Assembly (NCBI GenBank): GCA_018831195.1
Contig: JAHJDP010000084.1
Coordinates: forward strand, 1-64,000
DNA: 64,000 nucleotides
Source: Candidatus Eisenbacteria bacterium
Lineage (GTDB): Bacteria > Eisenbacteria > RBG-16-71-46 > CAIMUX01 > JAHJDP01
Direction: 5' to 3'
Under the pieces are notes generated by a model. The model made no database searches. It had not been told where the DNA came from and saw only the letters and a list, made by a program, of their open reading frames with translations. Shown here in pieces: positions 1 to 64,000 of this stretch. How positions within the stretch are numbered: the first letter of the stretch is position 1; every line of letters begins with the position of its first letter. The translations under genes were made by a program, and so were the position numbers.

Positions 1-654
1 GACGGTGGCTTTCGGGCGCCCGAGATTCTGGACTTCCTTGACGAACAACCCGGGCTCGATTACATCGTTGGTTTTGCTACGAATGTCGTGCTGGAGAAAC
101 ATGTCTTTGACGCTCTTTGCCGGAGCTGGGAATACTGGCGCCAGGGCGATCCATCATGGAAAGCCTATGGAGAATGTACTTACAAAGCCAAATCCTGGTC
201 GCGGGCACGACGGGTGATCTTCAAAACCGAGATTCTTGACCATCCCGGCAGGGACCTGAAAGAGAATCTTCGTTTTGTGGTGACCAATCTGAAGCAGTCC
301 CCGCGGTGGCTTTATGAGAAAGTCTATTGTGCCCGGGGTGATGTCGAGAACCGGATCAAGGAACTTAAGGTTGACCTGCAGATCGATCGGACGAGTTGCA
401 CAAGCTTCCTGGCAAATCAGCTGCGGGTATTGATGACGGCGGCGGCTTATGTGTTGATGCAAGAGTTACGTTGTCATCTTGCTCGTAACCGTGCAGGCAG
501 TTTGCAAGCGGGTACCCTGCGTGAACATTTCCTGAAGATCGGTGTCCGTCTCGTTGTCTCCATGCGGCGGGTTGTGTTTCACATGCCGAAGTCATATCCC
601 TTTAAAATTCTCTGGTCCCGTCTGGCCATGAATCTGGGAGCTGTCCGAGAATAG
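1..654 (+). CDS. IS1380-family transposase, C-terminal part (5' end outside window)
   Basis: The frame is open from base 1 and ends at TAG 652-654, giving about 217 residues, so the N-terminal half lies upstream of the window. The sequence begins DGGFRAPEILDFLDEQPGLD, then has YGECTYKAKSWSR, RFVVTNL and the RGDVENRIKELK block. These are typical of the C-terminal catalytic half of IS1380-type DDE transposases, and the Glu of VENRIKELK is the expected last acidic residue. No terminal inverted repeat could be recognised after the stop. The family call rests on motif recall and is fairly firm; whether the element is intact cannot be judged from here. Confidence 0.8.
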   Translation, partial: DGGFRAPEILDFLDEQPGLDYIVGFATNVVLEKHVFDALCRSWEYWRQGDPSWKAYGECTYKAKSWSRARRVIFKTEILDHPGRDLKENLRFVVTNLKQSPRWLYEKVYCARGDVENRIKELKVDLQIDRTSCTSFLANQLRVLMTAAAYVLMQELRCHLARNRAGSLQAGTLREHFLKIGVRLVVSMRRVVFHMPKSYPFKILWSRLAMNLGAVRE

Positions 655-1372
655 CGATTCTCTTTTCTGCTGTTCAATGATTGGCCAATTCTTCGACTGA
701 AATCTTTCGGTGCTGTTCCCGGGTATTCGGCAGTGGGGATGATTACAAATAATTACCCTCTTTTGCTCTCCTTATTGCTTCTTTTGATCAATTGTCTGAT
801 TGAGTGCGATAATTTTGATCTTGATCATCTGGTACAGGGCTGTAAGCTGATTTCAACGCGATTAAATAGACACTCATGAATAGTCTGCGCTAGGATTATG
901 CCTAAACCTAGATATAAGCCGATGATCGAATCTTTGACCGGCTTTAGAATTATTGTCCAACTCAGGAAGAGGAGGCGGCCGTTTTCTGTGCAGAGAGTAT
1001 CTCATTGGAATACAGCAAATTGGCATGTTGACATAATTGCCCCTCTCCGACTCTTTTGTCGCAGAGGAAAAGCGGCAACACTTCTGACAGTTGGCTCTTC
1101 TGAACCAAGGATTCGCAACGCCCGTTTGAGTAGAGAGTGTCTCATTTTATGGTTTGGACACAATGCTTTCATACCTTCTTCAGAGGCTTATTGATCACAT
1201 TGCTCTGAATGAAATACTAAGGTTTTCATTGTTATGGTAAAATACCATCCAAAGAACAGGAGTCGGCAATACCCAACTTGCATTGTGATGCTGGAGAAAA
1301 CCTTCCATTTTATTAGCCCGTCAACAAACAATCCCAATTTAGAGTGCCTCCCCGGCACATCAATGCAGCCAA
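655..1372. other. Intergenic stretch, AT-richer, no supported gene
   Basis: There are 718 bases between the IS1380 transposase and the Hint-domain gene. A 98-codon open frame at 898-1194 lacks a clear ribosome binding site and resembles no family I know. Base composition is visibly more AT-rich than the rest of the window, as in the neighbouring mobile region. No tRNA, terminator or IS terminal repeat could be recognised. Confidence 0.5.
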
Positions 1373-1815
1373 CTATTCTGGATAATACTGATCGTACATT
1401 TCACAATCCTCTTTATTGTGAACGATCATATCTGCGGCAACATAAGTTTCCAATGTAACCTGAAAATTATAAACCATAGCTCTTTCTTCGATTTTCTGTA
1501 CAGTATAAATTTCAATATCCCAGCCATCTGGGTTAGTTAACACGTCACCGACACTAAGGCTACTCACCGCAACCCATTTCCCCCCGCTTAAAACAGGATG
1601 ATTCTCTGTTGCCCGAAGCTCCTCGTTTATGATATAGTAGTGGTCAACAAAGAATGGCTTGTGAACTGAGGTGACCTCAGAGGCTCTCATCTTGGCCGAA
1701 GATTCATTGTAAGAAAGTACACGGTCATCTACCTGTATTTCCTCTACCGGTTTTGTGCTACCATTTGCCATCCTGATTGGTGTTCCCGCAAGTAAGCAGT
1801 CACACCCTCGGGAGT
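1373..1815 (-). CDS. Hint (intein-like/Hedgehog-type autoprocessing) domain, frameshifted from its secretion signal
   Basis: This frame is open from 1815 to TAG at 1375-1373. It begins CDCLLAGTPIRMANG, the Cys-led N-terminal block of Hint domains, with the nucleophile Cys probably at 1798-1796. It continues with KPVEEIQVDDRVLSY, the TENHPVL block with the conserved His, and VAADMIVHN followed by KEDCEMYDQYYPE. The VHN end is the usual C-terminal splice or cleavage motif; Lys rather than Cys/Ser/Thr follows, which favours cleavage over splicing. The only ATG in frame is at 1771, after the catalytic Cys, so it is not a sensible start. The signal peptide and Cys-rich region lie in the -1-related frame just upstream. 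A single-base event between about 1815 and 1799 would join them into one protein of roughly 230 residues. Confidence 0.7.
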
Positions 1816-2064
1816 ATCACAATGGCAAAGGCTCCAAGTAGGAAAACATATTTCATCGCATGGTCCTCCTGGACCCTCTTTCCAGCAGCACCTCCAGGTC
1901 CGTAAATTGTTATCGCAATACGACCCCCATTGAATTCTAGTCAAACAATCCCCTTCCTCTTGGCATCTTTCAGCGACTTGAGTACAATTCGGATATGCCT
2001 GGGCCGAGCCGGTAAAGGCTACCATTAGTGCAGCAAACATGACTAACATCACTATCGCCCGCAT
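1744..2064 (-). CDS. Secreted Cys-rich N-terminal part of the Hint protein
   Basis: The start ATG at 2064 has a good AAGGAG site 8 bases upstream. Residues 1-23 form a classical signal peptide ending TGSAQA. The next 65 residues contain about ten cysteines (for example CTQVAERCQEEGDC and WRCCWKEGPGGPCDEIC), suggesting a disulfide-rich domain outside the cytoplasm. In this frame the protein ends after GVTAYLREHQSGWQMVAQNR, which overlaps the Hint coding sequence and looks like out-of-frame translation. The natural continuation is DTPEG followed by CDCLLAGTP in the other frame. I see no heptanucleotide slippery site, so an indel is more likely than programmed frameshifting. The function of the Cys-rich domain is unknown. 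Confidence 0.65.
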   Translation of the reverse strand: MRAIVMLVMFAALMVAFTGSAQAYPNCTQVAERCQEEGDCLTRIQWGSYCDNNLRTWRCCWKEGPGGPCDEICFPTWSLCHCDTPEGVTAYLREHQSGWQMVAQNR

Positions 2065-2199
2065 TATTTTCTCCTTTATTGTTTACATTCTGCAGAGACC
2101 TTATCGAAGACCGATTCTATTAGGTAGGCTTGTTTTATGACTGGCACCTACCTCAGAATCAGCCGAGCCTCCAAGCACGAAGGGATCAAAGAATCAATT

Positions 2200-2227
2200 A
2201 TTTTATAATATAACTCTCGCGTGTAAA
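2200..2227 (-). promoter_or_regulatory. Sigma70-like promoter for the Hint gene
   Basis: On the minus strand there is TTTACA (2227-2222), a 16-base spacer, then TAAAAT (2205-2200). Each hexamer is one mismatch from consensus. It would give a leader of about 130 bases before the start at 2064. Seen by eye, not tested. Confidence 0.45.
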
Positions 2228-2267
2228 CATTCGAATGCTTCGTTCTTACTAAGTAGAGTCAAACTAT

Positions 2268-2282
2268 TTGCACCTAGTGCAA
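2268..2282. repeat. 15-bp palindrome, possible operator, in the 2065-2391 intergenic region
   Basis: TTGCACCTAGTGCAA is a perfect inverted repeat (6-base arms, 3-base centre). It lies 41 bases upstream of the -35 of the divergent Hint promoter and 110 bases before the HTH gene at 2392, so it could serve either. The rest of 2065-2391 is AT-rich and holds only the promoter described separately and the AAAGGAGG site at 2377-2384. Confidence 0.35.
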
Positions 2283-2391
2283 GTGTCAAGATTATTTGTA
2301 TTCATCTTAATTCATCGTAAGATATCGCCCTACCCCGTCTGGCCACGCTTTGTAATATCTGTCATCTTGGTCCTTCGAAAGGAGGAGTCAA

Positions 2392-2682
2392 ATGACAGCT
2401 CGAGAAACGGAAATCAAAACCCTGATTAAAGGCGTTCGTGAAGGGAAGGCCCGAACAGCAGTCCGATATTCATCGGATATACGCGAAGCAAACGTGGCAT
2501 TTATCAAAGAGGAAATGAAAACTGGGCGGGCGCTCTCTTCCATTTGTCTGTCCCTGAATCTTTCGCCGAATACGATTCAGCACTGGTTAATACGTCAGCC
2601 TGATAATAACGGTCGTCATCGATCATCGATGATATCAAGGATTGGGCGACCGCACGCCGGCCATTACCGGGAAGCAGCTTAG
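2392..2682 (+). CDS. Small helix-turn-helix protein, probable IS66 accessory ORF (TnpA-like)
   Basis: The 96-codon gene has a strong AAAGGAGG site 7 bases before ATG. Residues 29-68 (FIKEEMKTGRALSSICLSLN then SPNTIQHWLIR) form a helix-turn-helix like those of the first ORF of IS66-family elements, where the protein helps transposition. The C-terminal 25 residues, rich in Arg, His and Ser, look unrelated and may be a read-on after truncation. The IS66 transposase fragment that follows on the same strand supports the assignment. The family is inferred from context and the HTH pattern, not from a database match. Confidence 0.5.
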   Translation: MTARETEIKTLIKGVREGKARTAVRYSSDIREANVAFIKEEMKTGRALSSICLSLNLSPNTIQHWLIRQPDNNGRHRSSMISRIGRPHAGHYREAA

Positions 2683-2714
2683 GCAAGGCGATTGCATATA
2701 TGTATAACATATGA

Positions 2715-2978
2715 CCTGGCCTAAAGGCATTCTTGGAGAATCCACGAGTCCCCTTGGACAATAATGCTGCAGTGAGAGCGTTGCGCGGAATCGTTCTGGG
2801 AAGAAAGAATCACTACGGGTCGAGATCCCAACGCGGAACGGAGGTCGAGGCTCTATTTTATAGCTGGTTGGAATCGGCGAAACTGTGTGGTGTGGATCCG
2901 AAAGCGTACTTGCGGAAGGCTATCTATGAAGCGATTAAGAATCCCGGCAATGTAATCCTTCCATCGGATCTCGTGTAA
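2715..2978 (+). pseudogene. IS66-family transposase (TnpC), C-terminal fragment
   Basis: The frame opens after a TGA at 2712-2714 and encodes FLENPRVPLDNNAAVRALRG, then GRKNHYGSRSQRGTEVEALF and the tail GVDPKAYLRKAI. This is the highly conserved C-terminal end of IS66 transposases (PLDNNAAERALR is the usual form). Only about 85 residues of an expected 500 or so remain. TnpB and most of TnpC are missing between this fragment and the HTH ORF, so the element is a dead remnant. The possible TTG at 2733 is not a real start. Confidence 0.8.
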
Positions 2979-3330
2979 TTCCTTGTAAATCATCAGGTAA
3001 CCGAAGAATCCCTCAGATTTGTCTGGTGGGGCTGGGCGATATCTTTCTCCTCATCATCCCTCAAGATTACCCGCGTGCCTCAAGATAACCAAGGCTTATG
3101 AAACGAACCTACAGGCTGGAAACCCAAGCCTGCGGCCAGCGACCCATCCCGGAAGCCGGAAGCGGCGATCTCCCTATCCAGTAGCGGGACAGAGGGTTCC
3201 ACCCCATTGAGACCGGGGGCCGCTAATGATACACTTGGAAAGTCATCAGATTCAGATCAGGACCTGAAAGATAGCGAGGTCTGCGGGATTGAGAAAATCC
3301 AAGGGAGCGGTCATTCAAAGGAGCTGAGGA
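2979..3330. other. Intergenic stretch after the IS66 remnant
   Basis: There are 352 bases without a supported gene. A 63-codon frame at 3019-3210 looks non-coding. A small hairpin is possible at about 3260-3283 (GACCT / AGGTC). The AAGGAG at 3317-3322 is the ribosome binding site of the lipoprotein gene at 3331. I looked for a riboswitch or SRP-like fold here and found none that fits. Confidence 0.4.
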
Positions 3331-3951
3331 ATGGTTCTTTCACAATGGGGATGGGGTAAGCGGGGATGGGGTGCAGGACGCCAGGCCAGGACGCTCGCCG
3401 CGGGCTTCGTGGTGTCGGCCGGTTTGGTTCTTGCGTTGGGGATCTTTCTCGCGGCTTGCAGTGATGACAAAGGCAACGGCGGCACGGAACCCACGATCCG
3501 CCATCCGCAGGATTTCATTCCCCAGGGAACGAGCGGGATGAGCCTTAACGGCTCGGTTCAGGTTGCGACCAACGCCGAAGAGTTGCAGCAGGTCATCAAC
3601 GGCGGGTACGGAGTCTATTTAACATATAACTTTCAGGAATTGGCGCTTCAGAATTATTTGGGGAATGTGGCGGGAAGCCAGGCCTCACTGGATGTCTATA
3701 TTTACGATATGGGGACCGCGGAGGATGCCGCCGATCTGCATCATGACGTTGAGATTAACGGGAGCGGCAGTTATGAGGAGCTGGACGATGTCGGTGACGA
3801 GGAGCGGCTCTTCATCGGATTGGGGTGGCAGAAGATTCAATTCCTCAAGGGTCAATACTGGGTGAGGATTTATATCGACAGCAGCACGGAAGACGCCAAG
3901 ACGCTTCTTGATCTCTTCGGTACGGCGGTGGTGGATGAGATTGCTGGATAA
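3331..3951 (+). CDS. DUF6599-like lipoprotein
   Basis: This 206-residue protein starts at an ATG 8 bases after AAGGAG. A basic N-terminus and hydrophobic stretch end in FLAACSDD, a lipobox with Cys43, so it is probably a membrane-anchored lipoprotein outside the cytoplasm. The folded part has INGGYGVYLTYNFQELALQN, then DVYIYDMGTAEDAADL and a C-terminal helix. This resembles DUF6599 proteins (IDGGA, YGF, then iydmGtxxdAxg). The protein encoded at 17079-17669 is a paralogue with the same order of motifs (FIDGGAFLHDQYGF, then YNQGTAEGAEGLF). Both genes sit beside a DUF362 gene. The biochemical role is unknown; the family name is from memory of its motif pattern. Confidence 0.65.
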   Translation: MVLSQWGWGKRGWGAGRQARTLAAGFVVSAGLVLALGIFLAACSDDKGNGGTEPTIRHPQDFIPQGTSGMSLNGSVQVATNAEELQQVINGGYGVYLTYNFQELALQNYLGNVAGSQASLDVYIYDMGTAEDAADLHHDVEINGSGSYEELDDVGDEERLFIGLGWQKIQFLKGQYWVRIYIDSSTEDAKTLLDLFGTAVVDEIAG

Positions 3952-3979
3952 AATTGCCGGATAAGTATTGCTGGATGAG
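3940..3979 (+). repeat. Three short tandem repeats across the stop codon
   Basis: Units ATTGCTGGATAAA (3940-3952), ATTGCCGGATAAGT (3953-3966) and ATTGCTGGATGAG (3967-3979) follow each other head to tail, straddling the TAA of the lipoprotein gene at 3949-3951. Confidence 0.7.
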
Positions 3980-4044
3980 AGCCGCACCGGCGGCAGGTTG
4001 AATAGATTGGTATTGAGGGGCCGCACCAGAGACAGGATGGTGTT

Positions 4045-5007
4045 ATGGATCGCCGGCATTTTATAAAGAGTGGCGCAAAGATTGTCGGGGCGGGGCTTAT
4101 CCTGCCCGCATGGCCCGGTCTCGGTCCCGTTTTCGGCTCCCGTTTCAACCCCGTATTTACCCCTGTTTTCGGCGCTGACGCGGCGGATGCGGCACCCGAT
4201 CTGGTTCTCGCCAAGGGGAGTCCGAAAGAGGCTGTCTTCAGGGCGCTGGAGGCCCTGGGCGGGATCCGGCGTTTTGTAAAACCTGATCAGGTCGTCGTTA
4301 TCAAACCCAACGCGAGCTTTGAAACCCCGCCTAATTTGGGCGCAACCACGCATCCCGAGGTTCTTACGGCTGTGATCGAGGCCTGCTTTCAGGCCGAGGC
4401 GCGGCGGGTGCTGGTCGTCGATCATTCCCTCCGGGATCCGGAGCGGTGTTTCAAGCGCACCGGTACGGCCGAGGCGGTCGACGCTTTCCCGAAGGCGAAA
4501 TTGGTTTCACTGGACAAGGAAAGCGGCTATGTGGCGATCGATGTACCGGGTGGGAGGGCGCTGAAGAAAACATCGATCCCCGTTGTCTTGCAGAAGGCGG
4601 ATGTCTTCATCAATCTCCCCTCGGCCAAAGCGCATTCCGCCACAGGCGTCAGTCTTGGACTGAAGAACCTCATGGGGCTTGTGTGGGACCGGCAGACGTT
4701 CCACAACGACATGGATCTGCATCAGGCGATCGCCGATCTCGCAACGGTGTTGAAGCCGCAGCTGACGATTCTGGATGCGATCCGCATTCTACAAACCGGC
4801 GGCCCCTCGGGCCCCGGAACCGTCGATGAGTTCAACGGCGTCGTCGCCGGTATCGATCCGGTGGCCGTCGATGCCTTCGGCGTCGGGCTCTCGACCTGGA
4901 ACGGCCAGACCTTCCTTCCCGATCAAGTCGCCTATATCCGCCATGCGGCGGAACATGGCGTTGGAACATCGGCCTTGGAGACTCTCCGCATCGAGGAACT
5001 GGGTTAG
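4045..5007 (+). CDS. Tat-exported DUF362 protein
   Basis: The 320-residue protein begins MDRRHFIKSG, a twin-arginine signal (RR at 3-4) with a hydrophobic segment to about residue 30, so it is likely exported folded, as Tat substrates with a cofactor are. The rest is one DUF362 domain: VVIKPNASFETPP, ATTHPEVLTAVIEAC, VLVVDHSL, VFINLPSAKAHSATGVSLGL with KNLMG, and IDPVAVDAF near the end. DUF362 proteins are often annotated as Fe-S proteins, but no CxxCxxC cluster motif is present here, so any cofactor is unknown. The gene lies 93 bases after the DUF6599-like gene and 2 bases before the next gene, which suggests one transcript. Two further DUF362 genes occur within 13 kb. Confidence 0.8.
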   Translation: MDRRHFIKSGAKIVGAGLILPAWPGLGPVFGSRFNPVFTPVFGADAADAAPDLVLAKGSPKEAVFRALEALGGIRRFVKPDQVVVIKPNASFETPPNLGATTHPEVLTAVIEACFQAEARRVLVVDHSLRDPERCFKRTGTAEAVDAFPKAKLVSLDKESGYVAIDVPGGRALKKTSIPVVLQKADVFINLPSAKAHSATGVSLGLKNLMGLVWDRQTFHNDMDLHQAIADLATVLKPQLTILDAIRILQTGGPSGPGTVDEFNGVVAGIDPVAVDAFGVGLSTWNGQTFLPDQVAYIRHAAEHGVGTSALETLRIEELG

Positions 5008-5009
5008 GA

Positions 5010-8000
5010 ATGGGGCGGCCGGGCATGCGCAGGATCGCACTCTGTTGGATCATACTCTGTCACCTTGCCGTTCTTTCCGGCGCCGCCGCGGCGCAGATCA
5101 CCACCCATCCGGCGCCACAGCTCCAAACTGAGACGACGGCGGAGGATTTGCGCCCGCGGATCATCGCATCCGAAGACCGGATCTTGATCCTCACGCCGTC
5201 CGCCCTTTATCGTTTTCTCCCCGCATCGGAAACCTGGACTCACACCTCATCGGCCGACGGCCTTCCCGCGGGCCGGCTCGAATCTTTATCATTAACCGAT
5301 GGCACGATCTGGATCTCGAGCGACGGGGTGAGCGCTTCCGATGCCCGGTTTGATGACTGGAAGACTTACAAATCGGGGGAGGAGTGTCCCGGTCGAGCCG
5401 TCTATGCCGTCGAATCCGACGGCGATTACGCCTATGCGGCCACCGATAAGGGCCCGGCCCGGTTTGATCAATATATTTTGGAGTGGGAAGCGATGGAGCG
5501 CCCCGGTGATGAATCCTGGGGTATGGCGCGCGATGTCGCCGTTGGAGAGGATCGCGTCTGGTTCGCGCTCGACGACGGGATCGCCGAGTACCGCAAGGAA
5601 ACGGAGAGCTTCACCCTTTATACAACCCTCGGACGGTTGGAATCTCCCGCGGTGCTCGCCCTCCGGCAGACCCCCCGGTACATTTGGGCGTTCGCCGGAG
5701 ACGGCATCGCACGGTATGATAAAGAGCTTCAGAGCTGGACCAGTTTTGAAACCGGGGTCGATTTTCCCGACGCCCGAATCCACCAGCTGACCCTGCAGGG
5801 GGATGATCTCTGGCTCGGCACCGACGAGGGGCTCTGGAGCTACAGCGCCGAGACAGGGATCTGGCGGCGGGATCAATCCTGTGACGAGATGCCCGGCGAA
5901 TCGGTGCATGCCTTTGCCAGGGAGTCGAACCGGATTTGGGTTGTGACCGAGCGCGCCTACGCCGTCTACGACGAAGCGACGGCCCGTTGGATTGATTTTA
6001 CAGCGGCCGTTCCAATGCCGCCGGGCGCCGTCGTTGAAATGGCCTGGATGAGCGAGACCCTCATCTACCTCGGTTCCGAACAGATCGTCTACGGGCTCAG
6101 CCAAGGGCAGGACAACCCCAATCTCTTCACCTTCCGCAGCCAAGAGGTCTTGGCGGCGCAGGGTTCTGATATTTCCAATGCACCCCGCTGGCGGGCCGGA
6201 TTGGATGACGCCGGATTGGGTCTCGTCGCGCCCTCGGGCAAAGACTTGCACATTAAGGGCGGCGCCACGATCTTTATCGAAGATGATGATTCAGGACCGG
6301 ACGGCGGGACCGGTCTTGGGGATTTGATCACCGATACGCGCTACGATTTAACATTAACAGGCCGGATGGATTCGGATCGGACTCTTTCCGGTTTCTACGA
6401 TACGACCGATCCGGACAACTCGAAGTATCAACTGACCTACCGCGGCGCCCGCTCGGATGTCCTCCGCTCCGTGAGTCTGGGTGAGATCGAGCAACAGCTC
6501 TTTAACACCCGTTTGGCGCCCGGAACCGGCCTGCGGGGCGGCCATGCGCGTGTGGAGATGGGGGATCGCTCTGAATCAACCCACCGGCGCCTGCTGACGG
6601 CCGATGCCTGGGCCGGCAAGCGGCGGACCCTGCCCGGCCGCGATGTCTATTACGGCGGGAACCGAGCGGTCGATTCGCGGATCCGGGATACAGGTTATGT
6701 ACAGGGGATGGTCTTCCCCCTGCCGGAGGGGTGGACCTCCGCCGATTTGAGAGATGCCGTCCTCTATCATGACGACGGCGTCGCCGGCAGCGACAACGCC
6801 AATACGGAAGACCGGATCATTGCCGGCCTGAGCGGGTCGTGGGATCGTCTGGAGCCCTTTGCCGACTATATTATCGGGTCAAACGGCGGCACCCTCATCC
6901 TGGCCGCTCCATTGGGCGGGGGAGAGTCTTTAACAATCGTCAATGGCGCGCATGAGGCCGATCTCACCGGCGGCTGGTTGCGGAATCGTTATTTCATCAC
7001 AATAGGTCCGGTGCCGGGATCGCTCGCTGTTTCGATCAGCGACTCCACCGGTTCCCTGACTGATCCTCAGGGTGAATCTTATCTTTCACTTTTCGGCCTC
7101 GATGCCAATGGCGACGGATTGCTGGATCCGGATCATTTCAGTCCGATTACAGGGCTCCTCAGTTTTCCCGAGCCCCTGCCGTTCCCGGCTGAAATCTATG
7201 CGGATGAACCGGTCAGCTTGTACGATATCAACGTCACCTATCAGGCGACCCTCAACACCTTCCGTCTGAGTCATCGCGATCTGGCGCCCGGATCAGAGCG
7301 GATTACGGTTGATCGCGAACAGCTTCGCGCCGATGTCGATTACTCGATGATCCCGGCCTCCGGTCTCTTTGTCTTTTTTGAGCATATTCTTCTCGATGAC
7401 GATTCGGTGATCGAGGTCGAATACCTCTATGAAGTCGGCGAGGGGTCCACGGCCTCCGATGAGGGGCTGGTCGTCGCCGGGCAGGCCGGCTTCGCCCCGG
7501 ATGATCACCTTTTCTTTGGCGCCAACGCAACCCGCTGGCGGGACGATCAAGCGCGCGATATCACCACGGCCGATCTCAATGCCCGTCTGGAATGGAAGGA
7601 CGAGCGGCGCTTTCTCAGGGTGACGCCCGAATTGGCGGTGAGCCGAACCACATCCGGTGAAATGTTAAACCAGAGTGATGAGAACGGAACCGCTACCGGC
7701 GCCGGTTTCCAGGGGCGGTATGATAAAGTCGAACTTTCCGGGTCTTATCGCAATTTGGGCGGTGAATACGCCTCATTTGAAGACCGCCGAACCCTTCTGG
7801 GAAGGCTGCGGGAGGCCTCCGAGCTAAAAGGACGATGGGAGTTTGCCGGCAACCTCCAGGCTGAGGTGGAATGGGAGAAGCGGCTCTCCGATCAGATCGA
7901 TCCCGAGGGTCTCATCGGCGGCGCTTCATCATCCGGCGCCGACTCGTCCGCGATATCCCGATACGGAGAAGAATCTTCTCTCACGGCCGGATTAAAACTC

Positions 8001-9296
8001 CTGCGGTCCGGTCTCCCCAATCTTGAAATCCGCCGCGGGCGGGTTTTGTTAAACACACCCGGGCAGCGGCAGGAGAAATGGATCAGCCGGGCCGAGCTGG
8101 AGGTCAGCCCGGATCAGGCGGGGCTGACACCCTTCGGCATCCGGCGCTTATGGCTCCGCGCTTTTGTTCAACGCAGCGACCGGGAGTGGCGCGGCGGCCG
8201 CAGCGGAGAGGCGGAAGACAGCCTCAACACAGCCACGGAAGGCAAGCGCACCACCGACCATGCTTTTATCCGTCTGAATGGATCGGTGGGGAATCCCTTC
8301 TCCTGGAATCTCGCCTTCGAGGATCGCCGCACGCATCTCCCCGATGAGGATCAGTCTCAAAATCTGCGCCGCTATCAAGAGGTCGATGCGACCTTGCAGA
8401 CACGCCCCCATTCCGCCCTCGACGCCTATCTGCGGTGGGAGTCGCACCGGGATCTTTTCTGGCATCCCGAGGGACGCAGCGGCGGTTTTGATGTGAAGCG
8501 GTTGCTGTTGGGGACGCTGCAACTGTATCCGGGACGTTTGATGGCCGGGCTGTCGCGTCTCTCCTTCCGCTTTGATGTGGGGACGACCGAGACGGAGGAT
8601 GGCGAACCCGGCGTGTCGCTGCCGGGGGGAGGGTCGCTTTTCACCGAAGCGTCCGGCGCTTCTCAAATCCGGCGAACGAGGAGCGGCATGGGTGAGGCGC
8701 GGGTGCAGTTGCTCACCTGGATGCGGCTGGTGGAACGGTGGGAGCAGGAGAAGGATCTGAACCGCCAGGAGGGGCTTGCGACCGAGGGGACGAAGCGGCA
8801 GCTTGAGAGCCGGCTTGAGATGAAACCCAGCGGCGGGAATCTCATGCTCCGCCTCATCGGATCGACGGCGGATGAGGGTTTGACGCAGACGGAGACGCGG
8901 CGGCGTTTCACCGGTCAGTGGGATCAGACCTGGGGCCGGGGATGGCTGACCTATCTCTCGCTCGAGGCCCAGAAGGTGGAGACCGGGGACCGGCAATTGG
9001 GTGAATTGACCCATCTTTATAATCCGACGGCGCGGGTGACCTGGAGACGGTCGCGGTGGCGGCTCGATGCCAGTCTTAGCGGGGGGGTGACCTGGACGCG
9101 CACCAAAGACATTTTTGCCGGAGCGGGTGACGACTGGGAAACCCTTATGAAACAATCGGTTACGTCATCTTTGAGCTTTCATCCCGCCCAGACCCTCGCC
9201 GTCAAAATCCAATATGTCCTGAGCCGTTCGGAGCGGGTGGCGGAGGATTGGGAGACCGATCACGATCTGCGGATCCGGCTCCAGATTCGCGCCTAA
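5010..9296 (+). CDS. Very large exported protein: N-terminal beta-propeller, SprA-like middle, beta-barrel-like C-terminus
   Basis: The 1428-residue protein has a signal peptide (MRRIALCWIILCHLAVLSG region). ATG 5010 lies 2 bases after the DUF362 stop; ATG 5025 (M6) is an equally possible start. Residues about 40-380 contain repeated blades of the kind DDLWLGTDEGLWSYSAETG, DRVWFALDDGIAEY and RYIWAFAGDGIARY, as in two-component-regulator-type propellers. Around 690-810 are GLDANGDGLLDPD and ITVDREQLRADVDYS followed by SVIEVEYLY. These recall segments of SprA-type outer-membrane translocons. From about 830 to the end are many alternating amphipathic strands (RWEFAGNLQAEVEWEKRL, GRGWLTYLSLEAQ) ending LRIRLQIRA, consistent with an outer-membrane barrel. 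The export, propeller and strand pattern are visible; the SprA relation is inference. It could be a surface assembly or secretion component. Confidence 0.6.
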   Translation: MGRPGMRRIALCWIILCHLAVLSGAAAAQITTHPAPQLQTETTAEDLRPRIIASEDRILILTPSALYRFLPASETWTHTSSADGLPAGRLESLSLTDGTIWISSDGVSASDARFDDWKTYKSGEECPGRAVYAVESDGDYAYAATDKGPARFDQYILEWEAMERPGDESWGMARDVAVGEDRVWFALDDGIAEYRKETESFTLYTTLGRLESPAVLALRQTPRYIWAFAGDGIARYDKELQSWTSFETGVDFPDARIHQLTLQGDDLWLGTDEGLWSYSAETGIWRRDQSCDEMPGESVHAFARESNRIWVVTERAYAVYDEATARWIDFTAAVPMPPGAVVEMAWMSETLIYLGSEQIVYGLSQGQDNPNLFTFRSQEVLAAQGSDISNAPRWRAGLDDAGLGLVAPSGKDLHIKGGATIFIEDDDSGPDGGTGLGDLITDTRYDLTLTGRMDSDRTLSGFYDTTDPDNSKYQLTYRGARSDVLRSVSLGEIEQQLFNTRLAPGTGLRGGHARVEMGDRSESTHRRLLTADAWAGKRRTLPGRDVYYGGNRAVDSRIRDTGYVQGMVFPLPEGWTSADLRDAVLYHDDGVAGSDNANTEDRIIAGLSGSWDRLEPFADYIIGSNGGTLILAAPLGGGESLTIVNGAHEADLTGGWLRNRYFITIGPVPGSLAVSISDSTGSLTDPQGESYLSLFGLDANGDGLLDPDHFSPITGLLSFPEPLPFPAEIYADEPVSLYDINVTYQATLNTFRLSHRDLAPGSERITVDREQLRADVDYSMIPASGLFVFFEHILLDDDSVIEVEYLYEVGEGSTASDEGLVVAGQAGFAPDDHLFFGANATRWRDDQARDITTADLNARLEWKDERRFLRVTPELAVSRTTSGEMLNQSDENGTATGAGFQGRYDKVELSGSYRNLGGEYASFEDRRTLLGRLREASELKGRWEFAGNLQAEVEWEKRLSDQIDPEGLIGGASSSGADSSAISRYGEESSLTAGLKLLRSGLPNLEIRRGRVLLNTPGQRQEKWISRAELEVSPDQAGLTPFGIRRLWLRAFVQRSDREWRGGRSGEAEDSLNTATEGKRTTDHAFIRLNGSVGNPFSWNLAFEDRRTHLPDEDQSQNLRRYQEVDATLQTRPHSALDAYLRWESHRDLFWHPEGRSGGFDVKRLLLGTLQLYPGRLMAGLSRLSFRFDVGTTETEDGEPGVSLPGGGSLFTEASGASQIRRTRSGMGEARVQLLTWMRLVERWEQEKDLNRQEGLATEGTKRQLESRLEMKPSGGNLMLRLIGSTADEGLTQTETRRRFTGQWDQTWGRGWLTYLSLEAQKVETGDRQLGELTHLYNPTARVTWRRSRWRLDASLSGGVTWTRTKDIFAGAGDDWETLMKQSVTSSLSFHPAQTLAVKIQYVLSRSERVAEDWETDHDLRIRLQIRA

Positions 9297-9306
9297 CCGT
9301 CGCGCC

Positions 9307-9345
9307 CAGCCGTTGCTCCTGGCCGTTGCGCCTGGCCGTTGCGCC
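9307..9345 (+). repeat. Three tandem 13-bp repeats
   Basis: GCCGTTGCTCCTG, GCCGTTGCGCCTG and GCCGTTGCGCCTC follow head to tail directly after the barrel gene, and a decayed fourth unit may follow. They are non-coding and lie upstream of the promoter-like sequence at 9355-9385. Confidence 0.75.
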
Positions 9346-9354
9346 TCGCTGTCC

Positions 9355-9385
9355 CGTTGCGGTTCGCGGCGCTAGACGGTATAAT
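9355..9385 (+). promoter_or_regulatory. Sigma70-like promoter for the second DUF362 gene
   Basis: TTGCGG (9355-9360), a 19-base spacer and a perfect TATAAT (9380-9385) lie 88 bases before the start at 9474, in an AT-rich patch. The spacer is long, so the -10 box carries most of the weight. It implies the second DUF362 gene can be transcribed apart from the barrel gene. Confidence 0.45.
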
Positions 9386-9473
9386 TATAAAATATGTTTT
9401 GGGGTCCATAGAGCCTGGCCGGTTCACCATACTGCGTCGCGCCATTGTCTTGCCATCGAGGAGGGGGAGCACC

Positions 9474-10856
9474 ATGGAGAACCCCGCGGGGAAGAGGTCT
9501 GGGGAAAAATCTACCGCACAAAAGAAGGATCATTTCGGCCCAAGTCGCCGTGATTTCTTGAAACTCTCCGCCGTCGGAGCTATCGCCGCGGCGGGATCAA
9601 AAGCTTCCGCCAGGGATCTGGTAGAGCTGGGGAAGAAGGCTGTCGCCGGGACCCGCGGGAATGTCATGCCGGGCCGGATCGTCATCTATCACGACCCTGA
9701 ATTCTATTCCGGAGGTCTCGATCAGGATCAGATCGCCGGGGCTGTTCACAGCGGTGTTCAAATGCTGACAGGAATCAGCGACACCGCCGCCGCTTTTGAA
9801 TCGCTTTTCCCCGGTCTTCACAGCGGCTCGACCTTCGCGATCAAGGTCAACTGCATCGGACCCACGGAGTCGAAATGGCAGGTGGCGCGGGGCGTGGTTT
9901 CCGGTCTGTCGCTGATGCTGGGCGGCACCTTCGATGTGAGCCAGGTCGTCATCTATGATGATAACAATATTGTGAATTACGGGTACAATACCGACCGGTT
10001 TACCTTTAATGGGCACGCCGCCGTTATCAGCAGCAACAATAACAACCCCAGCAGCTATTACGTGTATGGCAGCCACCGGCTTTCACAATATATTCTTGAT
10101 TGCGATTACCTGATCAGCATCCCGGTGCTGAAGAGCCACACCGATCCGAATAATCAGATCACACTGGCCTTGAAGAATCATTACGGCTCCTGCTCGCCGG
10201 CGAGCCTCTGCGGCAATATCCCCGGCATGCTGACCCTCAATGCGGATCAGTATGTGAAGCCGAAGACGGCGCTGGTTGTCGCCGATGTGATTGAGGCGAC
10301 CTACAACGGCGGGCCGGGTGAGCCGCCGCAGATCTGGAACACCTTCCCTGAAATGACGCCGAACACCCTCTTCTTCTCAACCGACCCCACGACGAGCGAC
10401 TATTGGGGCCGTGAGTATATCAATACCGAGCGGGCTTCCCACGGCTGGGCGGCTAAACCCTGTACATGGGTCGAGCTCTCTTCCGGATCCCCCTACGAGA
10501 TCGGTGTCAGCGATCCAGGTTCGATGACGGTGATCAACTATGAACCGTCGGATGTCGACAACCCCGCGGGCGTTGTCGGCGGGACCTTCCTGGCGCCGAA
10601 CGTTCCCAATCCATGCCGGAACGGCACGGAACTGCGCTTTCGCCTGGATGAGCCCTCGCGCGTCTCCCTGCAGATCATCTCCACCTCGGGCCGGATGATC
10701 CGCCGTCTCGGCGGGGATGTGCTGCCTGAAGGGCGTCATGTCGTGAAATGGGACGGCCGCGATAGTCAGGGGCGCCGCGTTCCGGCGGGCGTTTACTTCA
10801 CGCGGATGGAAGCGGGACGCATCGTCCGCACGCGCCGGATCGTTGTCGCGAACTGA
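9474..10856 (+). CDS. Tat-exported DUF362 protein with C-terminal sorting-like domain
   Basis: ATG 9474 is chosen because GAGGAGGGGGAG lies just upstream; the frame extends further upstream but reads as non-coding. The product is 460 residues. SRRDFLK at 24-30 is a textbook twin-arginine motif. Next comes a DUF362 core: FAIKVNCIGPTESKWQVARG, CDYLISIPVLKSHTDPNN, LALKNHYGSC and TALVVADVIEATYNGGPG. The last 85 residues form a separate FlgD/type-IX-like domain: APNVPNPCRNGTELRF, SLQIISTSGRMIRRL, VKWDGRD and PAGVYFTRMEAG. Tat signal plus sorting domain implies export in folded form and then delivery to the cell surface. A strong intrinsic terminator begins 24 bases after the stop. Enzymatic function is unknown. 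Confidence 0.8.
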   Translation: MENPAGKRSGEKSTAQKKDHFGPSRRDFLKLSAVGAIAAAGSKASARDLVELGKKAVAGTRGNVMPGRIVIYHDPEFYSGGLDQDQIAGAVHSGVQMLTGISDTAAAFESLFPGLHSGSTFAIKVNCIGPTESKWQVARGVVSGLSLMLGGTFDVSQVVIYDDNNIVNYGYNTDRFTFNGHAAVISSNNNNPSSYYVYGSHRLSQYILDCDYLISIPVLKSHTDPNNQITLALKNHYGSCSPASLCGNIPGMLTLNADQYVKPKTALVVADVIEATYNGGPGEPPQIWNTFPEMTPNTLFFSTDPTTSDYWGREYINTERASHGWAAKPCTWVELSSGSPYEIGVSDPGSMTVINYEPSDVDNPAGVVGGTFLAPNVPNPCRNGTELRFRLDEPSRVSLQIISTSGRMIRRLGGDVLPEGRHVVKWDGRDSQGRRVPAGVYFTRMEAGRIVRTRRIVVAN

Positions 10857-10857
10857 A

Positions 10858-11763
10858 ATGGAACGAAAGCTGTCAAGACGGCCGCCCCCAATATCCGGGG
10901 GCGGTCTTTTTATCGGGATTATTGTCGTGGTGATGATCGCCGCGGCCGGATTCGTCGTTCTTCAAATAGTTGAGTCCGGGAAGCCCGCGGAGATCACATT
11001 AGATACGCCGCTGGAGGAAGCCGGGGAAGGCGACGGGGATATTCTCCTCGAAGCCGACTCCACCTATGTCGTTGAACATTACCTGCCCTGGGATCCTTAT
11101 GTCGTGACGTGGGGTCCCACAAACCTCGATCCGGATCTTCCGCAGACGCGAATCGAGATCACCCTCCAAGACGCCGTCATCGAGGCATCGGTCGATTATC
11201 TCTGTGAAGGCGAGACGAAGGATCTCGACGGCGACGGGAGCGACGAGTTGATCGTTTGGGCTTACAGCGGCGGCGCGCACTGCTGTTCGCAGTATTATAT
11301 TTATACGAGGCATCCCGCCTTTAGGCGGATCGGATCGATCTATACCGGCAACGGCGGCCTGCAGTTTAAGGATCTGGATGGGGACGGGGTGCTGGAGGGT
11401 GTCGGAAATTACGACGGCCTGGCCTATTACGATTGGAGTTATGCCGCGAGTCCCTTCCCGCCGATTATTTTTAAATGGCGGGATGGCGGGTTTGTTGAAG
11501 AGACCAAGGCGTTCCCGGATTTGCTTCGTGAAAGATTAGAAACTTATCTCTACCCCCAACCGGCCGATCCCAACGATCCCGATTACAAGGAGCAGCGGTT
11601 TCCGCGTGTCGGCGCGGTGCTGGCCTATTGCATTTTGCTGGATGAAGAAGAACGCGCCTTTGCGCTGATGAAGAAACTCGATCCGGAAATGATCCCCTGG
11701 ATGCAGGAACATCGCGAAGCGATCCGCGCGCTGATGGCGGGGATGAAAGAACGGGCGGGCTGA
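10858..11763 (+). CDS. Membrane-anchored protein with VCBS/FG-GAP-like repeats
   Basis: ATG 10858 starts 1 base after the preceding stop; a TTG at 10843 is less likely. The product is 301 residues: a basic N-terminus, one transmembrane segment (about 18-40, FIGIIVVVMIAAAGFVVLQI), then an extracytoplasmic domain. Two acidic loops, DLDGDGSDELIVWAYSGGAH and FKDLDGDGVLEGVG, look like calcium-binding FG-GAP/VCBS units. The Cys pair in AHCCSQYY is notable. The C-terminal 80 residues are helical and charged. No ribosome binding site is obvious, and a terminator hairpin lies inside codons 8-19, so the real start could instead be ATG 10933, which would shorten the membrane anchor. Function is unknown; a surface-facing accessory of the DUF362 protein is a guess from position. 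Confidence 0.6.
   Translation: MERKLSRRPPPISGGGLFIGIIVVVMIAAAGFVVLQIVESGKPAEITLDTPLEEAGEGDGDILLEADSTYVVEHYLPWDPYVVTWGPTNLDPDLPQTRIEITLQDAVIEASVDYLCEGETKDLDGDGSDELIVWAYSGGAHCCSQYYIYTRHPAFRRIGSIYTGNGGLQFKDLDGDGVLEGVGNYDGLAYYDWSYAASPFPPIIFKWRDGGFVEETKAFPDLLRERLETYLYPQPADPNDPDYKEQRFPRVGAVLAYCILLDEEERAFALMKKLDPEMIPWMQEHREAIRALMAGMKERAG
10880..10913 (+). terminator. Intrinsic terminator after the second DUF362 gene
   Basis: A 10-bp stem, GGCCGCCCCC (10880-10889) with GGGGGCGGTC (10897-10906) including one G-T pair, has a 7-base loop and is followed by TTTTTAT. It is a strong Rho-independent terminator by appearance. It lies 24 bases past the DUF362 stop and inside the open frame of the next gene, where it encodes Pro-Pro-Pro-Ile-Ser-Gly-Gly-Gly. 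Confidence 0.65.
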
Positions 11764-11835
11764 ACCGTCCTCCAAAGAGTCGATTCGTCACCCGCCCGTT
11801 TCCGAGCTGAAATGTAGAACTTCCAACGCTGCTGC

Positions 11836-11867
11836 GTTACGGCGTTACTACGTTACTGCTTTACTGC
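11836..11867. repeat. Four 8-bp tandem units between convergent genes
   Basis: GTTACGGC, GTTACTAC, GTTACTGC and TTTACTGC run head to tail. They overlap the stop codon of the minus-strand C25 peptidase gene (11863-11861) in the short gap between convergent genes. Confidence 0.65.
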
Positions 11868-14800
11868 ACAACCACCATCTTCCGCGTCTGCTGGTTCTCG
11901 CCCGAGTTCAGAACGTAGAAGAACACACCACTTGAGACGCTGCGGCCGTGATCGCCGCGGCCGTCCCAGACGGCGCTGTAGTTGCCGGCGCCCTGCGCTT
12001 CGTTCACGAGCGTCCGGACCAGGCGGCCCATCGCATCATAAATCTTCAGGGTCGTCGGAACCGGTTTGCCGGCATCGAGCCGGTAGCGAATCGTGGTGGT
12101 CGGATTCGCCGCGTTCGGTGAGTTCTGCCAGAGACGGAAGCCGATCGCCGCGGCCACCGGTTCGTCAATGCCGGAAGATCCGCTGCTGGCGCCGCACAGC
12201 ATGAAGTCATCAACGGCCGCCTCAACCAGCGAGCCGCTGCCTTCATCCGCCGCGGTGAAGCGGAAAATCACCTGATTGGTCATCTCAATGAAGTTCTCGA
12301 GCTGGAAGGTCATTTTGGTCCACTGATTGGCGCTGCTCTGAGTGTGCTCGAGATAGACCCAGTTGGCGCCGTTGTCATCGGAGACCTCAACATCCCACCA
12401 GTCTTCGCCGCCGCCGTTCCCGAGATTGTTGGTGTACCAGCGCCAGTATTCCAGTGTCGCTGATTCAAGACCGGAAAGATCGGCCACGGTCGAGGTGAGT
12501 ACGGTGGCGCCGCCATCGACATCGTAGGTTCCGGCGGCGCTGCCGGCGAGGGGACCGGTGACCCAGCAGTTGACGCCGGGCGCGGGTGTGTGATCATCCC
12601 CCGGTTGTACGGGAGCGCCATTGTACGTTGTTGGTTGAGGATCGGCGCGTTCCCATACGCCGGATGTCGCTGTACTGCTGACCGTCCAGCCCAGATCGAT
12701 TTCAAAGTCATCAAAGAAGGGGGCGATCGGCATGGGGTAATTGTAGAACATCTGGTGCCCCAGAGAAGCCGTCATGTTGAGTGCGATATCGAGCGAGATC
12801 ATCTCAGGGCAAGCCGGATCGATCGTCAGGCTGAATCCTGATAGATCGGCGTCGCCGCCTTCGGGAACATTGGCGACAGAACCCGAACCATCGGTGATAT
12901 CGATGTAGTCGGAGGCGCAGGAGATCAGGCCGTTGATATTCCGGCAGTCCTCGTGACCCGAGTTGGCCAGGTGGAATGTCAGCCCAACCGTCTCGCCCGG
13001 ATCGGCCATGCCGTCCCCGTTGCCCGCGGTATCGTCGATCGAGACATCGATAACCTCAACGATCGGCGCGTCAATGACGAGGCTGAAGGTTCGATCCCAG
13101 TTGTCCTCGCTTGAGGATATATTGATCACGAAATCAATCTGGGTCTGATCCGGCGTATCCCAGCTGACGACGAAGTTGTAATTGTCATCGCACGGCTTGG
13201 TCTGATCCGGATTGATCGTTCCCCAGGTCTCGTAGTCGTCGCTGATCGTCACACCGCGGACCTCAACGAGGGTGCCCGTGACGTTGGTGGCCGCGTCGCT
13301 GCCCATATTCTTGAGGTAGGTGGTGAGGATCACATTCTCACCGGCATCGACCTCGCCGTCCTGATCGCCGGAATAATCGTTAAAGTCGTTCTGATCGACG
13401 ATCAGATAAGGCCCTTCCATCGTCATTACCGGCAGATCGACCATATAGGGGATCTTGTTTTGGCAGGTGACGACGACATGAACACTCGAATAGGCCGCCA
13501 CACTCGAAATGGGGATATTCGAGGTTCCGTCGGCATCGATCATTCCACCGCCCAGCAGAACGCCATCCGCCGAGAAACCGACATAGCTGTGCGGTTCCGC
13601 GATGACGGTGACATACGTGGCGGCGGGAAGAATGTTCGGCGGAAGGGTTATCGCGTTGGCATCCGGCACCCCGAGATAGACCGAGAGGCTGGGATCACCC
13701 ATCAGGTTGTAAATATCCCAGTAATAACCGGTCAGGCTGCTGCCCGCTTCCTCCACAGCCAGGTTGCCGCAGAAGACATGGGAGTCTTGAACGATATACC
13801 ATTGCGGGATCGCCTCGCCGTGATCGTGGAACATCCCGTCATAAGAACCGAGACCGGTCTGTTCATAGGTCGCGCCGCCGGAAACGATGGGGCCGTAGCC
13901 GACGCCGAACCAGTAATCCTCATCCCAGTAGGTGCTCTCCGACGCGCCGATATAACCGATCGCGCCCTTGTTGGGCGCCCTCAACCAGGCCTCGCCGAAA
14001 CAGGTTGTGACCTGGAAGCTGCTGGTGAGACAGCAGTTCCCCACCGCGTGACAATACTCGTGGTCATTACTCAGGCCATTGATATTGGTAATTGTGAAAG
14101 TTGGGTCGGACCAGGATGTCTGACCGCCGTGAGCGGTGTAGTTTATAAATCCGACGCCATCGCTTACATTCTGGATAATCTGAGCATCCGAGGAACCCGA
14201 CTCGGGGTAAAGATAGGTGTGGCTCAGAATGCCGTGGGCGGCGTTGAAGTAATGATTGGTTCCGTAGTTGATCTGCCCGTTCCCGTAGGTCGCGGCATAG
14301 CCGGTGTCATAGCCGGCGATCATCACGACCTCACCAAGGAAGGAGGGATCGGGGAACTCGTGTCGCTCATACTCCAATGTCTTGTCGATGTAAGGCTGCA
14401 ATTCCGTCGAGTTGTTGGCGGAGAAACGGCCATAGTACATTTCGGGGATGTCATCACCCGTGACATCGCAGTAGGGGAGATCGCTGATGCCGGAGAGGCT
14501 GTAGGCCGGGATCTGCCCGGTATCGCCGACAAAAAGAACGAAGGTCGGGGCGGGATTCTCCGAGGCGTACAAGCCGTGGACATAACTCTGTATGGCGGAT
14601 GTCGTGCCGCCGATGGTGTCGGTGTAGCCGACGATCACCTTGAAACCGCGTTCGGTCTGCCACTGGATGAAGGGCTGCAACTGGGTTTCAAACATCCGGG
14701 CGGCCACGATGACATAGGTCACCGGACCCTGGTACTTGTCGGGGAAGGTGTCATGCGTATCATCCCGCGACCCGGCGATTTGATCATAAACGACCTCAAA

Positions 14801-15475
14801 ATAGGGGCTCTGGGTCCGGTCCTTGAGGGCCCGCTCGGCCTCGAGATCGCCGCCGGTGAAGTGGATCGCCAACTTGACATTTTCTTTGACCGTGACCGTT
14901 CCCATTTGGGGATTGTAGGTCACCGGCGCTACTTCGAGACGCCCGATCCGCACCGATCGCATCTGACCTATATCGACCGCCTGGACGAGGTCGAAGCCGA
15001 ACTCCTCGTTGCGGGCGTAGGTCGCCGGATCGTAATGGAAGGGGAGGCTCGCTGGATCCTGGTTCTTCGCGACGCTCGGCTGGGCCGGCAGCAGGGGATT
15101 CAAAATCCCGTAATCGGCGAGCGCAAATTCGCGGGTTTCAAAATCCAATACTTCAACCCACATCCCGGCGCCATACGGGATCTCGAAAAGCTGATTGAGC
15201 ATCGGCAGCTGCGGCTGGCCGAGCTGCTGTGATGAGTGAAAACCGGGGAGCAGAAGCCGGCTGAAGGTTCCCTCCGCAGTCTCCACATCCATTGTGGCGA
15301 GTTCCCCCACGGAGATTTGGAAAGTGAGCTGGTCGTTGGTTTGTTCCAACAACGTCACCCCCGCCGTCTCTTGAGAGAGCTCTATTTTATGTGTCTCACC
15401 CCACGCCGATCCCGCGAAGGCGAGCAGACAGAGCGCGACACACACTACGACGCTGGCACAGATGGCATTCCGCAT
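11861..15475 (-). CDS. Gingipain-like C25 cysteine peptidase with C-terminal sorting-like domain
   Basis: ATG 15475 is chosen: AAAGGA lies upstream and a clean signal peptide (MRNAICASVV to AGSAWG) follows; the longer open frame upstream is not protein-like. The 1204-residue product has a C25-type propeptide (about 30-245), then the caspase-like catalytic domain with VTYVIVAARMFETQLQPFIQ, FVLFVGDTGQIP, His449 in INYTAHGG and Cys481/482 in AVGNCCLTSSF. These are the expected His-Cys dyad. Two Ig-like regions follow (DQDGEVDAGENVIL, GNGDGMADPGETVGL), then a jelly-roll-like segment (about 980-1110). The final 95 residues are a sorting-like domain (NSPNAANPTTTIRYRL, WDGRGDHGRSVSSGVFFYVL). It is likely a secreted, autoprocessed surface protease. 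It lies 68 bases after the DUF362 gene on the same strand, probably cotranscribed. Confidence 0.88.
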   Translation of the reverse strand: MRNAICASVVVCVALCLLAFAGSAWGETHKIELSQETAGVTLLEQTNDQLTFQISVGELATMDVETAEGTFSRLLLPGFHSSQQLGQPQLPMLNQLFEIPYGAGMWVEVLDFETREFALADYGILNPLLPAQPSVAKNQDPASLPFHYDPATYARNEEFGFDLVQAVDIGQMRSVRIGRLEVAPVTYNPQMGTVTVKENVKLAIHFTGGDLEAERALKDRTQSPYFEVVYDQIAGSRDDTHDTFPDKYQGPVTYVIVAARMFETQLQPFIQWQTERGFKVIVGYTDTIGGTTSAIQSYVHGLYASENPAPTFVLFVGDTGQIPAYSLSGISDLPYCDVTGDDIPEMYYGRFSANNSTELQPYIDKTLEYERHEFPDPSFLGEVVMIAGYDTGYAATYGNGQINYGTNHYFNAAHGILSHTYLYPESGSSDAQIIQNVSDGVGFINYTAHGGQTSWSDPTFTITNINGLSNDHEYCHAVGNCCLTSSFQVTTCFGEAWLRAPNKGAIGYIGASESTYWDEDYWFGVGYGPIVSGGATYEQTGLGSYDGMFHDHGEAIPQWYIVQDSHVFCGNLAVEEAGSSLTGYYWDIYNLMGDPSLSVYLGVPDANAITLPPNILPAATYVTVIAEPHSYVGFSADGVLLGGGMIDADGTSNIPISSVAAYSSVHVVVTCQNKIPYMVDLPVMTMEGPYLIVDQNDFNDYSGDQDGEVDAGENVILTTYLKNMGSDAATNVTGTLVEVRGVTISDDYETWGTINPDQTKPCDDNYNFVVSWDTPDQTQIDFVINISSSEDNWDRTFSLVIDAPIVEVIDVSIDDTAGNGDGMADPGETVGLTFHLANSGHEDCRNINGLISCASDYIDITDGSGSVANVPEGGDADLSGFSLTIDPACPEMISLDIALNMTASLGHQMFYNYPMPIAPFFDDFEIDLGWTVSSTATSGVWERADPQPTTYNGAPVQPGDDHTPAPGVNCWVTGPLAGSAAGTYDVDGGATVLTSTVADLSGLESATLEYWRWYTNNLGNGGGEDWWDVEVSDDNGANWVYLEHTQSSANQWTKMTFQLENFIEMTNQVIFRFTAADEGSGSLVEAAVDDFMLCGASSGSSGIDEPVAAAIGFRLWQNSPNAANPTTTIRYRLDAGKPVPTTLKIYDAMGRLVRTLVNEAQGAGNYSAVWDGRGDHGRSVSSGVFFYVLNSGENQQTRKMVVVQ

Positions 15476-15543
15476 GATTCGTCCTTTCCCATGACTGAGC
15501 GGGTCCCCGCCTGGGTTCCCGCGGTCAGATCCCCTTGAAGGAG

Positions 15544-17034
15544 TTACCGAATGAAAACAACCCTTTGCCGCCGCGTTCCCAACCCGGTACGCAGCTTGCA
15601 AAAATAGATTCCGCTCGGAAGCGCACGACCGCGGTCGTCGCATCCGTCCCAATGGAAGCGGTGCATCCCCGCCGTGAAATGCGCGTCGGCGACACGGCGG
15701 ACGACTGAACCCCGGACATCGACGATGACCAGTTCCGCATGGGATTCCGTCGCGCAATGGAAACGTAATGTACAAGCCCCTCCGGCCGGATTGGGATACG
15801 GCGCGAGCAGGGCTACGGCCTTGGAACCGAGCGAACTCCCCGGCACATCGGCGCCGGGTTCAACATTGAGTTCGATTAAATCGATAAGTTCGGGATCGTC
15901 CGTGCCGAGATAGTACGGATCCCCCGCCGCGGCGGGAAGCATGCTGGGATTCAGCGCGCCCAAGCCGTGCTTGGCCCGCTCCTCGTTGATCTTGATGGTG
16001 CCGATCCGGTCCGTCGCGACAGGATCGATCCCCACGATCACGCTGTTGTAGGCCCAGTTCGGCGGTGTGTGATAGGGCGGGATGTAACCCGGTCCTCCGT
16101 TATAGAGCCCGAAGGTGCCGTCGATGATATAGAGCTTGGTTTTGTCGCCCAAGTCATCCCTGAGGAACCTGGCCAATCCCGGCTCGCCCCGGGTGTGGCC
16201 GTCGCCGTACGTTCCCGATAGATGCATCTGGTATGAGGTGGAGATGCCGTTCACCGTACCGTACAGGTTTTTCAGACTGAATGTGATGCCGGACTCGCTG
16301 TGATCTTTGATCACCGAGGCGTTGATCATATAATCGCAGTGATCGATGATGATCTTTGAGAATTGATGATAGGAGTGCGTGTTCAGGGGATGATCGATGA
16401 CGAAGGTCTGTGAATCATACCCAACGCTCGGATGATCGGTGCCGACATACTGCACGCCGGGGCCGCCCCAATTCGGTGTATAACCGGTCTGCGGGCAGAA
16501 GAAGGGATTGTCAAAGTCCCAGACAATGATCTGCTCTTCGGGCAGCTGCTGGCCGCCCAGATCCATCATGAGGAGCCCGTCGATGATCGCGTTCACCACC
16601 TCGGGATGCGTGGGCACATCGCCGCAGGCGAGGTTGATCTTGATGGCGACTTTATGCGTGTTGTTGATGCCCGGGAAGAGGCTCTTCCAGGCGGCGCCGG
16701 TCTCTTCGTGGCCCGTCAGCGCGCGGATCGCGGCGTGCACCATCAGATCGACCGGTTCCTGATTCACCGTGTCCCATCCGGAGGTCGCGCCGGCGTGAAA
16801 GGCGCGAACGACCCTGGCGCCGCGGGCGGCGGCATGGGCCGCCGGCGACTTGAGGATATAGGGTGCGATGATCATGCCCGCGGCGCCGGCCGCGGTGGTC
16901 TGAAGGAAACGGCGGCGCGTGAGGCCTTTTGATGAGACCTGATCCCGGCCCGCGCGGAGTCTCAATCCGTCATGTTTTGTTCTCGGCTGATCCTGATGAT
17001 CGCCCTGCTGTTCAGATCCTCGCTCGTCGGCCAT
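15544..17034 (-). CDS. Tat-exported DUF362 protein with C-terminal sorting-like domain
   Basis: The 496-residue protein has a long polar N-terminus and then TRRRFLQ (39-45), a twin-arginine motif, with the hydrophobic part to about 68. The DUF362 core includes KVAIKINLACGDVPTHPEVV, HCDYMINASVIKDHSESGIT, FSLKNLYGTVNG, LYIIDGTFGLYNGGPG and VIVGIDPVATDRIGT. The last 85 residues form the sorting-like domain: LLAPYPNPAGGACTLRF, ELVIVDVRGSVVRR, HWDGCDDRGR and PSGIYFCKL. Its layout matches the 9474-10856 product, and both are longer than the sorting-domain-free copy at 4045. The upstream DUF6599-like gene ends 44 bases before this start and the C25 peptidase follows, suggesting a three-gene unit. 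Role unknown. Confidence 0.82.
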   Translation of the reverse strand: MADERGSEQQGDHQDQPRTKHDGLRLRAGRDQVSSKGLTRRRFLQTTAAGAAGMIIAPYILKSPAAHAAARGARVVRAFHAGATSGWDTVNQEPVDLMVHAAIRALTGHEETGAAWKSLFPGINNTHKVAIKINLACGDVPTHPEVVNAIIDGLLMMDLGGQQLPEEQIIVWDFDNPFFCPQTGYTPNWGGPGVQYVGTDHPSVGYDSQTFVIDHPLNTHSYHQFSKIIIDHCDYMINASVIKDHSESGITFSLKNLYGTVNGISTSYQMHLSGTYGDGHTRGEPGLARFLRDDLGDKTKLYIIDGTFGLYNGGPGYIPPYHTPPNWAYNSVIVGIDPVATDRIGTIKINEERAKHGLGALNPSMLPAAAGDPYYLGTDDPELIDLIELNVEPGADVPGSSLGSKAVALLAPYPNPAGGACTLRFHCATESHAELVIVDVRGSVVRRVADAHFTAGMHRFHWDGCDDRGRALPSGIYFCKLRTGLGTRRQRVVFIR

Positions 17035-17078
17035 GGAACCCTCCCGTCTTCACCACTGTTGCCATACTTGCCACTTGA

Positions 17079-17669
17079 TCAATTGGCGTTGATTTTTAGA
17101 GATCCCCAACTCTGGTAATCCACCGGCACGGCTCCTTGGATAATCGTCAGAATCTCCGTGGCGATACAAAGAACCTCGGAGAAATCCGACACCGTGGCGG
17201 GATTCATATAGATGGAGCCGTAGAAGCACTCTTCCCAGAACTGGAAAATGATATAGGACAAGGCCGGTTGAAAACGCGCCTCTCCCGAGCCGGTCCATTC
17301 CGGCACCGGATCGCCCATCCCGCTGGAGGGATCGTTGAAGAGCCCTTCAGCCCCCTCGGCTGTGCCCTGATTGTATAAGTTGATGCTCGCGGCCACGGTT
17401 CCGAACAGATAATTCTGAAAGACTGCGGCCGTGAAACCGTATTGATCGTGGAGAAAAGCGCCCCCGTCGATGAACTCTGTCAGCTCCTCGAGTGTATAAG
17501 CCGTCCCCGGCGCGCCGTCGGCAAGCCATCCCGAGCAAAACCCCTCGTTGGGAAGCAATGTTAAGGGATCGATCTCGTCGCAGGCCGCGAAAAGCGGGCC
17601 GGACAGACTCAGGCCCAGGATCAGGATGGTGCAGAATAGGGCAAGCCCCACACGATTAAACCCAGACAT
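17079..17669 (-). CDS. DUF6599-like exported protein
   Basis: ATG 17669 has a GGGGGAA site 7 bases upstream; residues before it in the longer frame look untranslated. The 196-residue product has a signal peptide (MSGFNRVGLALFCTILILGL region) ending near LFAACDEID. It might be lipidated at Cys, but the lipobox is imperfect. The core has LTEFIDGGAFLHDQYGFTAA, NLYNQGTAEGAEGLF and FYGSIYMNPATVSDFSEVLC, the same order as the 3331-3951 product. It is the first gene of a minus-strand unit with DUF362 and C25 peptidase genes, with a possible promoter at 17773-17778. Function is unknown. Confidence 0.65.
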   Translation of the reverse strand: MSGFNRVGLALFCTILILGLSLSGPLFAACDEIDPLTLLPNEGFCSGWLADGAPGTAYTLEELTEFIDGGAFLHDQYGFTAAVFQNYLFGTVAASINLYNQGTAEGAEGLFNDPSSGMGDPVPEWTGSGEARFQPALSYIIFQFWEECFYGSIYMNPATVSDFSEVLCIATEILTIIQGAVPVDYQSWGSLKINAN

Positions 17670-17772
17670 GGATTCCCCCGGTGCAATATTCCCGTATTGG
17701 GAATGGTCCCAATTGGAGATCGCAAAATCAGGGTGGATTAAGGCGGCGCAGCTCCACCAAGATTCCAATGCA

Positions 17773-17778
17773 ATTATA
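17773..17778 (-). promoter_or_regulatory. Possible -10 box for the DUF6599-DUF362-C25 unit
   Basis: The minus strand reads a perfect TATAAT at 17778-17773, about 105 bases before the start at 17669. The -35 candidate, TGGCAA at 17801-17796 with a 17-base spacer, is poor. Weak evidence alone. Confidence 0.35.
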
Positions 17779-17848
17779 CCTTATAGGGGGGGAGATTGCC
17801 AGGGGCTGCAGACGGCGCCCGGCGGTGGAAAAATCCGGCCAAGAAGTC

Positions 17849-17854
17849 TATAAT
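17849..17854 (+). promoter_or_regulatory. Possible -10 box for the subtilase gene
   Basis: A perfect TATAAT lies 57 bases before the start at 17911; the -35 region (GTGGAA at 17825-17830) is weak. With the opposite-strand box at 17773-17778 it makes a divergent promoter region. Confidence 0.35.
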
Positions 17855-17910
17855 TAAATGGTTAGGCCGTACATCCACTGATGGCAGCAGAATCCCACCT
17901 GGAGGTCTCT

Positions 17911-20739
17911 ATGACACGGCATCGCTTGATGGCCATCCTCCCGATCTTCTCTCTCATCGCGGCGATTGGGCTGGCGCCGGTATGGGGGAATGACTTGAAT
18001 CTCAACGAGTTACGATATCAGACCCCCGCTCCGACCGGCCGCATCATCATTAAATTCGCGGAGGGGTCGGGTTTGGCGGTGGAGAACGGCTTACTGCGAC
18101 CTGACGCGCCCGATGCCCCTCGGGTCGCCGCACTGCTGCGGCGGGCCGCGGCCGCTTTCCGGCTGGAACGTCATTTCTCCAGGGATGCGGCGGCACTCGA
18201 TGCCGAACGCCGGGCGGGGCAGGGCCGGGTGGGCAGTCGGCTGCCTAACCTCAACCGGTATGCGCGGTTAACGCCTTTGATCCCTTCGGATTTCTCATCG
18301 CGCGAAGCGCTTCTGGGGATTCTCAAGGCGCTCTGGGCCGATCCAGCGATAGAAACAGCCTTTCTGGAGCCGAGAGCCGTTCCGGCGGCCCTTGGCTTTG
18401 ATGCCTTCGCCGGGACCTTTGATGCCGGAGCGGCCTTCGCGGGGCGGCTCCAGGAACGGAGCCCCGATTACACCCCTCAGCAAGGGTACCTCGATCCGGC
18501 CCCCGACGGGGTCGATGCCGAGGGGGTCTGGGCCACGGCCGGCGGGCGGGGTCAATCCGTCAAGGTCCTCGATATCGAGGGGGCCTGGCTTTGGGATCAC
18601 GAAGATCTCCCCGCGCCCTTCTTCACGGCGGGGGGCGCGATCGAGGACGAAGGCTGGCGCAACCATGGAACCGCTGTGGCGGGGGAGATCCGTGCGATCG
18701 GCAATCTTTACGGCGTCACCGGGATCAGCCATGAGGTCCAGATCGGCGGCGTCTCGATCGCCGAACTCGGCACCGCCGATGCGATCAACACCGCGGCGGC
18801 CAACCTCGACCCGGGCGACATCTTTCTGATCGAGCTGCATGCCCCCGGTCCCAATGCGACGGGGCAGGGGCAGTTCGGTTATGTCTGCATGGAGTTTTGG
18901 CAGGATGTTTTTGACGCGATCCTTGTCGCCTCCGCCAACGGCCGCATCTGCTGCGAGGCGGCGGGGAACGGGCAGCAGGATTTTGACGACGCGGTTTATA
19001 TGGGGCTCTTCGACCGGAATGTCCGCGACTCGGGCGCCATTATCTGCGGCGCGTCGAACGGCGGCGCCCTCGAACCGGCCGGTTTTACAAATTACGGCGC
19101 GCGCGTCGATCTGCACGGCTGGGGTTACAGTGTTTGTACAACCGGATACGGGAATCTTCAGGGCGGGGATGAGATCGAATGGTATACCGATACCTTCAGC
19201 GGCACCTCCAGCGCCTCTCCGATCGTCACCGGATCGGTGGCGTCGCTGCAGGGAATGGTAAAGGCGGCCTTCGGGATCCCATTAAATGCGCGACTGGCGC
19301 GGGACATTCTCGTGGCGACGGGCACCCCGCAGGAGGGGACGGATCATATCGGGCCCCGGCCGAATCTGACCGCCGCCTGGGCTGAGGCGCAAAATGGTAT
19401 CGGCGCCGTAGCGGGAACCGTCACCGACGCCGCTTCAGGGCTGCCGATCCCCGATGTGACGGTGACGGCGCTTGAAACCGGGGCCTTCGCCGTGACGGGC
19501 GCCGGCGGCGTTTACAGCCTGCCTTTTCAATCGGGTACCTATACATTACTTTTCACCTCGTTCTTCTACGCCTCCGCGACCGAACCGGTCATCATTACCA
19601 CCGGGAATACGTCGATTGTCGATGTGGCATTGACCGCGGCGCCCACGATCGAGATCGGCGGTGTGGTCTATGCCGACGACGCTTACACAGAGCTTGAGAA
19701 TGTCCGCGTCACGCCGATCGGCGTTCCGCTAAGCGGCGCCGTTACCGGCCCCGACGGCCGCTGGTCGATTCCCGGCTTTCCCGAGGGCAACGCCTATATC
19801 TTTATCTTTGACAATCTGCCGGGGTACGGCGTGGATGCCTACTGGGTCGGCGGTCCGAGCCTGGATCCGGGTTTAACAAGGTCGGATGTCGAGTTCGCCG
19901 TGCAGCTCCCGACGGCGGCCGAGGATTTTGAAAGCGGCGGCGGGGGTTTTTACAACGAATCTATCTGGGAGTACGGCACGCCGCTCGCCGGTGGGCCATC
20001 CGCCGGATTCAGCGGCCAGAACTGCTGGGGCGTTGGGATGACCGGCGATTATGGGGATGATATCATCGGCGTTCTGGAAAGCCCGGCTTATGATTTTTCG
20101 GATGAAACGGAACTGCGCCTGTCATTTCATTATTGGTGTGAAACCGAATCGGGATTCGACGGCGCGAACCTCCAGATCCTGGATCTCGGCTCCCTTGAAT
20201 GGACCACGCTGACGCCCTCCGGCGGTTACCCCTCCATCTCCCTGAGCGGTATTGGATATGATCCGGGCTGGTCGGGTTCGACCGGCGGGTGGACCGGCGC
20301 CGTCTTCGACCTCAGCGCTTACATTTCCGACACTGTTAAATTCCGGATTCAGTTCGGTTCCGACGGCGGTGTGAACGGCCTCGGATTCTGGATCGATGAG
20401 ATCGCTTTCGATACCGGGGACCATATTTCCGGCGCGCTGGAGGGGGACCTGTCGGTTGTCGCCGGAATCATCGGCCTGGCGCCGAATCCGTCGCTCGGGG
20501 CGGTTCAGGTCGCCCTCGCCATGCCCTCCACGGGTTCCGCGGATGTGGCGGTCTATGACGCGGGCGGGCGATGCCTGCGCCACTTGTACAACGGCCGGCT
20601 TCCTGTGGGGACGACGCGGCTCAATTGGGACGGCGCCGATCATAACGGCCGCCCTGTTTCCAGCGGCGTCTACTTCATCAGGATGGAAACCGAAGATCAG
20701 AGCTGGGCCCGGCGGGTGGTGCTGGCGCGACGGCGGTAA
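17911..20739 (+). CDS. Secreted subtilase (S8) with regulatory-like, jelly-roll and sorting-like domains
   Basis: ATG 17911 follows GGAGG at 7 bases, so it is preferred to ATG 17881. The 942-residue product has a signal peptide to about residue 26, then a prodomain-like region to about 205. The S8 catalytic set is complete: Asp221 in VKVLDIEGAW, His252 in RNHGTAVAGE, oxyanion Asn353 in AAGNG, and Ser433 in SGTSSASPIVTG. After the protease come carboxypeptidase-regulatory-like repeats (AGTVTDAASGLPIPDVTVTA), a jelly-roll-type region (ESPAYDFSDETELRLSFHYW) and a sorting-like C-terminus (IGLAPNPSLGAVQVAL, NWDGADHNGRPVSSGVYFIR). It should act at the cell surface. It is divergent from the DUF6599 unit, with 241 bases between starts. 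Confidence 0.88.
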   Translation: MTRHRLMAILPIFSLIAAIGLAPVWGNDLNLNELRYQTPAPTGRIIIKFAEGSGLAVENGLLRPDAPDAPRVAALLRRAAAAFRLERHFSRDAAALDAERRAGQGRVGSRLPNLNRYARLTPLIPSDFSSREALLGILKALWADPAIETAFLEPRAVPAALGFDAFAGTFDAGAAFAGRLQERSPDYTPQQGYLDPAPDGVDAEGVWATAGGRGQSVKVLDIEGAWLWDHEDLPAPFFTAGGAIEDEGWRNHGTAVAGEIRAIGNLYGVTGISHEVQIGGVSIAELGTADAINTAAANLDPGDIFLIELHAPGPNATGQGQFGYVCMEFWQDVFDAILVASANGRICCEAAGNGQQDFDDAVYMGLFDRNVRDSGAIICGASNGGALEPAGFTNYGARVDLHGWGYSVCTTGYGNLQGGDEIEWYTDTFSGTSSASPIVTGSVASLQGMVKAAFGIPLNARLARDILVATGTPQEGTDHIGPRPNLTAAWAEAQNGIGAVAGTVTDAASGLPIPDVTVTALETGAFAVTGAGGVYSLPFQSGTYTLLFTSFFYASATEPVIITTGNTSIVDVALTAAPTIEIGGVVYADDAYTELENVRVTPIGVPLSGAVTGPDGRWSIPGFPEGNAYIFIFDNLPGYGVDAYWVGGPSLDPGLTRSDVEFAVQLPTAAEDFESGGGGFYNESIWEYGTPLAGGPSAGFSGQNCWGVGMTGDYGDDIIGVLESPAYDFSDETELRLSFHYWCETESGFDGANLQILDLGSLEWTTLTPSGGYPSISLSGIGYDPGWSGSTGGWTGAVFDLSAYISDTVKFRIQFGSDGGVNGLGFWIDEIAFDTGDHISGALEGDLSVVAGIIGLAPNPSLGAVQVALAMPSTGSADVAVYDAGGRCLRHLYNGRLPVGTTRLNWDGADHNGRPVSSGVYFIRMETEDQSWARRVVLARRR

Positions 20740-20977
20740 TTTATGTAAACATCCCGGGATTCCGCCTGAAAGGTTGCTGGAGTAAAGGCCTGAGATTCTG
20801 TTGTTTCTTCCTCTGGCCGCATCGATCCCCCTCGGTTATAATCACAAAGTGCAGATCACCATGTAGTGAAGTGGCCGTATACAGCGCGATTGTTTAGAAC
20901 GCCAATTAATGGTTCCCCTGGAGACCTCGAGCGGATGACGGCGCGTTCTTATTCCATCCACCCGAGGAGGGGTTTTC

Positions 20978-21496
20978 ATGTGGCGCAGGACTTTAATTTC
21001 TTGTCTATCTCTTTATTTCTTGGTGCATTCTGGTTGCGGCGGCAGAGAAAAACTAACCAGCGACGATGGCTCCGGTGATCCGGCACTCCCCGAATGGGTC
21101 TACGGTGAAAGCCAGGTCTATGATGCGCCGGCCGCGCCCGGCGGGCGGATTTTGGATCCGCTGAGCGGTCAAACCTTCCGGTTCCCGGCGGGCGGAAGCG
21201 GTCTACTCACCGTTTTACAATTAGAGTCGGGGCCCCGGACAGCGTCGGACGAGGGGGCTTTTGAGATTACATACGAGGGATCGGGGTCTCTTGAACTTCT
21301 CATCGATCATGACCCCGAGGATGTCGATTTTCTCGTGGGGTACCTCCCCTTGGACTACGCCGTACAAGAGGGGGAGGAACTCGACACGTCGGGCTGGCTG
21401 CCGCTTGGAAGCACGGCGGGCCAGGGCGACACTCTTGTCTTTGAACTGCCCGTGGGCGCAAAAATGACGGGCTCGATGTCACTCCCCTGGTCTTGA
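20978..21496 (+). CDS. Metallopeptidase lipoprotein copy 1, N-terminal part, ended by in-frame TGA
   Basis: The start ATG 20978 follows GAGGAGGGG. Signal peptide and lipobox-like HSGC (Cys20) match the sister copies, then comes an N-terminal domain of about 150 residues of unknown fold (PEWVYGESQVYDAPA, GQTFRFPAGGSGLL, LPLDYAVQEGEELDTSGWLP). The frame stops at TGA 21494-21496 after MSLPWS. Copies 2 and 3 have GGC or GGG (Gly) at exactly this codon and read straight on, so one GGA-to-TGA change explains the break. This part alone could still be made as a small lipoprotein lacking the peptidase domain. Confidence 0.7.
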   Translation: MWRRTLISCLSLYFLVHSGCGGREKLTSDDGSGDPALPEWVYGESQVYDAPAAPGGRILDPLSGQTFRFPAGGSGLLTVLQLESGPRTASDEGAFEITYEGSGSLELLIDHDPEDVDFLVGYLPLDYAVQEGEELDTSGWLPLGSTAGQGDTLVFELPVGAKMTGSMSLPWS

Positions 21497-23092
21497 GTGA
21501 AAAAGTTTAAGCCGGTTCGCTACAAAAAGGGGACCGCGCAGGCCGACCTTTACGCTCAGATCGAGCAAAATGTCCGGGAGGCCGCGACGACTCTTATCAA
21601 CGCCATTCCCGAATCGCGCCGCTTGCAGGTACAACAGGATATCAACGGCTCGCTCTCGCCGGTTCTTTACGTCCCCCAAAACCGCAGCGCCTATTTGTTT
21701 AAGTCGATGCCGAAGTATGTGCCCTATTGGGATTCTTTCGGCGTTATCTCTCAGTGCGCGATTGTCATACCCGATGACGCCACCGGCAGTGTGGCCCATG
21801 AAGTCGGTCATTACTTTCACCATGTCCTTCTGGGGAACAGCGGCTATCTGAATTTCTTTCGGAATGTCCGTCCCAACGGCCATCATGTGGGGATGGCGGG
21901 GGCGCTGAACGAGCTGATCGAAGAGCCGGCCTATCTCGCGGAGTACTATCTCAAGGGGAGCGTCGGCGGGCTGGGGCCTGAGAAGGGGACCTTTCTCACC
22001 AACGGCGGCGGGGGATCGATCTCGCCGATGACGGTTGATTATCGCGATCTCGAGGGGATGACGATGGTTCTCTTCGCATCGATCCTTCGGGAGGATACCG
22101 AGATTCGCAACTATGCCAATGAGCTTGTGACCGTGCCGGTGGTGGAGGGTTCGCGCGAGCAGTTGTGGCGGGATTGCTATGAGATCGTCGCCTCAGGGAC
22201 ATCCGGCGTTTTGACGGCGCGTGACAAGATCGAGACATTGCTTCAGAACTCCGGCCAGGCCGCCAAACTCCCGGCCATGCTGCAGGCGATCGGCTGGAGT
22301 CATCATGTGGTCTGCCGCTTTGTGGATGGCGATGGGAATCCGTTATCCGGCGTGACGGCTCGCGCCGTGAGCAAGGTCGGAACGTCGGAATACCGCCTGC
22401 CCGCGCGATCACGGGAGAGCGATGACACCGGGACATACGGCCTGAGCGAGTTTTTCCCAGGCGCAAGCATCCTGCGTGTCTATTATGACGGCGATTCAAG
22501 CGATGTTCCAAGGACAATTCCATGGACCACGCCGACGAATCAGCAGGTCGATCTTGGCGATATCGGTGTTGTCAGCAATGAGCTGCTGAACAAATTGCAC
22601 CAAACCACACGAATTGATTTCGGACTGAATGCGCCCCACACCTTTAGTGACGGGCAGAACTGGGACGGGCACTTTGAGATCCTTGTCTGGCCCCTTGTAT
22701 GGACAGGCACCTCCTTTACCGCCCGACATGAAGTGGATGATGTTAGCGGCCATTATTTGATGACGGCGAACGGCAATGTAAGCGCGGATGGTAGGATTCT
22801 CAATGTCGAATATTCCGCCGATTTTTCCCAAGACCAAACCGGGGGGATTCACACTGAAACTCACAGGAGAGTGAATGTGGCCGGGTTGCCTTATACTGAA
22901 GATTACATTGGTGGTGGGAACCGGGTTGTAAAGTATGTGAAAACCGGTGAGGAGGCGGAGCAGTATGTCGTCGCGATGGAGTCGACTTTTACGCAAACCG
23001 ATGCGGGTGGGAGCGTGATAGATTTTTATGAGTATGTTTCGACAAATTGGGCCGCGGCGACAACCGATCTTGATTTAACATTCAGGCAGTAG
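21497..23092 (+). CDS. Metallopeptidase lipoprotein copy 1, peptidase part (likely pseudogene)
   Basis: This is the same frame as the N-terminal part, beginning GTG right after the TGA. It could be translated only by reinitiation, since no ribosome binding site is visible, and would lack an export signal. It keeps an apparently intact peptidase domain: SVAHEVGHYFHHVLLGNSGY with HExxH, ALNELIEEPAYLAEYY as probable third zinc ligand region, then a carboxypeptidase-regulatory-like module (VVCRFVDGDGNPLSGVTARA) and a C-terminal domain. No further stop or frameshift is seen, so the nonsense change looks recent or is tolerated. Confidence 0.65.
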   Translation: MKKFKPVRYKKGTAQADLYAQIEQNVREAATTLINAIPESRRLQVQQDINGSLSPVLYVPQNRSAYLFKSMPKYVPYWDSFGVISQCAIVIPDDATGSVAHEVGHYFHHVLLGNSGYLNFFRNVRPNGHHVGMAGALNELIEEPAYLAEYYLKGSVGGLGPEKGTFLTNGGGGSISPMTVDYRDLEGMTMVLFASILREDTEIRNYANELVTVPVVEGSREQLWRDCYEIVASGTSGVLTARDKIETLLQNSGQAAKLPAMLQAIGWSHHVVCRFVDGDGNPLSGVTARAVSKVGTSEYRLPARSRESDDTGTYGLSEFFPGASILRVYYDGDSSDVPRTIPWTTPTNQQVDLGDIGVVSNELLNKLHQTTRIDFGLNAPHTFSDGQNWDGHFEILVWPLVWTGTSFTARHEVDDVSGHYLMTANGNVSADGRILNVEYSADFSQDQTGGIHTETHRRVNVAGLPYTEDYIGGGNRVVKYVKTGEEAEQYVVAMESTFTQTDAGGSVIDFYEYVSTNWAAATTDLDLTFRQ

Positions 23093-23107
23093 TGGAGGAT
23101 GAGGGTC

Positions 23108-25219
23108 ATGCGGGGAACGGCTGCATTTGCCACGGTCTGTGTTGTTGCCTTTTGTTTTGTTGGCTGCGGTGAGCGAGAAAGATTAACCTCCGACGGCTCC
23201 GGGGATCCGACACTCCCCGAATGGGTCTATGGCGAAAGCCAGGTCTACGATGCGCCGGCCATGCCGGACGGCCGGATTGTGGATCCGCTGACCGGTCAAA
23301 CCTTCCGGTTCCCGGCGGGCGGAAGCGGTCTGCTCACCGTTTTACAATTAGAGTCGGGACCCCACACAGCGTCGGACGAAGGGGCTTTCGAGGTATCCTA
23401 TGAGGGATCGGGGTCTCTTGAGCTTCTCATCGATCATGATCCCGAGGATGTCGATTTTCTCGTGGGATACCTCCCCTTGGACTATGCCGTACAAGAGGGG
23501 GAGGAACTCGACACATCGGGCTGGCTGCCGCTCAGAAGCACGGCCGGTCAGGGTGACACTCTTGTCTTTGAACTGCCCGTGGGCGTAAAAAAGGCGGGTT
23601 CGATGTCACTTCCCTGGTCCGGCGTAAAAAAGTTTAAGCCGGTTCGCTACAAAAAAGGGACAGCGAACGAAGTTCTTTTTGCCCAAATCGAACAGAATGT
23701 TCGGGACGCGATGAACTCTCTGATCAATGCCCTGCCGGCCGCCCGTCGCGCCGCGGTTATGGCCGCTGTGAACGGCGCATTCGAACCCGTTCTGTATGTC
23801 CCCGCAAATCGCAGCGCCTACCTGTTCACATCAAAGCCGAAGTATGTGCCCTATTGGGATTCTTTCGGCCTCGTAGCGCAATGCGCTATTGTTATACCGG
23901 ATGACGCCACCACGAGCGTGGCGCACGAAGTCGGCCACTATCTCCATCATGTTCTTCTGGGAAACAGCGGCTATCTGATTTTCTTCCAACATGCCCGCCC
24001 CAGCGGACACCATGTGGGGATGCCTGGGGCGCTGAACGAGCTGATCGAAGAACCGGCCTACTTTTCTGAGTATTATTTAAAGGGCACCGTCAGCGGCGCA
24101 GGTCCGGAGAAAGGGACTTTTCTCACCAACGGCGGTGGTTCGATCTCGCCGATCAGCGTTGATTATCGAGATCTCGAGGGGATGACGGTGGCGATGCTCG
24201 CTTCCGTGATTCGCGATCGCGACGAGATCCGGGATTATGCCAATAGGGTGGTTAAAGTGCCGGTGGTGCAGGGTTCGCGCGAGCAGTTGTGGCAGGATTG
24301 CTATGAGATCATCGCCTCAGGGACATCCGGCGTTTTGGCGGCGCGTGACAAGATCGAGACCTTGCTTCAGAACTCCGGCCAAGCCGATAAACTTCCGGCC
24401 ATGCTGCAGGCGATCGGCTGGAATCATCATGTCGTCTGTCGATTCGTAGACGGGAATGGAAATCCATTGTCGGGCGTGACGGCTCGCGCCATCAGCAAAG
24501 TGGGTAGCATGGAATACCGTTTGCCCGCGCGATCACGTGAGAGTGATGGCACTGGGACGTACGGCTTGAGTGAGTTTTTCCCCGGCGCAAACACGCTGCG
24601 TATCTATTACGATGGCGATTCCACCGATGTCCCCAAGATAATTCCATGGACCACGCCAACCAATCAGCAGGTTGATTTTGGAGATATCAGTGTCGTGAGT
24701 GATGAGCTTCTTCGAAAGCTGCATCGCTGCCAGCACATCACCTTCCGTATCCAGGCGCGCCATCTATTCAGCGACGGTGAGCAGCGGGATCGCCATTTTG
24801 AGCACCACCTCTATCCATTGACCTGGAATGGTTCTAACTTCTCAGTACGGGATACGATCGATTCGTATGGATTCCACGGCGTCATGATCTCAGACGGCAA
24901 TGTTGAAATGAACGGTATGATTTTGAACGCCGAATATACTTATGACTGGACAAATGACCAATCCGGAAATACACATACCGAAAGCCATATAAGAGTTGTG
25001 GTGACCGGATTGCCCTATACAAGTGACTACCTAAACCTCGGGCACCAGCATGTACGTTATACAAAAGAGGCGGCTGAGGCCGTTCCCTACATCACCCTCA
25101 TGGAGGCGACCTATACCCAGAGCGTAGATGGAACGGTCACCCAATCGTGGTCCTATATCTCGACCAATTGGTCGCACCCCGATGCGACGTCAACCCTGGA
25201 TATGGAGTTCCATGAGTAG
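23108..25219 (+). CDS. Metallopeptidase lipoprotein, copy 2 (intact)
   Basis: ATG 23108 is preferred over ATG 23099, because GGAGG ends directly at 23098 and leaves room only for the later start. The product is 703 residues. Signal peptide with FVGC lipobox (Cys20) predicts a lipoprotein. The N-terminal domain spans about 30-170, then KKFKPVRYKKGT introduces the peptidase domain. Zinc motif HEVGH is at 273-277, and ALNELIEEPAYFSEYY (Glu311/314/315) supplies a plausible third ligand, a gluzincin-like arrangement. A regulatory-like beta module (VVCRFVDGNGNPLSGVTARA) and a C-terminal beta-rich domain follow. Fold and zinc binding are inferred from motifs; I do not recognise a named peptidase family. 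It probably cleaves or binds proteins at the membrane surface. Confidence 0.75.
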   Translation: MRGTAAFATVCVVAFCFVGCGERERLTSDGSGDPTLPEWVYGESQVYDAPAMPDGRIVDPLTGQTFRFPAGGSGLLTVLQLESGPHTASDEGAFEVSYEGSGSLELLIDHDPEDVDFLVGYLPLDYAVQEGEELDTSGWLPLRSTAGQGDTLVFELPVGVKKAGSMSLPWSGVKKFKPVRYKKGTANEVLFAQIEQNVRDAMNSLINALPAARRAAVMAAVNGAFEPVLYVPANRSAYLFTSKPKYVPYWDSFGLVAQCAIVIPDDATTSVAHEVGHYLHHVLLGNSGYLIFFQHARPSGHHVGMPGALNELIEEPAYFSEYYLKGTVSGAGPEKGTFLTNGGGSISPISVDYRDLEGMTVAMLASVIRDRDEIRDYANRVVKVPVVQGSREQLWQDCYEIIASGTSGVLAARDKIETLLQNSGQADKLPAMLQAIGWNHHVVCRFVDGNGNPLSGVTARAISKVGSMEYRLPARSRESDGTGTYGLSEFFPGANTLRIYYDGDSTDVPKIIPWTTPTNQQVDFGDISVVSDELLRKLHRCQHITFRIQARHLFSDGEQRDRHFEHHLYPLTWNGSNFSVRDTIDSYGFHGVMISDGNVEMNGMILNAEYTYDWTNDQSGNTHTESHIRVVVTGLPYTSDYLNLGHQHVRYTKEAAEAVPYITLMEATYTQSVDGTVTQSWSYISTNWSHPDATSTLDMEFHE

Positions 25220-25271
25220 GCGGGCGGGCATCAGCGCGTTTCAAGTGTCATCCGTCCAAGGAGGTATCATT

Positions 25272-27389
25272 TTGAGGCGTCTCGCGACGTTTATAATTGT
25301 CTGGGTCGCTCTCTGCGCGCTCTCGGGTTGTGGTGAGCGCGAAAGACTAACCTCTGATGGCTCAGGGGATCCGGCGCTTCCGGAATGGGTCTACGGCGAA
25401 AGCCAGGTGTATGATGCGCCGGCCGCGCCCGGCGGGCGGATTGTGGATCCGCTGACCGGCCGCACCTTCAGATTCCCGGCGGGCGGAAGCGGCCTCCTCA
25501 CGATTCTGCAATTGGAATCGGGCCCTCAGACCGAGTCGGACGAAGGAGCTTTTGAGATCATCTACGAAGGATCGGGGTCTCTTGAAATCCTCATCGACCA
25601 TGATCCCGAGGATGTCGATTTTCTCGTCGGATACCTCCCCTTGGACTACGCCGTACAAGAGGGGGAGGAACTCGATACGTCGGGCTGGCTGCCGCTGAAA
25701 AGCACGGCGGGCCAGGGCGATACTCTTGTCTTTGAACTCCCCGTGGGCGCAAAAAAAGCGGGCGCAATGTCGCTGCCCTGGTCCGGGGTAAAAAAGTTTA
25801 AGCCGGTGCGATACAAAAAAGGCACCGCAAACGAAGTCCTTTTTGCCCAAATCGAGCAAAATGTCCGGGAGGCCATGAACACCTTGATCAACGCCGTGCC
25901 GGCCTCGCGGCGCGCGCAGGTTCAGCAGGATGTTAACGGCCCCCTCTCACCGGTCCTCTATGTGCCCCAAAACCGGAGCGCGTACGTGTTCAAATCAACG
26001 CCGAAATATGTTCCCTACTGGGATTCCTTCGGCCTTGTATCGCAATGCGCCATTGTTATACCCGATGACGCGACCGGCAGCGTGGCCCATGAAGTGGGCC
26101 ACTACCTTCATCATGTGCTCCTGGGGAACAGCGGCTATCTCGGCTTCTTCCGGAATGTGCGCCCCAACGAACATCATGTGGGGATGGCGGGGGCGTTGAA
26201 CCAGCTCATCGAGGAGCCGGCCTACCTTGCTGAGTACTATCTCAAGGGGATCGTCGGCGGCCTGGGGCCGGAGAAGGGAACCTTTCTCACCAACGGCGGC
26301 GGGGGGTCGATCTCGCCGATCAGCGTTGATTATCGAGATCTCGAGGGGATGACGATGGTGCTTTTCGCGGCGATCCTTCGCGAGGATACCGAGATTCGCA
26401 ACTATGCCAATGAACTTGTGACCGTGCCGGTGGTGCAGGGTTCGCGCGAGCAGCTGTGGCAGGATTGCTATGAGATCGTCGCCTTAGGGACATCCGGCGT
26501 TTTAGCGGCGCGTGACAAGATCGAGACCTTGCTTCAGAACTCCGGCCAAGCCGATAAAATTCCGGCTATGCTGCAGGCGATCGGCTGGAATCATCATATC
26601 GTTTGCCGTTTCGTCGACGGCAACGGCGACCCCCTCGAGGGCGTGACGGCTCGCGCCATCAGCAAAGTCGGGGCGACGGAATACCGCCTTCCCACGCGGA
26701 CGCGGGAGAGTGATGGCACTGGGACGTACGGCTTGAGTGAGTTTTTCCCCGGCGCGAACACGCTGCGTATCTATTACGATGGCGACTCCACCGATGTCCC
26801 CAAGACAATTCCCTGGACCACGCCGACGAATCAGCAAGTCGATTTCGGTGATGTCTCCGTCGCCAATGACGAGCTTCTCCGGAAACTGCATCGATGTGAT
26901 CACCTTGCCTTCAACATGCGGGCGCCGCATGTTTGGAACGACGGTGAAAGCCGGGACCGGCATTTCGAGCACAATCTTTGGCCGATCGTGTGGGATGGTT
27001 ATACATTCTCGGTTCGGGATTCACTGCATGGCACCAATAATCACTGGTGGTTGACCGTCGATGGCGATGTCGGGACGGATGGGCGGGTCCTGACCGTGGA
27101 ATATACATATTATTACAAGGTGGATTTCAACGGCGGGATTCACGATGAAAGCACTATGCACGTGCGGATCAGCGCTCTGCCCTATACTCAGGATTACATT
27201 CACATGGGATTCCAGCATGTGCAATACTTGACATCCGGCGGTGAGGCGGCTCCCTATGTCACGGCGATCGACGCCGAATATGTAAGAACCAACGCGGAGG
27301 GAGATGTTGTCGATCAGTTTGAGTATATCTCGACCGATTGGACACAAGCCGGCGCAATCGCTGATCTCGATCTGACATTCGGTGAGTAA
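25272..27389 (+). CDS. Metallopeptidase lipoprotein, copy 3 (intact, TTG start)
   Basis: A TTG at 25272 is chosen: AAGGAGG lies 7 bases upstream and the codons that follow give a proper lipoprotein signal (ATFIIVWVALCALSGC). The longer frame upstream overlaps copy 2 and is not signal-like. The 705-residue protein repeats the domain order of copy 2, with SVAHEVGHYLHHVLLGNSGY, ALNQLIEEPAYLAEYYLKG and VVCRFV-like IVCRFVDGNGDPLEGVTARA. In this copy Gln replaces Glu in NQLIEE, so Glu of IEE is the better zinc-ligand candidate for the family. The C-terminal domain is the most diverged part, which may set specificity. Confidence 0.75.
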   Translation: MRRLATFIIVWVALCALSGCGERERLTSDGSGDPALPEWVYGESQVYDAPAAPGGRIVDPLTGRTFRFPAGGSGLLTILQLESGPQTESDEGAFEIIYEGSGSLEILIDHDPEDVDFLVGYLPLDYAVQEGEELDTSGWLPLKSTAGQGDTLVFELPVGAKKAGAMSLPWSGVKKFKPVRYKKGTANEVLFAQIEQNVREAMNTLINAVPASRRAQVQQDVNGPLSPVLYVPQNRSAYVFKSTPKYVPYWDSFGLVSQCAIVIPDDATGSVAHEVGHYLHHVLLGNSGYLGFFRNVRPNEHHVGMAGALNQLIEEPAYLAEYYLKGIVGGLGPEKGTFLTNGGGGSISPISVDYRDLEGMTMVLFAAILREDTEIRNYANELVTVPVVQGSREQLWQDCYEIVALGTSGVLAARDKIETLLQNSGQADKIPAMLQAIGWNHHIVCRFVDGNGDPLEGVTARAISKVGATEYRLPTRTRESDGTGTYGLSEFFPGANTLRIYYDGDSTDVPKTIPWTTPTNQQVDFGDVSVANDELLRKLHRCDHLAFNMRAPHVWNDGESRDRHFEHNLWPIVWDGYTFSVRDSLHGTNNHWWLTVDGDVGTDGRVLTVEYTYYYKVDFNGGIHDESTMHVRISALPYTQDYIHMGFQHVQYLTSGGEAAPYVTAIDAEYVRTNAEGDVVDQFEYISTDWTQAGAIADLDLTFGE

Positions 27390-27413
27390 GAGAGGTTATG
27401 GTACAGGCTTCAG

Positions 27414-28061
27414 ATGAATTCGGTCCGCAAAATCCTGGCGCTCAATGCGCCCCTGACGTGGCTCTTCTACGGCGACAGCATTACGCATGGCGCCTATCAC
27501 ACCTTTGGGCTTCGCGACTACCCGGAGCTTTTCGATGAACGGGTCCGGGGCGAAATGGGCCGGGTGTCGGATACCGTCATCAATACGGCCATCAGCGGGG
27601 ATACGACACGGGAGCTTCTCAACGGCTTCGCGCGCCGGGTCGCCCGGTTTCAACCTGATCTGATCTTCCTCATGATCGGGATGAATGACTGCTCTGAAGA
27701 ATCCGGCATCGATCTAGCGGAATTCACGGGGAACCTCCGCCGGCTCGCCGACTTGGCCGCCGGCCTCCCGGCCCGGCTATGCCTGCAAACCACCTGCCCG
27801 ATCCTCAAGGGGACCGCGCCCGACCGCGAACCCCGCTTTAACGATTTTATGGAGGCGGTGAGGGAGGTCGCCCGCGAGCGGCTGTTGCCCCTCATCGATC
27901 ACACGGCATACTGGCAGATGCATCCCGAGCAGCACGGCCGGTGGATGAGCGATTCCTTCCACCCCAACGGCCACGGCCACCGGGTCTTCGCCGGGCTGAT
28001 CTTCCGGGAATTGGGGATCCAAAGCGATTCCGAGCCCTCCGGACGGTTTTTCATCCCCTAA
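27414..28061 (+). CDS. SGNH/GDSL-type hydrolase
   Basis: The 215-residue protein carries the four SGNH blocks: FYGDSITHG with Ser22, ISGDTT with Gly62, MIGMND with Asn91, and DSFHPNGHG with Asp180 and His183. It has no signal peptide, so it is likely cytoplasmic. Family members remove acyl groups from sugars, lipids or xylan; next to an alpha-mannosidase, a carbohydrate deacetylase role is reasonable but inferred. It starts 24 bases after the metallopeptidase gene; no strong ribosome binding site is seen and no other in-frame start exists nearby. Confidence 0.85.
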   Translation: MNSVRKILALNAPLTWLFYGDSITHGAYHTFGLRDYPELFDERVRGEMGRVSDTVINTAISGDTTRELLNGFARRVARFQPDLIFLMIGMNDCSEESGIDLAEFTGNLRRLADLAAGLPARLCLQTTCPILKGTAPDREPRFNDFMEAVREVARERLLPLIDHTAYWQMHPEQHGRWMSDSFHPNGHGHRVFAGLIFRELGIQSDSEPSGRFFIP

Positions 28062-28175
28062 TTTTAACCCGAAAGAAATTCCCAAAGGAAATTCCATCCC
28101 AACAACGCGCGCGATCTGATATCTTTCCCGGGAAGCGTCTGATTCCGGCTGCATGGCTGAGAAAGGCAAAACCGC

Positions 28176-30737
28176 ATGCCCCATAACACCCTCCATATGG
28201 TTTGCAACTCCCACATCGATCCGGTTTGGCTCTGGGATTGGGAGGAGGGGGCGGCCGTCACGCTCGCGACCTTCCGCACCGCCGCCGATCTCTGCGAAGA
28301 ATTCGGCAACCTCATCTTCTGCCACAATGAAGCCATATTGTATAAGTATGTGGAGGAATACGAGCCGGCGCTCTTCAAGCGGATCCGCCGCCTCGTTCGA
28401 GCCAAGCAGTGGCATATCATGGGCGGATGGTATCTCCAGCCCGATTGTAATATGCCTTCCGGCGAGTCATTCGTCCGCCAGATCCTGCTCGGCAAGCGCT
28501 ACTTCCGCGAAAAGTTCGGTGTCGATGTCACCACGGCGATGAATTTCGATCCCTTCGGCCACTCCCGCGGGCTTGTACAGATCCTGGCGAAGAGCGGCTA
28601 CGATTCCTATATCTATTGCCGGCCCGGCTGGTCCGACGGGGCGGCGCCGGCCCCGATCTTTGATTGGGTCGGGTTTGACGGATCGGAGATCCGCGCCGTT
28701 CTGGCGACGGCGCATTACAACTCGCCGCCCGGCGGTGCGGCGGCAAGGACCGCGCAATGGATTCAGACGCAATCGTATCAAGCTCATCATCTTCAAGATG
28801 TGCCGCCGGCGAGTCCGTCGGGCGGGGCGCTGCAGCGGGTCAGCCTGCTGCTCTGGGGTGTCGGCAACCATGGCGGCGGGCCTTCGCGCCGCGATTTGGG
28901 GGATCTCGCGATGTTGATCCGCAGATCAACAGCGACAAAGGTTGACCATTCGACACCGGAGGCGTTCTTTAAAGATCATCGCAGGGCCTATCCATCGGTC
29001 CCGAGACATGACGGGGATCTCAATCCTTGGGCCGTCGGCTGTTATACATCGATGATCCGGGTGAAGCAGAAGCATCGGGAGCTGGAGAACACGCTCTACA
29101 TGACCGAGAAGATGGCGGCGGCCGCCTCTCTGCAGAAACTCACGGAGTATCCACGAAGTGCGCTTCGGGAGGCCGGGTGCGATCTGGCCGTGAGCGAGTT
29201 TCATGACGCCCTTCCCGGCACATCGATTCAATCGGTAGAAGACGCAACGCTCCGGATTCTCGATCATGGCTTGGAAATCCTTTCCCGTGTGAAAGCCCGC
29301 GCCTTCTTCGCTTTGGCCGCAGGGCAGCGCAGAGCGCGGGAAGGGGAGTATCCGATCCTCATCTACAATCATCATCCCTATCGGACCGAGTGTGTCGTTG
29401 AGTGCGAACTGCAACCGAATTGGCCGCATGGCACCGATCGCTTTTTGCAACCGGCGCTCTTCCGAAAGGGCCGGGAAATACCGGTTCAAGCCGAGAAGGA
29501 ACGCGCGAATATCAATGAAGATCATCGCAAGCGGATTGTCTTTCGAGCGGTCCTTGAGCCGTCTCAAATGAACCGCTTCGATGTGCGCTTGAATCTCATC
29601 CGCAGGAAACCGGCGGCGGCATTGAAGGCGCGCCAGGGGAAGATTCGATTTAGGTCAGATGATATGGAAGTCGTGATCAATACACGAACCGGTTTCATCG
29701 ATCGCTATCGCGTCAAGGGGGTCGATCTGGTCAAACCAAACGCGGGCCGTTTTCTTGTCATGAAAGACAACGCCGATCCCTGGGGGATGACGACCAGGTC
29801 TTTTCGGAAGAAGGCGGGGAGTTTCAAGCTGCTGTCAAAAGCGGCCGGAACGCGATTCTCCGGGATCGCCGGTCCAGCACTCCCCTCGGTTCGGGTTATC
29901 GAAGACGGCCCTGTGCGCAGTGTCGTTGAAGCGATCTATGGTTACCGCGATTCCACCATTTGCCAGCAATACAAATTGCCGAAACAGGGCACGGAGATTG
30001 AGCTGGAAACCCGCGTCTATTGGAATGAGAAGGATCGAATGTTAAAGCTGTCGATCCCCACGACGCTTCGGGATGCCGTCTACCAGGGGCAGACCGCTTA
30101 TGGAACCGCCGATCTCCCGGCGAACGGCGATGAGGCGGTGGCTCAGAAGTGGACGGCGGTCGTCTCCCGCGCTGATAATTTCTGCCTGACCTGTATCAAT
30201 GACTCGACATACGGGTCGGATATGGCCCGGGGCGAGTTGCGGCTTTCCCTGCTGCGCTCTCCGGCCCATGCGGCTCATCCGACCGGAGGCCGGCGCCCGA
30301 TCACGAAGCCCGATCGGCATACGACCCGGATGGACCAGGGTGAACGGCATTTCCGATTTTGGCTGAACGGCGGAAAGGTGGCCGGCCGGTTGAAACGGAT
30401 CGATCGCGAAGCGCTGGTCTTGAATGAACGCCCGATGGCCTTGAATTTCTTCCCCGCCGGGGGCGGAAAGCAGCCGAAGGCGGGTGTCGTATTGAGCGAT
30501 CAGGTGGTTCAACTCGGTGTCTTTAAATATGCCGAATCAAACGACGATCTCATCATCCGTCTCTTTGAACCGACGGGAAGATCCAGGTCGACCACGGTGT
30601 CAATTCCCGCAACGGGGGCAAAGAGGGTGGTGGAGCTTTCAGCTTTTGAGATCAAGACACTACGATTCAATCGCCGGACCCGGCGTTTTGTGGAAGTGAA
30701 CCTGCTCGAAGAACCGGTGGGGGGAGCGTCGCAATGA
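28176..30737 (+). CDS. Glycoside hydrolase family 38, alpha-mannosidase-like
   Basis: The 853-residue protein starts MPHNTLHMVCNSHIDPVWLW; the HxD pair (His13, Asp15) binds zinc in GH38. MNFDPFGHS contains Asp125, the expected nucleophile. GYDSYIYCRPGW and the middle helical domain follow, and the C-terminal half is the beta-sandwich typical of the family. No signal peptide is present, so it should act in the cytoplasm on imported mannosides. The start of the next gene overlaps by 4 bases (ATGA). Linkage specificity cannot be told from sequence by eye; some bacterial GH38 act on alpha-1,2/1,3/1,6-mannosides or on 2-O-glycerate derivatives. Confidence 0.9.
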   Translation: MPHNTLHMVCNSHIDPVWLWDWEEGAAVTLATFRTAADLCEEFGNLIFCHNEAILYKYVEEYEPALFKRIRRLVRAKQWHIMGGWYLQPDCNMPSGESFVRQILLGKRYFREKFGVDVTTAMNFDPFGHSRGLVQILAKSGYDSYIYCRPGWSDGAAPAPIFDWVGFDGSEIRAVLATAHYNSPPGGAAARTAQWIQTQSYQAHHLQDVPPASPSGGALQRVSLLLWGVGNHGGGPSRRDLGDLAMLIRRSTATKVDHSTPEAFFKDHRRAYPSVPRHDGDLNPWAVGCYTSMIRVKQKHRELENTLYMTEKMAAAASLQKLTEYPRSALREAGCDLAVSEFHDALPGTSIQSVEDATLRILDHGLEILSRVKARAFFALAAGQRRAREGEYPILIYNHHPYRTECVVECELQPNWPHGTDRFLQPALFRKGREIPVQAEKERANINEDHRKRIVFRAVLEPSQMNRFDVRLNLIRRKPAAALKARQGKIRFRSDDMEVVINTRTGFIDRYRVKGVDLVKPNAGRFLVMKDNADPWGMTTRSFRKKAGSFKLLSKAAGTRFSGIAGPALPSVRVIEDGPVRSVVEAIYGYRDSTICQQYKLPKQGTEIELETRVYWNEKDRMLKLSIPTTLRDAVYQGQTAYGTADLPANGDEAVAQKWTAVVSRADNFCLTCINDSTYGSDMARGELRLSLLRSPAHAAHPTGGRRPITKPDRHTTRMDQGERHFRFWLNGGKVAGRLKRIDREALVLNERPMALNFFPAGGGKQPKAGVVLSDQVVQLGVFKYAESNDDLIIRLFEPTGRSRSTTVSIPATGAKRVVELSAFEIKTLRFNRRTRRFVEVNLLEEPVGGASQ

Positions 30738-31921
30738 ATATCGTCCTCGTCGGGATCGGCGGTTACGGCGAAGTTTATCTTGAGGCCTTGCTGGACCCGG
30801 CCAACGCCGAGCCCGGACTCCCCGCCGGCCATATCGTCGGCGCTGTTGATCCCAACCCCGGCGCCTGCCGGCGGGTGCGCGATCTGAAAGAACGGGGTGT
30901 TCCATTTTATACTTCCCTGGAAGAGTTCTATGGCGTGGGGCGTGCTGACCTGGCCGTGATTTCCTCTCCGATTCAGTTCCACCGGGAGCAGACCTGCCTG
31001 GCCCTTGAAAAGGGCAGCTATGTGCTCTGCGAGAAACCCGCCGCGGCCACGGTTGATGATGTGGATGCGATGATCGCGTGCGAGCGGCGTTCCGGCCGCT
31101 GGGTGGCGATCGGCTATCAATGGTCGTTCAGCGCTTCAATCCAGGAACTAAAGCGGGATATTCAGGCGGGTCACTTCGGGACACCGCGGAGAATGAAATC
31201 GCTGACCCTCTGGCCGAGAGATGCGTCGTATTACAAACGCAACAACTGGGCCGGACGTTTGCGGGATGATAGGGGCCGTTGGGTCATGGACAGCCCGCTC
31301 AACAACGCGATGGCGCATGACATGCACAATATGCTTTATCTTCTGGGCGATGAGATGGCCCGATCCGCGATGCCCGCCGCCGTCACGGCGGAACTCTACC
31401 GCGCAAATGAGATCGAGAGTTTTGATACGGCGGCGCTGCGGGTCGAGACGGAGAGTGGAGCAGAGTTGCGCTTCTATGCATCACACGCCGTCGCTGAGAT
31501 TCAGGATCCGATTTTCTTATGTGAGTTCAGCGATGCTGAGATTGAGTTTGCCGGTGGGATGTCACCCATCAGAGTGCAATTTCGGGACGGCAGGCTGAAA
31601 GAGTACCCCTCTCCCAATACGGATCCCCAGTGGAAGAAGTTATGGACCTGTTTAAAGGGCAACGTTGACCCGTCATTGATTCCCTGTGGATTGAAGGCGG
31701 CACGATCGCAGACCCTCTGTGTCGGCGCCGCGGCCGAATCGATGCCTGTGATCGCCGCGTTTCCTGATCATCTCATCCGCCGGTCCGGTCCTCCGGAGAA
31801 GGAGTCGACATGGGTCGACGGTTTGGCGGAAATCTTGCGGAACGCCTACCAGGCGGGGCTGTTGCCCGGCGAGATGGATGTGGTCTGGGCGCGGACCGGG
31901 CGGAGAGTGCTGACACCTTGA
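30734..31921 (+). CDS. Gfo/Idh/MocA-family oxidoreductase
   Basis: The 395-residue protein has the NAD(P)-binding start MNIVLVGIGGYGEVYL, AVDPNP after strand 2, and the active-site motif CEKPAAAT with Lys101. The C-terminal domain has the usual open sheet (LRFYASHAV). It overlaps the GH38 gene by 4 bases, so the two are translationally coupled and likely act on the same sugar or glycoside, with the dehydrogenase oxidising or reducing a sugar carbon. The substrate is unknown. Confidence 0.88.
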   Translation: MNIVLVGIGGYGEVYLEALLDPANAEPGLPAGHIVGAVDPNPGACRRVRDLKERGVPFYTSLEEFYGVGRADLAVISSPIQFHREQTCLALEKGSYVLCEKPAAATVDDVDAMIACERRSGRWVAIGYQWSFSASIQELKRDIQAGHFGTPRRMKSLTLWPRDASYYKRNNWAGRLRDDRGRWVMDSPLNNAMAHDMHNMLYLLGDEMARSAMPAAVTAELYRANEIESFDTAALRVETESGAELRFYASHAVAEIQDPIFLCEFSDAEIEFAGGMSPIRVQFRDGRLKEYPSPNTDPQWKKLWTCLKGNVDPSLIPCGLKAARSQTLCVGAAAESMPVIAAFPDHLIRRSGPPEKESTWVDGLAEILRNAYQAGLLPGEMDVVWARTGRRVLTP

Positions 31922-32037
31922 AAATTAGAGTTGGATTGAATACAATTATAGCACGGTTGTGATTGTTCATGAGTGAGAAATGGATTTCGTCAATACAGTA
32001 TTTCGAAACCAAGATAAAGAGATTGGGGGATACACTT

Positions 32038-32781
32038 ATGATTCGCATTGGCCCCAAACCATCAGGTTTTATCGTCATGGTTGTCGTTCTATCGGCCGGG
32101 TTCCCATCATCATTGTTCGGTCAGAATTATCATCCCCTGGAGACAGGAACAGAGTGGTACTACGAAAATATTGAATATGGCCCCATGTCTATTTCGATGA
32201 CAGGCGACAAATTGGTGCTCGGTGTTTGGACAAAAGTCAGACATCAGGAAGAAGCGCTGCAAACATACGAGAATTTCTGGACTTGCGATGATGACGGAAA
32301 CCTCTTTCTGCATGGAGCCCATAATCTGGACGATGGATGGCAGGCCGTCTATGTTCCTCCGGTCAAAATGATAAACGCACCCCTCTATTTGAATAGTACT
32401 TGGATCACTGAAGATATTATGGTGTATGATTTCGATGGAAATCCAATTTGGGGCCCATTCAATTACGGATTAAAAGTTTATTGGGAAGGTGAAGTTAATG
32501 TCCCGGCCGGTGACTTTTATGCTTATGGTGTTGGAATTAATCCCTCGATCAAATCCGCGCATTTTAAATCGATAGATTCGCATGACATGTTTGGACGGAG
32601 AGGTGAGGAGACAGAAGATCCCCCACCCGGCTATCCTGAGGATTGGTACGCTGCAGATATTGGAATGGTACGGCACATAGACGCAGCGCCCTGGTATTGG
32701 AATTTGGTGTGGTGGAAGGGCCCTCAACCCACATCATCAAAAGAAGATAGTTGGGGACGGCTGAAATTCGGATTGAAGTGA
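32038..32781 (+). CDS. Exported protein of unknown function
   Basis: ATG 32038 is chosen because GGGGGAT lies upstream and MIRIGPKPSGFIVMVVVLSA begins a signal peptide ending near SLFGQ. The earlier in-frame ATG at 31963 has no such signal. The mature 220 residues are beta-rich, with HPLETGTEWYYENIEY, DLDDGW-like aromatic turns and VYWEGEVNVPAGDFYAYGVG. The pattern (YxPLxxGxxWxY near the start, VPAGxFxA in the middle) is common among small secreted proteins of uncultured bacteria. The stretch 31930-32800 is clearly more AT-rich than its neighbours, which may mean separate acquisition. No function is proposed. Confidence 0.6.
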   Translation: MIRIGPKPSGFIVMVVVLSAGFPSSLFGQNYHPLETGTEWYYENIEYGPMSISMTGDKLVLGVWTKVRHQEEALQTYENFWTCDDDGNLFLHGAHNLDDGWQAVYVPPVKMINAPLYLNSTWITEDIMVYDFDGNPIWGPFNYGLKVYWEGEVNVPAGDFYAYGVGINPSIKSAHFKSIDSHDMFGRRGEETEDPPPGYPEDWYAADIGMVRHIDAAPWYWNLVWWKGPQPTSSKEDSWGRLKFGLK

Positions 32782-32846
32782 TGATTCTGCCGCTCAATTA
32801 ATAACCCATACTTTGCCCTCGGACCCCGGCGGCCCTCATCGCCTCC

Positions 32847-34955
32847 TCAGCCGCCGATATGCACCAGCAGCCACAGCAGGAAGATGATAAAACCAACCAT
32901 CACCCAGCTGCCGCCGAACCCCCAAAGATCCCACCGGTTGGGTTTGAGGATCTCCCACGACGACCCCGGGAAGATCTTCATCTTTTCAAAGATCTCCGGA
33001 AGCTTGGCCGCCTCCTCCAAAGCCCGGCGCTCCGCCTCGGGTGTCGGCTGCACCGGTGTGTGGATCTTGCCGAAGAAGGCGTCGAGGCTCTCCTTTTGTA
33101 CAGGCTTGGTGATGATGCTGAAGATGAAGAGAAGCAAGAAGGGGAAGAGCGCGTCGAAGAAGAAGCGGGTGGCGACAAGCTGCGCCTTGGAGGCCGATGA
33201 AAAATCGATTTTGAACCAGCTCAGAACCCAGATCTCCGCGTGGAACCGCCCCATCCCTATCTTGGGTGAGACGGGATCGGAGGGATCGGAGCGCACGACT
33301 TTATCAAAGAAAATGCCGGTCGGCTCGATGACCATCGGCTTGCGGATCGCATCGCCGATCTTTACGGCGCGCCCCGCCAGGAGATCATCGTCGACGGCGC
33401 CGGTCGTAATCATGACAGTCTTGGGTTGTGTTTCTATTAAGAGGCGGGGATGGGTTCTGATACCGTCAAGGGTCTGAAACAGGTTGGGGATGATGGCGTA
33501 AAGCGTGAAACAGATAAAGACCTGTAGGATGACCGCCCGTTTTGTTAAACGGCGCCAGATAAATCCGAGCCAGATCGACGCGCCGAAGACGGCGGGGAGG
33601 GAGATAAAATATTTAAAGAGATCGAGGAGGTTATTCACGAAGAGCGCCGACCCGATGCCACCTAAAAGAACAATTAGAATCACAATCCGTCCTATATTGA
33701 TATAGTGCCGCTCGGATTGATTCGGTTTCCAGGGTTGATAAAGATTGCGGACGAAAAGGGCGGCGTTTGTGACAGCCGTTGCGTCGAGCGTCGACATGTT
33801 GGCGGCGAGAATACCGGCCAGCATGAGACCGATGGCGCCGGGAAAGAGCAGATCGTAGGTCATGTGGCCCCAGATGAGATCGGGGTCGCTGAGTTTCCCG
33901 CCGTAGAGGCCGATGGCGAGGAGGCCGGCCAAGGCCCAGAAGAGCATGATGAAGCGTTTGAGGAACATCCCGCCGATCATGCCGACGCGGGCGGTCATTT
34001 CGTTCTTGGCGGAGCCGGCGGTCGCCATCATCGGCGCCGCGGCGACAATCGAGACAAGGTTGGCGACGACCATGGCCAGAATCGCGTACCAGGCGTATTC
34101 ACTCGTCGCGGCGGAACCGAAGAGCGCGAATTTGAAGTTGGGGACGGCCTGATGCAGTCCCTCAAACCCGCCGATCCTCCCCAATCCGATCGGTATCAGA
34201 AGGAATGAGAAGGTGATGATGAGGAACCCTTGGATCGCATCGGTGACCGCCGCGGCGGTGAAGCCCCCCATCACGGTGTAGATCGCCACGATGAAGGCGT
34301 AGGCGAAGTAGAAGACAACGGGGTTTGTATAAGAGATGAAGGATCGGATTTCGCCGCGCTTGCTTCTTTCGTTCAGCTCATCATACCGAACCTGTTCCTC
34401 GGCATTCAGCCCGTCGCCAAGATGGGCTTTGAGCGTTTGCAGTTCCTGGAAACGCTCAACACTGAGCCGCTCTTCCTGCGTATAGGCGCTTTCCGGTTTC
34501 GGCGTCAGGGCCATCATCGTCTTTCCGGCCACCATATAACTGACACCCCCGCCGATCAGGGCCATCGCCAGGGTGAAGACGGCGAACGATCCGCCGAGAA
34601 AAGGGCTGCGGAAACGCTCGGTGAAATAATCGCCGATCGTGATCAGCCGGGACCGGCGATAGAGCATCGTGGTGAACCAATAAAAGGGGGTGAGGAAGAG
34701 AACAAGGTATTGAATCCACATCCCGCCGATGCCCTGGCGATAGATCTCGCGGGAGACGGCGACGGCCTGATCGGCATTGGTGGAGTTGCCGAAATTGAGA
34801 AAGAACTGATAGAACTTCCCTAGCTTGCGGCCCGCTATATAAAAATCCTCGGTGTTCTTGGTGCCTTTTCCGATGCGGTGGCCGAGCCAGAGAATCACAA
34901 GAACATAAAGGGCGATGATTCCAACGTCCAGAATGTGAAGGCCGAAAAGGGTCAC
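32847..34955 (-). CDS. Sodium:solute symporter (SSS family), last gene of the catabolic operon
   Basis: GTG 34955 is chosen: GGGAGG lies 5 bases upstream and its GTGA overlaps the TGA of the preceding gene by 4 bases. The 702-residue protein has about 13 transmembrane segments and early SSS signatures (DFYIAGRKLGKFYQFF, NFGNSTNADQAVAVSREIY). IYTVMGGFTAAAVTDAIQGF is the conserved segment of sodium/solute symporters. Two long hydrophilic insertions (about 165-205 and 490-590) exceed the usual size. It should import the operon's substrate with sodium; sugars, inositols and sialic acid are known SSS substrates. Which one applies here is open. Confidence 0.88.
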   Translation of the reverse strand: MTLFGLHILDVGIIALYVLVILWLGHRIGKGTKNTEDFYIAGRKLGKFYQFFLNFGNSTNADQAVAVSREIYRQGIGGMWIQYLVLFLTPFYWFTTMLYRRSRLITIGDYFTERFRSPFLGGSFAVFTLAMALIGGGVSYMVAGKTMMALTPKPESAYTQEERLSVERFQELQTLKAHLGDGLNAEEQVRYDELNERSKRGEIRSFISYTNPVVFYFAYAFIVAIYTVMGGFTAAAVTDAIQGFLIITFSFLLIPIGLGRIGGFEGLHQAVPNFKFALFGSAATSEYAWYAILAMVVANLVSIVAAAPMMATAGSAKNEMTARVGMIGGMFLKRFIMLFWALAGLLAIGLYGGKLSDPDLIWGHMTYDLLFPGAIGLMLAGILAANMSTLDATAVTNAALFVRNLYQPWKPNQSERHYINIGRIVILIVLLGGIGSALFVNNLLDLFKYFISLPAVFGASIWLGFIWRRLTKRAVILQVFICFTLYAIIPNLFQTLDGIRTHPRLLIETQPKTVMITTGAVDDDLLAGRAVKIGDAIRKPMVIEPTGIFFDKVVRSDPSDPVSPKIGMGRFHAEIWVLSWFKIDFSSASKAQLVATRFFFDALFPFLLLFIFSIITKPVQKESLDAFFGKIHTPVQPTPEAERRALEEAAKLPEIFEKMKIFPGSSWEILKPNRWDLWGFGGSWVMVGFIIFLLWLLVHIGG

Positions 34956-35959
34956 GTTGCCTCCCGTTCCCAAAACTCAAAGAAAGCTCTGACATTCTCG
35001 GGATTTGCGCCCGCGCCGAATTCGCACTGGGCGATCAGGCCGCCGCCGCGGTGTAAGGAAGATTTCATCAATCGGGAGGCTGCGATGACCTCATCAAGCG
35101 AACCGTTGGGGAGAATCTGCTGGCGATCCATCTCACCCCAGAAGGTGATCTCTCCAGCAAATTTTTTTCCGATCTCTTCCACCCCCATGCAGAAGATCTG
35201 TGAGTTGACGGCGTCGATCTCCAATTCAATCAGATCGGGGAAGATGTCGAGGACATAGCCGTCAGTGTGCATAAAGATATACTTTCCGTTGCGATGCGCG
35301 ATTTCCGCATATTCCCGATAGAGGGGCTTGAAGAGCTCACGCCAGAGATCGGGAGACACGAGAAGGGCTTTCTGGCTGCCCCAGTCATCCATAAAATAAA
35401 GAGCATCGACATCCGTCTTTGCCCACAACTCCATCTCCTTGACATAAAGCCCGTGCAAGATCGCCAGCAGGCGGTCGAGTTCCGTTGGGCGATCCATGAA
35501 ATCCATAAAGAGATTCACCGTTCCCCGGAGGAATTGAGCGCGCTCAAAGGGGCGGGGACAGGTGCCGGCCAGCAGGAAGAGTTCGGATGAGGCGCAGAAT
35601 TCGTTGACCTTGTTTGTATCGACACTCAACGCTTCCGTGGGGACGCGGAGATCTTCGATCCGCGACCAATCGTGGAGGAGAGGCTCCTTGACCTCGCCGA
35701 TAACGCCGGCCTGGAGGTTCTGAAAGACACATCCCCATTCATCGATGTAAGTGCCCGGCGTGTGTTTTTCGCCCGATATGTGCGGGAATTGCTTCAAAAA
35801 TGACGGGGAGGACCCGATATCGTCCGGAAAATCTCTCTGAAGCCGCCGCGATGGCTCGGGATATTGTTGAACCGCCCAGGGGAGAAGCCACATTTGACGC
35901 GGGATCCGGGCGGGGGAATCGAATTCCAGGGTTCGGCAGACGAGCTCTCGGGATGTCAT
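34952..35959 (-). CDS. Uroporphyrinogen decarboxylase-family (UroD-like) methyltransferase
   Basis: The 335-residue protein has the UroD/MtaA fold signatures: MTSRELVCRTLEF at the start (MTxRERvxxal), LAGTCPRPFERAQFLRG, VDALYFMDDWGSQKALLVSP, YIFMHTDGYVLDIFPDLIEL and ITFWGEMDRQQ. Its neighbour is a corrinoid protein rather than haem genes, which points to a methyl transfer role as in bacterial O-demethylases. There the substrate-specific methyltransferase is often annotated as UroD and methylates a partner corrinoid. SD AAGGAG precedes ATG 35959. The methyl donor is not known. A true haem enzyme is unlikely: the operon holds no porphyrin gene. Confidence 0.85.
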   Translation of the reverse strand: MTSRELVCRTLEFDSPARIPRQMWLLPWAVQQYPEPSRRLQRDFPDDIGSSPSFLKQFPHISGEKHTPGTYIDEWGCVFQNLQAGVIGEVKEPLLHDWSRIEDLRVPTEALSVDTNKVNEFCASSELFLLAGTCPRPFERAQFLRGTVNLFMDFMDRPTELDRLLAILHGLYVKEMELWAKTDVDALYFMDDWGSQKALLVSPDLWRELFKPLYREYAEIAHRNGKYIFMHTDGYVLDIFPDLIELEIDAVNSQIFCMGVEEIGKKFAGEITFWGEMDRQQILPNGSLDEVIAASRLMKSSLHRGGGLIAQCEFGAGANPENVRAFFEFWEREAT

Positions 35960-35980
35960 TCGTCTTTGCTCCTTGATCGA

Positions 35981-36622
35981 TCAGGAGTCGCGGGCGATGA
36001 GATGGCGCGCCAGAACCACGGCCCCCCTGGCGTCGGCGGCATACCCGTCGGCGCCGATCTCGTCGGAGAACTTTTGTGTCATCGGGGCGCCGCCGACCAT
36101 CACTTTGACCTGATCTCTCAAGCCGGCGTTATCCAGTGCTTCGATGACCCCCTTCATCATAGGCATGGTCGTCGCAAGCAGGGCCGACATCCCGACAAGA
36201 TGCGCCCCTCCGCTGCGAACCGCATCGATAAACCGCTCCGGCGGCACGTCGAGACCCAGATCGATCACCTCGAATCCGGCCCCCTCCAGCATGGCGGCGA
36301 CGATATTCTTGCCGATATCGTGAAGGTCGCCGGTGATCGTGCCGATGACGACTTTTCCCACCGGTTTCACATTGGATGCGGCGAGGCGCGGCCGGATATG
36401 GGACATCGCCGCCTTCATGGCCCGCACCGCGATAAGGAGTTCCGGCAAAAAACAAAGGCCGGCCTCAAACCGCCGCCCGATCTCATCCATTCCCGGAATG
36501 AGCGCAATATTGAGAAGGTCCTCGGGTTCCACGCCGCTGCCCAGCGCTATCACGGTCAGGCTATCCGCGGATTTGGCGTCACCTTTAACGATGGCTTCAT
36601 ACAGACCTTGGTGTTGAGTCAT
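35981..36622 (-). CDS. Corrinoid (B12-binding) methyltransferase partner protein
   Basis: The 213-residue protein is a standard two-domain corrinoid protein. Helical cap at about 1-85 (NIALIPGMDEIGRRFEAG), then the Rossmann-like B12 domain with GDLHDIGKNIV. The DxHxxG motif is Asp99, His101, Gly104; His101 is the lower cobalt ligand. VIDLGLDVPP, GMSALLATTMPMMKGVIEAL and VKVMVGGAPMT complete the domain. It should carry a methyl group on cobalamin between the UroD-like enzyme (21 bases downstream) and a tetrahydrofolate methyltransferase, which is not in the window. SD GGGAG precedes ATG 36622. Confidence 0.93.
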   Translation of the reverse strand: MTQHQGLYEAIVKGDAKSADSLTVIALGSGVEPEDLLNIALIPGMDEIGRRFEAGLCFLPELLIAVRAMKAAMSHIRPRLAASNVKPVGKVVIGTITGDLHDIGKNIVAAMLEGAGFEVIDLGLDVPPERFIDAVRSGGAHLVGMSALLATTMPMMKGVIEALDNAGLRDQVKVMVGGAPMTQKFSDEIGADGYAADARGAVVLARHLIARDS

Positions 36623-36658
36623 TGCGCTCCCTGGTGAGTGTATAACTAACGCTGAACT

Positions 36659-38422
36659 TCATCTTTGAACGCGGCCGGAGCTCTTCCCGCCGGCAAGGGC
36701 TTCCACTTCTTGAAGGGAGACCCTGTTGAAGTCTCCCGCGATAGTGTGTTTCAGCGCCGCTGCGGCGGCAGCGAACTCCAGCGCATCGGCGGACGAACGG
36801 CCGGCCAGGATCCCGTGGATCAAACCGGCGGAAAAAGCGTCTCCGGCGCCGACTCGATCGGTGATATGGATCGAATAGGTCTTGCTGTGATAAAACGCTG
36901 ATCCATCGAAGAGGGCGGCCGACCACCGGTTATCAGAAGCGGAGAGGCTCTCGCGCAGCGTCACCGCCATCATTTTCAGCTTATACTTTTCGACCATCTC
37001 CCCGGCCGCGCCTTGATAGGCCTTGATATCCAGCCGGCCCGAATCCGGATCCGACGCGCCGGCATGAATGCCGAAGACATCCCCCATATCGGCTTCGTTG
37101 CCGATAGCGATATCGACAAAGTCCATCAACGGCGTCATGACCTCTCGCGCCTTTTCCCGCGGCCATAATTTGCCGCGGTAGTTGATGTCGGTACTGATCG
37201 GGATTTTCATTTTCTTGGCTGTCAGCAAGCCCTCTCGTAAAGATTCGGCCGCGGAGGAACTGAGGGCCGGCGTGATGCCGGTCCAATGAAACCAGGCCGC
37301 ATTTTTAAGCGCCGCTTCCCAATCGATATCACCGGATTGAATGGCCGCAATGGAAGAGCCGGCCCGGTCGTAGATGACGCGTGACGGCCGTTGAGAGAGG
37401 CCGTGTTCCAGATAGTAGAGACCGATCCGGTTTCCCTGCCGGACGATACATGAAGTGTCGACACCGAGACCGCGAAGCTCTTGGATCGCCGCCTGGCCGA
37501 GATCATTTTCCGGAAGGGCCGTGACGAAGCGTGAGGGATGACCAAATTGCGCCAGCGACACCGCGACATTCGCTTCGGCTCCACCAAACCCCGCGTCGAA
37601 CGACCCGGCTTGCTGCAGGCGCCGGCCCGGCGGCGGAGAGAGGCGGAGCATGATCTCGCCAAAGGTGACAACTCTTTGATCGGCTTCAATCCTGTTGTTT
37701 TTGTCCTGTTCTCCCGGCCTTGGGGCCGTGGCCGGCGCCTCTGTTCCGGCTCCGGAAAGAACCGCGAGCCATCTTTTCGCCTCTTCCCGCATCTTATCCG
37801 GAGTGTCGATGAGCTTCGTGAGCACCGATCCGCAGATAATCCCCTTGGGATCGTGCGTCGAGATCGGCTCAAGATTTTCGTAGGTGACACCGCCGGTATA
37901 GAACAGCAGGAGATCTTTATAGACGGCCTTCCAGGCGGTGGAAGATTTAAGAAGGTTATTGGTTCCAGTGATCGCAGGAAAAATTTTGTACAGCCATTGA
38001 TATGGATATTTTATGCGGAGGGTTTCAAGGTCGCACCTGTAAAGTTCCGCTTTCTGTACAAGCTGCTTGCCCGCATCGGCCGTGCCGCCGGGTGCGCAGA
38101 GGATATCCTTTTGGCAGCAGGTTTCCACAACGGCGGGCAAATAATCAGGCGAAACGACACCCGCCACTCCGGCGCGAATCGCCGCATCGGCCTGCTCCGG
38201 TGTCAGTACCGTTCCCGCCAGGAGAAGAGCGCCGGGATGGCGTTTCAGCACCGCCTGGATCCCACCGAGCGCCGCATCGGTCCGGAAGGCGATCTCCAGC
38301 ACAATCCCCAGATCATTCAGGGCTTCATAGGCCGTGAGGCATTCTTCGGGACGGCGTGGAGCAAGCAGGGCAATCAGTCGTGATTGCTTCAGCTTCTTCA
38401 GTACGGCCAATGATCTATTCAA
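36659..38422 (-). CDS. Fused KDPG/KHG aldolase and 2-keto-3-deoxygluconate kinase
   Basis: The 587-residue protein joins two enzymes. Residues about 1-222 are a KDPG aldolase: Glu43 in VLEIAFRT, LLLAGTVLTPEQADAAIRAG, APGG and Schiff-base Lys146 in LYKIFPAITG are all present. After a linker (225-248) residues 250-580 are a PfkB-type sugar kinase: VVTFGEIMLRLSPP, GGAEANVAVSLAQFG, and DRVGAGDAFSAGLIHG with catalytic Asp528. Together they would phosphorylate 2-keto-3-deoxygluconate and split KDPG into pyruvate and glyceraldehyde 3-phosphate. SD GGGGAGG precedes ATG 38422. The fusion seems uncommon. Each half is complete, so this is not an assembly join of fragments. Confidence 0.88.
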   Translation of the reverse strand: MNRSLAVLKKLKQSRLIALLAPRRPEECLTAYEALNDLGIVLEIAFRTDAALGGIQAVLKRHPGALLLAGTVLTPEQADAAIRAGVAGVVSPDYLPAVVETCCQKDILCAPGGTADAGKQLVQKAELYRCDLETLRIKYPYQWLYKIFPAITGTNNLLKSSTAWKAVYKDLLLFYTGGVTYENLEPISTHDPKGIICGSVLTKLIDTPDKMREEAKRWLAVLSGAGTEAPATAPRPGEQDKNNRIEADQRVVTFGEIMLRLSPPPGRRLQQAGSFDAGFGGAEANVAVSLAQFGHPSRFVTALPENDLGQAAIQELRGLGVDTSCIVRQGNRIGLYYLEHGLSQRPSRVIYDRAGSSIAAIQSGDIDWEAALKNAAWFHWTGITPALSSSAAESLREGLLTAKKMKIPISTDINYRGKLWPREKAREVMTPLMDFVDIAIGNEADMGDVFGIHAGASDPDSGRLDIKAYQGAAGEMVEKYKLKMMAVTLRESLSASDNRWSAALFDGSAFYHSKTYSIHITDRVGAGDAFSAGLIHGILAGRSSADALEFAAAAAALKHTIAGDFNRVSLQEVEALAGGKSSGRVQR

Positions 38423-38440
38423 CGGATCCTCCCCAGAACT

Positions 38441-39253
38441 CTATAGACGGCGGATATTGAGTCCTCCGCTGACTTCTACAATCATGCCGGTCGAATAGTT
38501 GAAATCGCCGCGCGCCAGCGAGGCGACGGCGCGACCTACATCCTCGGGCAAGCCCCAGCGTTTTTGAGGAATGAGGCCCTTCTCAATCTTGGCGTCATAA
38601 GCTATTTGGACCGGTTCGGTCATGTCGGTCTTGATGAGACCGGGACGGACCTCATAAACATTAATACCTATTTCGGCCAGCCGGTGGGCGAAGACACGGG
38701 CCATTTGGCTCATCGCCGCCTTAGAAACACAATACTCGACGCGTCCCGGGGAAGAGGTGTCGGCCGAGATAGAAGAGATGAAGATAATGGCGGCCGGAAG
38801 TGTCGGATCGACAGCGACCTGCTTCATCATTTGCCGCGCCACCCGCTGCGCAAAGAAGAAGGGTCCCCGGCTGTTGACAGAAAGAACGCGGTCGTAACTT
38901 TCGGGAGTTGTCTCCAAGATGTCACGGCGTATAACGGGCGCCACGCCGGCGTTGTTGACGAGAAGATCGACACGTTGAAAACGGGCCAGGGCGACGGCCA
39001 GCAATCGCTCGTGCTGATCCAACTCGGCGATATCCCCAGGGGCGGGAGCGAAGGCGGCCCCCAATGCTTCTACCCGGGCCTGTACTTCCGCCAATCCCGA
39101 TCCGGTCTGCGCCGGATTGTAATTTGTCGCATTTCCAACGATGTCGTACCCATTCCGGGCGAGTTCAATGGCGATACCGCGGCCAATACCTCTCGCAGCG
39201 CCCGTAACAAAGGCGACCGGCCGGGGTTTTGGGGGATTCAGACGGCCTTCCAT
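38441..39253 (-). CDS. Short-chain dehydrogenase/reductase
   Basis: The 270-residue SDR has the cofactor motif TGAARGIGRG (Gly18, 22, 24), LLVNNAGVAP, catalytic Ser in ISSISADTSS and Tyr174/Lys178 in EYCVSKAAMS, and PGLIKTDMT near the end. It probably oxidises or reduces a hydroxyl of a sugar or polyol in this pathway. Similar enzymes are annotated as 3-ketoacyl-ACP reductase, but the operon context argues against fatty acid synthesis. It starts 61 bases after the flavoprotein gene. Confidence 0.9.
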   Translation of the reverse strand: MEGRLNPPKPRPVAFVTGAARGIGRGIAIELARNGYDIVGNATNYNPAQTGSGLAEVQARVEALGAAFAPAPGDIAELDQHERLLAVALARFQRVDLLVNNAGVAPVIRRDILETTPESYDRVLSVNSRGPFFFAQRVARQMMKQVAVDPTLPAAIIFISSISADTSSPGRVEYCVSKAAMSQMARVFAHRLAEIGINVYEVRPGLIKTDMTEPVQIAYDAKIEKGLIPQKRWGLPEDVGRAVASLARGDFNYSTGMIVEVSGGLNIRRL

Positions 39254-39314
39254 TTATACGCCTGCTTTCAATTTCCAGCTATTAGAGGCCTTCCTTAATT
39301 CTCAAGAGCTGTCA

Positions 39315-41315
39315 TCAAGGTATGACACGTCCCTTGCGGTAATCATCCCAAACAGATTCAAACCAATCATCCGGATTCGGCACAGGACGGATATCAACCC
39401 ACCTTGTTTGGGGCCGGTTTTTAGAGTCCACCGAAATTTCCAGAATTTTCTTTTCCACCGGCGCGCTGCTGCTGTTGAGAGAGAAGCAGGCGCCGGATCC
39501 CAGGATTTCGCATTCTATCGCGCCGTTTTGTTGCGGGATCAGGAAACCCCCTCGCGATAGCCCCCCCTTGCTAATGTATTCGTGGATCGCTTCGAGGACA
39601 ACGGCATGTGTCAGGGCCAGATCACGCGCCCGGAACCCCAGCCCGATCTCATGGGGCCCCGAAACGGCCAAATCCTTTCCCATCCGCTGAAAGAGATCCC
39701 AGGCTTCCCGCCGGCTCTGGGCGACCCCGGCGGGATCCCGGATCGGTCCCGCGCTCCGGCTCATGCGGATCCGGAGATCCTCGATGACCTGATCCGGCCG
39801 CAGCGATTCTGCGCGGCCCCCGCCGGACATCCTGTTTCCCAGATCAATGATCCTGGTGATCTGAGCCCTGGTCTTCTGAAGGAAATGGGCGTCGGTGGAC
39901 GGCGGTCCCGTATAATGTTTCGCGATATAGAGCGCCGCGCGAATCCCGCCGACCTGCCCGGCGTTGAGGGCCGCACCACCGGGCCGGCGCGTGCCATGGC
40001 TCCCGTTGACCTCGCCGATCGGGAAGAGGTGGCGGATATTCGATTCCCACCAAATATTGCCGGTCAGCCCGCCGTTACAATGCTGAGCGCAGACAGCGAT
40101 CTCCAAACGATCGTGCGACAGATCAATCCCGTGACTTGCGAAGAGTTTTGCGGCCGCCGGATTCATGGCCTGAAGACGCACCAAAGGCGTCTCCCGCAGG
40201 GCCTTGGATCGCGTCAGATAGTGCAAACTCTCACCATCGAGCTGATGGGGGTTGAAGGGCTGATTACTTATGTTTTTTGTATAATCTAAATAGACACGCC
40301 GGTTTCTCTGCGACGTCTCCCGGTGGACCAGGAGATCGATGAGTGAGGATCCATAATTCTCGATCTTGTTGCCGTCAAAGGGCCATTCATAACCTTTCCG
40401 GAAAACGGCTCCGGCTAGGGTTTGGCTATCGGGAAAATGTTCCAGGAGAAATTCTCTTTCGTCGGCGCCATCAGAATCGGTTGAAAGGTACCGGGGCATC
40501 GCCTGCTGATAGCTTCCCGAAAGGTTCCAGCGAAAGCCGATAGAGGATAAACCGTATTGAAACTCGGTGAGGTTTTGGGCCATGGCGCCGCAGGCAAGGC
40601 CCAATCCCAGAGAGCCGGGTTGATTCTCCGGATAGACGGATGCCTTGAATAATCCGCCGGGTCCTCCCGTCGCAAGGATAACATTGGCTGTCTTGAACAA
40701 TACAAAGCCGTTGGTTTCTTGAAGGGCGCCGGTGCTGATTGCGATAAGGCCGCAAACGGAAGATTCGTCATGGACGGTCTGAGTGAGAAGCGCGACGACT
40801 TGATGCTTGTCGAAAATCTGAATCCCCGCTTCTTTCGCGGCGGCGCCGAGGCAAGCGAACATTTCGTGTGAGGTTCTGGGTCCGGCCGATGTCGCCCGGC
40901 CGCGCGGGTCATGATCGGTGCGATAACCGGGATAGCCGCCATAGGCGTCATGGGGAAAGGAGACACCGAGATCGACGAGATTGTAGAAGGCCTGCAGCGA
41001 GTGTTGCGCCTCACACAGCGCGATATCCCCGTGTGTTGATCCTCCATGGCAAAGATCATGGGCCATCTGCTGCGGGGAATCCTTCTGATCACCGGCAATG
41101 GCGAGTTTGTAATAGGTCTGCTTGTCCGAACCGGCGTTGTTGGAAGCGCCGGCGCCCCAACATTCGGTGACAATTGCGATATCCCGGACTCCGCGGCGGT
41201 GAAGCTGCAGGGCGGCATTCAGACCCGCCGCGCCGCTGCCGACAATCACCGTGTTCCCTGAAAACAGGGGGATCTGATAATCGCCGATCGTTATGTCGGA
41301 GCGGATCAACGGCAT
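39315..41315 (-). CDS. FAD-dependent oxidoreductase, fumarate reductase/L-aspartate oxidase-like flavoprotein
   Basis: The 666-residue protein has the FAD-binding motif TVIVGSGAAGLNAALQL, an ILATGG motif in NVILATGGPGG, and the family's HCNGGL and GEVNGSHGTRRPGGAALNAG blocks that close the flavin site. Thus it belongs to the succinate dehydrogenase/fumarate reductase flavoprotein superfamily, but the operon has no iron-sulfur or membrane subunit. The size is somewhat larger than usual, due to an extra C-terminal beta region (about 590-666). It is 8 bases downstream of the Old Yellow Enzyme gene and may exchange electrons with that enzyme. The substrate is unknown; oxidation of a sugar or hydroxy acid or reduction of a double bond are both open. 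Confidence 0.82.
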   Translation of the reverse strand: MPLIRSDITIGDYQIPLFSGNTVIVGSGAAGLNAALQLHRRGVRDIAIVTECWGAGASNNAGSDKQTYYKLAIAGDQKDSPQQMAHDLCHGGSTHGDIALCEAQHSLQAFYNLVDLGVSFPHDAYGGYPGYRTDHDPRGRATSAGPRTSHEMFACLGAAAKEAGIQIFDKHQVVALLTQTVHDESSVCGLIAISTGALQETNGFVLFKTANVILATGGPGGLFKASVYPENQPGSLGLGLACGAMAQNLTEFQYGLSSIGFRWNLSGSYQQAMPRYLSTDSDGADEREFLLEHFPDSQTLAGAVFRKGYEWPFDGNKIENYGSSLIDLLVHRETSQRNRRVYLDYTKNISNQPFNPHQLDGESLHYLTRSKALRETPLVRLQAMNPAAAKLFASHGIDLSHDRLEIAVCAQHCNGGLTGNIWWESNIRHLFPIGEVNGSHGTRRPGGAALNAGQVGGIRAALYIAKHYTGPPSTDAHFLQKTRAQITRIIDLGNRMSGGGRAESLRPDQVIEDLRIRMSRSAGPIRDPAGVAQSRREAWDLFQRMGKDLAVSGPHEIGLGFRARDLALTHAVVLEAIHEYISKGGLSRGGFLIPQQNGAIECEILGSGACFSLNSSSAPVEKKILEISVDSKNRPQTRWVDIRPVPNPDDWFESVWDDYRKGRVIP

Positions 41316-41323
41316 GCGTGGGA

Positions 41324-42688
41324 TTATCCTTCCGATTCCTTAGCCCGGTCCCGTCCCTGCTGATATTCAAGCTGATAAATTTCAGCATCACGAACGACGC
41401 ACCCGGCCCGGCCGTGATCCCGCATGAGCTGGGAACAGCGGGAACAACCGATGCAAACGCTGCCGGGATCCATGGCGCCTTTTTCGTAGAGATCTTTCAC
41501 AAAATCGGGGTAGGCGATGGCTCCGCGGCCGATACCGATCAGTTGCGCGCCGCCCGATTGAACCACGCCGGCTCCCACATGCGGCCAATGATGCTGAAGC
41601 CAGCTATAGCCGGTGCCGACCATAGGCAGGTCGGTCTCGCCCTGCTGCAGGACGCGGGTGGCCGTCATCAGCCGATCGATGCCGATCAGGGGATGCTCCG
41701 CGGGGCTCTTTCCACCGGCGAGAGGTGTATTGTAAGGCCGGCCGATATGCGGATTGACATAGGGGATACCCATTGTGATGTTGAGAAGAGCGCAACCGCT
41801 ATTCTTTAGTTTTTTGATCAGTTCAATGGGTTCCCACAGATCGAATTGATCGGGATCCTCTGAATCGACTCCAAAACCATAAGGGTATTCCACGCCGTCA
41901 TAGACATTGATCCGGCTGGCGGCAATCAGCCCGGGGAACTCCTCGTGAATCTTCTGCACGGTCTCGGTGAGAAAACGGCTCCGATTATCGAATAACCCGC
42001 CGAAACGGCTTTCGAGACGAGTGGCCGCGGCCAGCAATTCCGAGATCAGATAGCCATGACAGGCTTTGACATCGACGCCGTCGAATCCGGCCGCCAGGGC
42101 CAGCTCCGCTGCATTGAGAAATTGGTCCTGAAGATCCAGCAATCCTTCATCTGTGATCAGCGGATCTTCTTCGGTGAGACCCTGGAGCGGATCCAGGATC
42201 GGGTTGTACTGAGCCCGGACCGGCTGCGGCCGGTCCACGGGGCGTGCATACCGGCCCGCATGGGTGAGTTGCAAAATGAGAAGGATCGCATGCGAACCAT
42301 TGACGGCCACGGCGGCGGCATGGCGTGTCTCCTCAACCAGCCGCTTGAAATCCGGCAGGTTTGCTTTTGACAATAATAGATGATGCGGATTCGCCCTTCC
42401 TTCAGGAGTGACCGCGGTCGCCTCAAACCAGATCAGACCGGCGCCGCCGGCGGCGAAGCGCTGATAGCGGCGGAATGTTAAGGGCGTGGGCGCCCCATCT
42501 TCCGTTCCGTCGCAGCCTTCCATCGGCTGGATGGCAAACCGGTTCGGCGTCTGCCGGTCGCCGACGGCAAGCGGTGTGAAGAGAAGATCAAAATTGTCCA
42601 GGTATGAGATGGAAAGACCCAACCCATCACATTTCTTGAGTAGAGCGGCCTTGCTGGGGTATCGAAAAGATTCAAATGATGAACTCAT
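41324..42688 (-). CDS. Old Yellow Enzyme-family NADH:flavin oxidoreductase with Fe-S motif
   Basis: The 454-residue TIM-barrel has NRFAIQPMEGCDGTEDG, LILQLTHAGRYARP, AGFDGVDVKACHGYLISELL with the substrate/flavin-binding CHGYL block, and RFGGLFDNRSRFL. Cysteines 412, 415, 418 and 430 (CIGCSRCSQL, then GRAGC) match the [4Fe-4S] site of the 2,4-dienoyl-CoA reductase/trimethylamine dehydrogenase branch. The second flavin domain and NAD domain of that branch are absent: the protein ends soon after the cluster. The adjacent flavoprotein could supply this missing electron-transfer role. It is 4 bases downstream of the isomerase gene. Confidence 0.88.
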   Translation of the reverse strand: MSSSFESFRYPSKAALLKKCDGLGLSISYLDNFDLLFTPLAVGDRQTPNRFAIQPMEGCDGTEDGAPTPLTFRRYQRFAAGGAGLIWFEATAVTPEGRANPHHLLLSKANLPDFKRLVEETRHAAAVAVNGSHAILLILQLTHAGRYARPVDRPQPVRAQYNPILDPLQGLTEEDPLITDEGLLDLQDQFLNAAELALAAGFDGVDVKACHGYLISELLAAATRLESRFGGLFDNRSRFLTETVQKIHEEFPGLIAASRINVYDGVEYPYGFGVDSEDPDQFDLWEPIELIKKLKNSGCALLNITMGIPYVNPHIGRPYNTPLAGGKSPAEHPLIGIDRLMTATRVLQQGETDLPMVGTGYSWLQHHWPHVGAGVVQSGGAQLIGIGRGAIAYPDFVKDLYEKGAMDPGSVCIGCSRCSQLMRDHGRAGCVVRDAEIYQLEYQQGRDRAKESEG

Positions 42689-42692
42689 TGTT

Positions 42693-43694
42693 TCACTCTT
42701 TTCCCGGCCCTGAACCGCAGAGTTGCTTCAAATAATGAACACCCCTCTGAACCCTGCTTTCACAAATGCCGGGCCAAAGGGCGCGATCAAGGGGCGCCGC
42801 CTTTCCTTCCTGAACCCCCTGATTCCCATGGAAGGCGAGCTGTATCAACCGGCTGAGTTCGGTGGGGGTAAGATCGGGGAAACGGGAGAGAAAGGAGAGG
42901 TTAAAGATCGGTATGGCGAAGGATCCGCCATGATCCTCCACCGAGAGCCGGATCTTTCGGTTCAGGGTCGAGAGGAGCGAGAGGATCCGTGGGAAGTCAA
43001 TCTGACCTTTGCCGATCTCGGTCGTAAAAGAGACCAGTCCCTCATCATTCAACAGAAGCGCGCCATCCTTGGCATGCGTCGCCACGACCCAGGGAAGAAT
43101 ACGTTCCGTGCCTAAAACGGGATCTTCGAGCATCGTCAGAAGATTCATCGTATCAAGACAAATCCCGAGATAACCTCCCGGCTCGGCGCCGCACCGGTCG
43201 AAGAGCCGCAACAGCTCGAATGTTGTGAACTCAAAGTGAAGCTCTATGGCGAGTGTGACATTGAGGTCGGTGAGAAAATCACGCTGTTTGACGAGCGCTT
43301 CGGTCATTCCCATCAGCAGGATTTCGGTCGGCGGCGCCTTGTCGGCCCAGCGCATGAGCCCGCCGGAGCAGGATCGTACAATTGATGTGCCCAGATGATG
43401 CGCCTCCTGCGCCGCCCTCAAGTTTTCACTGTAGATATCTTTGACATCCCAGGTTGCCGTATCATAGGGAAGGTGCTGCCCGCCTCCCCATTCCAAATAA
43501 AGGGATGCACTTTCAGCTTGTTGTGACAAGTCGCGAAGAAATATTTTATCGAGGGCGCGATCCGGCGGCCTATTGATCTCGGTGAAATGGACGCCATCCG
43601 CATGGTGCTGCTTCGCCCAGTTCAGGACCTGATCCGGGGTGAGGTTGAGGGGCTGGAGACTGTAGCTGTCGATGCCGACATCAAAAGATTTCAT
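42693..43694 (-). CDS. TIM-barrel sugar isomerase/epimerase
   Basis: ATG 43694 begins MKSFDVGIDSYSLQPLN; ATG 43706 (AGAGG nearby) and 43724 are alternatives. The 333-residue protein fits the AP-endonuclease-2/xylose-isomerase-like barrel: HADGVHFTEIN, AIELHFEFT, GICLDTMNLL, THAKDGALL and RLSVEDHGG. These give the Glu, Asp, His and Glu of the divalent metal site. Proteins of this kind act as sugar or inositol-derivative isomerases, epimerases or dehydratases, and some are C-glycoside-cleaving enzymes. As first gene it probably acts early on the sugar part. No clear promoter was found in the 177 bases upstream. Confidence 0.8.
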   Translation of the reverse strand: MKSFDVGIDSYSLQPLNLTPDQVLNWAKQHHADGVHFTEINRPPDRALDKIFLRDLSQQAESASLYLEWGGGQHLPYDTATWDVKDIYSENLRAAQEAHHLGTSIVRSCSGGLMRWADKAPPTEILLMGMTEALVKQRDFLTDLNVTLAIELHFEFTTFELLRLFDRCGAEPGGYLGICLDTMNLLTMLEDPVLGTERILPWVVATHAKDGALLLNDEGLVSFTTEIGKGQIDFPRILSLLSTLNRKIRLSVEDHGGSFAIPIFNLSFLSRFPDLTPTELSRLIQLAFHGNQGVQEGKAAPLDRALWPGICESRVQRGVHYLKQLCGSGPGKE

Positions 43695-43871
43695 GAGACC
43701 TCTCATGGACTTTGAGGAGCGCATATCGTGAAACTTCTGTGCCTTTTATTTTGACCAGGATCCCCAATTACCGGCGCGGGCGATCTTGGAGACGGCTGGA
43801 ATGGAATAGACCGGCTGTTAGGCCGGCCTACTCCAAACGCATCTTTTCAATCGACAACAATACTACTTCGA

Positions 43872-44531
43872 TCAACCCTGCGGAACTTTGCTCTCATCAA
43901 TTGTTATCGTCAATTCCACACGGCGGTTTTGCGCTTTTCCATCCGCCGTATTGTTTGATTCAATCGGCTGCGTCTCGCCATACCCCCGGACCTGGATCGT
44001 GGCGGGATCAATACCATTGGCGATGAAGATATCCGCCACGGCCTGGGCGCGCATTTTGGAGAGGCTCAGGTTGTATTCAGCGGCGCCATCGCTGTCGGTA
44101 TGCCCGGCAATGAGGATAATATCCTCTGGATACTCTTTGAGCGTATTTGCCAGACGGACCAACACACCGCGGGAATGGGATGAGACGACGCTGCTGTTCA
44201 CCTCAAAATTGATTTTTTCAGAGGAGAGGGTAACGATCAGTCCTTCTTCGGTTCGTTCCGTCGCGGCGATCGCCGCCAGCTCTTCCTCTTGCTTGTCCAA
44301 ACGACGGCCGATAAGGCCGCCGACGGTGGCGCCGGCGACAGCGCCGATGACAGCGCCCTCCGTCTTATTGCCGGATTGGTGGCCGATGATGGCTCCGGCG
44401 GCGGCTCCAGCGGCGGCTCCTATTCCGGCGCCTGTCTGCGATTTGCTCGAGCATCCTGTCACCAAGATCGTTGAAAAGACAAAGATGCAGCTCGCGAAGA
44501 TTCCGATGAATCGGCGATATCTAGTCGTCAT
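43872..44531 (-). CDS. OmpA-family lipoprotein with glycine-zipper segment
   Basis: ATG 44531 has a GGGAGG site at good distance, unlike the longer frame to 44669. The 219-residue product has a lipoprotein signal with VTGC (Cys27). A glycine-zipper stretch (GAGIGAAAGAAAGAIIGHQS, GAVIGAVAGATVGGLIGRRL) follows. The C-terminal 120 residues form an OmpA-like peptidoglycan-binding domain: INFEVNSSVV, LIAGHTDSDGAAEYNLSLS and VRGYGETQPIESN with NRRVEL. It should tether the outer membrane to the cell wall. The gene stands alone, 112 bases after the diheme gene on the same strand. Confidence 0.92.
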   Translation of the reverse strand: MTTRYRRFIGIFASCIFVFSTILVTGCSSKSQTGAGIGAAAGAAAGAIIGHQSGNKTEGAVIGAVAGATVGGLIGRRLDKQEEELAAIAATERTEEGLIVTLSSEKINFEVNSSVVSSHSRGVLVRLANTLKEYPEDIILIAGHTDSDGAAEYNLSLSKMRAQAVADIFIANGIDPATIQVRGYGETQPIESNNTADGKAQNRRVELTITIDESKVPQG

Positions 44532-44643
44532 TTTCCAATCCTCCCATTCCTCAATACCCGTAAAGACTCCATCTCTGAATTGAACCGGGCCTTTTGCTTC
44601 GGAGCAATCCTCAGTGTACGGCAGGATCAAGCTTTGTGGATCT

Positions 44644-45867
44644 CTATTTTCGGGTGATTCCTGCACCATAAATTAGGATCCGCCGGTGTTCAAGAAGAGA
44701 CCATCCTCCGTTTTTCCAGTCAAACTCCTCATACCCCTCCGGCATGGGATTGATGCGGATGGCGACCAGACCACGAGTGCAGAGACCGGAGTTGTGTTCC
44801 TTATTGTCATCGTAATCCAGGCCGTCATTATATGTGGTTGGATGTTTTGAGCTTCGATCCGGCGCTCCGGGCCTGCTTTGGGGAACGACGGAACGATAGG
44901 GACCCTCGCCCTCGAGTGTTCCGGAAGTGTAATCCAAATGGCCGGGATCCAGGTCGTTCCCTTCGCGGCCATAAGCGATCATGATCCACTGTTCTCCCGG
45001 AATTTCTCCGCCATCCTCAATGCCCTCCGGGATGAATTCGGCCGGCGGGTACGTCACAAACCCCTGATCCGGATCGGTGAAATGTCCCGGATCCAAGTTT
45101 CCATAATAAAGACCGGCGGGGAATGCCGTTTTGATCTGCTCTATGGCAAAGTCTTTGGCGTGGCCGTCGGGAGCGATGAAGGTCACGCTGGTGGCGCCGG
45201 CGGCATCAGCGCCGACGGCGCTCAGGATTTCCTTTACGGTAACACCTGTGTAGGCGACGTAATGATCGAAATTCTGCCTATGTGCGTTTACCAGCATGAA
45301 TTGATTGTGAACGTCAAGATTGTGTATCTCTTCCCAACTTAATGTGTCGGTGGGCGCGAAGGGTTGGCCCGGCTTGCTGCCGGCATCGCCCGGATAGCGC
45401 CCCTGAATCAATTCATCGATGTTGGTGAAGCCATCATCATCGGAGTCAATCCCATCAATGTCCTTTAAGGCCTTTTGATCCCGGCCTTTGTTTTTATAAT
45501 CCAAGCCGAATGGATTCAGTGTGGCTTCAAAGCTCCCGGGTATCCCCACTGTAAACGATGCGTCGGGAGTGGGGACCAAATGGCAATAGGAACAGGGATT
45601 CAGATAAAACTCTTTCTGATCAGCATCTGTCACGATACCTCCGGTATGGCAGGTCTGACAGTCATCCAATCGGGTTCCGAGCAAGGCCGGATAAACGGCG
45701 ATGAGATTGTCGCTGTCCGTATCGTTTTCATGACCTTGATAGGACAGCGATGATTGTGGTGTCGAGGATAAAGAGCCTTCATTGACGTCGGCTGCTGCCA
45801 AAGGTCCAGCGATGAGAACCAGCAGCATTGAAACGGCCACTGGCATGGTATGTTGGGTGCGGCTCAT
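44644..45867 (-). CDS. Exported diheme c-type protein (GEGP-motif type)
   Basis: The 407-residue protein has a signal peptide to about residue 26 and two haem c sites, CQTCH (70-74) and CSYCH (92-96). A calcium-loop-like segment follows (DSDDDGFTNIDELIQGRYPG). The C-terminal part includes GTLEGEGPYRSVVPQSRPG, the GEGP motif of a diheme protein family I recall from dissimilatory metal reducers, and ends VAIRINPMPEGYEEFDWKNG with WSLLEHRRILIYG. That end resembles the molybdopterin-oxidoreductase-type (sulfite oxidase-like) folds used as a scaffold, with no cofactor site evident. It is probably a periplasmic electron carrier; its partner is not in the window. Confidence 0.75.
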   Translation of the reverse strand: MSRTQHTMPVAVSMLLVLIAGPLAAADVNEGSLSSTPQSSLSYQGHENDTDSDNLIAVYPALLGTRLDDCQTCHTGGIVTDADQKEFYLNPCSYCHLVPTPDASFTVGIPGSFEATLNPFGLDYKNKGRDQKALKDIDGIDSDDDGFTNIDELIQGRYPGDAGSKPGQPFAPTDTLSWEEIHNLDVHNQFMLVNAHRQNFDHYVAYTGVTVKEILSAVGADAAGATSVTFIAPDGHAKDFAIEQIKTAFPAGLYYGNLDPGHFTDPDQGFVTYPPAEFIPEGIEDGGEIPGEQWIMIAYGREGNDLDPGHLDYTSGTLEGEGPYRSVVPQSRPGAPDRSSKHPTTYNDGLDYDDNKEHNSGLCTRGLVAIRINPMPEGYEEFDWKNGGWSLLEHRRILIYGAGITRK

Positions 45868-45878
45868 GACTTCCTCTC

Positions 45879-47675
45879 TTATTCTTCAACCATTGAGATG
45901 AATGTTTCAACATCCATAAGGACGCGATTCACCGCATCATCCCAGAATGTCTCTTGTGTCAGGTCGATGCCGAGATGTTTTTGTGCGACCGCCTCCGTTG
46001 TCATGGAGCCGGTATCGGCAAGAAGAGCCCGGTACTTCTTGTAGAACGAGGGGCCCTCTTTCTTCGCTAAATCGTAGATCCCTCCAGAGAAGAGATATCC
46101 GAATGTATATGGAAAATTATAGAACGGCATTTCTGTTATAAAGAAATGCAGTTTGGACGCCCAAAAGTACGGATGGTAACCATCTTCGGAAAGGATATCA
46201 CCAAAGGCTGTTTTCTGAGCCTCGACCATGAGTTCATTGAGCCGGTCCTTCGGCACGGTGCCTTTCCTTCTCTCTTCATAAAACATGCAATCGAAGAGAA
46301 AACGGGCGCGAATATTACAAAACATTGTCATCCCATCCTGAATTTTCTGATTCAGAAGGGAAATTTTGATGTCGGCGTTGGTTGTTGATTCCAGTGCGGC
46401 GTCGGTAACCAGCAATTCATTGAAGGTCGATGCGGTTTCAGCGAGATTCATCGGATAGTGGCGTGCGAAATAGTCCTGATCTCTCAGAACATGGCTGTGA
46501 TAAGCATGCCCGATCTCATGCGCCAGTGTCATCATTTCATCGTAGGCGCCGGAGAATGTCATGAAGATGCGGGATTCCCTTTTTAATGGGAGGCCTGTGC
46601 AGAATCCGCCCGCGGCTTTGCCGGAGCGATCCTCCGCTTCGATCCAGCGATTGTCGATCGCCTTCTTCGCTAAGGCGCCGAGATCAGGAGAAAAGGTTGT
46701 AAGATGGGTGATGACAAAATCACAAGCCTCATCATAGGTGTATTTCAGGTTGCCGCCTCCAACAGGGGCGATCTGATCATACCAACGGAATTTGTCGATA
46801 CCCAGTAACTTCCTTTTAACATTCACATAGTCCGTCAGTCGCGAAATACCGCGCGCCACCGACTGCCACATCGCGTCGACGGTCTCCTTCTTCAGCCGTC
46901 CCATTACGAGGGGTTCATATAGAGCCGAGCTCCAATCACGATTCTTATAGACATCCAGGCGGAAGCCGGCCTGTGAATTGAGCGCCATGGCCGCCGTCGA
47001 TTCGACGCTTCTCCAGGTTGCTTCGAGCTTTTCAAAAGCCTGCCGGCGGATATCCCGGTCGGGGGAACTCATCTTGTTGGCCAGCTGGCCCATGGATAAC
47101 GTTTCGATCTTGCCGGCCACATCAAACTCGGCCCGCAGATCCCCGGCGATCTTTGTATAAAGCCGTCCCCACGCGTGGTAGCCGTTGACAGCCAATTCAG
47201 CCGTCAGCTTCTCCAGGCGGGGTTCCATTTTTTTCCTGGCATTTGTGCGGAGTTCGTTCCAAAAGAACTTGGCGCCGGCCAACCTTGGATCTTCGACAAG
47301 CTTTGCCCACTCATTGTCGGAGGTCTTGATGGCGACCTCTTCGACATCGGTCATGATCGTCTGAAACATCGCATCGAGTGCTGACATCTCCTCGAGTATC
47401 GTGTTGGCATGTTCATCCTTGACATCTTGAGCGGAGAGACAGCCGGCAAAACTCGCGGCATGATTGAGACGCTCAATAAGATCCTGCATTGAACTCAAAA
47501 AATCCGCCCATGACGATCTAGAGGCATCTGAGATTGATTTTTGCAGGGAGGAGAATATCTCTTTTCTCGTGTGCAGATCCCGGGTGACAACTTCCCGGAA
47601 TTCCTTGTATTCTTTTGAATTCGAACCGCCTGGAAATATCGATTCGAGATCCCATTTCATATTTCTTTGATTCAT
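45879..47675 (-). CDS. pepF: Oligoendopeptidase F (M3 family)
   Basis: The 598-residue protein is full length for M3B oligoendopeptidases. Zinc motif HEIGH at 386-390 (His386, Glu387, His390) and the downstream Glu in NLAETASTFNE complete the site. GGFCTGLPLKRESRIFMTFS and GYLFSGGIYDLAKK are family blocks. ATG 47675 follows AAAAGGAG. It has no signal peptide and should degrade small peptides in the cytoplasm. It ends 11 bases before the diheme gene start, so the two may be cotranscribed, though no functional link is evident. Confidence 0.93.
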   Translation of the reverse strand: MNQRNMKWDLESIFPGGSNSKEYKEFREVVTRDLHTRKEIFSSLQKSISDASRSSWADFLSSMQDLIERLNHAASFAGCLSAQDVKDEHANTILEEMSALDAMFQTIMTDVEEVAIKTSDNEWAKLVEDPRLAGAKFFWNELRTNARKKMEPRLEKLTAELAVNGYHAWGRLYTKIAGDLRAEFDVAGKIETLSMGQLANKMSSPDRDIRRQAFEKLEATWRSVESTAAMALNSQAGFRLDVYKNRDWSSALYEPLVMGRLKKETVDAMWQSVARGISRLTDYVNVKRKLLGIDKFRWYDQIAPVGGGNLKYTYDEACDFVITHLTTFSPDLGALAKKAIDNRWIEAEDRSGKAAGGFCTGLPLKRESRIFMTFSGAYDEMMTLAHEIGHAYHSHVLRDQDYFARHYPMNLAETASTFNELLVTDAALESTTNADIKISLLNQKIQDGMTMFCNIRARFLFDCMFYEERRKGTVPKDRLNELMVEAQKTAFGDILSEDGYHPYFWASKLHFFITEMPFYNFPYTFGYLFSGGIYDLAKKEGPSFYKKYRALLADTGSMTTEAVAQKHLGIDLTQETFWDDAVNRVLMDVETFISMVEE

Positions 47676-48132
47676 TGGGAGCTCCTTTTCTATTGGATTC
47701 TCGTATAATTTCTAAGGGTTTAGCATCCGGCGGTCAAGATAGTATTTCGATTGAAGTTAAGTCGCCCTCTTCGATTCGATCCGCCCCCATTTATTCCCCC
47801 CGGACTTGTACGTTTCCAAAAGGCACTGAAAGCGGCGGTGCTGGGCGAAGCGCCGTGATGGCGCTAAGCCCAAGAACCGGCCGGGGGATCCGCCCCGCCT
47901 TCCGGTCGCCTCTCCCGCCGGTGAAAGGAATCTGAGGCTGGATCTCTATCGGATGGAGGGCTCCCCGCGGTAGGCGGGTCCGATTACGAGTTTATCTTGT
48001 TGTTATATAAGAAGTAACAAGATATTTCCGCTGGTCCGATCAAGCTGAAGATGGGAGCCATTTATGACGATAGTTCGAATAGTCGGACCATGGGGCCTTT
48101 AACTCCCGGGAACTGGATGGGAATTCAATCAC
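47676..48132. other. Divergent intergenic region with GC-rich hairpins
   Basis: The 457 bases between pepF and the histidine kinase hold no supported gene. A nested hairpin is visible at about 47843-47871: GGGC / GCCC outside and GCGCC / GGCGC inside, loop GTGAT. GC-rich self-complementary sequence continues to about 47930. An AT-rich inverted repeat is described separately at 47993-48024. No known riboswitch consensus fitted on either strand. Confidence 0.4.
47993..48024. repeat. Inverted repeat upstream of the hybrid kinase
   Basis: TATCTTGTT (47993-48001) and AACAAGATA (48016-48024) are perfect 9-base arms with 14 bases between them, 109 bases before the kinase start. It could be an operator or an RNA hairpin. 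Confidence 0.5.
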
Positions 48133-50643
48133 ATGCCGGAATCACAACGAGCGGATCTTCCTGAGGACCGGGTGGATACCGTCCCCCATTCCCGTTTCTA
48201 TCCGAAACCAGCATCGCATACCGGCGACGAGCGATCAAAGATTGCGATCGTTCCGCAAGAAGGCAACAATCGCTACCGGCATTTGTTTAGACAATTGCAT
48301 TTCAACGCCGCGATCTATGAAGCAGTGAATGATGGTGAGGATTTTATCTTTTTGGATTTCAACAAATGCGGCGAAATGACGGAGAGTGTCAAACGTGAAG
48401 AAGTCATCGGGCGCAGTGTAAAGAAAATCTTCCCCGGAGTGGAGGAATTCGGTCTTTTTGCGTTGTTTCAACAAGTTTGGCGGACCGGGGAACCGCAGTC
48501 TTTTCCGATCTCTTGGTATCAAGATGAGAGAATCGCGGGCTGGCGGGATAACTATGTCTATAAGCTGCCCTCCGGTGAAATAGTGGCGATCTATGAAGAC
48601 GCGACCGTACGAAAACAGGCGGAACAGGCGCTGGCTTTGAGCGAAGAGAAGTATCGAACGCTCGTCGCCAATTTACAAGAGGGTATCTGGGCGGTTGACA
48701 GCGACGGCATAACGACATTTGTTAATCCATGTATGGCCGATATGCTTGGCTACTCGATCGACGAGATTGAGGGAAAGTCGATTTTGTCATTCCTCGGCGT
48801 CAACAAGATTCCACTCTGTAAAAAATATTTGGAGAGCTGTCAAGATGATGGTTCCACAGAGTTTGAAATGGTATTTCAAAAGAAAGACGGCGGACTGATA
48901 TATACAAATCTGTCGTTAGCTCCAATTTTCAATGGTGGGGGCATCTACGCCGGCGCTCTAGCCGGCATCATGAATATCACACATCAAAGGATTGTAGAAA
49001 ATGCGCTTCGTGAAAGTGAAGAGAGGTATCGAAGCCTTTTTGAAGACACTCCGGTCGCAGTTCTTGAGGTGGATATTTCAGAAGCAAAGGCCTATTTCGA
49101 TGAATTCTGCTTGGATAATATCACGGATTTGGACTCCTATTTTGAACAAAACTCAAGTATCGGAAGGGAATGTTTAGCTCGGATTAAGCTTATCGATGCA
49201 AACGAAATTGCCAGAAACCTGCTTAGGTTCAAATCGAGGGATTTCTCGGCATTCGAGTATTCACGCTTGCTGTCAGACAATTCATACCAAAGTATCATGC
49301 GGCCGCTTGTCGCTCTTTTCCGAGGTGAGGCGATCCAAGATTTCGAATTAGAATTACACCTCTCTGATGAATCCAGCATATACGTTTCAGTTCGATGTTC
49401 GATAGCATGCGGGTATGAAATTTCCTTGGCAAGAGTGCTTATATCGCTCTCCGATATTACGAAAAGAAGGCAAATAGAAGAAGAACTCCGGCAAGCGACT
49501 AAGATGCAGGCGATCGGCACCCTGGCCGGAGGGATCGCCCACGATTTCAATAATATTCTTTATGCTGTGCTTGGGTACGCTGGTTTGGCAATGGAAGAGG
49601 TCCCCCGGGACAGCTCGACCTTTAGTAATCTCCAGCAGATTCAAAATGCCGGCGAAAGAGCGGCCGATCTTGTCAAGCAGATACTCACATTCAGTAAGGC
49701 CAGCAAATTCAAACGCCGCACCACGCACCTCCAGCCGGTCATCAAAGAAACAATACAATTGCTCCGGGGATTGCTTCCGGTGACTATCGATATCCAGCAA
49801 AAAATCAATGACCAATGCGGTCCGGTATTGATCGATCCGATGGAGATTCAGCGAGTCCTGATGAATCTCGGCACGAATGCGTTTAGTTCAATGAGAGAGG
49901 GTGGGGGGGTATTAAAAATCAGCTTGGATCAGATTGAGGCAATGCCCTCCCACACCGAATACCCCAATTTAAAGACCGGGAGATATGCGCGAATCCAGGT
50001 GGAAGATACAGGGCATGGAATGGATAAAGCCACACTTCAACGCATTTATGATCCGTACTTTACGACACGAAGCCCCGGGGAAGGAACGGGGCTCGGCCTT
50101 TCGACGGTCCACGGCATCATTTCGAGAGCGGATGGGGAGATTCATGTCGAAAGCACGCCGCATGTGGGAACAAGATTCCATATCTTACTTCCTCTGGCGC
50201 TAAAGAAGGAAAAGGCTCTAGGGAAGGTAGCCGCCACAAGCAAGGGCGGTGTCGCTGGAGGGAATGAGCGCATCCTATTTATTGATGACGAGGGAATGCT
50301 TGCAAAACTAGGTAAAACTCAGTTCGAAAAGATTGGCTATCGGGTGACGATAAAAACAAACGGCAAGGAGGCGCTCAACGCATTTCGTAAACAACCTGAT
50401 GATTATGATTTAATCATTACTGATCAGTTAATGCCGGGATTGACGGGATTGGAGCTGGCCAGACAAGTTCATCTAATACGACCGGAGATTCCAATTATAA
50501 TGATCTCGGGTTATGCCGATGATATTGACATGGAGCAACAACAGGCCACTGGCATCAAGAAATGCCTCCAAAAACCAGTGCCGTTCAAGGATTTGGTCGA
50601 TTCAATTCAAGTGGTCCTGAAACAGAAAATGACGGAGGGGTAG
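48133..50643 (+). CDS. Hybrid sensor histidine kinase with PAS domains and receiver
   Basis: The 836-residue protein has no membrane segment, so sensing is cytoplasmic. Three PAS-like regions are visible: about 50-160 (NAAIYEAVNDGEDFIF), 172-290 (GIWAVDSDGITTFVN) and 297-445. The kinase core has phosphoacceptor His470 in GGIAHDFNNIL, Asn582 in NLGTNAFSSM, DTGHGMD and GEGTGLGLSTVHG. The receiver domain at about 713-832 has Asp719 region acids and phospho-acceptor Asp764 in IITDQLMPG. The HDFNN motif places it in the NtrB-like HisKA group common in multi-PAS kinases. The stop is followed after 1 base by the receiver gene, its likely partner. Confidence 0.92.
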   Translation: MPESQRADLPEDRVDTVPHSRFYPKPASHTGDERSKIAIVPQEGNNRYRHLFRQLHFNAAIYEAVNDGEDFIFLDFNKCGEMTESVKREEVIGRSVKKIFPGVEEFGLFALFQQVWRTGEPQSFPISWYQDERIAGWRDNYVYKLPSGEIVAIYEDATVRKQAEQALALSEEKYRTLVANLQEGIWAVDSDGITTFVNPCMADMLGYSIDEIEGKSILSFLGVNKIPLCKKYLESCQDDGSTEFEMVFQKKDGGLIYTNLSLAPIFNGGGIYAGALAGIMNITHQRIVENALRESEERYRSLFEDTPVAVLEVDISEAKAYFDEFCLDNITDLDSYFEQNSSIGRECLARIKLIDANEIARNLLRFKSRDFSAFEYSRLLSDNSYQSIMRPLVALFRGEAIQDFELELHLSDESSIYVSVRCSIACGYEISLARVLISLSDITKRRQIEEELRQATKMQAIGTLAGGIAHDFNNILYAVLGYAGLAMEEVPRDSSTFSNLQQIQNAGERAADLVKQILTFSKASKFKRRTTHLQPVIKETIQLLRGLLPVTIDIQQKINDQCGPVLIDPMEIQRVLMNLGTNAFSSMREGGGVLKISLDQIEAMPSHTEYPNLKTGRYARIQVEDTGHGMDKATLQRIYDPYFTTRSPGEGTGLGLSTVHGIISRADGEIHVESTPHVGTRFHILLPLALKKEKALGKVAATSKGGVAGGNERILFIDDEGMLAKLGKTQFEKIGYRVTIKTNGKEALNAFRKQPDDYDLIITDQLMPGLTGLELARQVHLIRPEIPIIMISGYADDIDMEQQQATGIKKCLQKPVPFKDLVDSIQVVLKQKMTEG

Positions 50644-50644
50644 T

Positions 50645-51022
50645 ATGACGGCTCGAATTCTAGTGGTGGATGATGATAACCAGGTCCGCTCTATGTTGCG
50701 CCTGACTTTGGAAAGAGAAGGGTATGAAATTGTAGAGGCCGCTGACGGATTTGAAGCGATTCAATTATTCCGGGAAAACCCCTTTGACTTGATCATTACA
50801 GATATAATAATGCCCGGGTTGGAAGGGTTTGAAACGATACAGCGTTTGCGCGCTGAATCCCCCGATGTAAAGATCATCGCCATCTCCGGGGGCGGACGCC
50901 TGGCTCCTGAGGGGTATCTCGAGGTGGCCGAGAATCTCGGCGCGCTCAAAGCTTTAACAAAACCCGTGGATCATGATGAGCTCTTGGCGACTGTTCGAGA
51001 GCTGGTGGAGAGAGCGGCATAA
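50645..51022 (+). CDS. Single-domain response regulator (CheY-like)
   Basis: The 125-residue receiver has the acidic pair (VVDDDN), Asp53 in IITDIIMPG, Ser81 in IAISGGG and Lys106 in LTKPVD, all the residues for phosphorylation. There is no output domain. It begins 1 base after the hybrid kinase stop and is probably its phosphorelay partner; GGAGGGG lies upstream within the kinase gene. How the signal is finally read out is unknown. Confidence 0.93.
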   Translation: MTARILVVDDDNQVRSMLRLTLEREGYEIVEAADGFEAIQLFRENPFDLIITDIIMPGLEGFETIQRLRAESPDVKIIAISGGGRLAPEGYLEVAENLGALKALTKPVDHDELLATVRELVERAA

Positions 51023-51303
51023 TCCAGAAACGCCTCTTTGCTTTGTGTTAGAGAAAGGCAACCGCAGTACAACTTCTGCTAATGGATCTTTTGGGCCGGA
51101 TTTGCGCGGGGGCGGCGCCCGACGATCCGGCCGATCCGGAGCATTCAAAGGAGCCTTCCAAATCGCTACTCCCCTCGTATCTTGACATCGGATCTGCGCC
51201 CCTTTACCCTCAGTTTTTATTGCGGGATGTTCACTCCGGAAGGGGTCATGCCGCCTTTGGGGTGATGATACTTGCGCAAAAATGGAAAGGGACGGCGAAA
51301 GCA

Positions 51304-52521
51304 ATGAGTATCAGCCAAATTGCAAGATCTATCAGTCAATCGGCTACGCTGAGATTGAACGAAACAGCAGCCATACTACGGGCCAAGGGTGATCCCGTTA
51401 TCCATCTGGGGGGGGGAGAGCCAAAAAGCAAACCGCCCTTGGAAGCCTTGACGACGGCGGCGGGCCTCTTAAATTCAGGCGAGGTTAGATATACGCCTCC
51501 CGACGGTATACCTGCTTTGAAAAAGGCGATCATCCGTTATACGGAGGAATTCTATAACAGGAAGGTCGAGCCCGAAAATGTTATGGCCTCCAGCGGTGCA
51601 AAGCAAGCGATCATGGTTTGCCTGCAGGCCATTCTCAATCCTCAAGAGGAAGTGATTTTCCCGGCCCCCTATTGGGTCAGTTATCCGGAAATGGTCAAGC
51701 TTTGCGGCGGGATTCCCGTTCCCGTCACGCCGGAAGATGGAACTTTTCATCCCCGAATTCAGGATATTGAAGAGAAGATCGGATCCCTCACCAGGGCGAT
51801 CATGATCAATAGCCCCAACAATCCTTCCGGGACAATGTATTCCGAACAATTCATTAGTGATATTGTTCAGCTTTGCGAAAAGCGCGGGCTGTATCTGATC
51901 ATGGATGATATTTATCAGAGATTGATCTTCAATAACCTAAAACCGATAAACTGCTATAAATATGCAAAGGATTTTTCGGAGACATCGAAATTAGTTGTTA
52001 TCAATGGTGTGTCCAAACAATATGCCATGACCGGCTTCCGTATCGGTTGGTCCATAGCAAACAAGAGACTGACCGAAGTGATGACGAATATCCAGGGGCA
52101 CCAAACGTCCGGACCCTCCGCGCTGCTTCAGCACGCGGCGGTCGGGGCGCTCCGGGGCCTGCAGAGCCATGTTGAAAACCTCCGTGTGAGCTTGGAAAAC
52201 AACCGGAATGTCATGATCACCGAATTGAAAAGTTTTGCCGGGGTTCATCTCATTCCACCGGATGGGACATTCTACTGTTTTCCTGATTTCAGTGTATATA
52301 GGAAGGATTCAGTGAAACTTGCGCAGTTCCTTCTTGATAAAGTACAAGTGGTCACCGTGCCCGGAATCGAATTCGGTATGGAAGGGTATCTTAGAGTCAG
52401 CTTCTGCGGATCCGTGAAAGATATCACCTCGGGCATTGAAAGAATGAAATGGGCTCTGGATTTGAATTCGCCGAATGAGCTATTCATTGGAGAGCGCAAA
52501 CTTGTGAGGGACTGGGCATGA
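51304..52521 (+). CDS. Class I/II pyridoxal-phosphate aminotransferase (aspartate aminotransferase-like)
   Basis: ATG 51304 gives a 405-residue protein starting MSISQIARSISQSATLRLNE, as aspartate aminotransferases of subgroup Ib do; the frame upstream of it is poor protein. Key blocks: VIHLGGGEPKSKPP, VRYTPPDGIPALKKAI, INSPNNPSGTMYS, YLIMDDIYQ and PLP lysine Lys238 in NGVSKQYAMTGFRIGWS. It probably interconverts aspartate and oxaloacetate. The gene overlaps pckA by 4 bases, which fits supplying oxaloacetate to PEP carboxykinase. The 281 bases before the start hold no recognised gene. An exact substrate call needs comparison with characterised enzymes. Confidence 0.87.
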   Translation: MSISQIARSISQSATLRLNETAAILRAKGDPVIHLGGGEPKSKPPLEALTTAAGLLNSGEVRYTPPDGIPALKKAIIRYTEEFYNRKVEPENVMASSGAKQAIMVCLQAILNPQEEVIFPAPYWVSYPEMVKLCGGIPVPVTPEDGTFHPRIQDIEEKIGSLTRAIMINSPNNPSGTMYSEQFISDIVQLCEKRGLYLIMDDIYQRLIFNNLKPINCYKYAKDFSETSKLVVINGVSKQYAMTGFRIGWSIANKRLTEVMTNIQGHQTSGPSALLQHAAVGALRGLQSHVENLRVSLENNRNVMITELKSFAGVHLIPPDGTFYCFPDFSVYRKDSVKLAQFLLDKVQVVTVPGIEFGMEGYLRVSFCGSVKDITSGIERMKWALDLNSPNELFIGERKLVRDWA

Positions 52522-54167
52522 GTAAGTATCTCAAATTCGATACGCCTGGCCTGAAGCAGGCCAAGGAACTGAAGAGCGACTACGGAATTGACAACCACGG
52601 TCTGGAGTATCTTGACCGGGTTTACTGGAACCTTCCGACTCCGGCGCTCGTCGAAGAGGCGGTTTTCCGCAATGAGGGTCATATCACCAGCGGCGGCGCC
52701 ATGTTGGTTTATACGGGCAAATGGACCGCCCGCGCCGCTCAAGATAAGTATGTCGTCAAGGAGCCTTCCAGCGAAGAGAACATCTGGTGGGGCGAGTATA
52801 ACAGGCCCTACAGCTCCGAGAAATTCGCCATGCTCTTCGCCCGGATTCAGTCCTATCTCCAGGGCGAGGAAGTCTTTGTTCAGGATTGTTTTGTCGGCGC
52901 GGATCCCGAGCATAGCATGCCGATTCGAATTATCACCGAAAAGGCATGGCAAAGTCATTTTGCCCGCAATATGTTCCTCAAGATCCGCAACCGGGAAGAT
53001 TATAAGACGCATGTCCCGGAGTTCACACTCATTGCCGTAAGTGGTTTCAAGGTTGATCCGAGGATTGAGGGGACGCGGACGGAGACGGCCATCGCAATGG
53101 ATTTCTCGAAGAGAATGGCGCTGGTCTGCAATTCAAAATATGGCGGTGAGATAAAGAAATCGATCTTTACCGTTATGAATTATTTCCTGCCGCTCAAAGG
53201 TGTTCTCTCGATGCATTGCTCAGCCAATATCGGCGATAAAGGCGATGCAGCCCTTTTCTTCGGCCTCTCGGGTACAGGCAAAACCACCCTCTCCGCCGAT
53301 CCGACTCGTCAATTGATCGGGGATGATGAGCATGGATGGAGCGATGACGGGGTCTTCAACCTGGAGGGCGGCTGCTACGCCAAAGTGATCCGTCTTTCAT
53401 CCGAGCATGAACCTCAGATTCATGCTTGTACGCATCGTTTCGGGACGATTCTCGAGAATGTTGTTTTCGATCCCGCCTCCCGAAATCTGGATCTGGATGA
53501 TGACAGATTCACTGAAAACACGCGATGCAGTTATCCATTGAATTTCATCCCAAATGTCGTTCAGGAAGGATATGTTCGCAGCCATCCAAAGAATGTAATT
53601 TTCCTCACCTGCGATGCGCAGGGGGTTTTGCCTCCGCTCGCGCGGCTTGATCCGACTCAGTCGATCTATCATTTCATATCCGGATACACGAGTAAAATCG
53701 CCGGAACGGAAATCGGTCTGGGAATAGAGCCTGAAATCACTTTCAGCGCTTGTTTTGGGGCGCCCTTCATGGTTCATCATCCCTTCGAGTATGCCAATAT
53801 GTTGAAGCAGAAGGCCCTTAAGCATGGCGCTCAGTGCTGGCTGGTGAACACGGGCTGGGTCGGAGGCAAATTCGGCGTCGGCAAGCGGATCAGTATCCGT
53901 CACACACGAAACCTCCTCAATGCGGCGCTTGAGGGCAAGCTAGACGGGGTCAAGTACAGAAAAGATAAACTTTTCGGTTTTGAGGTGCCTCTTACCTGCC
54001 CTGATGTTCCTGAAGACGTCCTCGATCCTTCGAATTCCTGGGGGAATAAGGATGAGTATTGGAAGAAATATGACGCACTGGTGGCCCGGTACATCGAGAA
54101 CTTCAAGAAATACAAAGATGGCTGCCCGGAGGGAATTCTCGAGGCGGGACCGAAACGGTTGAAATAG
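52518..54167 (+). CDS. pckA: Phosphoenolpyruvate carboxykinase (ATP)
   Basis: The 549-residue protein has all family hallmarks: SGFKVDPRIE-type N-domain, MHCSANIGDKGDAALFFG and the kinase-1a loop GLSGTGKTTLS with Lys255. DDEHGWSDDGVFNLEGGCYA carries the metal-binding acids, and GYTSKIAGTE and ISIRHTRNLL are adenine-site blocks. It converts oxaloacetate and ATP to PEP and CO2 in gluconeogenesis, or runs in reverse in some anaerobes. The ATG overlaps the aminotransferase stop (ATGA). A 14-bp hairpin ends the transcript. Confidence 0.96.
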   Translation: MSKYLKFDTPGLKQAKELKSDYGIDNHGLEYLDRVYWNLPTPALVEEAVFRNEGHITSGGAMLVYTGKWTARAAQDKYVVKEPSSEENIWWGEYNRPYSSEKFAMLFARIQSYLQGEEVFVQDCFVGADPEHSMPIRIITEKAWQSHFARNMFLKIRNREDYKTHVPEFTLIAVSGFKVDPRIEGTRTETAIAMDFSKRMALVCNSKYGGEIKKSIFTVMNYFLPLKGVLSMHCSANIGDKGDAALFFGLSGTGKTTLSADPTRQLIGDDEHGWSDDGVFNLEGGCYAKVIRLSSEHEPQIHACTHRFGTILENVVFDPASRNLDLDDDRFTENTRCSYPLNFIPNVVQEGYVRSHPKNVIFLTCDAQGVLPPLARLDPTQSIYHFISGYTSKIAGTEIGLGIEPEITFSACFGAPFMVHHPFEYANMLKQKALKHGAQCWLVNTGWVGGKFGVGKRISIRHTRNLLNAALEGKLDGVKYRKDKLFGFEVPLTCPDVPEDVLDPSNSWGNKDEYWKKYDALVARYIENFKKYKDGCPEGILEAGPKRLK

Positions 54168-54194
54168 CGAATAAAGGGATCAAGGAGCGCAACA

Positions 54195-54228
54195 AGAAAC
54201 GGAGGAGATTTCGGTCTCCTCCGTTTCT
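54195..54228. terminator. Bidirectional terminator between pckA and mdh
   Basis: A perfect 14-bp stem, AGAAACGGAGGAGA (54195-54208) with its exact complement at 54215-54228 and loop TTTCGG, lies 27 bases after pckA and 20 bases before the end of the convergent mdh gene. The T-rich end of each arm could work in both directions. Confidence 0.75.
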
Positions 54229-54248
54229 GGTTCGTTAGGCTGGAGTAA

Positions 54249-55253
54249 TTAGCCGAGCATCTTGTCGACTTCGTCGCAGGTCTTCTTGACGCCTTCGGCC
54301 GACTTGGCCAAGGCCGCTTTCTCGTCGGCGGTCAAGTCGATTTCGATGACCTTCTCCACGCCGCCTGCTCCGAGGATGGCGGGAACGCCGACATACAATC
54401 CATTGATACCGTATTCACCCGCGAGCAAGGTACAGACGGGGAGGATTTTCTTCCGGTCATAGATAATCGCTTCAGCCATTTCCAGCGCGCTGAAAGCTGG
54501 AGAAACAAAAGCGGAACCGAATCCCAGGAGACCGACAACCTCTCCGCCGGCTTTTCTTACCCGTGTTTCGATCGCTCCAAGCTTGTCCGGGGCGATAAAC
54601 TTCTCAACCGGCATCCCTGCAATCCGGCAGCAGCTGCGGACCGGGACCATCGTGTCGCCGTGACCGCCGAGGACCATCGCCTCAACGTTATCGACACTGA
54701 CTCCCGCCTCTGCGGCGACGAAGTAGCGGTAGCGTGCCGAATCCAGCACGCCGGCCATCCCGACAAGCTTGTTCTTTGGAGGATTCAGATTTTTCTTCAG
54801 TGTATAGACAATCGCATCCAGGGGGTTGGCGATCGAGATGATCATCGCATTTTTGCAATACTTGCCGATGGCTTTCGAAACCTCGTTGGTAACTTTCAAG
54901 TTGATCGACAACAACTCCTCCCGCGAGGGGAACGTCCCATCCGGCCGGGCTTTGCGCGGCACACCGGCCGTATTGATGATCATGTCGCAACCGGCGAGGA
55001 TATCATAATCTTTGGAGGCCTCAATGCGCGTATCAGAACCTATCACCGGCGTTCCTTCAGCGATATCGAGGGCCTTGCCCTTGGCCACGGATTGTTTTCT
55101 CTGAACGTCCTGTTTCTCAGGAGGATCACTTTCATTCACAAAGGGAGCGGGATCCGTCACGGCCACTGTCCGCGCCAAGCGACGTCGGACGATTTCCTGG
55201 ACGAGAACTCCGCCGATCCAGCCGCCACCCACCACTCCAATTTTCTGTAGCAC
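54249..55253 (-). CDS. mdh: Malate dehydrogenase (LDH/MDH family)
   Basis: The start is GTG 55253 with AAGGAGG 7 bases upstream. The 334-residue protein has KIGVVGGGWIGG, Asp34 after strand 2 (NAD preference), NTAGVPRKARPDG with the substrate-binding Arg typical of malate enzymes, IANPLDA, VLDSARYRYF (Asp171, Arg174) and catalytic His198 in GGHGDTMVP. There is an unusual insertion at about 36-57 between Asp34 and GKALDI, rich in charged residues, where most family members have only a short loop. The gene converges on pckA and with it handles oxaloacetate. Confidence 0.92.
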   Translation of the reverse strand: MLQKIGVVGGGWIGGVLVQEIVRRRLARTVAVTDPAPFVNESDPPEKQDVQRKQSVAKGKALDIAEGTPVIGSDTRIEASKDYDILAGCDMIINTAGVPRKARPDGTFPSREELLSINLKVTNEVSKAIGKYCKNAMIISIANPLDAIVYTLKKNLNPPKNKLVGMAGVLDSARYRYFVAAEAGVSVDNVEAMVLGGHGDTMVPVRSCCRIAGMPVEKFIAPDKLGAIETRVRKAGGEVVGLLGFGSAFVSPAFSALEMAEAIIYDRKKILPVCTLLAGEYGINGLYVGVPAILGAGGVEKVIEIDLTADEKAALAKSAEGVKKTCDEVDKMLG

Positions 55254-55434
55254 GCACCGCCTCCTTTCTTAAAGGGATTACCGGACACGAGGAGCTCAGG
55301 TATCCGGCCTCATATAATAGCACTACTGCGAGGCTCCAGATACGTCAAGTTGAACGGAAGATGAGGCCGTGATTCGCGAGGCGGATCTGGAATGCCGGCA
55401 GTGTTATCCTTACAATACCTTGTGTGGCAATTAG

Positions 55435-57273
55435 TTACTGCTTTGGTGCAGAGCTCCGGAGATGGGTCCATTTGAATGTCGTCGTACCCCCGCCCCAAGC
55501 GTACCGGCTCCGTAATCTGACAAAATAGGTTCCCGGCCGGAGAAGATCGCCGTCCAATGACATCGGTTTCCAGCTGAAGGCGCTCGTTCCTTCGGGGGCG
55601 ATGGTCCACTCGGGGCCGAAGGGGCGGCTGACTCTGCGCCCGGTGATATCGAATATGTCGATCACAAAGGAACCGGCATGGGGCAGATGCAGCGCCAGAC
55701 CGGCTTCGCCTGCCGAGGGATTCGGCCGGATCTGGAAATCCAGCCCGGTGAGAAATGGATCGGGGACCACGACACTGCCGGAATCAGGGTGGTGGAAATC
55801 GACGCAGCAGAGGAGATGGTCGGCGGCTTCGGAATCCCCCGATTGAAGACCGTAGGCCGCCAGATTACCGGGCGCCATGGCCGGTGTGTAGATGACGAAA
55901 TGGTTTCCCATCTCAAGGACCGAATCGGTAAAGATGACGTAATCGAGATGGCCGGGCCAAAATAAGCCGCCGTCATTGCGCCAGGTGTAGCCCATCCGTC
56001 TTTCTGTTTGGCGCCAGTAGACAGGAGTCATCGGGGTCCAATCCCAATCCGGGTGGAAATCCTCCCCGAAGGGTCCCTCATTGATGATATCACCGGTGAC
56101 CAGCGATTGAACCTGCTGGTTCAAACCAACGAAATTCATGTCGCCCATGATGAGAATTGGTGTGTCGCTCTGTAATGTTAAAATCCCACCCACTCGCTTT
56201 GCTTCTCGTATAAAAGAGAGAATATGATCCACTTCCATCTGGCGGTTCGCCTCCTCCTCGCAACAGGGGAGGTGCGCGTTGATGACAAGGATCTGGGTTC
56301 CCCGCAAGGCCGTTGCATCCAGTAGCACGGCGAGATTGCCATCGATAGCCCAGCTCTCGAGAACGGGGTAACGGCTGATGGTATGGCAATCATTGTTCCC
56401 GGCCGCGTACCAGCTCTCACCCGGCTCCAATGAAATCCAATCAGAGACAAAATCGACGACTTCCGCTGTCGTGTGTTCATAGATTTCCTGGAAACTCAGA
56501 ATATCCGGAGCCACCGCGGCGAGCTGCCGGCCGAATCGAGAAGCCTGTCCGCCCGACCAAGGACCGTCCCTCTCGACATTGTAGGTCGATATCCGCATAT
56601 CGTTCGGGTCGGAACGGCCCATCGTTATTATCTCATCGGGGGGCGGCGTTCCGTTGTCGAGTTTATAGGTGATGGTTTCCCCGGCTTCGGGAAGTTCGTC
56701 CCCTCCGGTTGATGCATCCCGGAAGAATATCCTGATGTCATTCCCGTTGAAGAGGTAGTGGCTGCCGTCAGGCCGGATGCCGCGCCCGATCGCCATCTCA
56801 AATACGGACGATGTGACGGAGGGGCCGCACCGGAAGCGAATATCGCTATAGTCTATATTCCAGGGGGATCCGCCCGTGTAAAAGTTACCGGTGAGCTCGC
56901 CGAATTTCCATTCCAGTTCGGCGCCGATACCATTAATATTTAAGCCGGTTTGATCATCTGCATCGGTATCGAGATAGAGGATGAGATTGTTATTCTGCTG
57001 CAGGTTCAAAACAGCGCCCAGGTCGATTTTCAGGTAGAGAAAGCGTGAATCGTCGGCCAGCAGGAGTTTTCCGAAATCGATGCCGGCGCCGTCGCCGGCC
57101 GCATCTTCATAAATGATCTCAACAACGTCCCAGTCGGGAAACCGGCCGTCGATGGTGATGGGATGGGGAGTGGCGCGGCCGCCCCCCGCGGCGAGCAGGA
57201 TGATTGTGAAGGCCACATTCAGGAACCCGAATTGACAAAGAGGCCGGTTCTGTAACCTCTTCATTTTATACAT
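55435..57273 (-). CDS. Exported endonuclease/exonuclease/phosphatase-fold protein with sorting-like domain
   Basis: ATG 57273 gives 612 residues and follows AGAGG at 3 bases; it overlaps the upstream stop by 8 bases. ATG 57264 is also possible. A signal peptide (FGFLNVAFTIILLAAGGG) is followed by a beta-domain (about 35-200), then the EEP catalytic domain. Motifs seen are RISTYNVERD, ILSFQEIYE (Glu), INAHLPC, IMGDMNFVG (Asp, Asn) and ADHLLCCVD (Asp-His), so catalysis is likely. The last 85 residues form a sorting-like domain (FQIRPNPSAGEAGLALHL, PGTYFVRLRSR). It may be a surface nuclease or phosphodiesterase/phosphatase; specificity is not resolved. Confidence 0.85.
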   Translation of the reverse strand: MYKMKRLQNRPLCQFGFLNVAFTIILLAAGGGRATPHPITIDGRFPDWDVVEIIYEDAAGDGAGIDFGKLLLADDSRFLYLKIDLGAVLNLQQNNNLILYLDTDADDQTGLNINGIGAELEWKFGELTGNFYTGGSPWNIDYSDIRFRCGPSVTSSVFEMAIGRGIRPDGSHYLFNGNDIRIFFRDASTGGDELPEAGETITYKLDNGTPPPDEIITMGRSDPNDMRISTYNVERDGPWSGGQASRFGRQLAAVAPDILSFQEIYEHTTAEVVDFVSDWISLEPGESWYAAGNNDCHTISRYPVLESWAIDGNLAVLLDATALRGTQILVINAHLPCCEEEANRQMEVDHILSFIREAKRVGGILTLQSDTPILIMGDMNFVGLNQQVQSLVTGDIINEGPFGEDFHPDWDWTPMTPVYWRQTERRMGYTWRNDGGLFWPGHLDYVIFTDSVLEMGNHFVIYTPAMAPGNLAAYGLQSGDSEAADHLLCCVDFHHPDSGSVVVPDPFLTGLDFQIRPNPSAGEAGLALHLPHAGSFVIDIFDITGRRVSRPFGPEWTIAPEGTSAFSWKPMSLDGDLLRPGTYFVRLRSRYAWGGGTTTFKWTHLRSSAPKQ

Positions 57274-59773
57274 TCGCCTCTGATCCATCTTGTGGGACCG
57301 TCCCGCCGTCCGGTTCAGCAAGAGGATGCCGCTTTATAATCACCATGGTCACATCATCCGATTGTGGAACCCCGGCCGCATGTTCCAAAACGGCCTTCAG
57401 GATTGCTTCCCGGATCCCGGCGACGGGGAGATGCGACGATTGACGGATGACCTGCAGCAGGCGCTCTTCGCCGAACATGTTGTCCATGGTTTTCTCATCT
57501 TCTATCTCCTCCGGCGGAATCTTTCCGGGTGGCGTCTTCCCGGTCGGATCGTCATCCCCGGGAACCGGCCCTTCGGCCTCAGTGACCCCGTCGGTATAGA
57601 GAACCAGGACATCTCCCGGTTTGATGGAAACTGTCTCTTGTTGATAGGCCTGTCCCGGCAACATGCCTATGAGCAGTCCGCCTTTCTCGAGATATTCAAC
57701 CGCCCCATCGGCGCGCAGGAGGATCGGCGGATTGTGTCCCGCGTTGGTCGATGTAAATGTACAACTATTGATATCCAACACGCCATAAAAGAAGGTCACG
57801 AATCTCTGCGAGTGTGTCGAGTGAACCATTAGATCATTCACGCGGTTGACGATTTCACCCACGCTACTGGGGTGTATAACCTGCCCCTGAAGGCTCGCCT
57901 GAAGATTCGACATGAGCAGCGCGGCCGGTATGCCCTTGCCGGAGACGTCGCCGATAGCGATGCCCAGCCGGCCGTCGCCCTGTGTGAGGAAATCGAAATA
58001 GTCTCCGCCGACCTGAAGAGACGGCAGGCTGATCCCGGTCACCTCGAATCCTGAGATGGTCGGCGAGTCGTGGGGCAGAAGGCGCTCTTGGATTTCCCGG
58101 GCCATCTGCAGCTCCCGCTCGAGACGTTCGCGGGCCACCGCCTCTTCGCGGCCGTGTCTGACCGCGACGGTCATGTCATTAAAGGAGTCGGCCAGTACGC
58201 CGAATTCATCCTCGTTCGATATTTGAACATACGAATCCAAATCCCCTGCGGCCAGACGCAGTGTTCTGGAATGCAGCGAATTTACGGCGGATGTAATTCC
58301 CGTGGTGATACGGATGCCGAGGAAGAGAGCAAACCCCTCGAGTATCAGAAAAAGGATGCCGAGAAAAGCCAGGACAGCGATGACGGCCTGATTGATTTTG
58401 GAATTCTCTGTGGCGAATTCCTTAACGAGGTTTGCGAGACGGGCCTGGAGGTGAAAAACGATCTCTTTATGGCGGAAGCCTCCCGGCACCAGACGAAGTG
58501 TCTGCAACAGATCCCCCCCGAACTTCATGGGCCGGTTCCAGATAGAGAGCGCTGAGTCGGCCCCGCTTTCAGCCCTGTTCTGGAACCCCTTGATGTCGAT
58601 CGAGAGACGGGATGTGTCCTCGGGGGATTCGATATACCTTGGATCGTCCGAATCAACGGTAACCGCTTGGCTCGTGTAGAGACCGACATCGCAGCGAAGC
58701 ATTTTTGCGAGATAATCGAGGGGGTCCTGATTGACATGATAACCGCTCAAGCGGAGCGGGCCGGCGCTGAGTCCCCGCACATTGATAAGCCAGATTTCCG
58801 ATTCGATGAGAAAATAGGCGGTCGTATCGGCCGGCGCCCAGTTGGGTTTGGGAACGCCGGTACCTGTTTCATCATCGTTCAAGGCCTCGGCGTCTTTAAG
58901 GGGTGTCTGCAGCGCGGTCACAAAGAGGCCGATCCACTTGGGCGGCTCAGGGACTTCGGGTCCGGTTGAGGGATCTTCCGGAATTGTTAAAGTAAAATAA
59001 TCGGTAAAGGTTGTTCCTGAGAGATCTTTGCCGGCCGCTGTCTGGGCCGACCAATCCTCGAGGATACCGCGTCCGCGGGTGGCGAGACTTCCGCCGAGCG
59101 TGCCGTACAACAGGAGGATCATGAAAATCAATACCAGCACGAGGGGGACACCGGCGATGAAGAGGGCGCTGACCGCCAGCTTTGGTTTCAGGCGCATGAA
59201 ATGAAGACGAATCCTAAAAAAGAGATTGAGAAGAGAAAAGATCCAGAACAGGCGCAGGGCGCCGAGGGCGGTACGGGCCAGGTTCTCAGCCAGTCCATGC
59301 AGCCAGGGAAGATCCGACACCTCGCCGCCGCTGAATCCCCATCCGACAGAAACAAATCCGGCCGCAATAAGGCCGAGAAAGAAAATTTTGGCGCGCCGGG
59401 CGGAGAGCATCCTTTGATAGGGAGCATATGTCCGGAAAAACAAAAAAACGCCGAATGTCGGAATAGCGATATACCGCCCTGCTTCATTCGGCCCAAATGC
59501 GACCAGTGTCGCGCCGGCAAGGACGAGATAGATCATCCAGAAGATCCGGAAACGTGTTTCCAGAAGAAGGAAGCGAATCGCCGTGAACCAGGTCCCGGTC
59601 AGGACGAGGGCGGCGATCCAAACACTGAAAGCATTGTGTCCACCGAGCAGTCGGTGGACCCCCCAGGCCAGGATCGAACCGAGGACGATCATGAGGGATA
59701 AACGCCAAGCCGGTTGATTAATCGGCGAAGGTTGGACCCGCCACGGTTTCAGTGCGACTTCAGGATCTGACAT
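57266..59773 (-). CDS. Membrane-bound RsbU/SpoIIE-type PP2C phosphatase
   Basis: The 835-residue protein has several N-terminal membrane segments (about 25-215), an extracytoplasmic region (about 230-455), another membrane segment (about 465-490) and a HAMP-like linker with LRLAAGDLDSYV. The C-terminal PP2C-like domain (about 570-820) includes LQVGGDYFDFLTQ, IAIGDVSGKGIPAALLM, LVLYTDGVTEAEG and SDDVTMVII; the acids of GGDYFD, GDVSGKG and SDD bind metal. Such phosphatases usually control partner-switching regulators (anti-anti-sigma factors). None is encoded in the window. The signal sensed is unknown. Confidence 0.9.
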   Translation of the reverse strand: MSDPEVALKPWRVQPSPINQPAWRLSLMIVLGSILAWGVHRLLGGHNAFSVWIAALVLTGTWFTAIRFLLLETRFRIFWMIYLVLAGATLVAFGPNEAGRYIAIPTFGVFLFFRTYAPYQRMLSARRAKIFFLGLIAAGFVSVGWGFSGGEVSDLPWLHGLAENLARTALGALRLFWIFSLLNLFFRIRLHFMRLKPKLAVSALFIAGVPLVLVLIFMILLLYGTLGGSLATRGRGILEDWSAQTAAGKDLSGTTFTDYFTLTIPEDPSTGPEVPEPPKWIGLFVTALQTPLKDAEALNDDETGTGVPKPNWAPADTTAYFLIESEIWLINVRGLSAGPLRLSGYHVNQDPLDYLAKMLRCDVGLYTSQAVTVDSDDPRYIESPEDTSRLSIDIKGFQNRAESGADSALSIWNRPMKFGGDLLQTLRLVPGGFRHKEIVFHLQARLANLVKEFATENSKINQAVIAVLAFLGILFLILEGFALFLGIRITTGITSAVNSLHSRTLRLAAGDLDSYVQISNEDEFGVLADSFNDMTVAVRHGREEAVARERLERELQMAREIQERLLPHDSPTISGFEVTGISLPSLQVGGDYFDFLTQGDGRLGIAIGDVSGKGIPAALLMSNLQASLQGQVIHPSSVGEIVNRVNDLMVHSTHSQRFVTFFYGVLDINSCTFTSTNAGHNPPILLRADGAVEYLEKGGLLIGMLPGQAYQQETVSIKPGDVLVLYTDGVTEAEGPVPGDDDPTGKTPPGKIPPEEIEDEKTMDNMFGEERLLQVIRQSSHLPVAGIREAILKAVLEHAAGVPQSDDVTMVIIKRHPLAEPDGGTVPQDGSEANV

Positions 59774-59818
59774 TCGGCCGGCTCCTCATCATTCAACCCA
59801 TTCGACCCCTTACGGAGC

Positions 59819-59834
59819 TGTCTTTCTGAAGACA
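59819..59834. repeat. Short inverted repeat in the divergent control region
   Basis: TGTCTT / AAGACA arms with a 4-base centre, between the divergent RsbU-like and molybdenum hydroxylase genes. Confidence 0.3.
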
Positions 59835-59903
59835 TTTGGAGCTTATTATTGAGCGAAATCCGGTCCGTTGCAATCGCCCTGATGTCCCGCCCACCCTGAG
59901 GAT

Positions 59904-59923
59904 TCCTTGCAAATCCTTGCAAA
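59904..59923. repeat. Perfect 10-bp tandem direct repeat, possible regulator site
   Basis: TCCTTGCAAA occurs twice with no gap, 30 bases before the start of the molybdenum hydroxylase large subunit. The 10-base spacing (one helical turn) suits a protein binding side by side. Confidence 0.5.
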
Positions 59924-59953
59924 AACAACCTTTTCTGCGGCACTATCAGTGCT

Positions 59954-62221
59954 ATGACCCCTATAGGGAAAAGCCCGCCTCGCCGGGATGGAATGGATAA
60001 GGTCACGGGAGAGGCCCTGTATACCGACGATCTCACCCTGCCCGGGATGATCTTTGGAGCCACATTAAGAAGTCCCCACCCGCATGCCCGCATCAAGAGG
60101 GTGCGATGGAAGTCCGCTTCCGCCCCTGACGGCGCTATCTGTATAACATCGGGCGATATCCCTGGTCCCAACGGGGTTCAGCTTCTCGATGATTCCTGGC
60201 CGGTTCTGGCGGATAAGATCGTGCACCATATCGGCGAGCCGGTGGCTTTGACCGCAGCGGCGACGAGGGAAGCCGCGCAACGGGCTTTGCAGGCCATTGA
60301 GATCGAATACGAACCTCTCCCACCCGCGTTGAGTTGGGAGGAGGCGGAGCAACTCGAACCCCTTTATACGCTCTCGCTGAACCATGGGGATATTCAACAG
60401 GCATTCACTCAGGCCGACAGCATTTTTGAAGAAGAGTACCGCACGGGGCATCAAGAACAGCTTTATATTGAGTGCCAGGGAATGATCGCCTGGTTCGACG
60501 ATGATGGCATGTTAAAGATCATCGGCTCGATGCAATGTCCGTACTATGTGCAAAAAGCCTTGATGCACACCCTGCAAATCCCCGAGGATAAGATCAGCGT
60601 TAAACCGGCGGCTGTCGGTGGGGCGTTCGGGGGCAAAGAAGATTTCCCCAGTCTTCTCGCGATCCATGCGGCCCTGCTGGCGCGTCACAGCGGGCATCCC
60701 GTCAAAATGGTCTATGACCGCCATGAAGATCTCATGGTCACCCCAAAGCGGCATCCCTCCCGTATCCGTCACCGGACCGGCGTCAGCAAAGAGGGACGTC
60801 TTTTGGCGATGGAGATCAAGATTGATTTGGATGGGGGGGCGTTCCAAACGCTATCACCCGTCGTTCTCTCGCGGGCCGTTCTGCACGCAACGGGACCCTA
60901 TCGTTGCCCGAATGTACAAATTTTTGGACGTGTGCTGAGAACGCACACGGTGCCCAACGCGGCCTTCCGCGGATTTGGAGCACCTCAAGTTCACTTTGCG
61001 GTGGAGCGGATGATCGACCATGTCGCCCGGGCCCTGAAAATGAATCCCTTTGATATCCGGAAGATCAATGTGGTGCACCCGGAGGATCGTCTGGCCACCG
61101 GTCAGGTTCTGGATGAGTCGACCTCGGCGCATCTTGTTCTGGAGGAAGTGGAAAAGATCACAAAATTCCGGCGCCGGTGGCGCTCGATGGAGCGGGCCCG
61201 TGCGCGCCGGCAGGGTGACGAGCCGATGCGCGGCATCGGATTGAGCCTCAGTTTCCACGGGGCCGGGTTCACCGGTTTGGGAGAGCACCGGATGCGTTCT
61301 CCTGCAACGGTGCGGCTTACCGCCGATGGACGGATGGAGGTATTGACGGCGCAAACTGAGATGGGCCAGGGTTGTTCCACGATCCTGCCGCAAATCGCCG
61401 CGGCCGCCGCGGGCCTCCGGCTCGAGGATGTTATCGCTCACGAGCCCGATACGGCCGTCGTTCCCGATTCGGGGCCCACCGTGGCGTCGCGAACGACGAT
61501 GATCGTGGGTGGAACGGTGGAGCGCGCCGCGCGGGAACTCCGTGACCGGGTTATACATTGGGCGCAGGAGCATCTGGGAACGGGGCCGGATCTCGAGATC
61601 CGCGACAGTGAGGTCAGGGGTCCGAAAGGATCGGTCTCGCCATTTCGTGATATCGGCCGCGCATGCTATGAACAGGGAGGGCCCCGTGAGGTGACGCTCC
61701 ATCATGAGCCCCCCGCATGGCAGGAGTTCGATGAATCAACGTACCGGGGGGTCGCCTATGCGACCTATGGGTGGGCGGCGCATGTGATCGAAGTGGATAT
61801 CGATCCCGATACGCTGGAACCGCGTCCGCTGAAGGCGACGGGGGTCGCCGAAGTGGGCCGTGTGATTCATCCTACAATGTGCAAGGGGCAGTTTGAGGGG
61901 GGGACACTGCAGGCCATCGGTTATGCCCTGACCGAAGAGATGAAAATGAAGCAAGGGAAATATCTCAATGACCGCCTCACGACCTATATCATTCCGACAA
62001 TGAAGGACAGCCCCAAGATGGAGGTCACTTTTCTGGACCGGCCCTGGCAGGGAGGGGCTTTTGGAGCCAAAGGGATCGGCGAGTTGCCGATGAATGGCGC
62101 GGCGCCCGCAGTCATTCAAGCGATCGAAAACGCCACCGGCATCATACCGGTCGCCTTACCGTCCACGCCGGAGCGGCTCTATCGATGGATGATGGAGGGG
62201 AGAACAACGGGTGAAGATTGA
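59954..62221 (+). CDS. Xanthine dehydrogenase-family molybdopterin-binding subunit
   Basis: The 755-residue protein is a full-length molybdenum hydroxylase large subunit. Blocks seen: GKSPPRRDGMDKVTGEALYT at the start, AVGGAFGGKEDFPSLLA, NAAFRGFGAPQ, TEMGQGCSTILPQI, and KGIGELPMNGAAP with Glu710, the catalytic base. It would bind molybdopterin cytosine or guanine dinucleotide and hydroxylate an aldehyde, purine or N-heterocycle. The next two genes supply the [2Fe-2S] and FAD subunits, overlapping end to end, so it is a three-subunit enzyme. There is no obvious ribosome binding site. The substrate cannot be named from sequence alone. Confidence 0.93.
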   Translation: MTPIGKSPPRRDGMDKVTGEALYTDDLTLPGMIFGATLRSPHPHARIKRVRWKSASAPDGAICITSGDIPGPNGVQLLDDSWPVLADKIVHHIGEPVALTAAATREAAQRALQAIEIEYEPLPPALSWEEAEQLEPLYTLSLNHGDIQQAFTQADSIFEEEYRTGHQEQLYIECQGMIAWFDDDGMLKIIGSMQCPYYVQKALMHTLQIPEDKISVKPAAVGGAFGGKEDFPSLLAIHAALLARHSGHPVKMVYDRHEDLMVTPKRHPSRIRHRTGVSKEGRLLAMEIKIDLDGGAFQTLSPVVLSRAVLHATGPYRCPNVQIFGRVLRTHTVPNAAFRGFGAPQVHFAVERMIDHVARALKMNPFDIRKINVVHPEDRLATGQVLDESTSAHLVLEEVEKITKFRRRWRSMERARARRQGDEPMRGIGLSLSFHGAGFTGLGEHRMRSPATVRLTADGRMEVLTAQTEMGQGCSTILPQIAAAAAGLRLEDVIAHEPDTAVVPDSGPTVASRTTMIVGGTVERAARELRDRVIHWAQEHLGTGPDLEIRDSEVRGPKGSVSPFRDIGRACYEQGGPREVTLHHEPPAWQEFDESTYRGVAYATYGWAAHVIEVDIDPDTLEPRPLKATGVAEVGRVIHPTMCKGQFEGGTLQAIGYALTEEMKMKQGKYLNDRLTTYIIPTMKDSPKMEVTFLDRPWQGGAFGAKGIGELPMNGAAPAVIQAIENATGIIPVALPSTPERLYRWMMEGRTTGED

Positions 62222-62666
62222 TTTCGTGCTGAACGGGCGGAAAGTGTCGGCTGAAGGCGATCCGATGGATCGGCTTCTCGATTTGCTGCGTGAAAAGTTC
62301 AAGCTCACCGGGACCAAGGAGGGATGCGGTGAAGGCGAATGCGGCGCCTGCACGGTTTTACTCGACGGAGAGCCGGTTCTCTCATGCCTGGTCCCGATCT
62401 TCCAGTGCCAAGGCCGCGAGGTTATGACGGTGGAGGGGGTCGCCGCCGATCCCGAGGCGCAAGCCTTTCTTGAGCGCTTTGTGCAAGAGGGCGGCGTTCA
62501 GTGCGGGGCTTGTACGCCGGGCATTATCGTTACGGGATGGAAGCTGTCTCAAAATAAAGCGCGGTTGCGCCGGGGCGAGATTAAAAACGCCCTGGCCGGG
62601 AATCTCTGCCGCTGCACAGGTTATGAAGCGATCGTGCGGGCGCTGGAGCGGGAGAGTCCCTCATGA
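62211..62666 (+). CDS. Molybdenum hydroxylase [2Fe-2S] subunit
   Basis: The start is GTG 62211 with GGAGGGG upstream, overlapping the large-subunit gene by 11 bases. The 151-residue protein has the plant-type cluster cysteines 39, 44, 47 and 59 (GCGEGECGACTVLLDG) and the second cluster cysteines 98, 101, 133 and 135 (QCGACTPG, NLCRCTGY). It carries electrons from the molybdenum centre to the FAD subunit. Confidence 0.95.
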   Translation: MKIDFVLNGRKVSAEGDPMDRLLDLLREKFKLTGTKEGCGEGECGACTVLLDGEPVLSCLVPIFQCQGREVMTVEGVAADPEAQAFLERFVQEGGVQCGACTPGIIVTGWKLSQNKARLRRGEIKNALAGNLCRCTGYEAIVRALERESPS

Positions 62667-63511
62667 TACGCGCCCTGGCTCCGCGCTCGCTCGAAGAAGC
62701 GATTTATTGTCTAACCGAGAATCCGGATTTGATTCCCGCCGCTGGTTGCACGGACCTCATGGTGACACAGCATGTCATGGGACTCGATGCGACGGGTGTG
62801 ATGGATCTGCTGCGGATACCCCGTCTCCGCGGTATCCGCCGCTACCCCGGTGGATGGGAGATCGGCGCGACGACGACCTTCTCTGACATCAGCCGTTCGC
62901 GGCGGTTGCATGCAGCGCTTCCCGCATTGACCGTCGCCGCGTCGCACATCGGCGCCTGGCAGATTCAAAATCGGGCCACACTGGGCGGTAATATCGCCAA
63001 TGCCAGTCCCGCGGGGGATTCCCTGCCCGTTCTGCTGTCCCTCGGCGCCCGGATTGTTGCGGCCGGCAGTGAGGGGCTGCGCGAAATCCCCTATGAGTCC
63101 TTTCATACCGGCTATCGTAAGACGGCTTTGAGCAAGGGTGAGATCATCGCCTGGGTCCATATTCCCGATCCGCTGCCGGAGTCGATCCAATTTTTCCGCA
63201 AAGTCGGTACGCGCCAAGCCCAATCGATCAGCAAAATCGCGCTGGCGCTTTGCGCTGCTTATCGGAACGGCCGGATCGAATCGGTGCGCATCGGCGCGGG
63301 CAGTATCGCGCCGGTGCCGATCCGCCTGTACAAAACAGAGCAACTGCTGACGGGCCGGCCGGGTGATCCGGCGGCGGCGGATGAAGCGGCGGCGGCCGCG
63401 ATGAATGAGGTCACCCCGATCGACGACGTCCGCTCCACGGCGGAATACCGCCGCTACGTCCTGGGGCGCCTCGTGCGCCGGATGGTTCTTCGTCTGGGCG
63501 GGTATCTCTAG
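62663..63511 (+). CDS. Molybdenum hydroxylase FAD-binding subunit
   Basis: The 282-residue protein has LIPAAGCTDLMV (FAD pyrophosphate site), IQNRATLGGNIANASPAGDS and the C-terminal domain of CO dehydrogenase-type flavoproteins. It overlaps the [2Fe-2S] gene by 4 bases (ATGA). It hands electrons to NAD or another acceptor. No 4Fe-4S insertion is seen, so it is the standard xanthine dehydrogenase type. Confidence 0.93.
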   Translation: MIRALAPRSLEEAIYCLTENPDLIPAAGCTDLMVTQHVMGLDATGVMDLLRIPRLRGIRRYPGGWEIGATTTFSDISRSRRLHAALPALTVAASHIGAWQIQNRATLGGNIANASPAGDSLPVLLSLGARIVAAGSEGLREIPYESFHTGYRKTALSKGEIIAWVHIPDPLPESIQFFRKVGTRQAQSISKIALALCAAYRNGRIESVRIGAGSIAPVPIRLYKTEQLLTGRPGDPAAADEAAAAAMNEVTPIDDVRSTAEYRRYVLGRLVRRMVLRLGGYL

Positions 63512-64000
63512 TGAGCGCTAATCACATAGAGTTTCTCCTCAACGGCGCCGTTCAACGGGTCACGACGCGGCCTGGAGAAACTCTTCTCGATACTCTGCGA
63601 AACCGGTGCGGCATCCGGTCGATCAAAGACGGTTGCAGCCCTCAGGGCCAATGCGGATGCTGTCTCGTGCTGATCAATGGACACCCGCGGACGACCTGCG
63701 CTCTGCCGACAGAACGGATTCAAGGGAAAGAGATCCTCACTCTCGAAGGACTCCCCGAAGAGGAGCGCCGCTGGATCGCCCGGTCCTTTGTCGCGGCGGC
63801 CGGGCTTCAGTGTGGCTTCTGTATTCCCGGAATCGCCCTTCGCGCCAAGGTTCTCATCGACAAGAATCCGAATCCCACGCGGGCGGAAATCGCTCTGGCG
63901 CTTGACGGACACCTCTGCCGGTGCACTGGTTATACAAAAATCATCGACGCCGTGGAGCTTATGGCCCGGGCGCGACGGGAGGAGTTTTTGCCCGAACCAT
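63511..64000 (+). CDS. Second molybdenum hydroxylase, N-terminal [2Fe-2S] part (3' end outside window)
   Basis: GTG 63511 overlaps the FAD-subunit stop (TAG) by 1 base; 163 codons are present and the frame is still open at the window edge. It has [2Fe-2S] cysteines at 42, 48, 51 and 63 (GCSPQGQCGCC has one residue more between the first two ligands than the neighbour's motif, plus an extra Cys50) and 101, 104, 136 and 138. Stand-alone small subunits normally end about here, so the charged run past residue 150 (MARARREEFLPEP) suggests a fusion to a molybdopterin domain, as in the single-chain type of hydroxylase. Certain only for the [2Fe-2S] part. Confidence 0.8.
   Translation, partial: MSANHIEFLLNGAVQRVTTRPGETLLDTLRNRCGIRSIKDGCSPQGQCGCCLVLINGHPRTTCALPTERIQGKEILTLEGLPEEERRWIARSFVAAAGLQCGFCIPGIALRAKVLIDKNPNPTRAEIALALDGHLCRCTGYTKIIDAVELMARARREEFLPEP

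Follow-up and report, generated by a model that had tools for sequence, protein, structure and literature searches.

A narrowly distributed family of putative zinc peptidase lipoproteins with an HExxH motif, found as a tandem triplet in a Candidatus Eisenbacteria genome

Our analysis revealed three homologous lipoprotein genes in tandem on the plus strand of a 64,000-nucleotide stretch of Candidatus Eisenbacteria DNA (the window; triplet at positions 20978-27389), which belong to a narrowly distributed and so far uncatalogued family of HExxH proteins. Sequence comparisons and structure models indicate that this family is real, and they make a strong, if unproven, case for zinc peptidases. Specifically, we estimate a probability of about 0.68 that the family represents an uncatalogued, exported, lipid-anchored, gluzincin-like zinc peptidase. 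The broader picture, towards which we lean slightly, is that of a new zincin peptidase family with its own signature, known so far from one Candidatus Eisenbacteria order, built as a fixed four-part lipoprotein and subject to tandem amplification in one lineage and pseudoenzyme decay elsewhere.

The window is part of contig C84 of a 5.24 Mb assembly that is 99% complete. The original prediction, made from the DNA alone, had described three tandem lipoproteins of about 700 residues. We did find three tandem homologous copies, their proteins being 73-76% identical, and their sequences identify the triplet as the product of tandem duplication in this lineage. Only copies 2 and 3 are intact, as copy 1 is split by an in-frame TGA. 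The genes are separated by gaps of 6 and approximately 52 bases, and a plausible Shine-Dalgarno sequence precedes each of the three. Copy 2 (23099-25219) encodes a protein of up to 706 amino acids, with a plausible alternative start at ATG 23108 where the Shine-Dalgarno spacing is better. Copy 3 (25272-27389; 705 amino acids) most likely starts at TTG 25272, because AAGGAGG precedes this codon, rather than at ATG 25128 of the longest open reading frame, the initial 48 codons of which overlap with copy 2 at its end or lie directly against it.

Copy 1 (20978-23092, with GAGGAGG upstream) is interrupted at codon 173 (21494-21496), a position occupied by glycine in copies 2 and 3 (GGC and GGG, respectively). 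Recoding of TGA was rejected, since it is an ordinary stop that terminates ten of 25 window genes checked, and no Shine-Dalgarno sequence was found before the copy-1 reading frame that follows the stop. Given an ordinary stop codon and no ribosome-binding site behind it, copy 1 probably does not provide a third working enzyme and is instead a pseudogene or the result of a sequencing error. We give very little credence to copy 1 as a functional split gene, in which the N-terminal domain would form a separate lipoprotein and the core would be translated from a GTG after the TGA, or in which the stop would be read through. Such a split would agree with the position of the TGA, which on the model of copy 2 falls in a low-confidence linker at the boundary between the N-terminal domain and the peptidase-like core, with the GTG immediately 3' of it, and pairwise comparison places the post-stop part still under purifying selection. 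However, the GTG lacks a Shine-Dalgarno sequence, the downstream product would have no signal peptide, and a single base change from GGA (Gly) to TGA, as a recent mutation or assembly error, is the simpler explanation.

All family members whose N-terminus was covered begin with a hydrophobic segment and a lipobox-like cysteine, in line with the signal peptides and lipoprotein character noticed originally. The lipobox reads LSGC in copy 3, FVGC in copy 2 and HSGC, which is atypical, in copy 1. The family proteins are thus predicted to be secreted lipoproteins, tethered to the outer membrane via the N-terminal lipidated cysteine. In copy 2 the export signal is followed by an N-terminal beta domain (amino acids 36-168; 23204-23602), the HExxH core domain delimited by alignment and a core model with pTM 0.83 (amino acids 174-446; 23618-24436), a CarboxypepD_reg-like module (amino acids 450-526; 24446-24676) and a C-terminal beta-rich domain, which is the most diverged part (amino acids 546-706; 24734-25216). 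The N-terminal domain was not found outside these proteins in 59 genomes, and the order of the four parts therefore appears fixed across the family. A by-eye idea that this domain might be ZU5-like was rejected (hhalign against the ZU5 domains of relatives, 0.3%). What had been described as a regulatory-like module proved to resemble CarboxypepD_reg (PF13620), lying C-terminal to the core; the match stays below the curated cut-off in the window copies and exceeds it in the paralogue on contig C46 (37.8 bits). This module is a generic add-on with 31 matches in this genome and is therefore of no use for classifying the enzyme. The full-length model of copy 2 (mean pLDDT 79.6, pTM 0.64), built like the core model on an alignment of only 11 sequences, shows three beta-rich domains flanking the core.

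The HEVGH motif and the downstream Glu-rich LIEE segment of the original prediction were recovered in all three copies, with the LIEE glutamate 37 residues downstream. The motif is located at 21797-21811 in copy 1, which is 3' of the stop, at 23924-23938 in copy 2 (residues 276-280, in helix 271-297) and at 26088-26102 in copy 3. HExxH is intact in eight of 11 homologues. Approximately 0.05 occurrences per protein are expected by chance from composition, and so, judged by this conservation and by the nearly constant spacing to the glutamate, the motif is not a chance occurrence. The consensus among homologues with an intact site is [VI]AHEV[GS]HYxxH, followed by HxxG and then by [LIM][IL]E[ED]xA; the signature of copy 2 is HExGHYxxH-x(19)-HxxG-x(9)-ExxA. 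The distance from the second histidine to the glutamate was 37 residues in all measured members with the exception of L008 (35).

With regard to the third zinc ligand, it had been suggested that the glutamine in NQLIEE of copy 3 would pick out the true one. This glutamine (QLIE, 26202-26213) occupies the position of Glu314 in copy 2 and therefore excludes Glu314, with the proposed ligand three residues further on; the choice of Glu317 then depends on the family alignment. Glu318 is replaced by Asp in several relatives, and Glu317 is kept in ten of 11 homologues, the exception being L012, in which both motif histidines are gone as well. On these grounds Glu317 (24047-24049) is the strongest candidate for this ligand. 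It corresponds to residue 144 of the core-only model (pLDDT 81.4, pTM 0.83), at the start of or just before the next helix (145-155), while HEVGH lies at 103-107 inside helix 102-124, and the blocks around both sites reach pLDDT values of 85-89. Furthermore, all eight homologues that retain HExxH also have His304 of the HxxG motif (24008-24010 in copy 2), which is missing in two of the three degenerate members, and we infer from this conservation that it is probably at the active site.

Searches in the same genome placed the family at seven sites, namely the triplet, further loci on contigs C119 (44% identity) and C46 (26%), and contig-end fragments on C66 (33%) and C99 (39%). In a set of 47 genomes from the phylum we identified three further carriers, which all belong to the same order, so that the family was found in only four genomes of one Candidatus Eisenbacteria order in the searches made. 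A sweep of 385 genomes, mostly from outside the phylum, remained at noise level; of the weak matches outside the phylum, two were judged to be noise and the third an M48-type protein. In a set of 84,980 genomes, a single-sequence scan returned no relative and an alignment scan recovered two Eisenbacteria loci only, among the matches listed; a scan of viral contigs found none. Flanking genes differ among the loci on C84, C119, C46 and contig C131 of genome G007, and no functional link emerged from them. Our literature search returned no report on Eisenbacteria peptidases of this kind.

Three full-length homologues, L009 (genome G010), L011 (G007) and L012 (G009), carry HQIGH, HQLGH and RQLGY, respectively, in place of HExxH. 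They form a single clade (support 100/99), and the catalytic glutamate was therefore, most simply, lost once. As these members retain the whole domain architecture, catalysis does not seem to be essential to every member, and all three are candidates for natural pseudoenzymes. Such a subclade, together with a core flanked by three beta-rich domains, might also be expected if these lipoproteins served for binding or structure at the cell surface and only used a zincin scaffold. The beta domains would then do the binding, the site would be zinc-binding or a vestigial relic, and the degenerate subclade would represent the general trend. We regard this as unlikely, since the clades with the window copies keep HExxH, His304 and Glu317 under strong purifying selection at the site, and since His304 and the catalytic glutamate were lost jointly in two members, as would be expected if His304 had a purely catalytic role.

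The divergence of signal peptides (35-47% identity between copies) and C-terminal domains (43-45%), set against 70-94% in the rest of the mature protein, confirmed a further observation of the original prediction, which had proposed duplication for new specificities. Adaptive divergence of the copies toward new substrates would fit the contrast in identity, but it is doubtful on the silent sites. Silent divergence, assessed at fourfold sites as well, is strongly uneven between gene regions (chi-square p 1.7e-6 to 1e-4) and is highest in the signal peptide and the C-terminal domain, the latter having the highest values of the mature protein. Approximate dS values are 0.2-0.3 for residues 350-446, 0.3-0.6 for the N-terminal domain, 0.7-1.0 for the CarboxypepD_reg-like module and, close to saturation, 1.4-2.0 for the C-terminal domain. 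dN/dS was below 1 in every computable region, including the C-terminal domain (0.24-0.39) and the HExxH core (approximately 0.07-0.13). Moreover, the C-terminal domain is the fastest part throughout the family (mean column identity 28%), and copy 1 is disrupted. Because silent divergence varies along the gene as well, with dN/dS values under 1, the difference between the conserved core and the divergent ends reflects, at least in part, unequal age or homogenisation and not adaptation alone. The N-terminal domain and residues 350-446 look partly homogenised between copies. The uneven silent divergence suggests such partial homogenisation by gene conversion, for which a run test on silent sites was weak (not significant in two pairs, p 0.03 in the third).

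The family had been described as unrecognised, and this description survived comparison with Pfam, NCBIfam, PDB profiles, profile-profile alignment against Peptidase_MA_2 and Foldseek. Neither the single window sequences nor any homologue matched a peptidase family over the cut-off in Pfam and NCBIfam, and no peptidase match was obtained against PDB chains with either sequence or family profile. Membership in Peptidase_MA_2 (PF13485) was rejected, as hhalign with same-phylum profiles gave a probability of 0.9% and aligned only the HExxH segment. Foldseek searches of the core against PDB and viral models gave no significant fold match, and searches with the whole protein were dominated by the beta domains. 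The best E-value of the core against PDB was an insignificant 0.74, with nine of the ten top matches being HExxH proteins, an enrichment that a random helical fold would hardly yield. Judging from entry titles, these HExxH proteins include aureolysin (TM 0.43-0.45), oligoendopeptidase F, BepA and an M32 carboxypeptidase. The call of a metallopeptidase is a well-supported prediction, with the conserved HExxH/Glu arrangement and the zincin-enriched fold search in its favour.

The four highest-ranking fold matches are to the HExxH oxygenase ChlB, and HExxH alone is therefore no proof of a peptidase. A non-hydrolase metalloenzyme, e.g. an iron/alpha-ketoglutarate oxygenase like ChlB or the HExxH domain of PflC, is nevertheless highly improbable for this family. 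The ChlB alignments reach only TM 0.28-0.29 with an rmsd of 11-12 A, compared to TM 0.43-0.45 for aureolysin, no NCBIfam match was obtained, and the neighbours scanned included neither a radical SAM gene nor one for peptide biosynthesis. Furthermore, alpha-ketoglutarate would not be expected where these exported proteins are predicted to reside.

If the family acts as a lipid-anchored zinc peptidase, the N-terminal lipidated cysteine would anchor the protein in the outer membrane, His276, His280 and Glu317 of the next helix would hold the zinc, and Glu277 would activate a water molecule for hydrolysis, with His304 probably lining the active site. The N-terminal beta, CarboxypepD_reg-like and C-terminal beta domains might hold and position enzyme or substrate at the cell surface, and the fast-evolving C-terminal domain would be the likeliest partner-specific part. 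Activity would be expected of copies 2 and 3, copy 1 being disrupted. The neighbourhood also encodes a C25 peptidase and an S8 subtilase, both predicted to be secreted, which gives circumstantial support to a role in extracellular polymer breakdown. If active, the family would add an uncatalogued zinc-peptidase family to the databases and offer a specific protein to study in a phylum on which we found no relevant functional literature. The occurrence of active-looking and degenerate members with the same architecture makes the ligand and catalytic assignments directly testable. No principle would be overturned, as unassigned HExxH proteins are common in candidate phyla.

Elsewhere in the window, the C25 peptidase (11861-15775, minus strand) is gingipain-like, with a propeptide and a C-terminal sorting domain of the FlgD-Ig/CHU_C type, and the S8 subtilase near it (17881-20739) carries CarboxypepD_reg, InhA-like MAM and FlgD-Ig domains. 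Three DUF362 genes (4045-5007, 9339-10856 and 15544-17034) lie near the peptidases; two are confirmed by Pfam and have FlgD-Ig tails, while the gene at 4045 resembles them by eye. An open reading frame of 1428 residues (5010-9296, plus strand) had no Pfam match at E 1e-5. The region at 1373-2064 (minus strand) encodes a small secreted protein and, after it in a different frame, a stretch that looks Hint-like by eye (intein/hedgehog-type; 'NGSTKPVEEIQVDDRV...NHPVLSGGKWV...VHNKE'). Short open reading frames at 88-654 and 2392-2978 (plus strand) resemble transposase remnants by eye, the latter IS66-like, and are located where the DNA is AT-richer (48% G+C) and long open reading frames are few.

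Among known systems, the putative peptidase family resembles the gluzincins of clan MA(E), such as thermolysin and aureolysin (M4) and Peptidase_MA_2: in the core model HExxH lies on one helix, the candidate ligand glutamate at the next, and a short strand precedes the HExxH helix, and aureolysin has a weak fold likeness to the core (TM 0.43-0.45). In M4 peptidases the glutamate ligand follows approximately 20 residues after the second histidine, while in this family it is found at +37, with HYxxH and HxxG as extras and with other accessory domains. Metzincins of clan MA(M), characterized by HExxHxxGxxH/D, were rejected, since HEVGHYLHHVL has neither Gly nor His/Asp where required. Peptidase M48 (Ste24/HtpX/BepA) came up twice: the M48-type protein L039, the sole readable profile match outside the phylum, aligned around VLAHEIGHY at chance level (E 0.005), and BepA appeared in the list of weak fold matches. 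However, no family member has a Pfam M48 match, the resemblance spans only about 43 positions, and the third ligand of M48 comes from a distant ExxxD helix, whereas here Glu317 lies nearby in the LIEExA motif. The ChlB/PflC HExxH alpha-ketoglutarate oxygenases (IPR026337) share the HExxH core and head the weak fold list, and an oxygenase of this type had once been annotated as a metallopeptidase (PMC12636437). Those proteins are peptide-biosynthesis enzymes (PMC12636437), whereas the family described here is predicted to consist of exported lipoproteins whose core aligns to them at TM 0.29.
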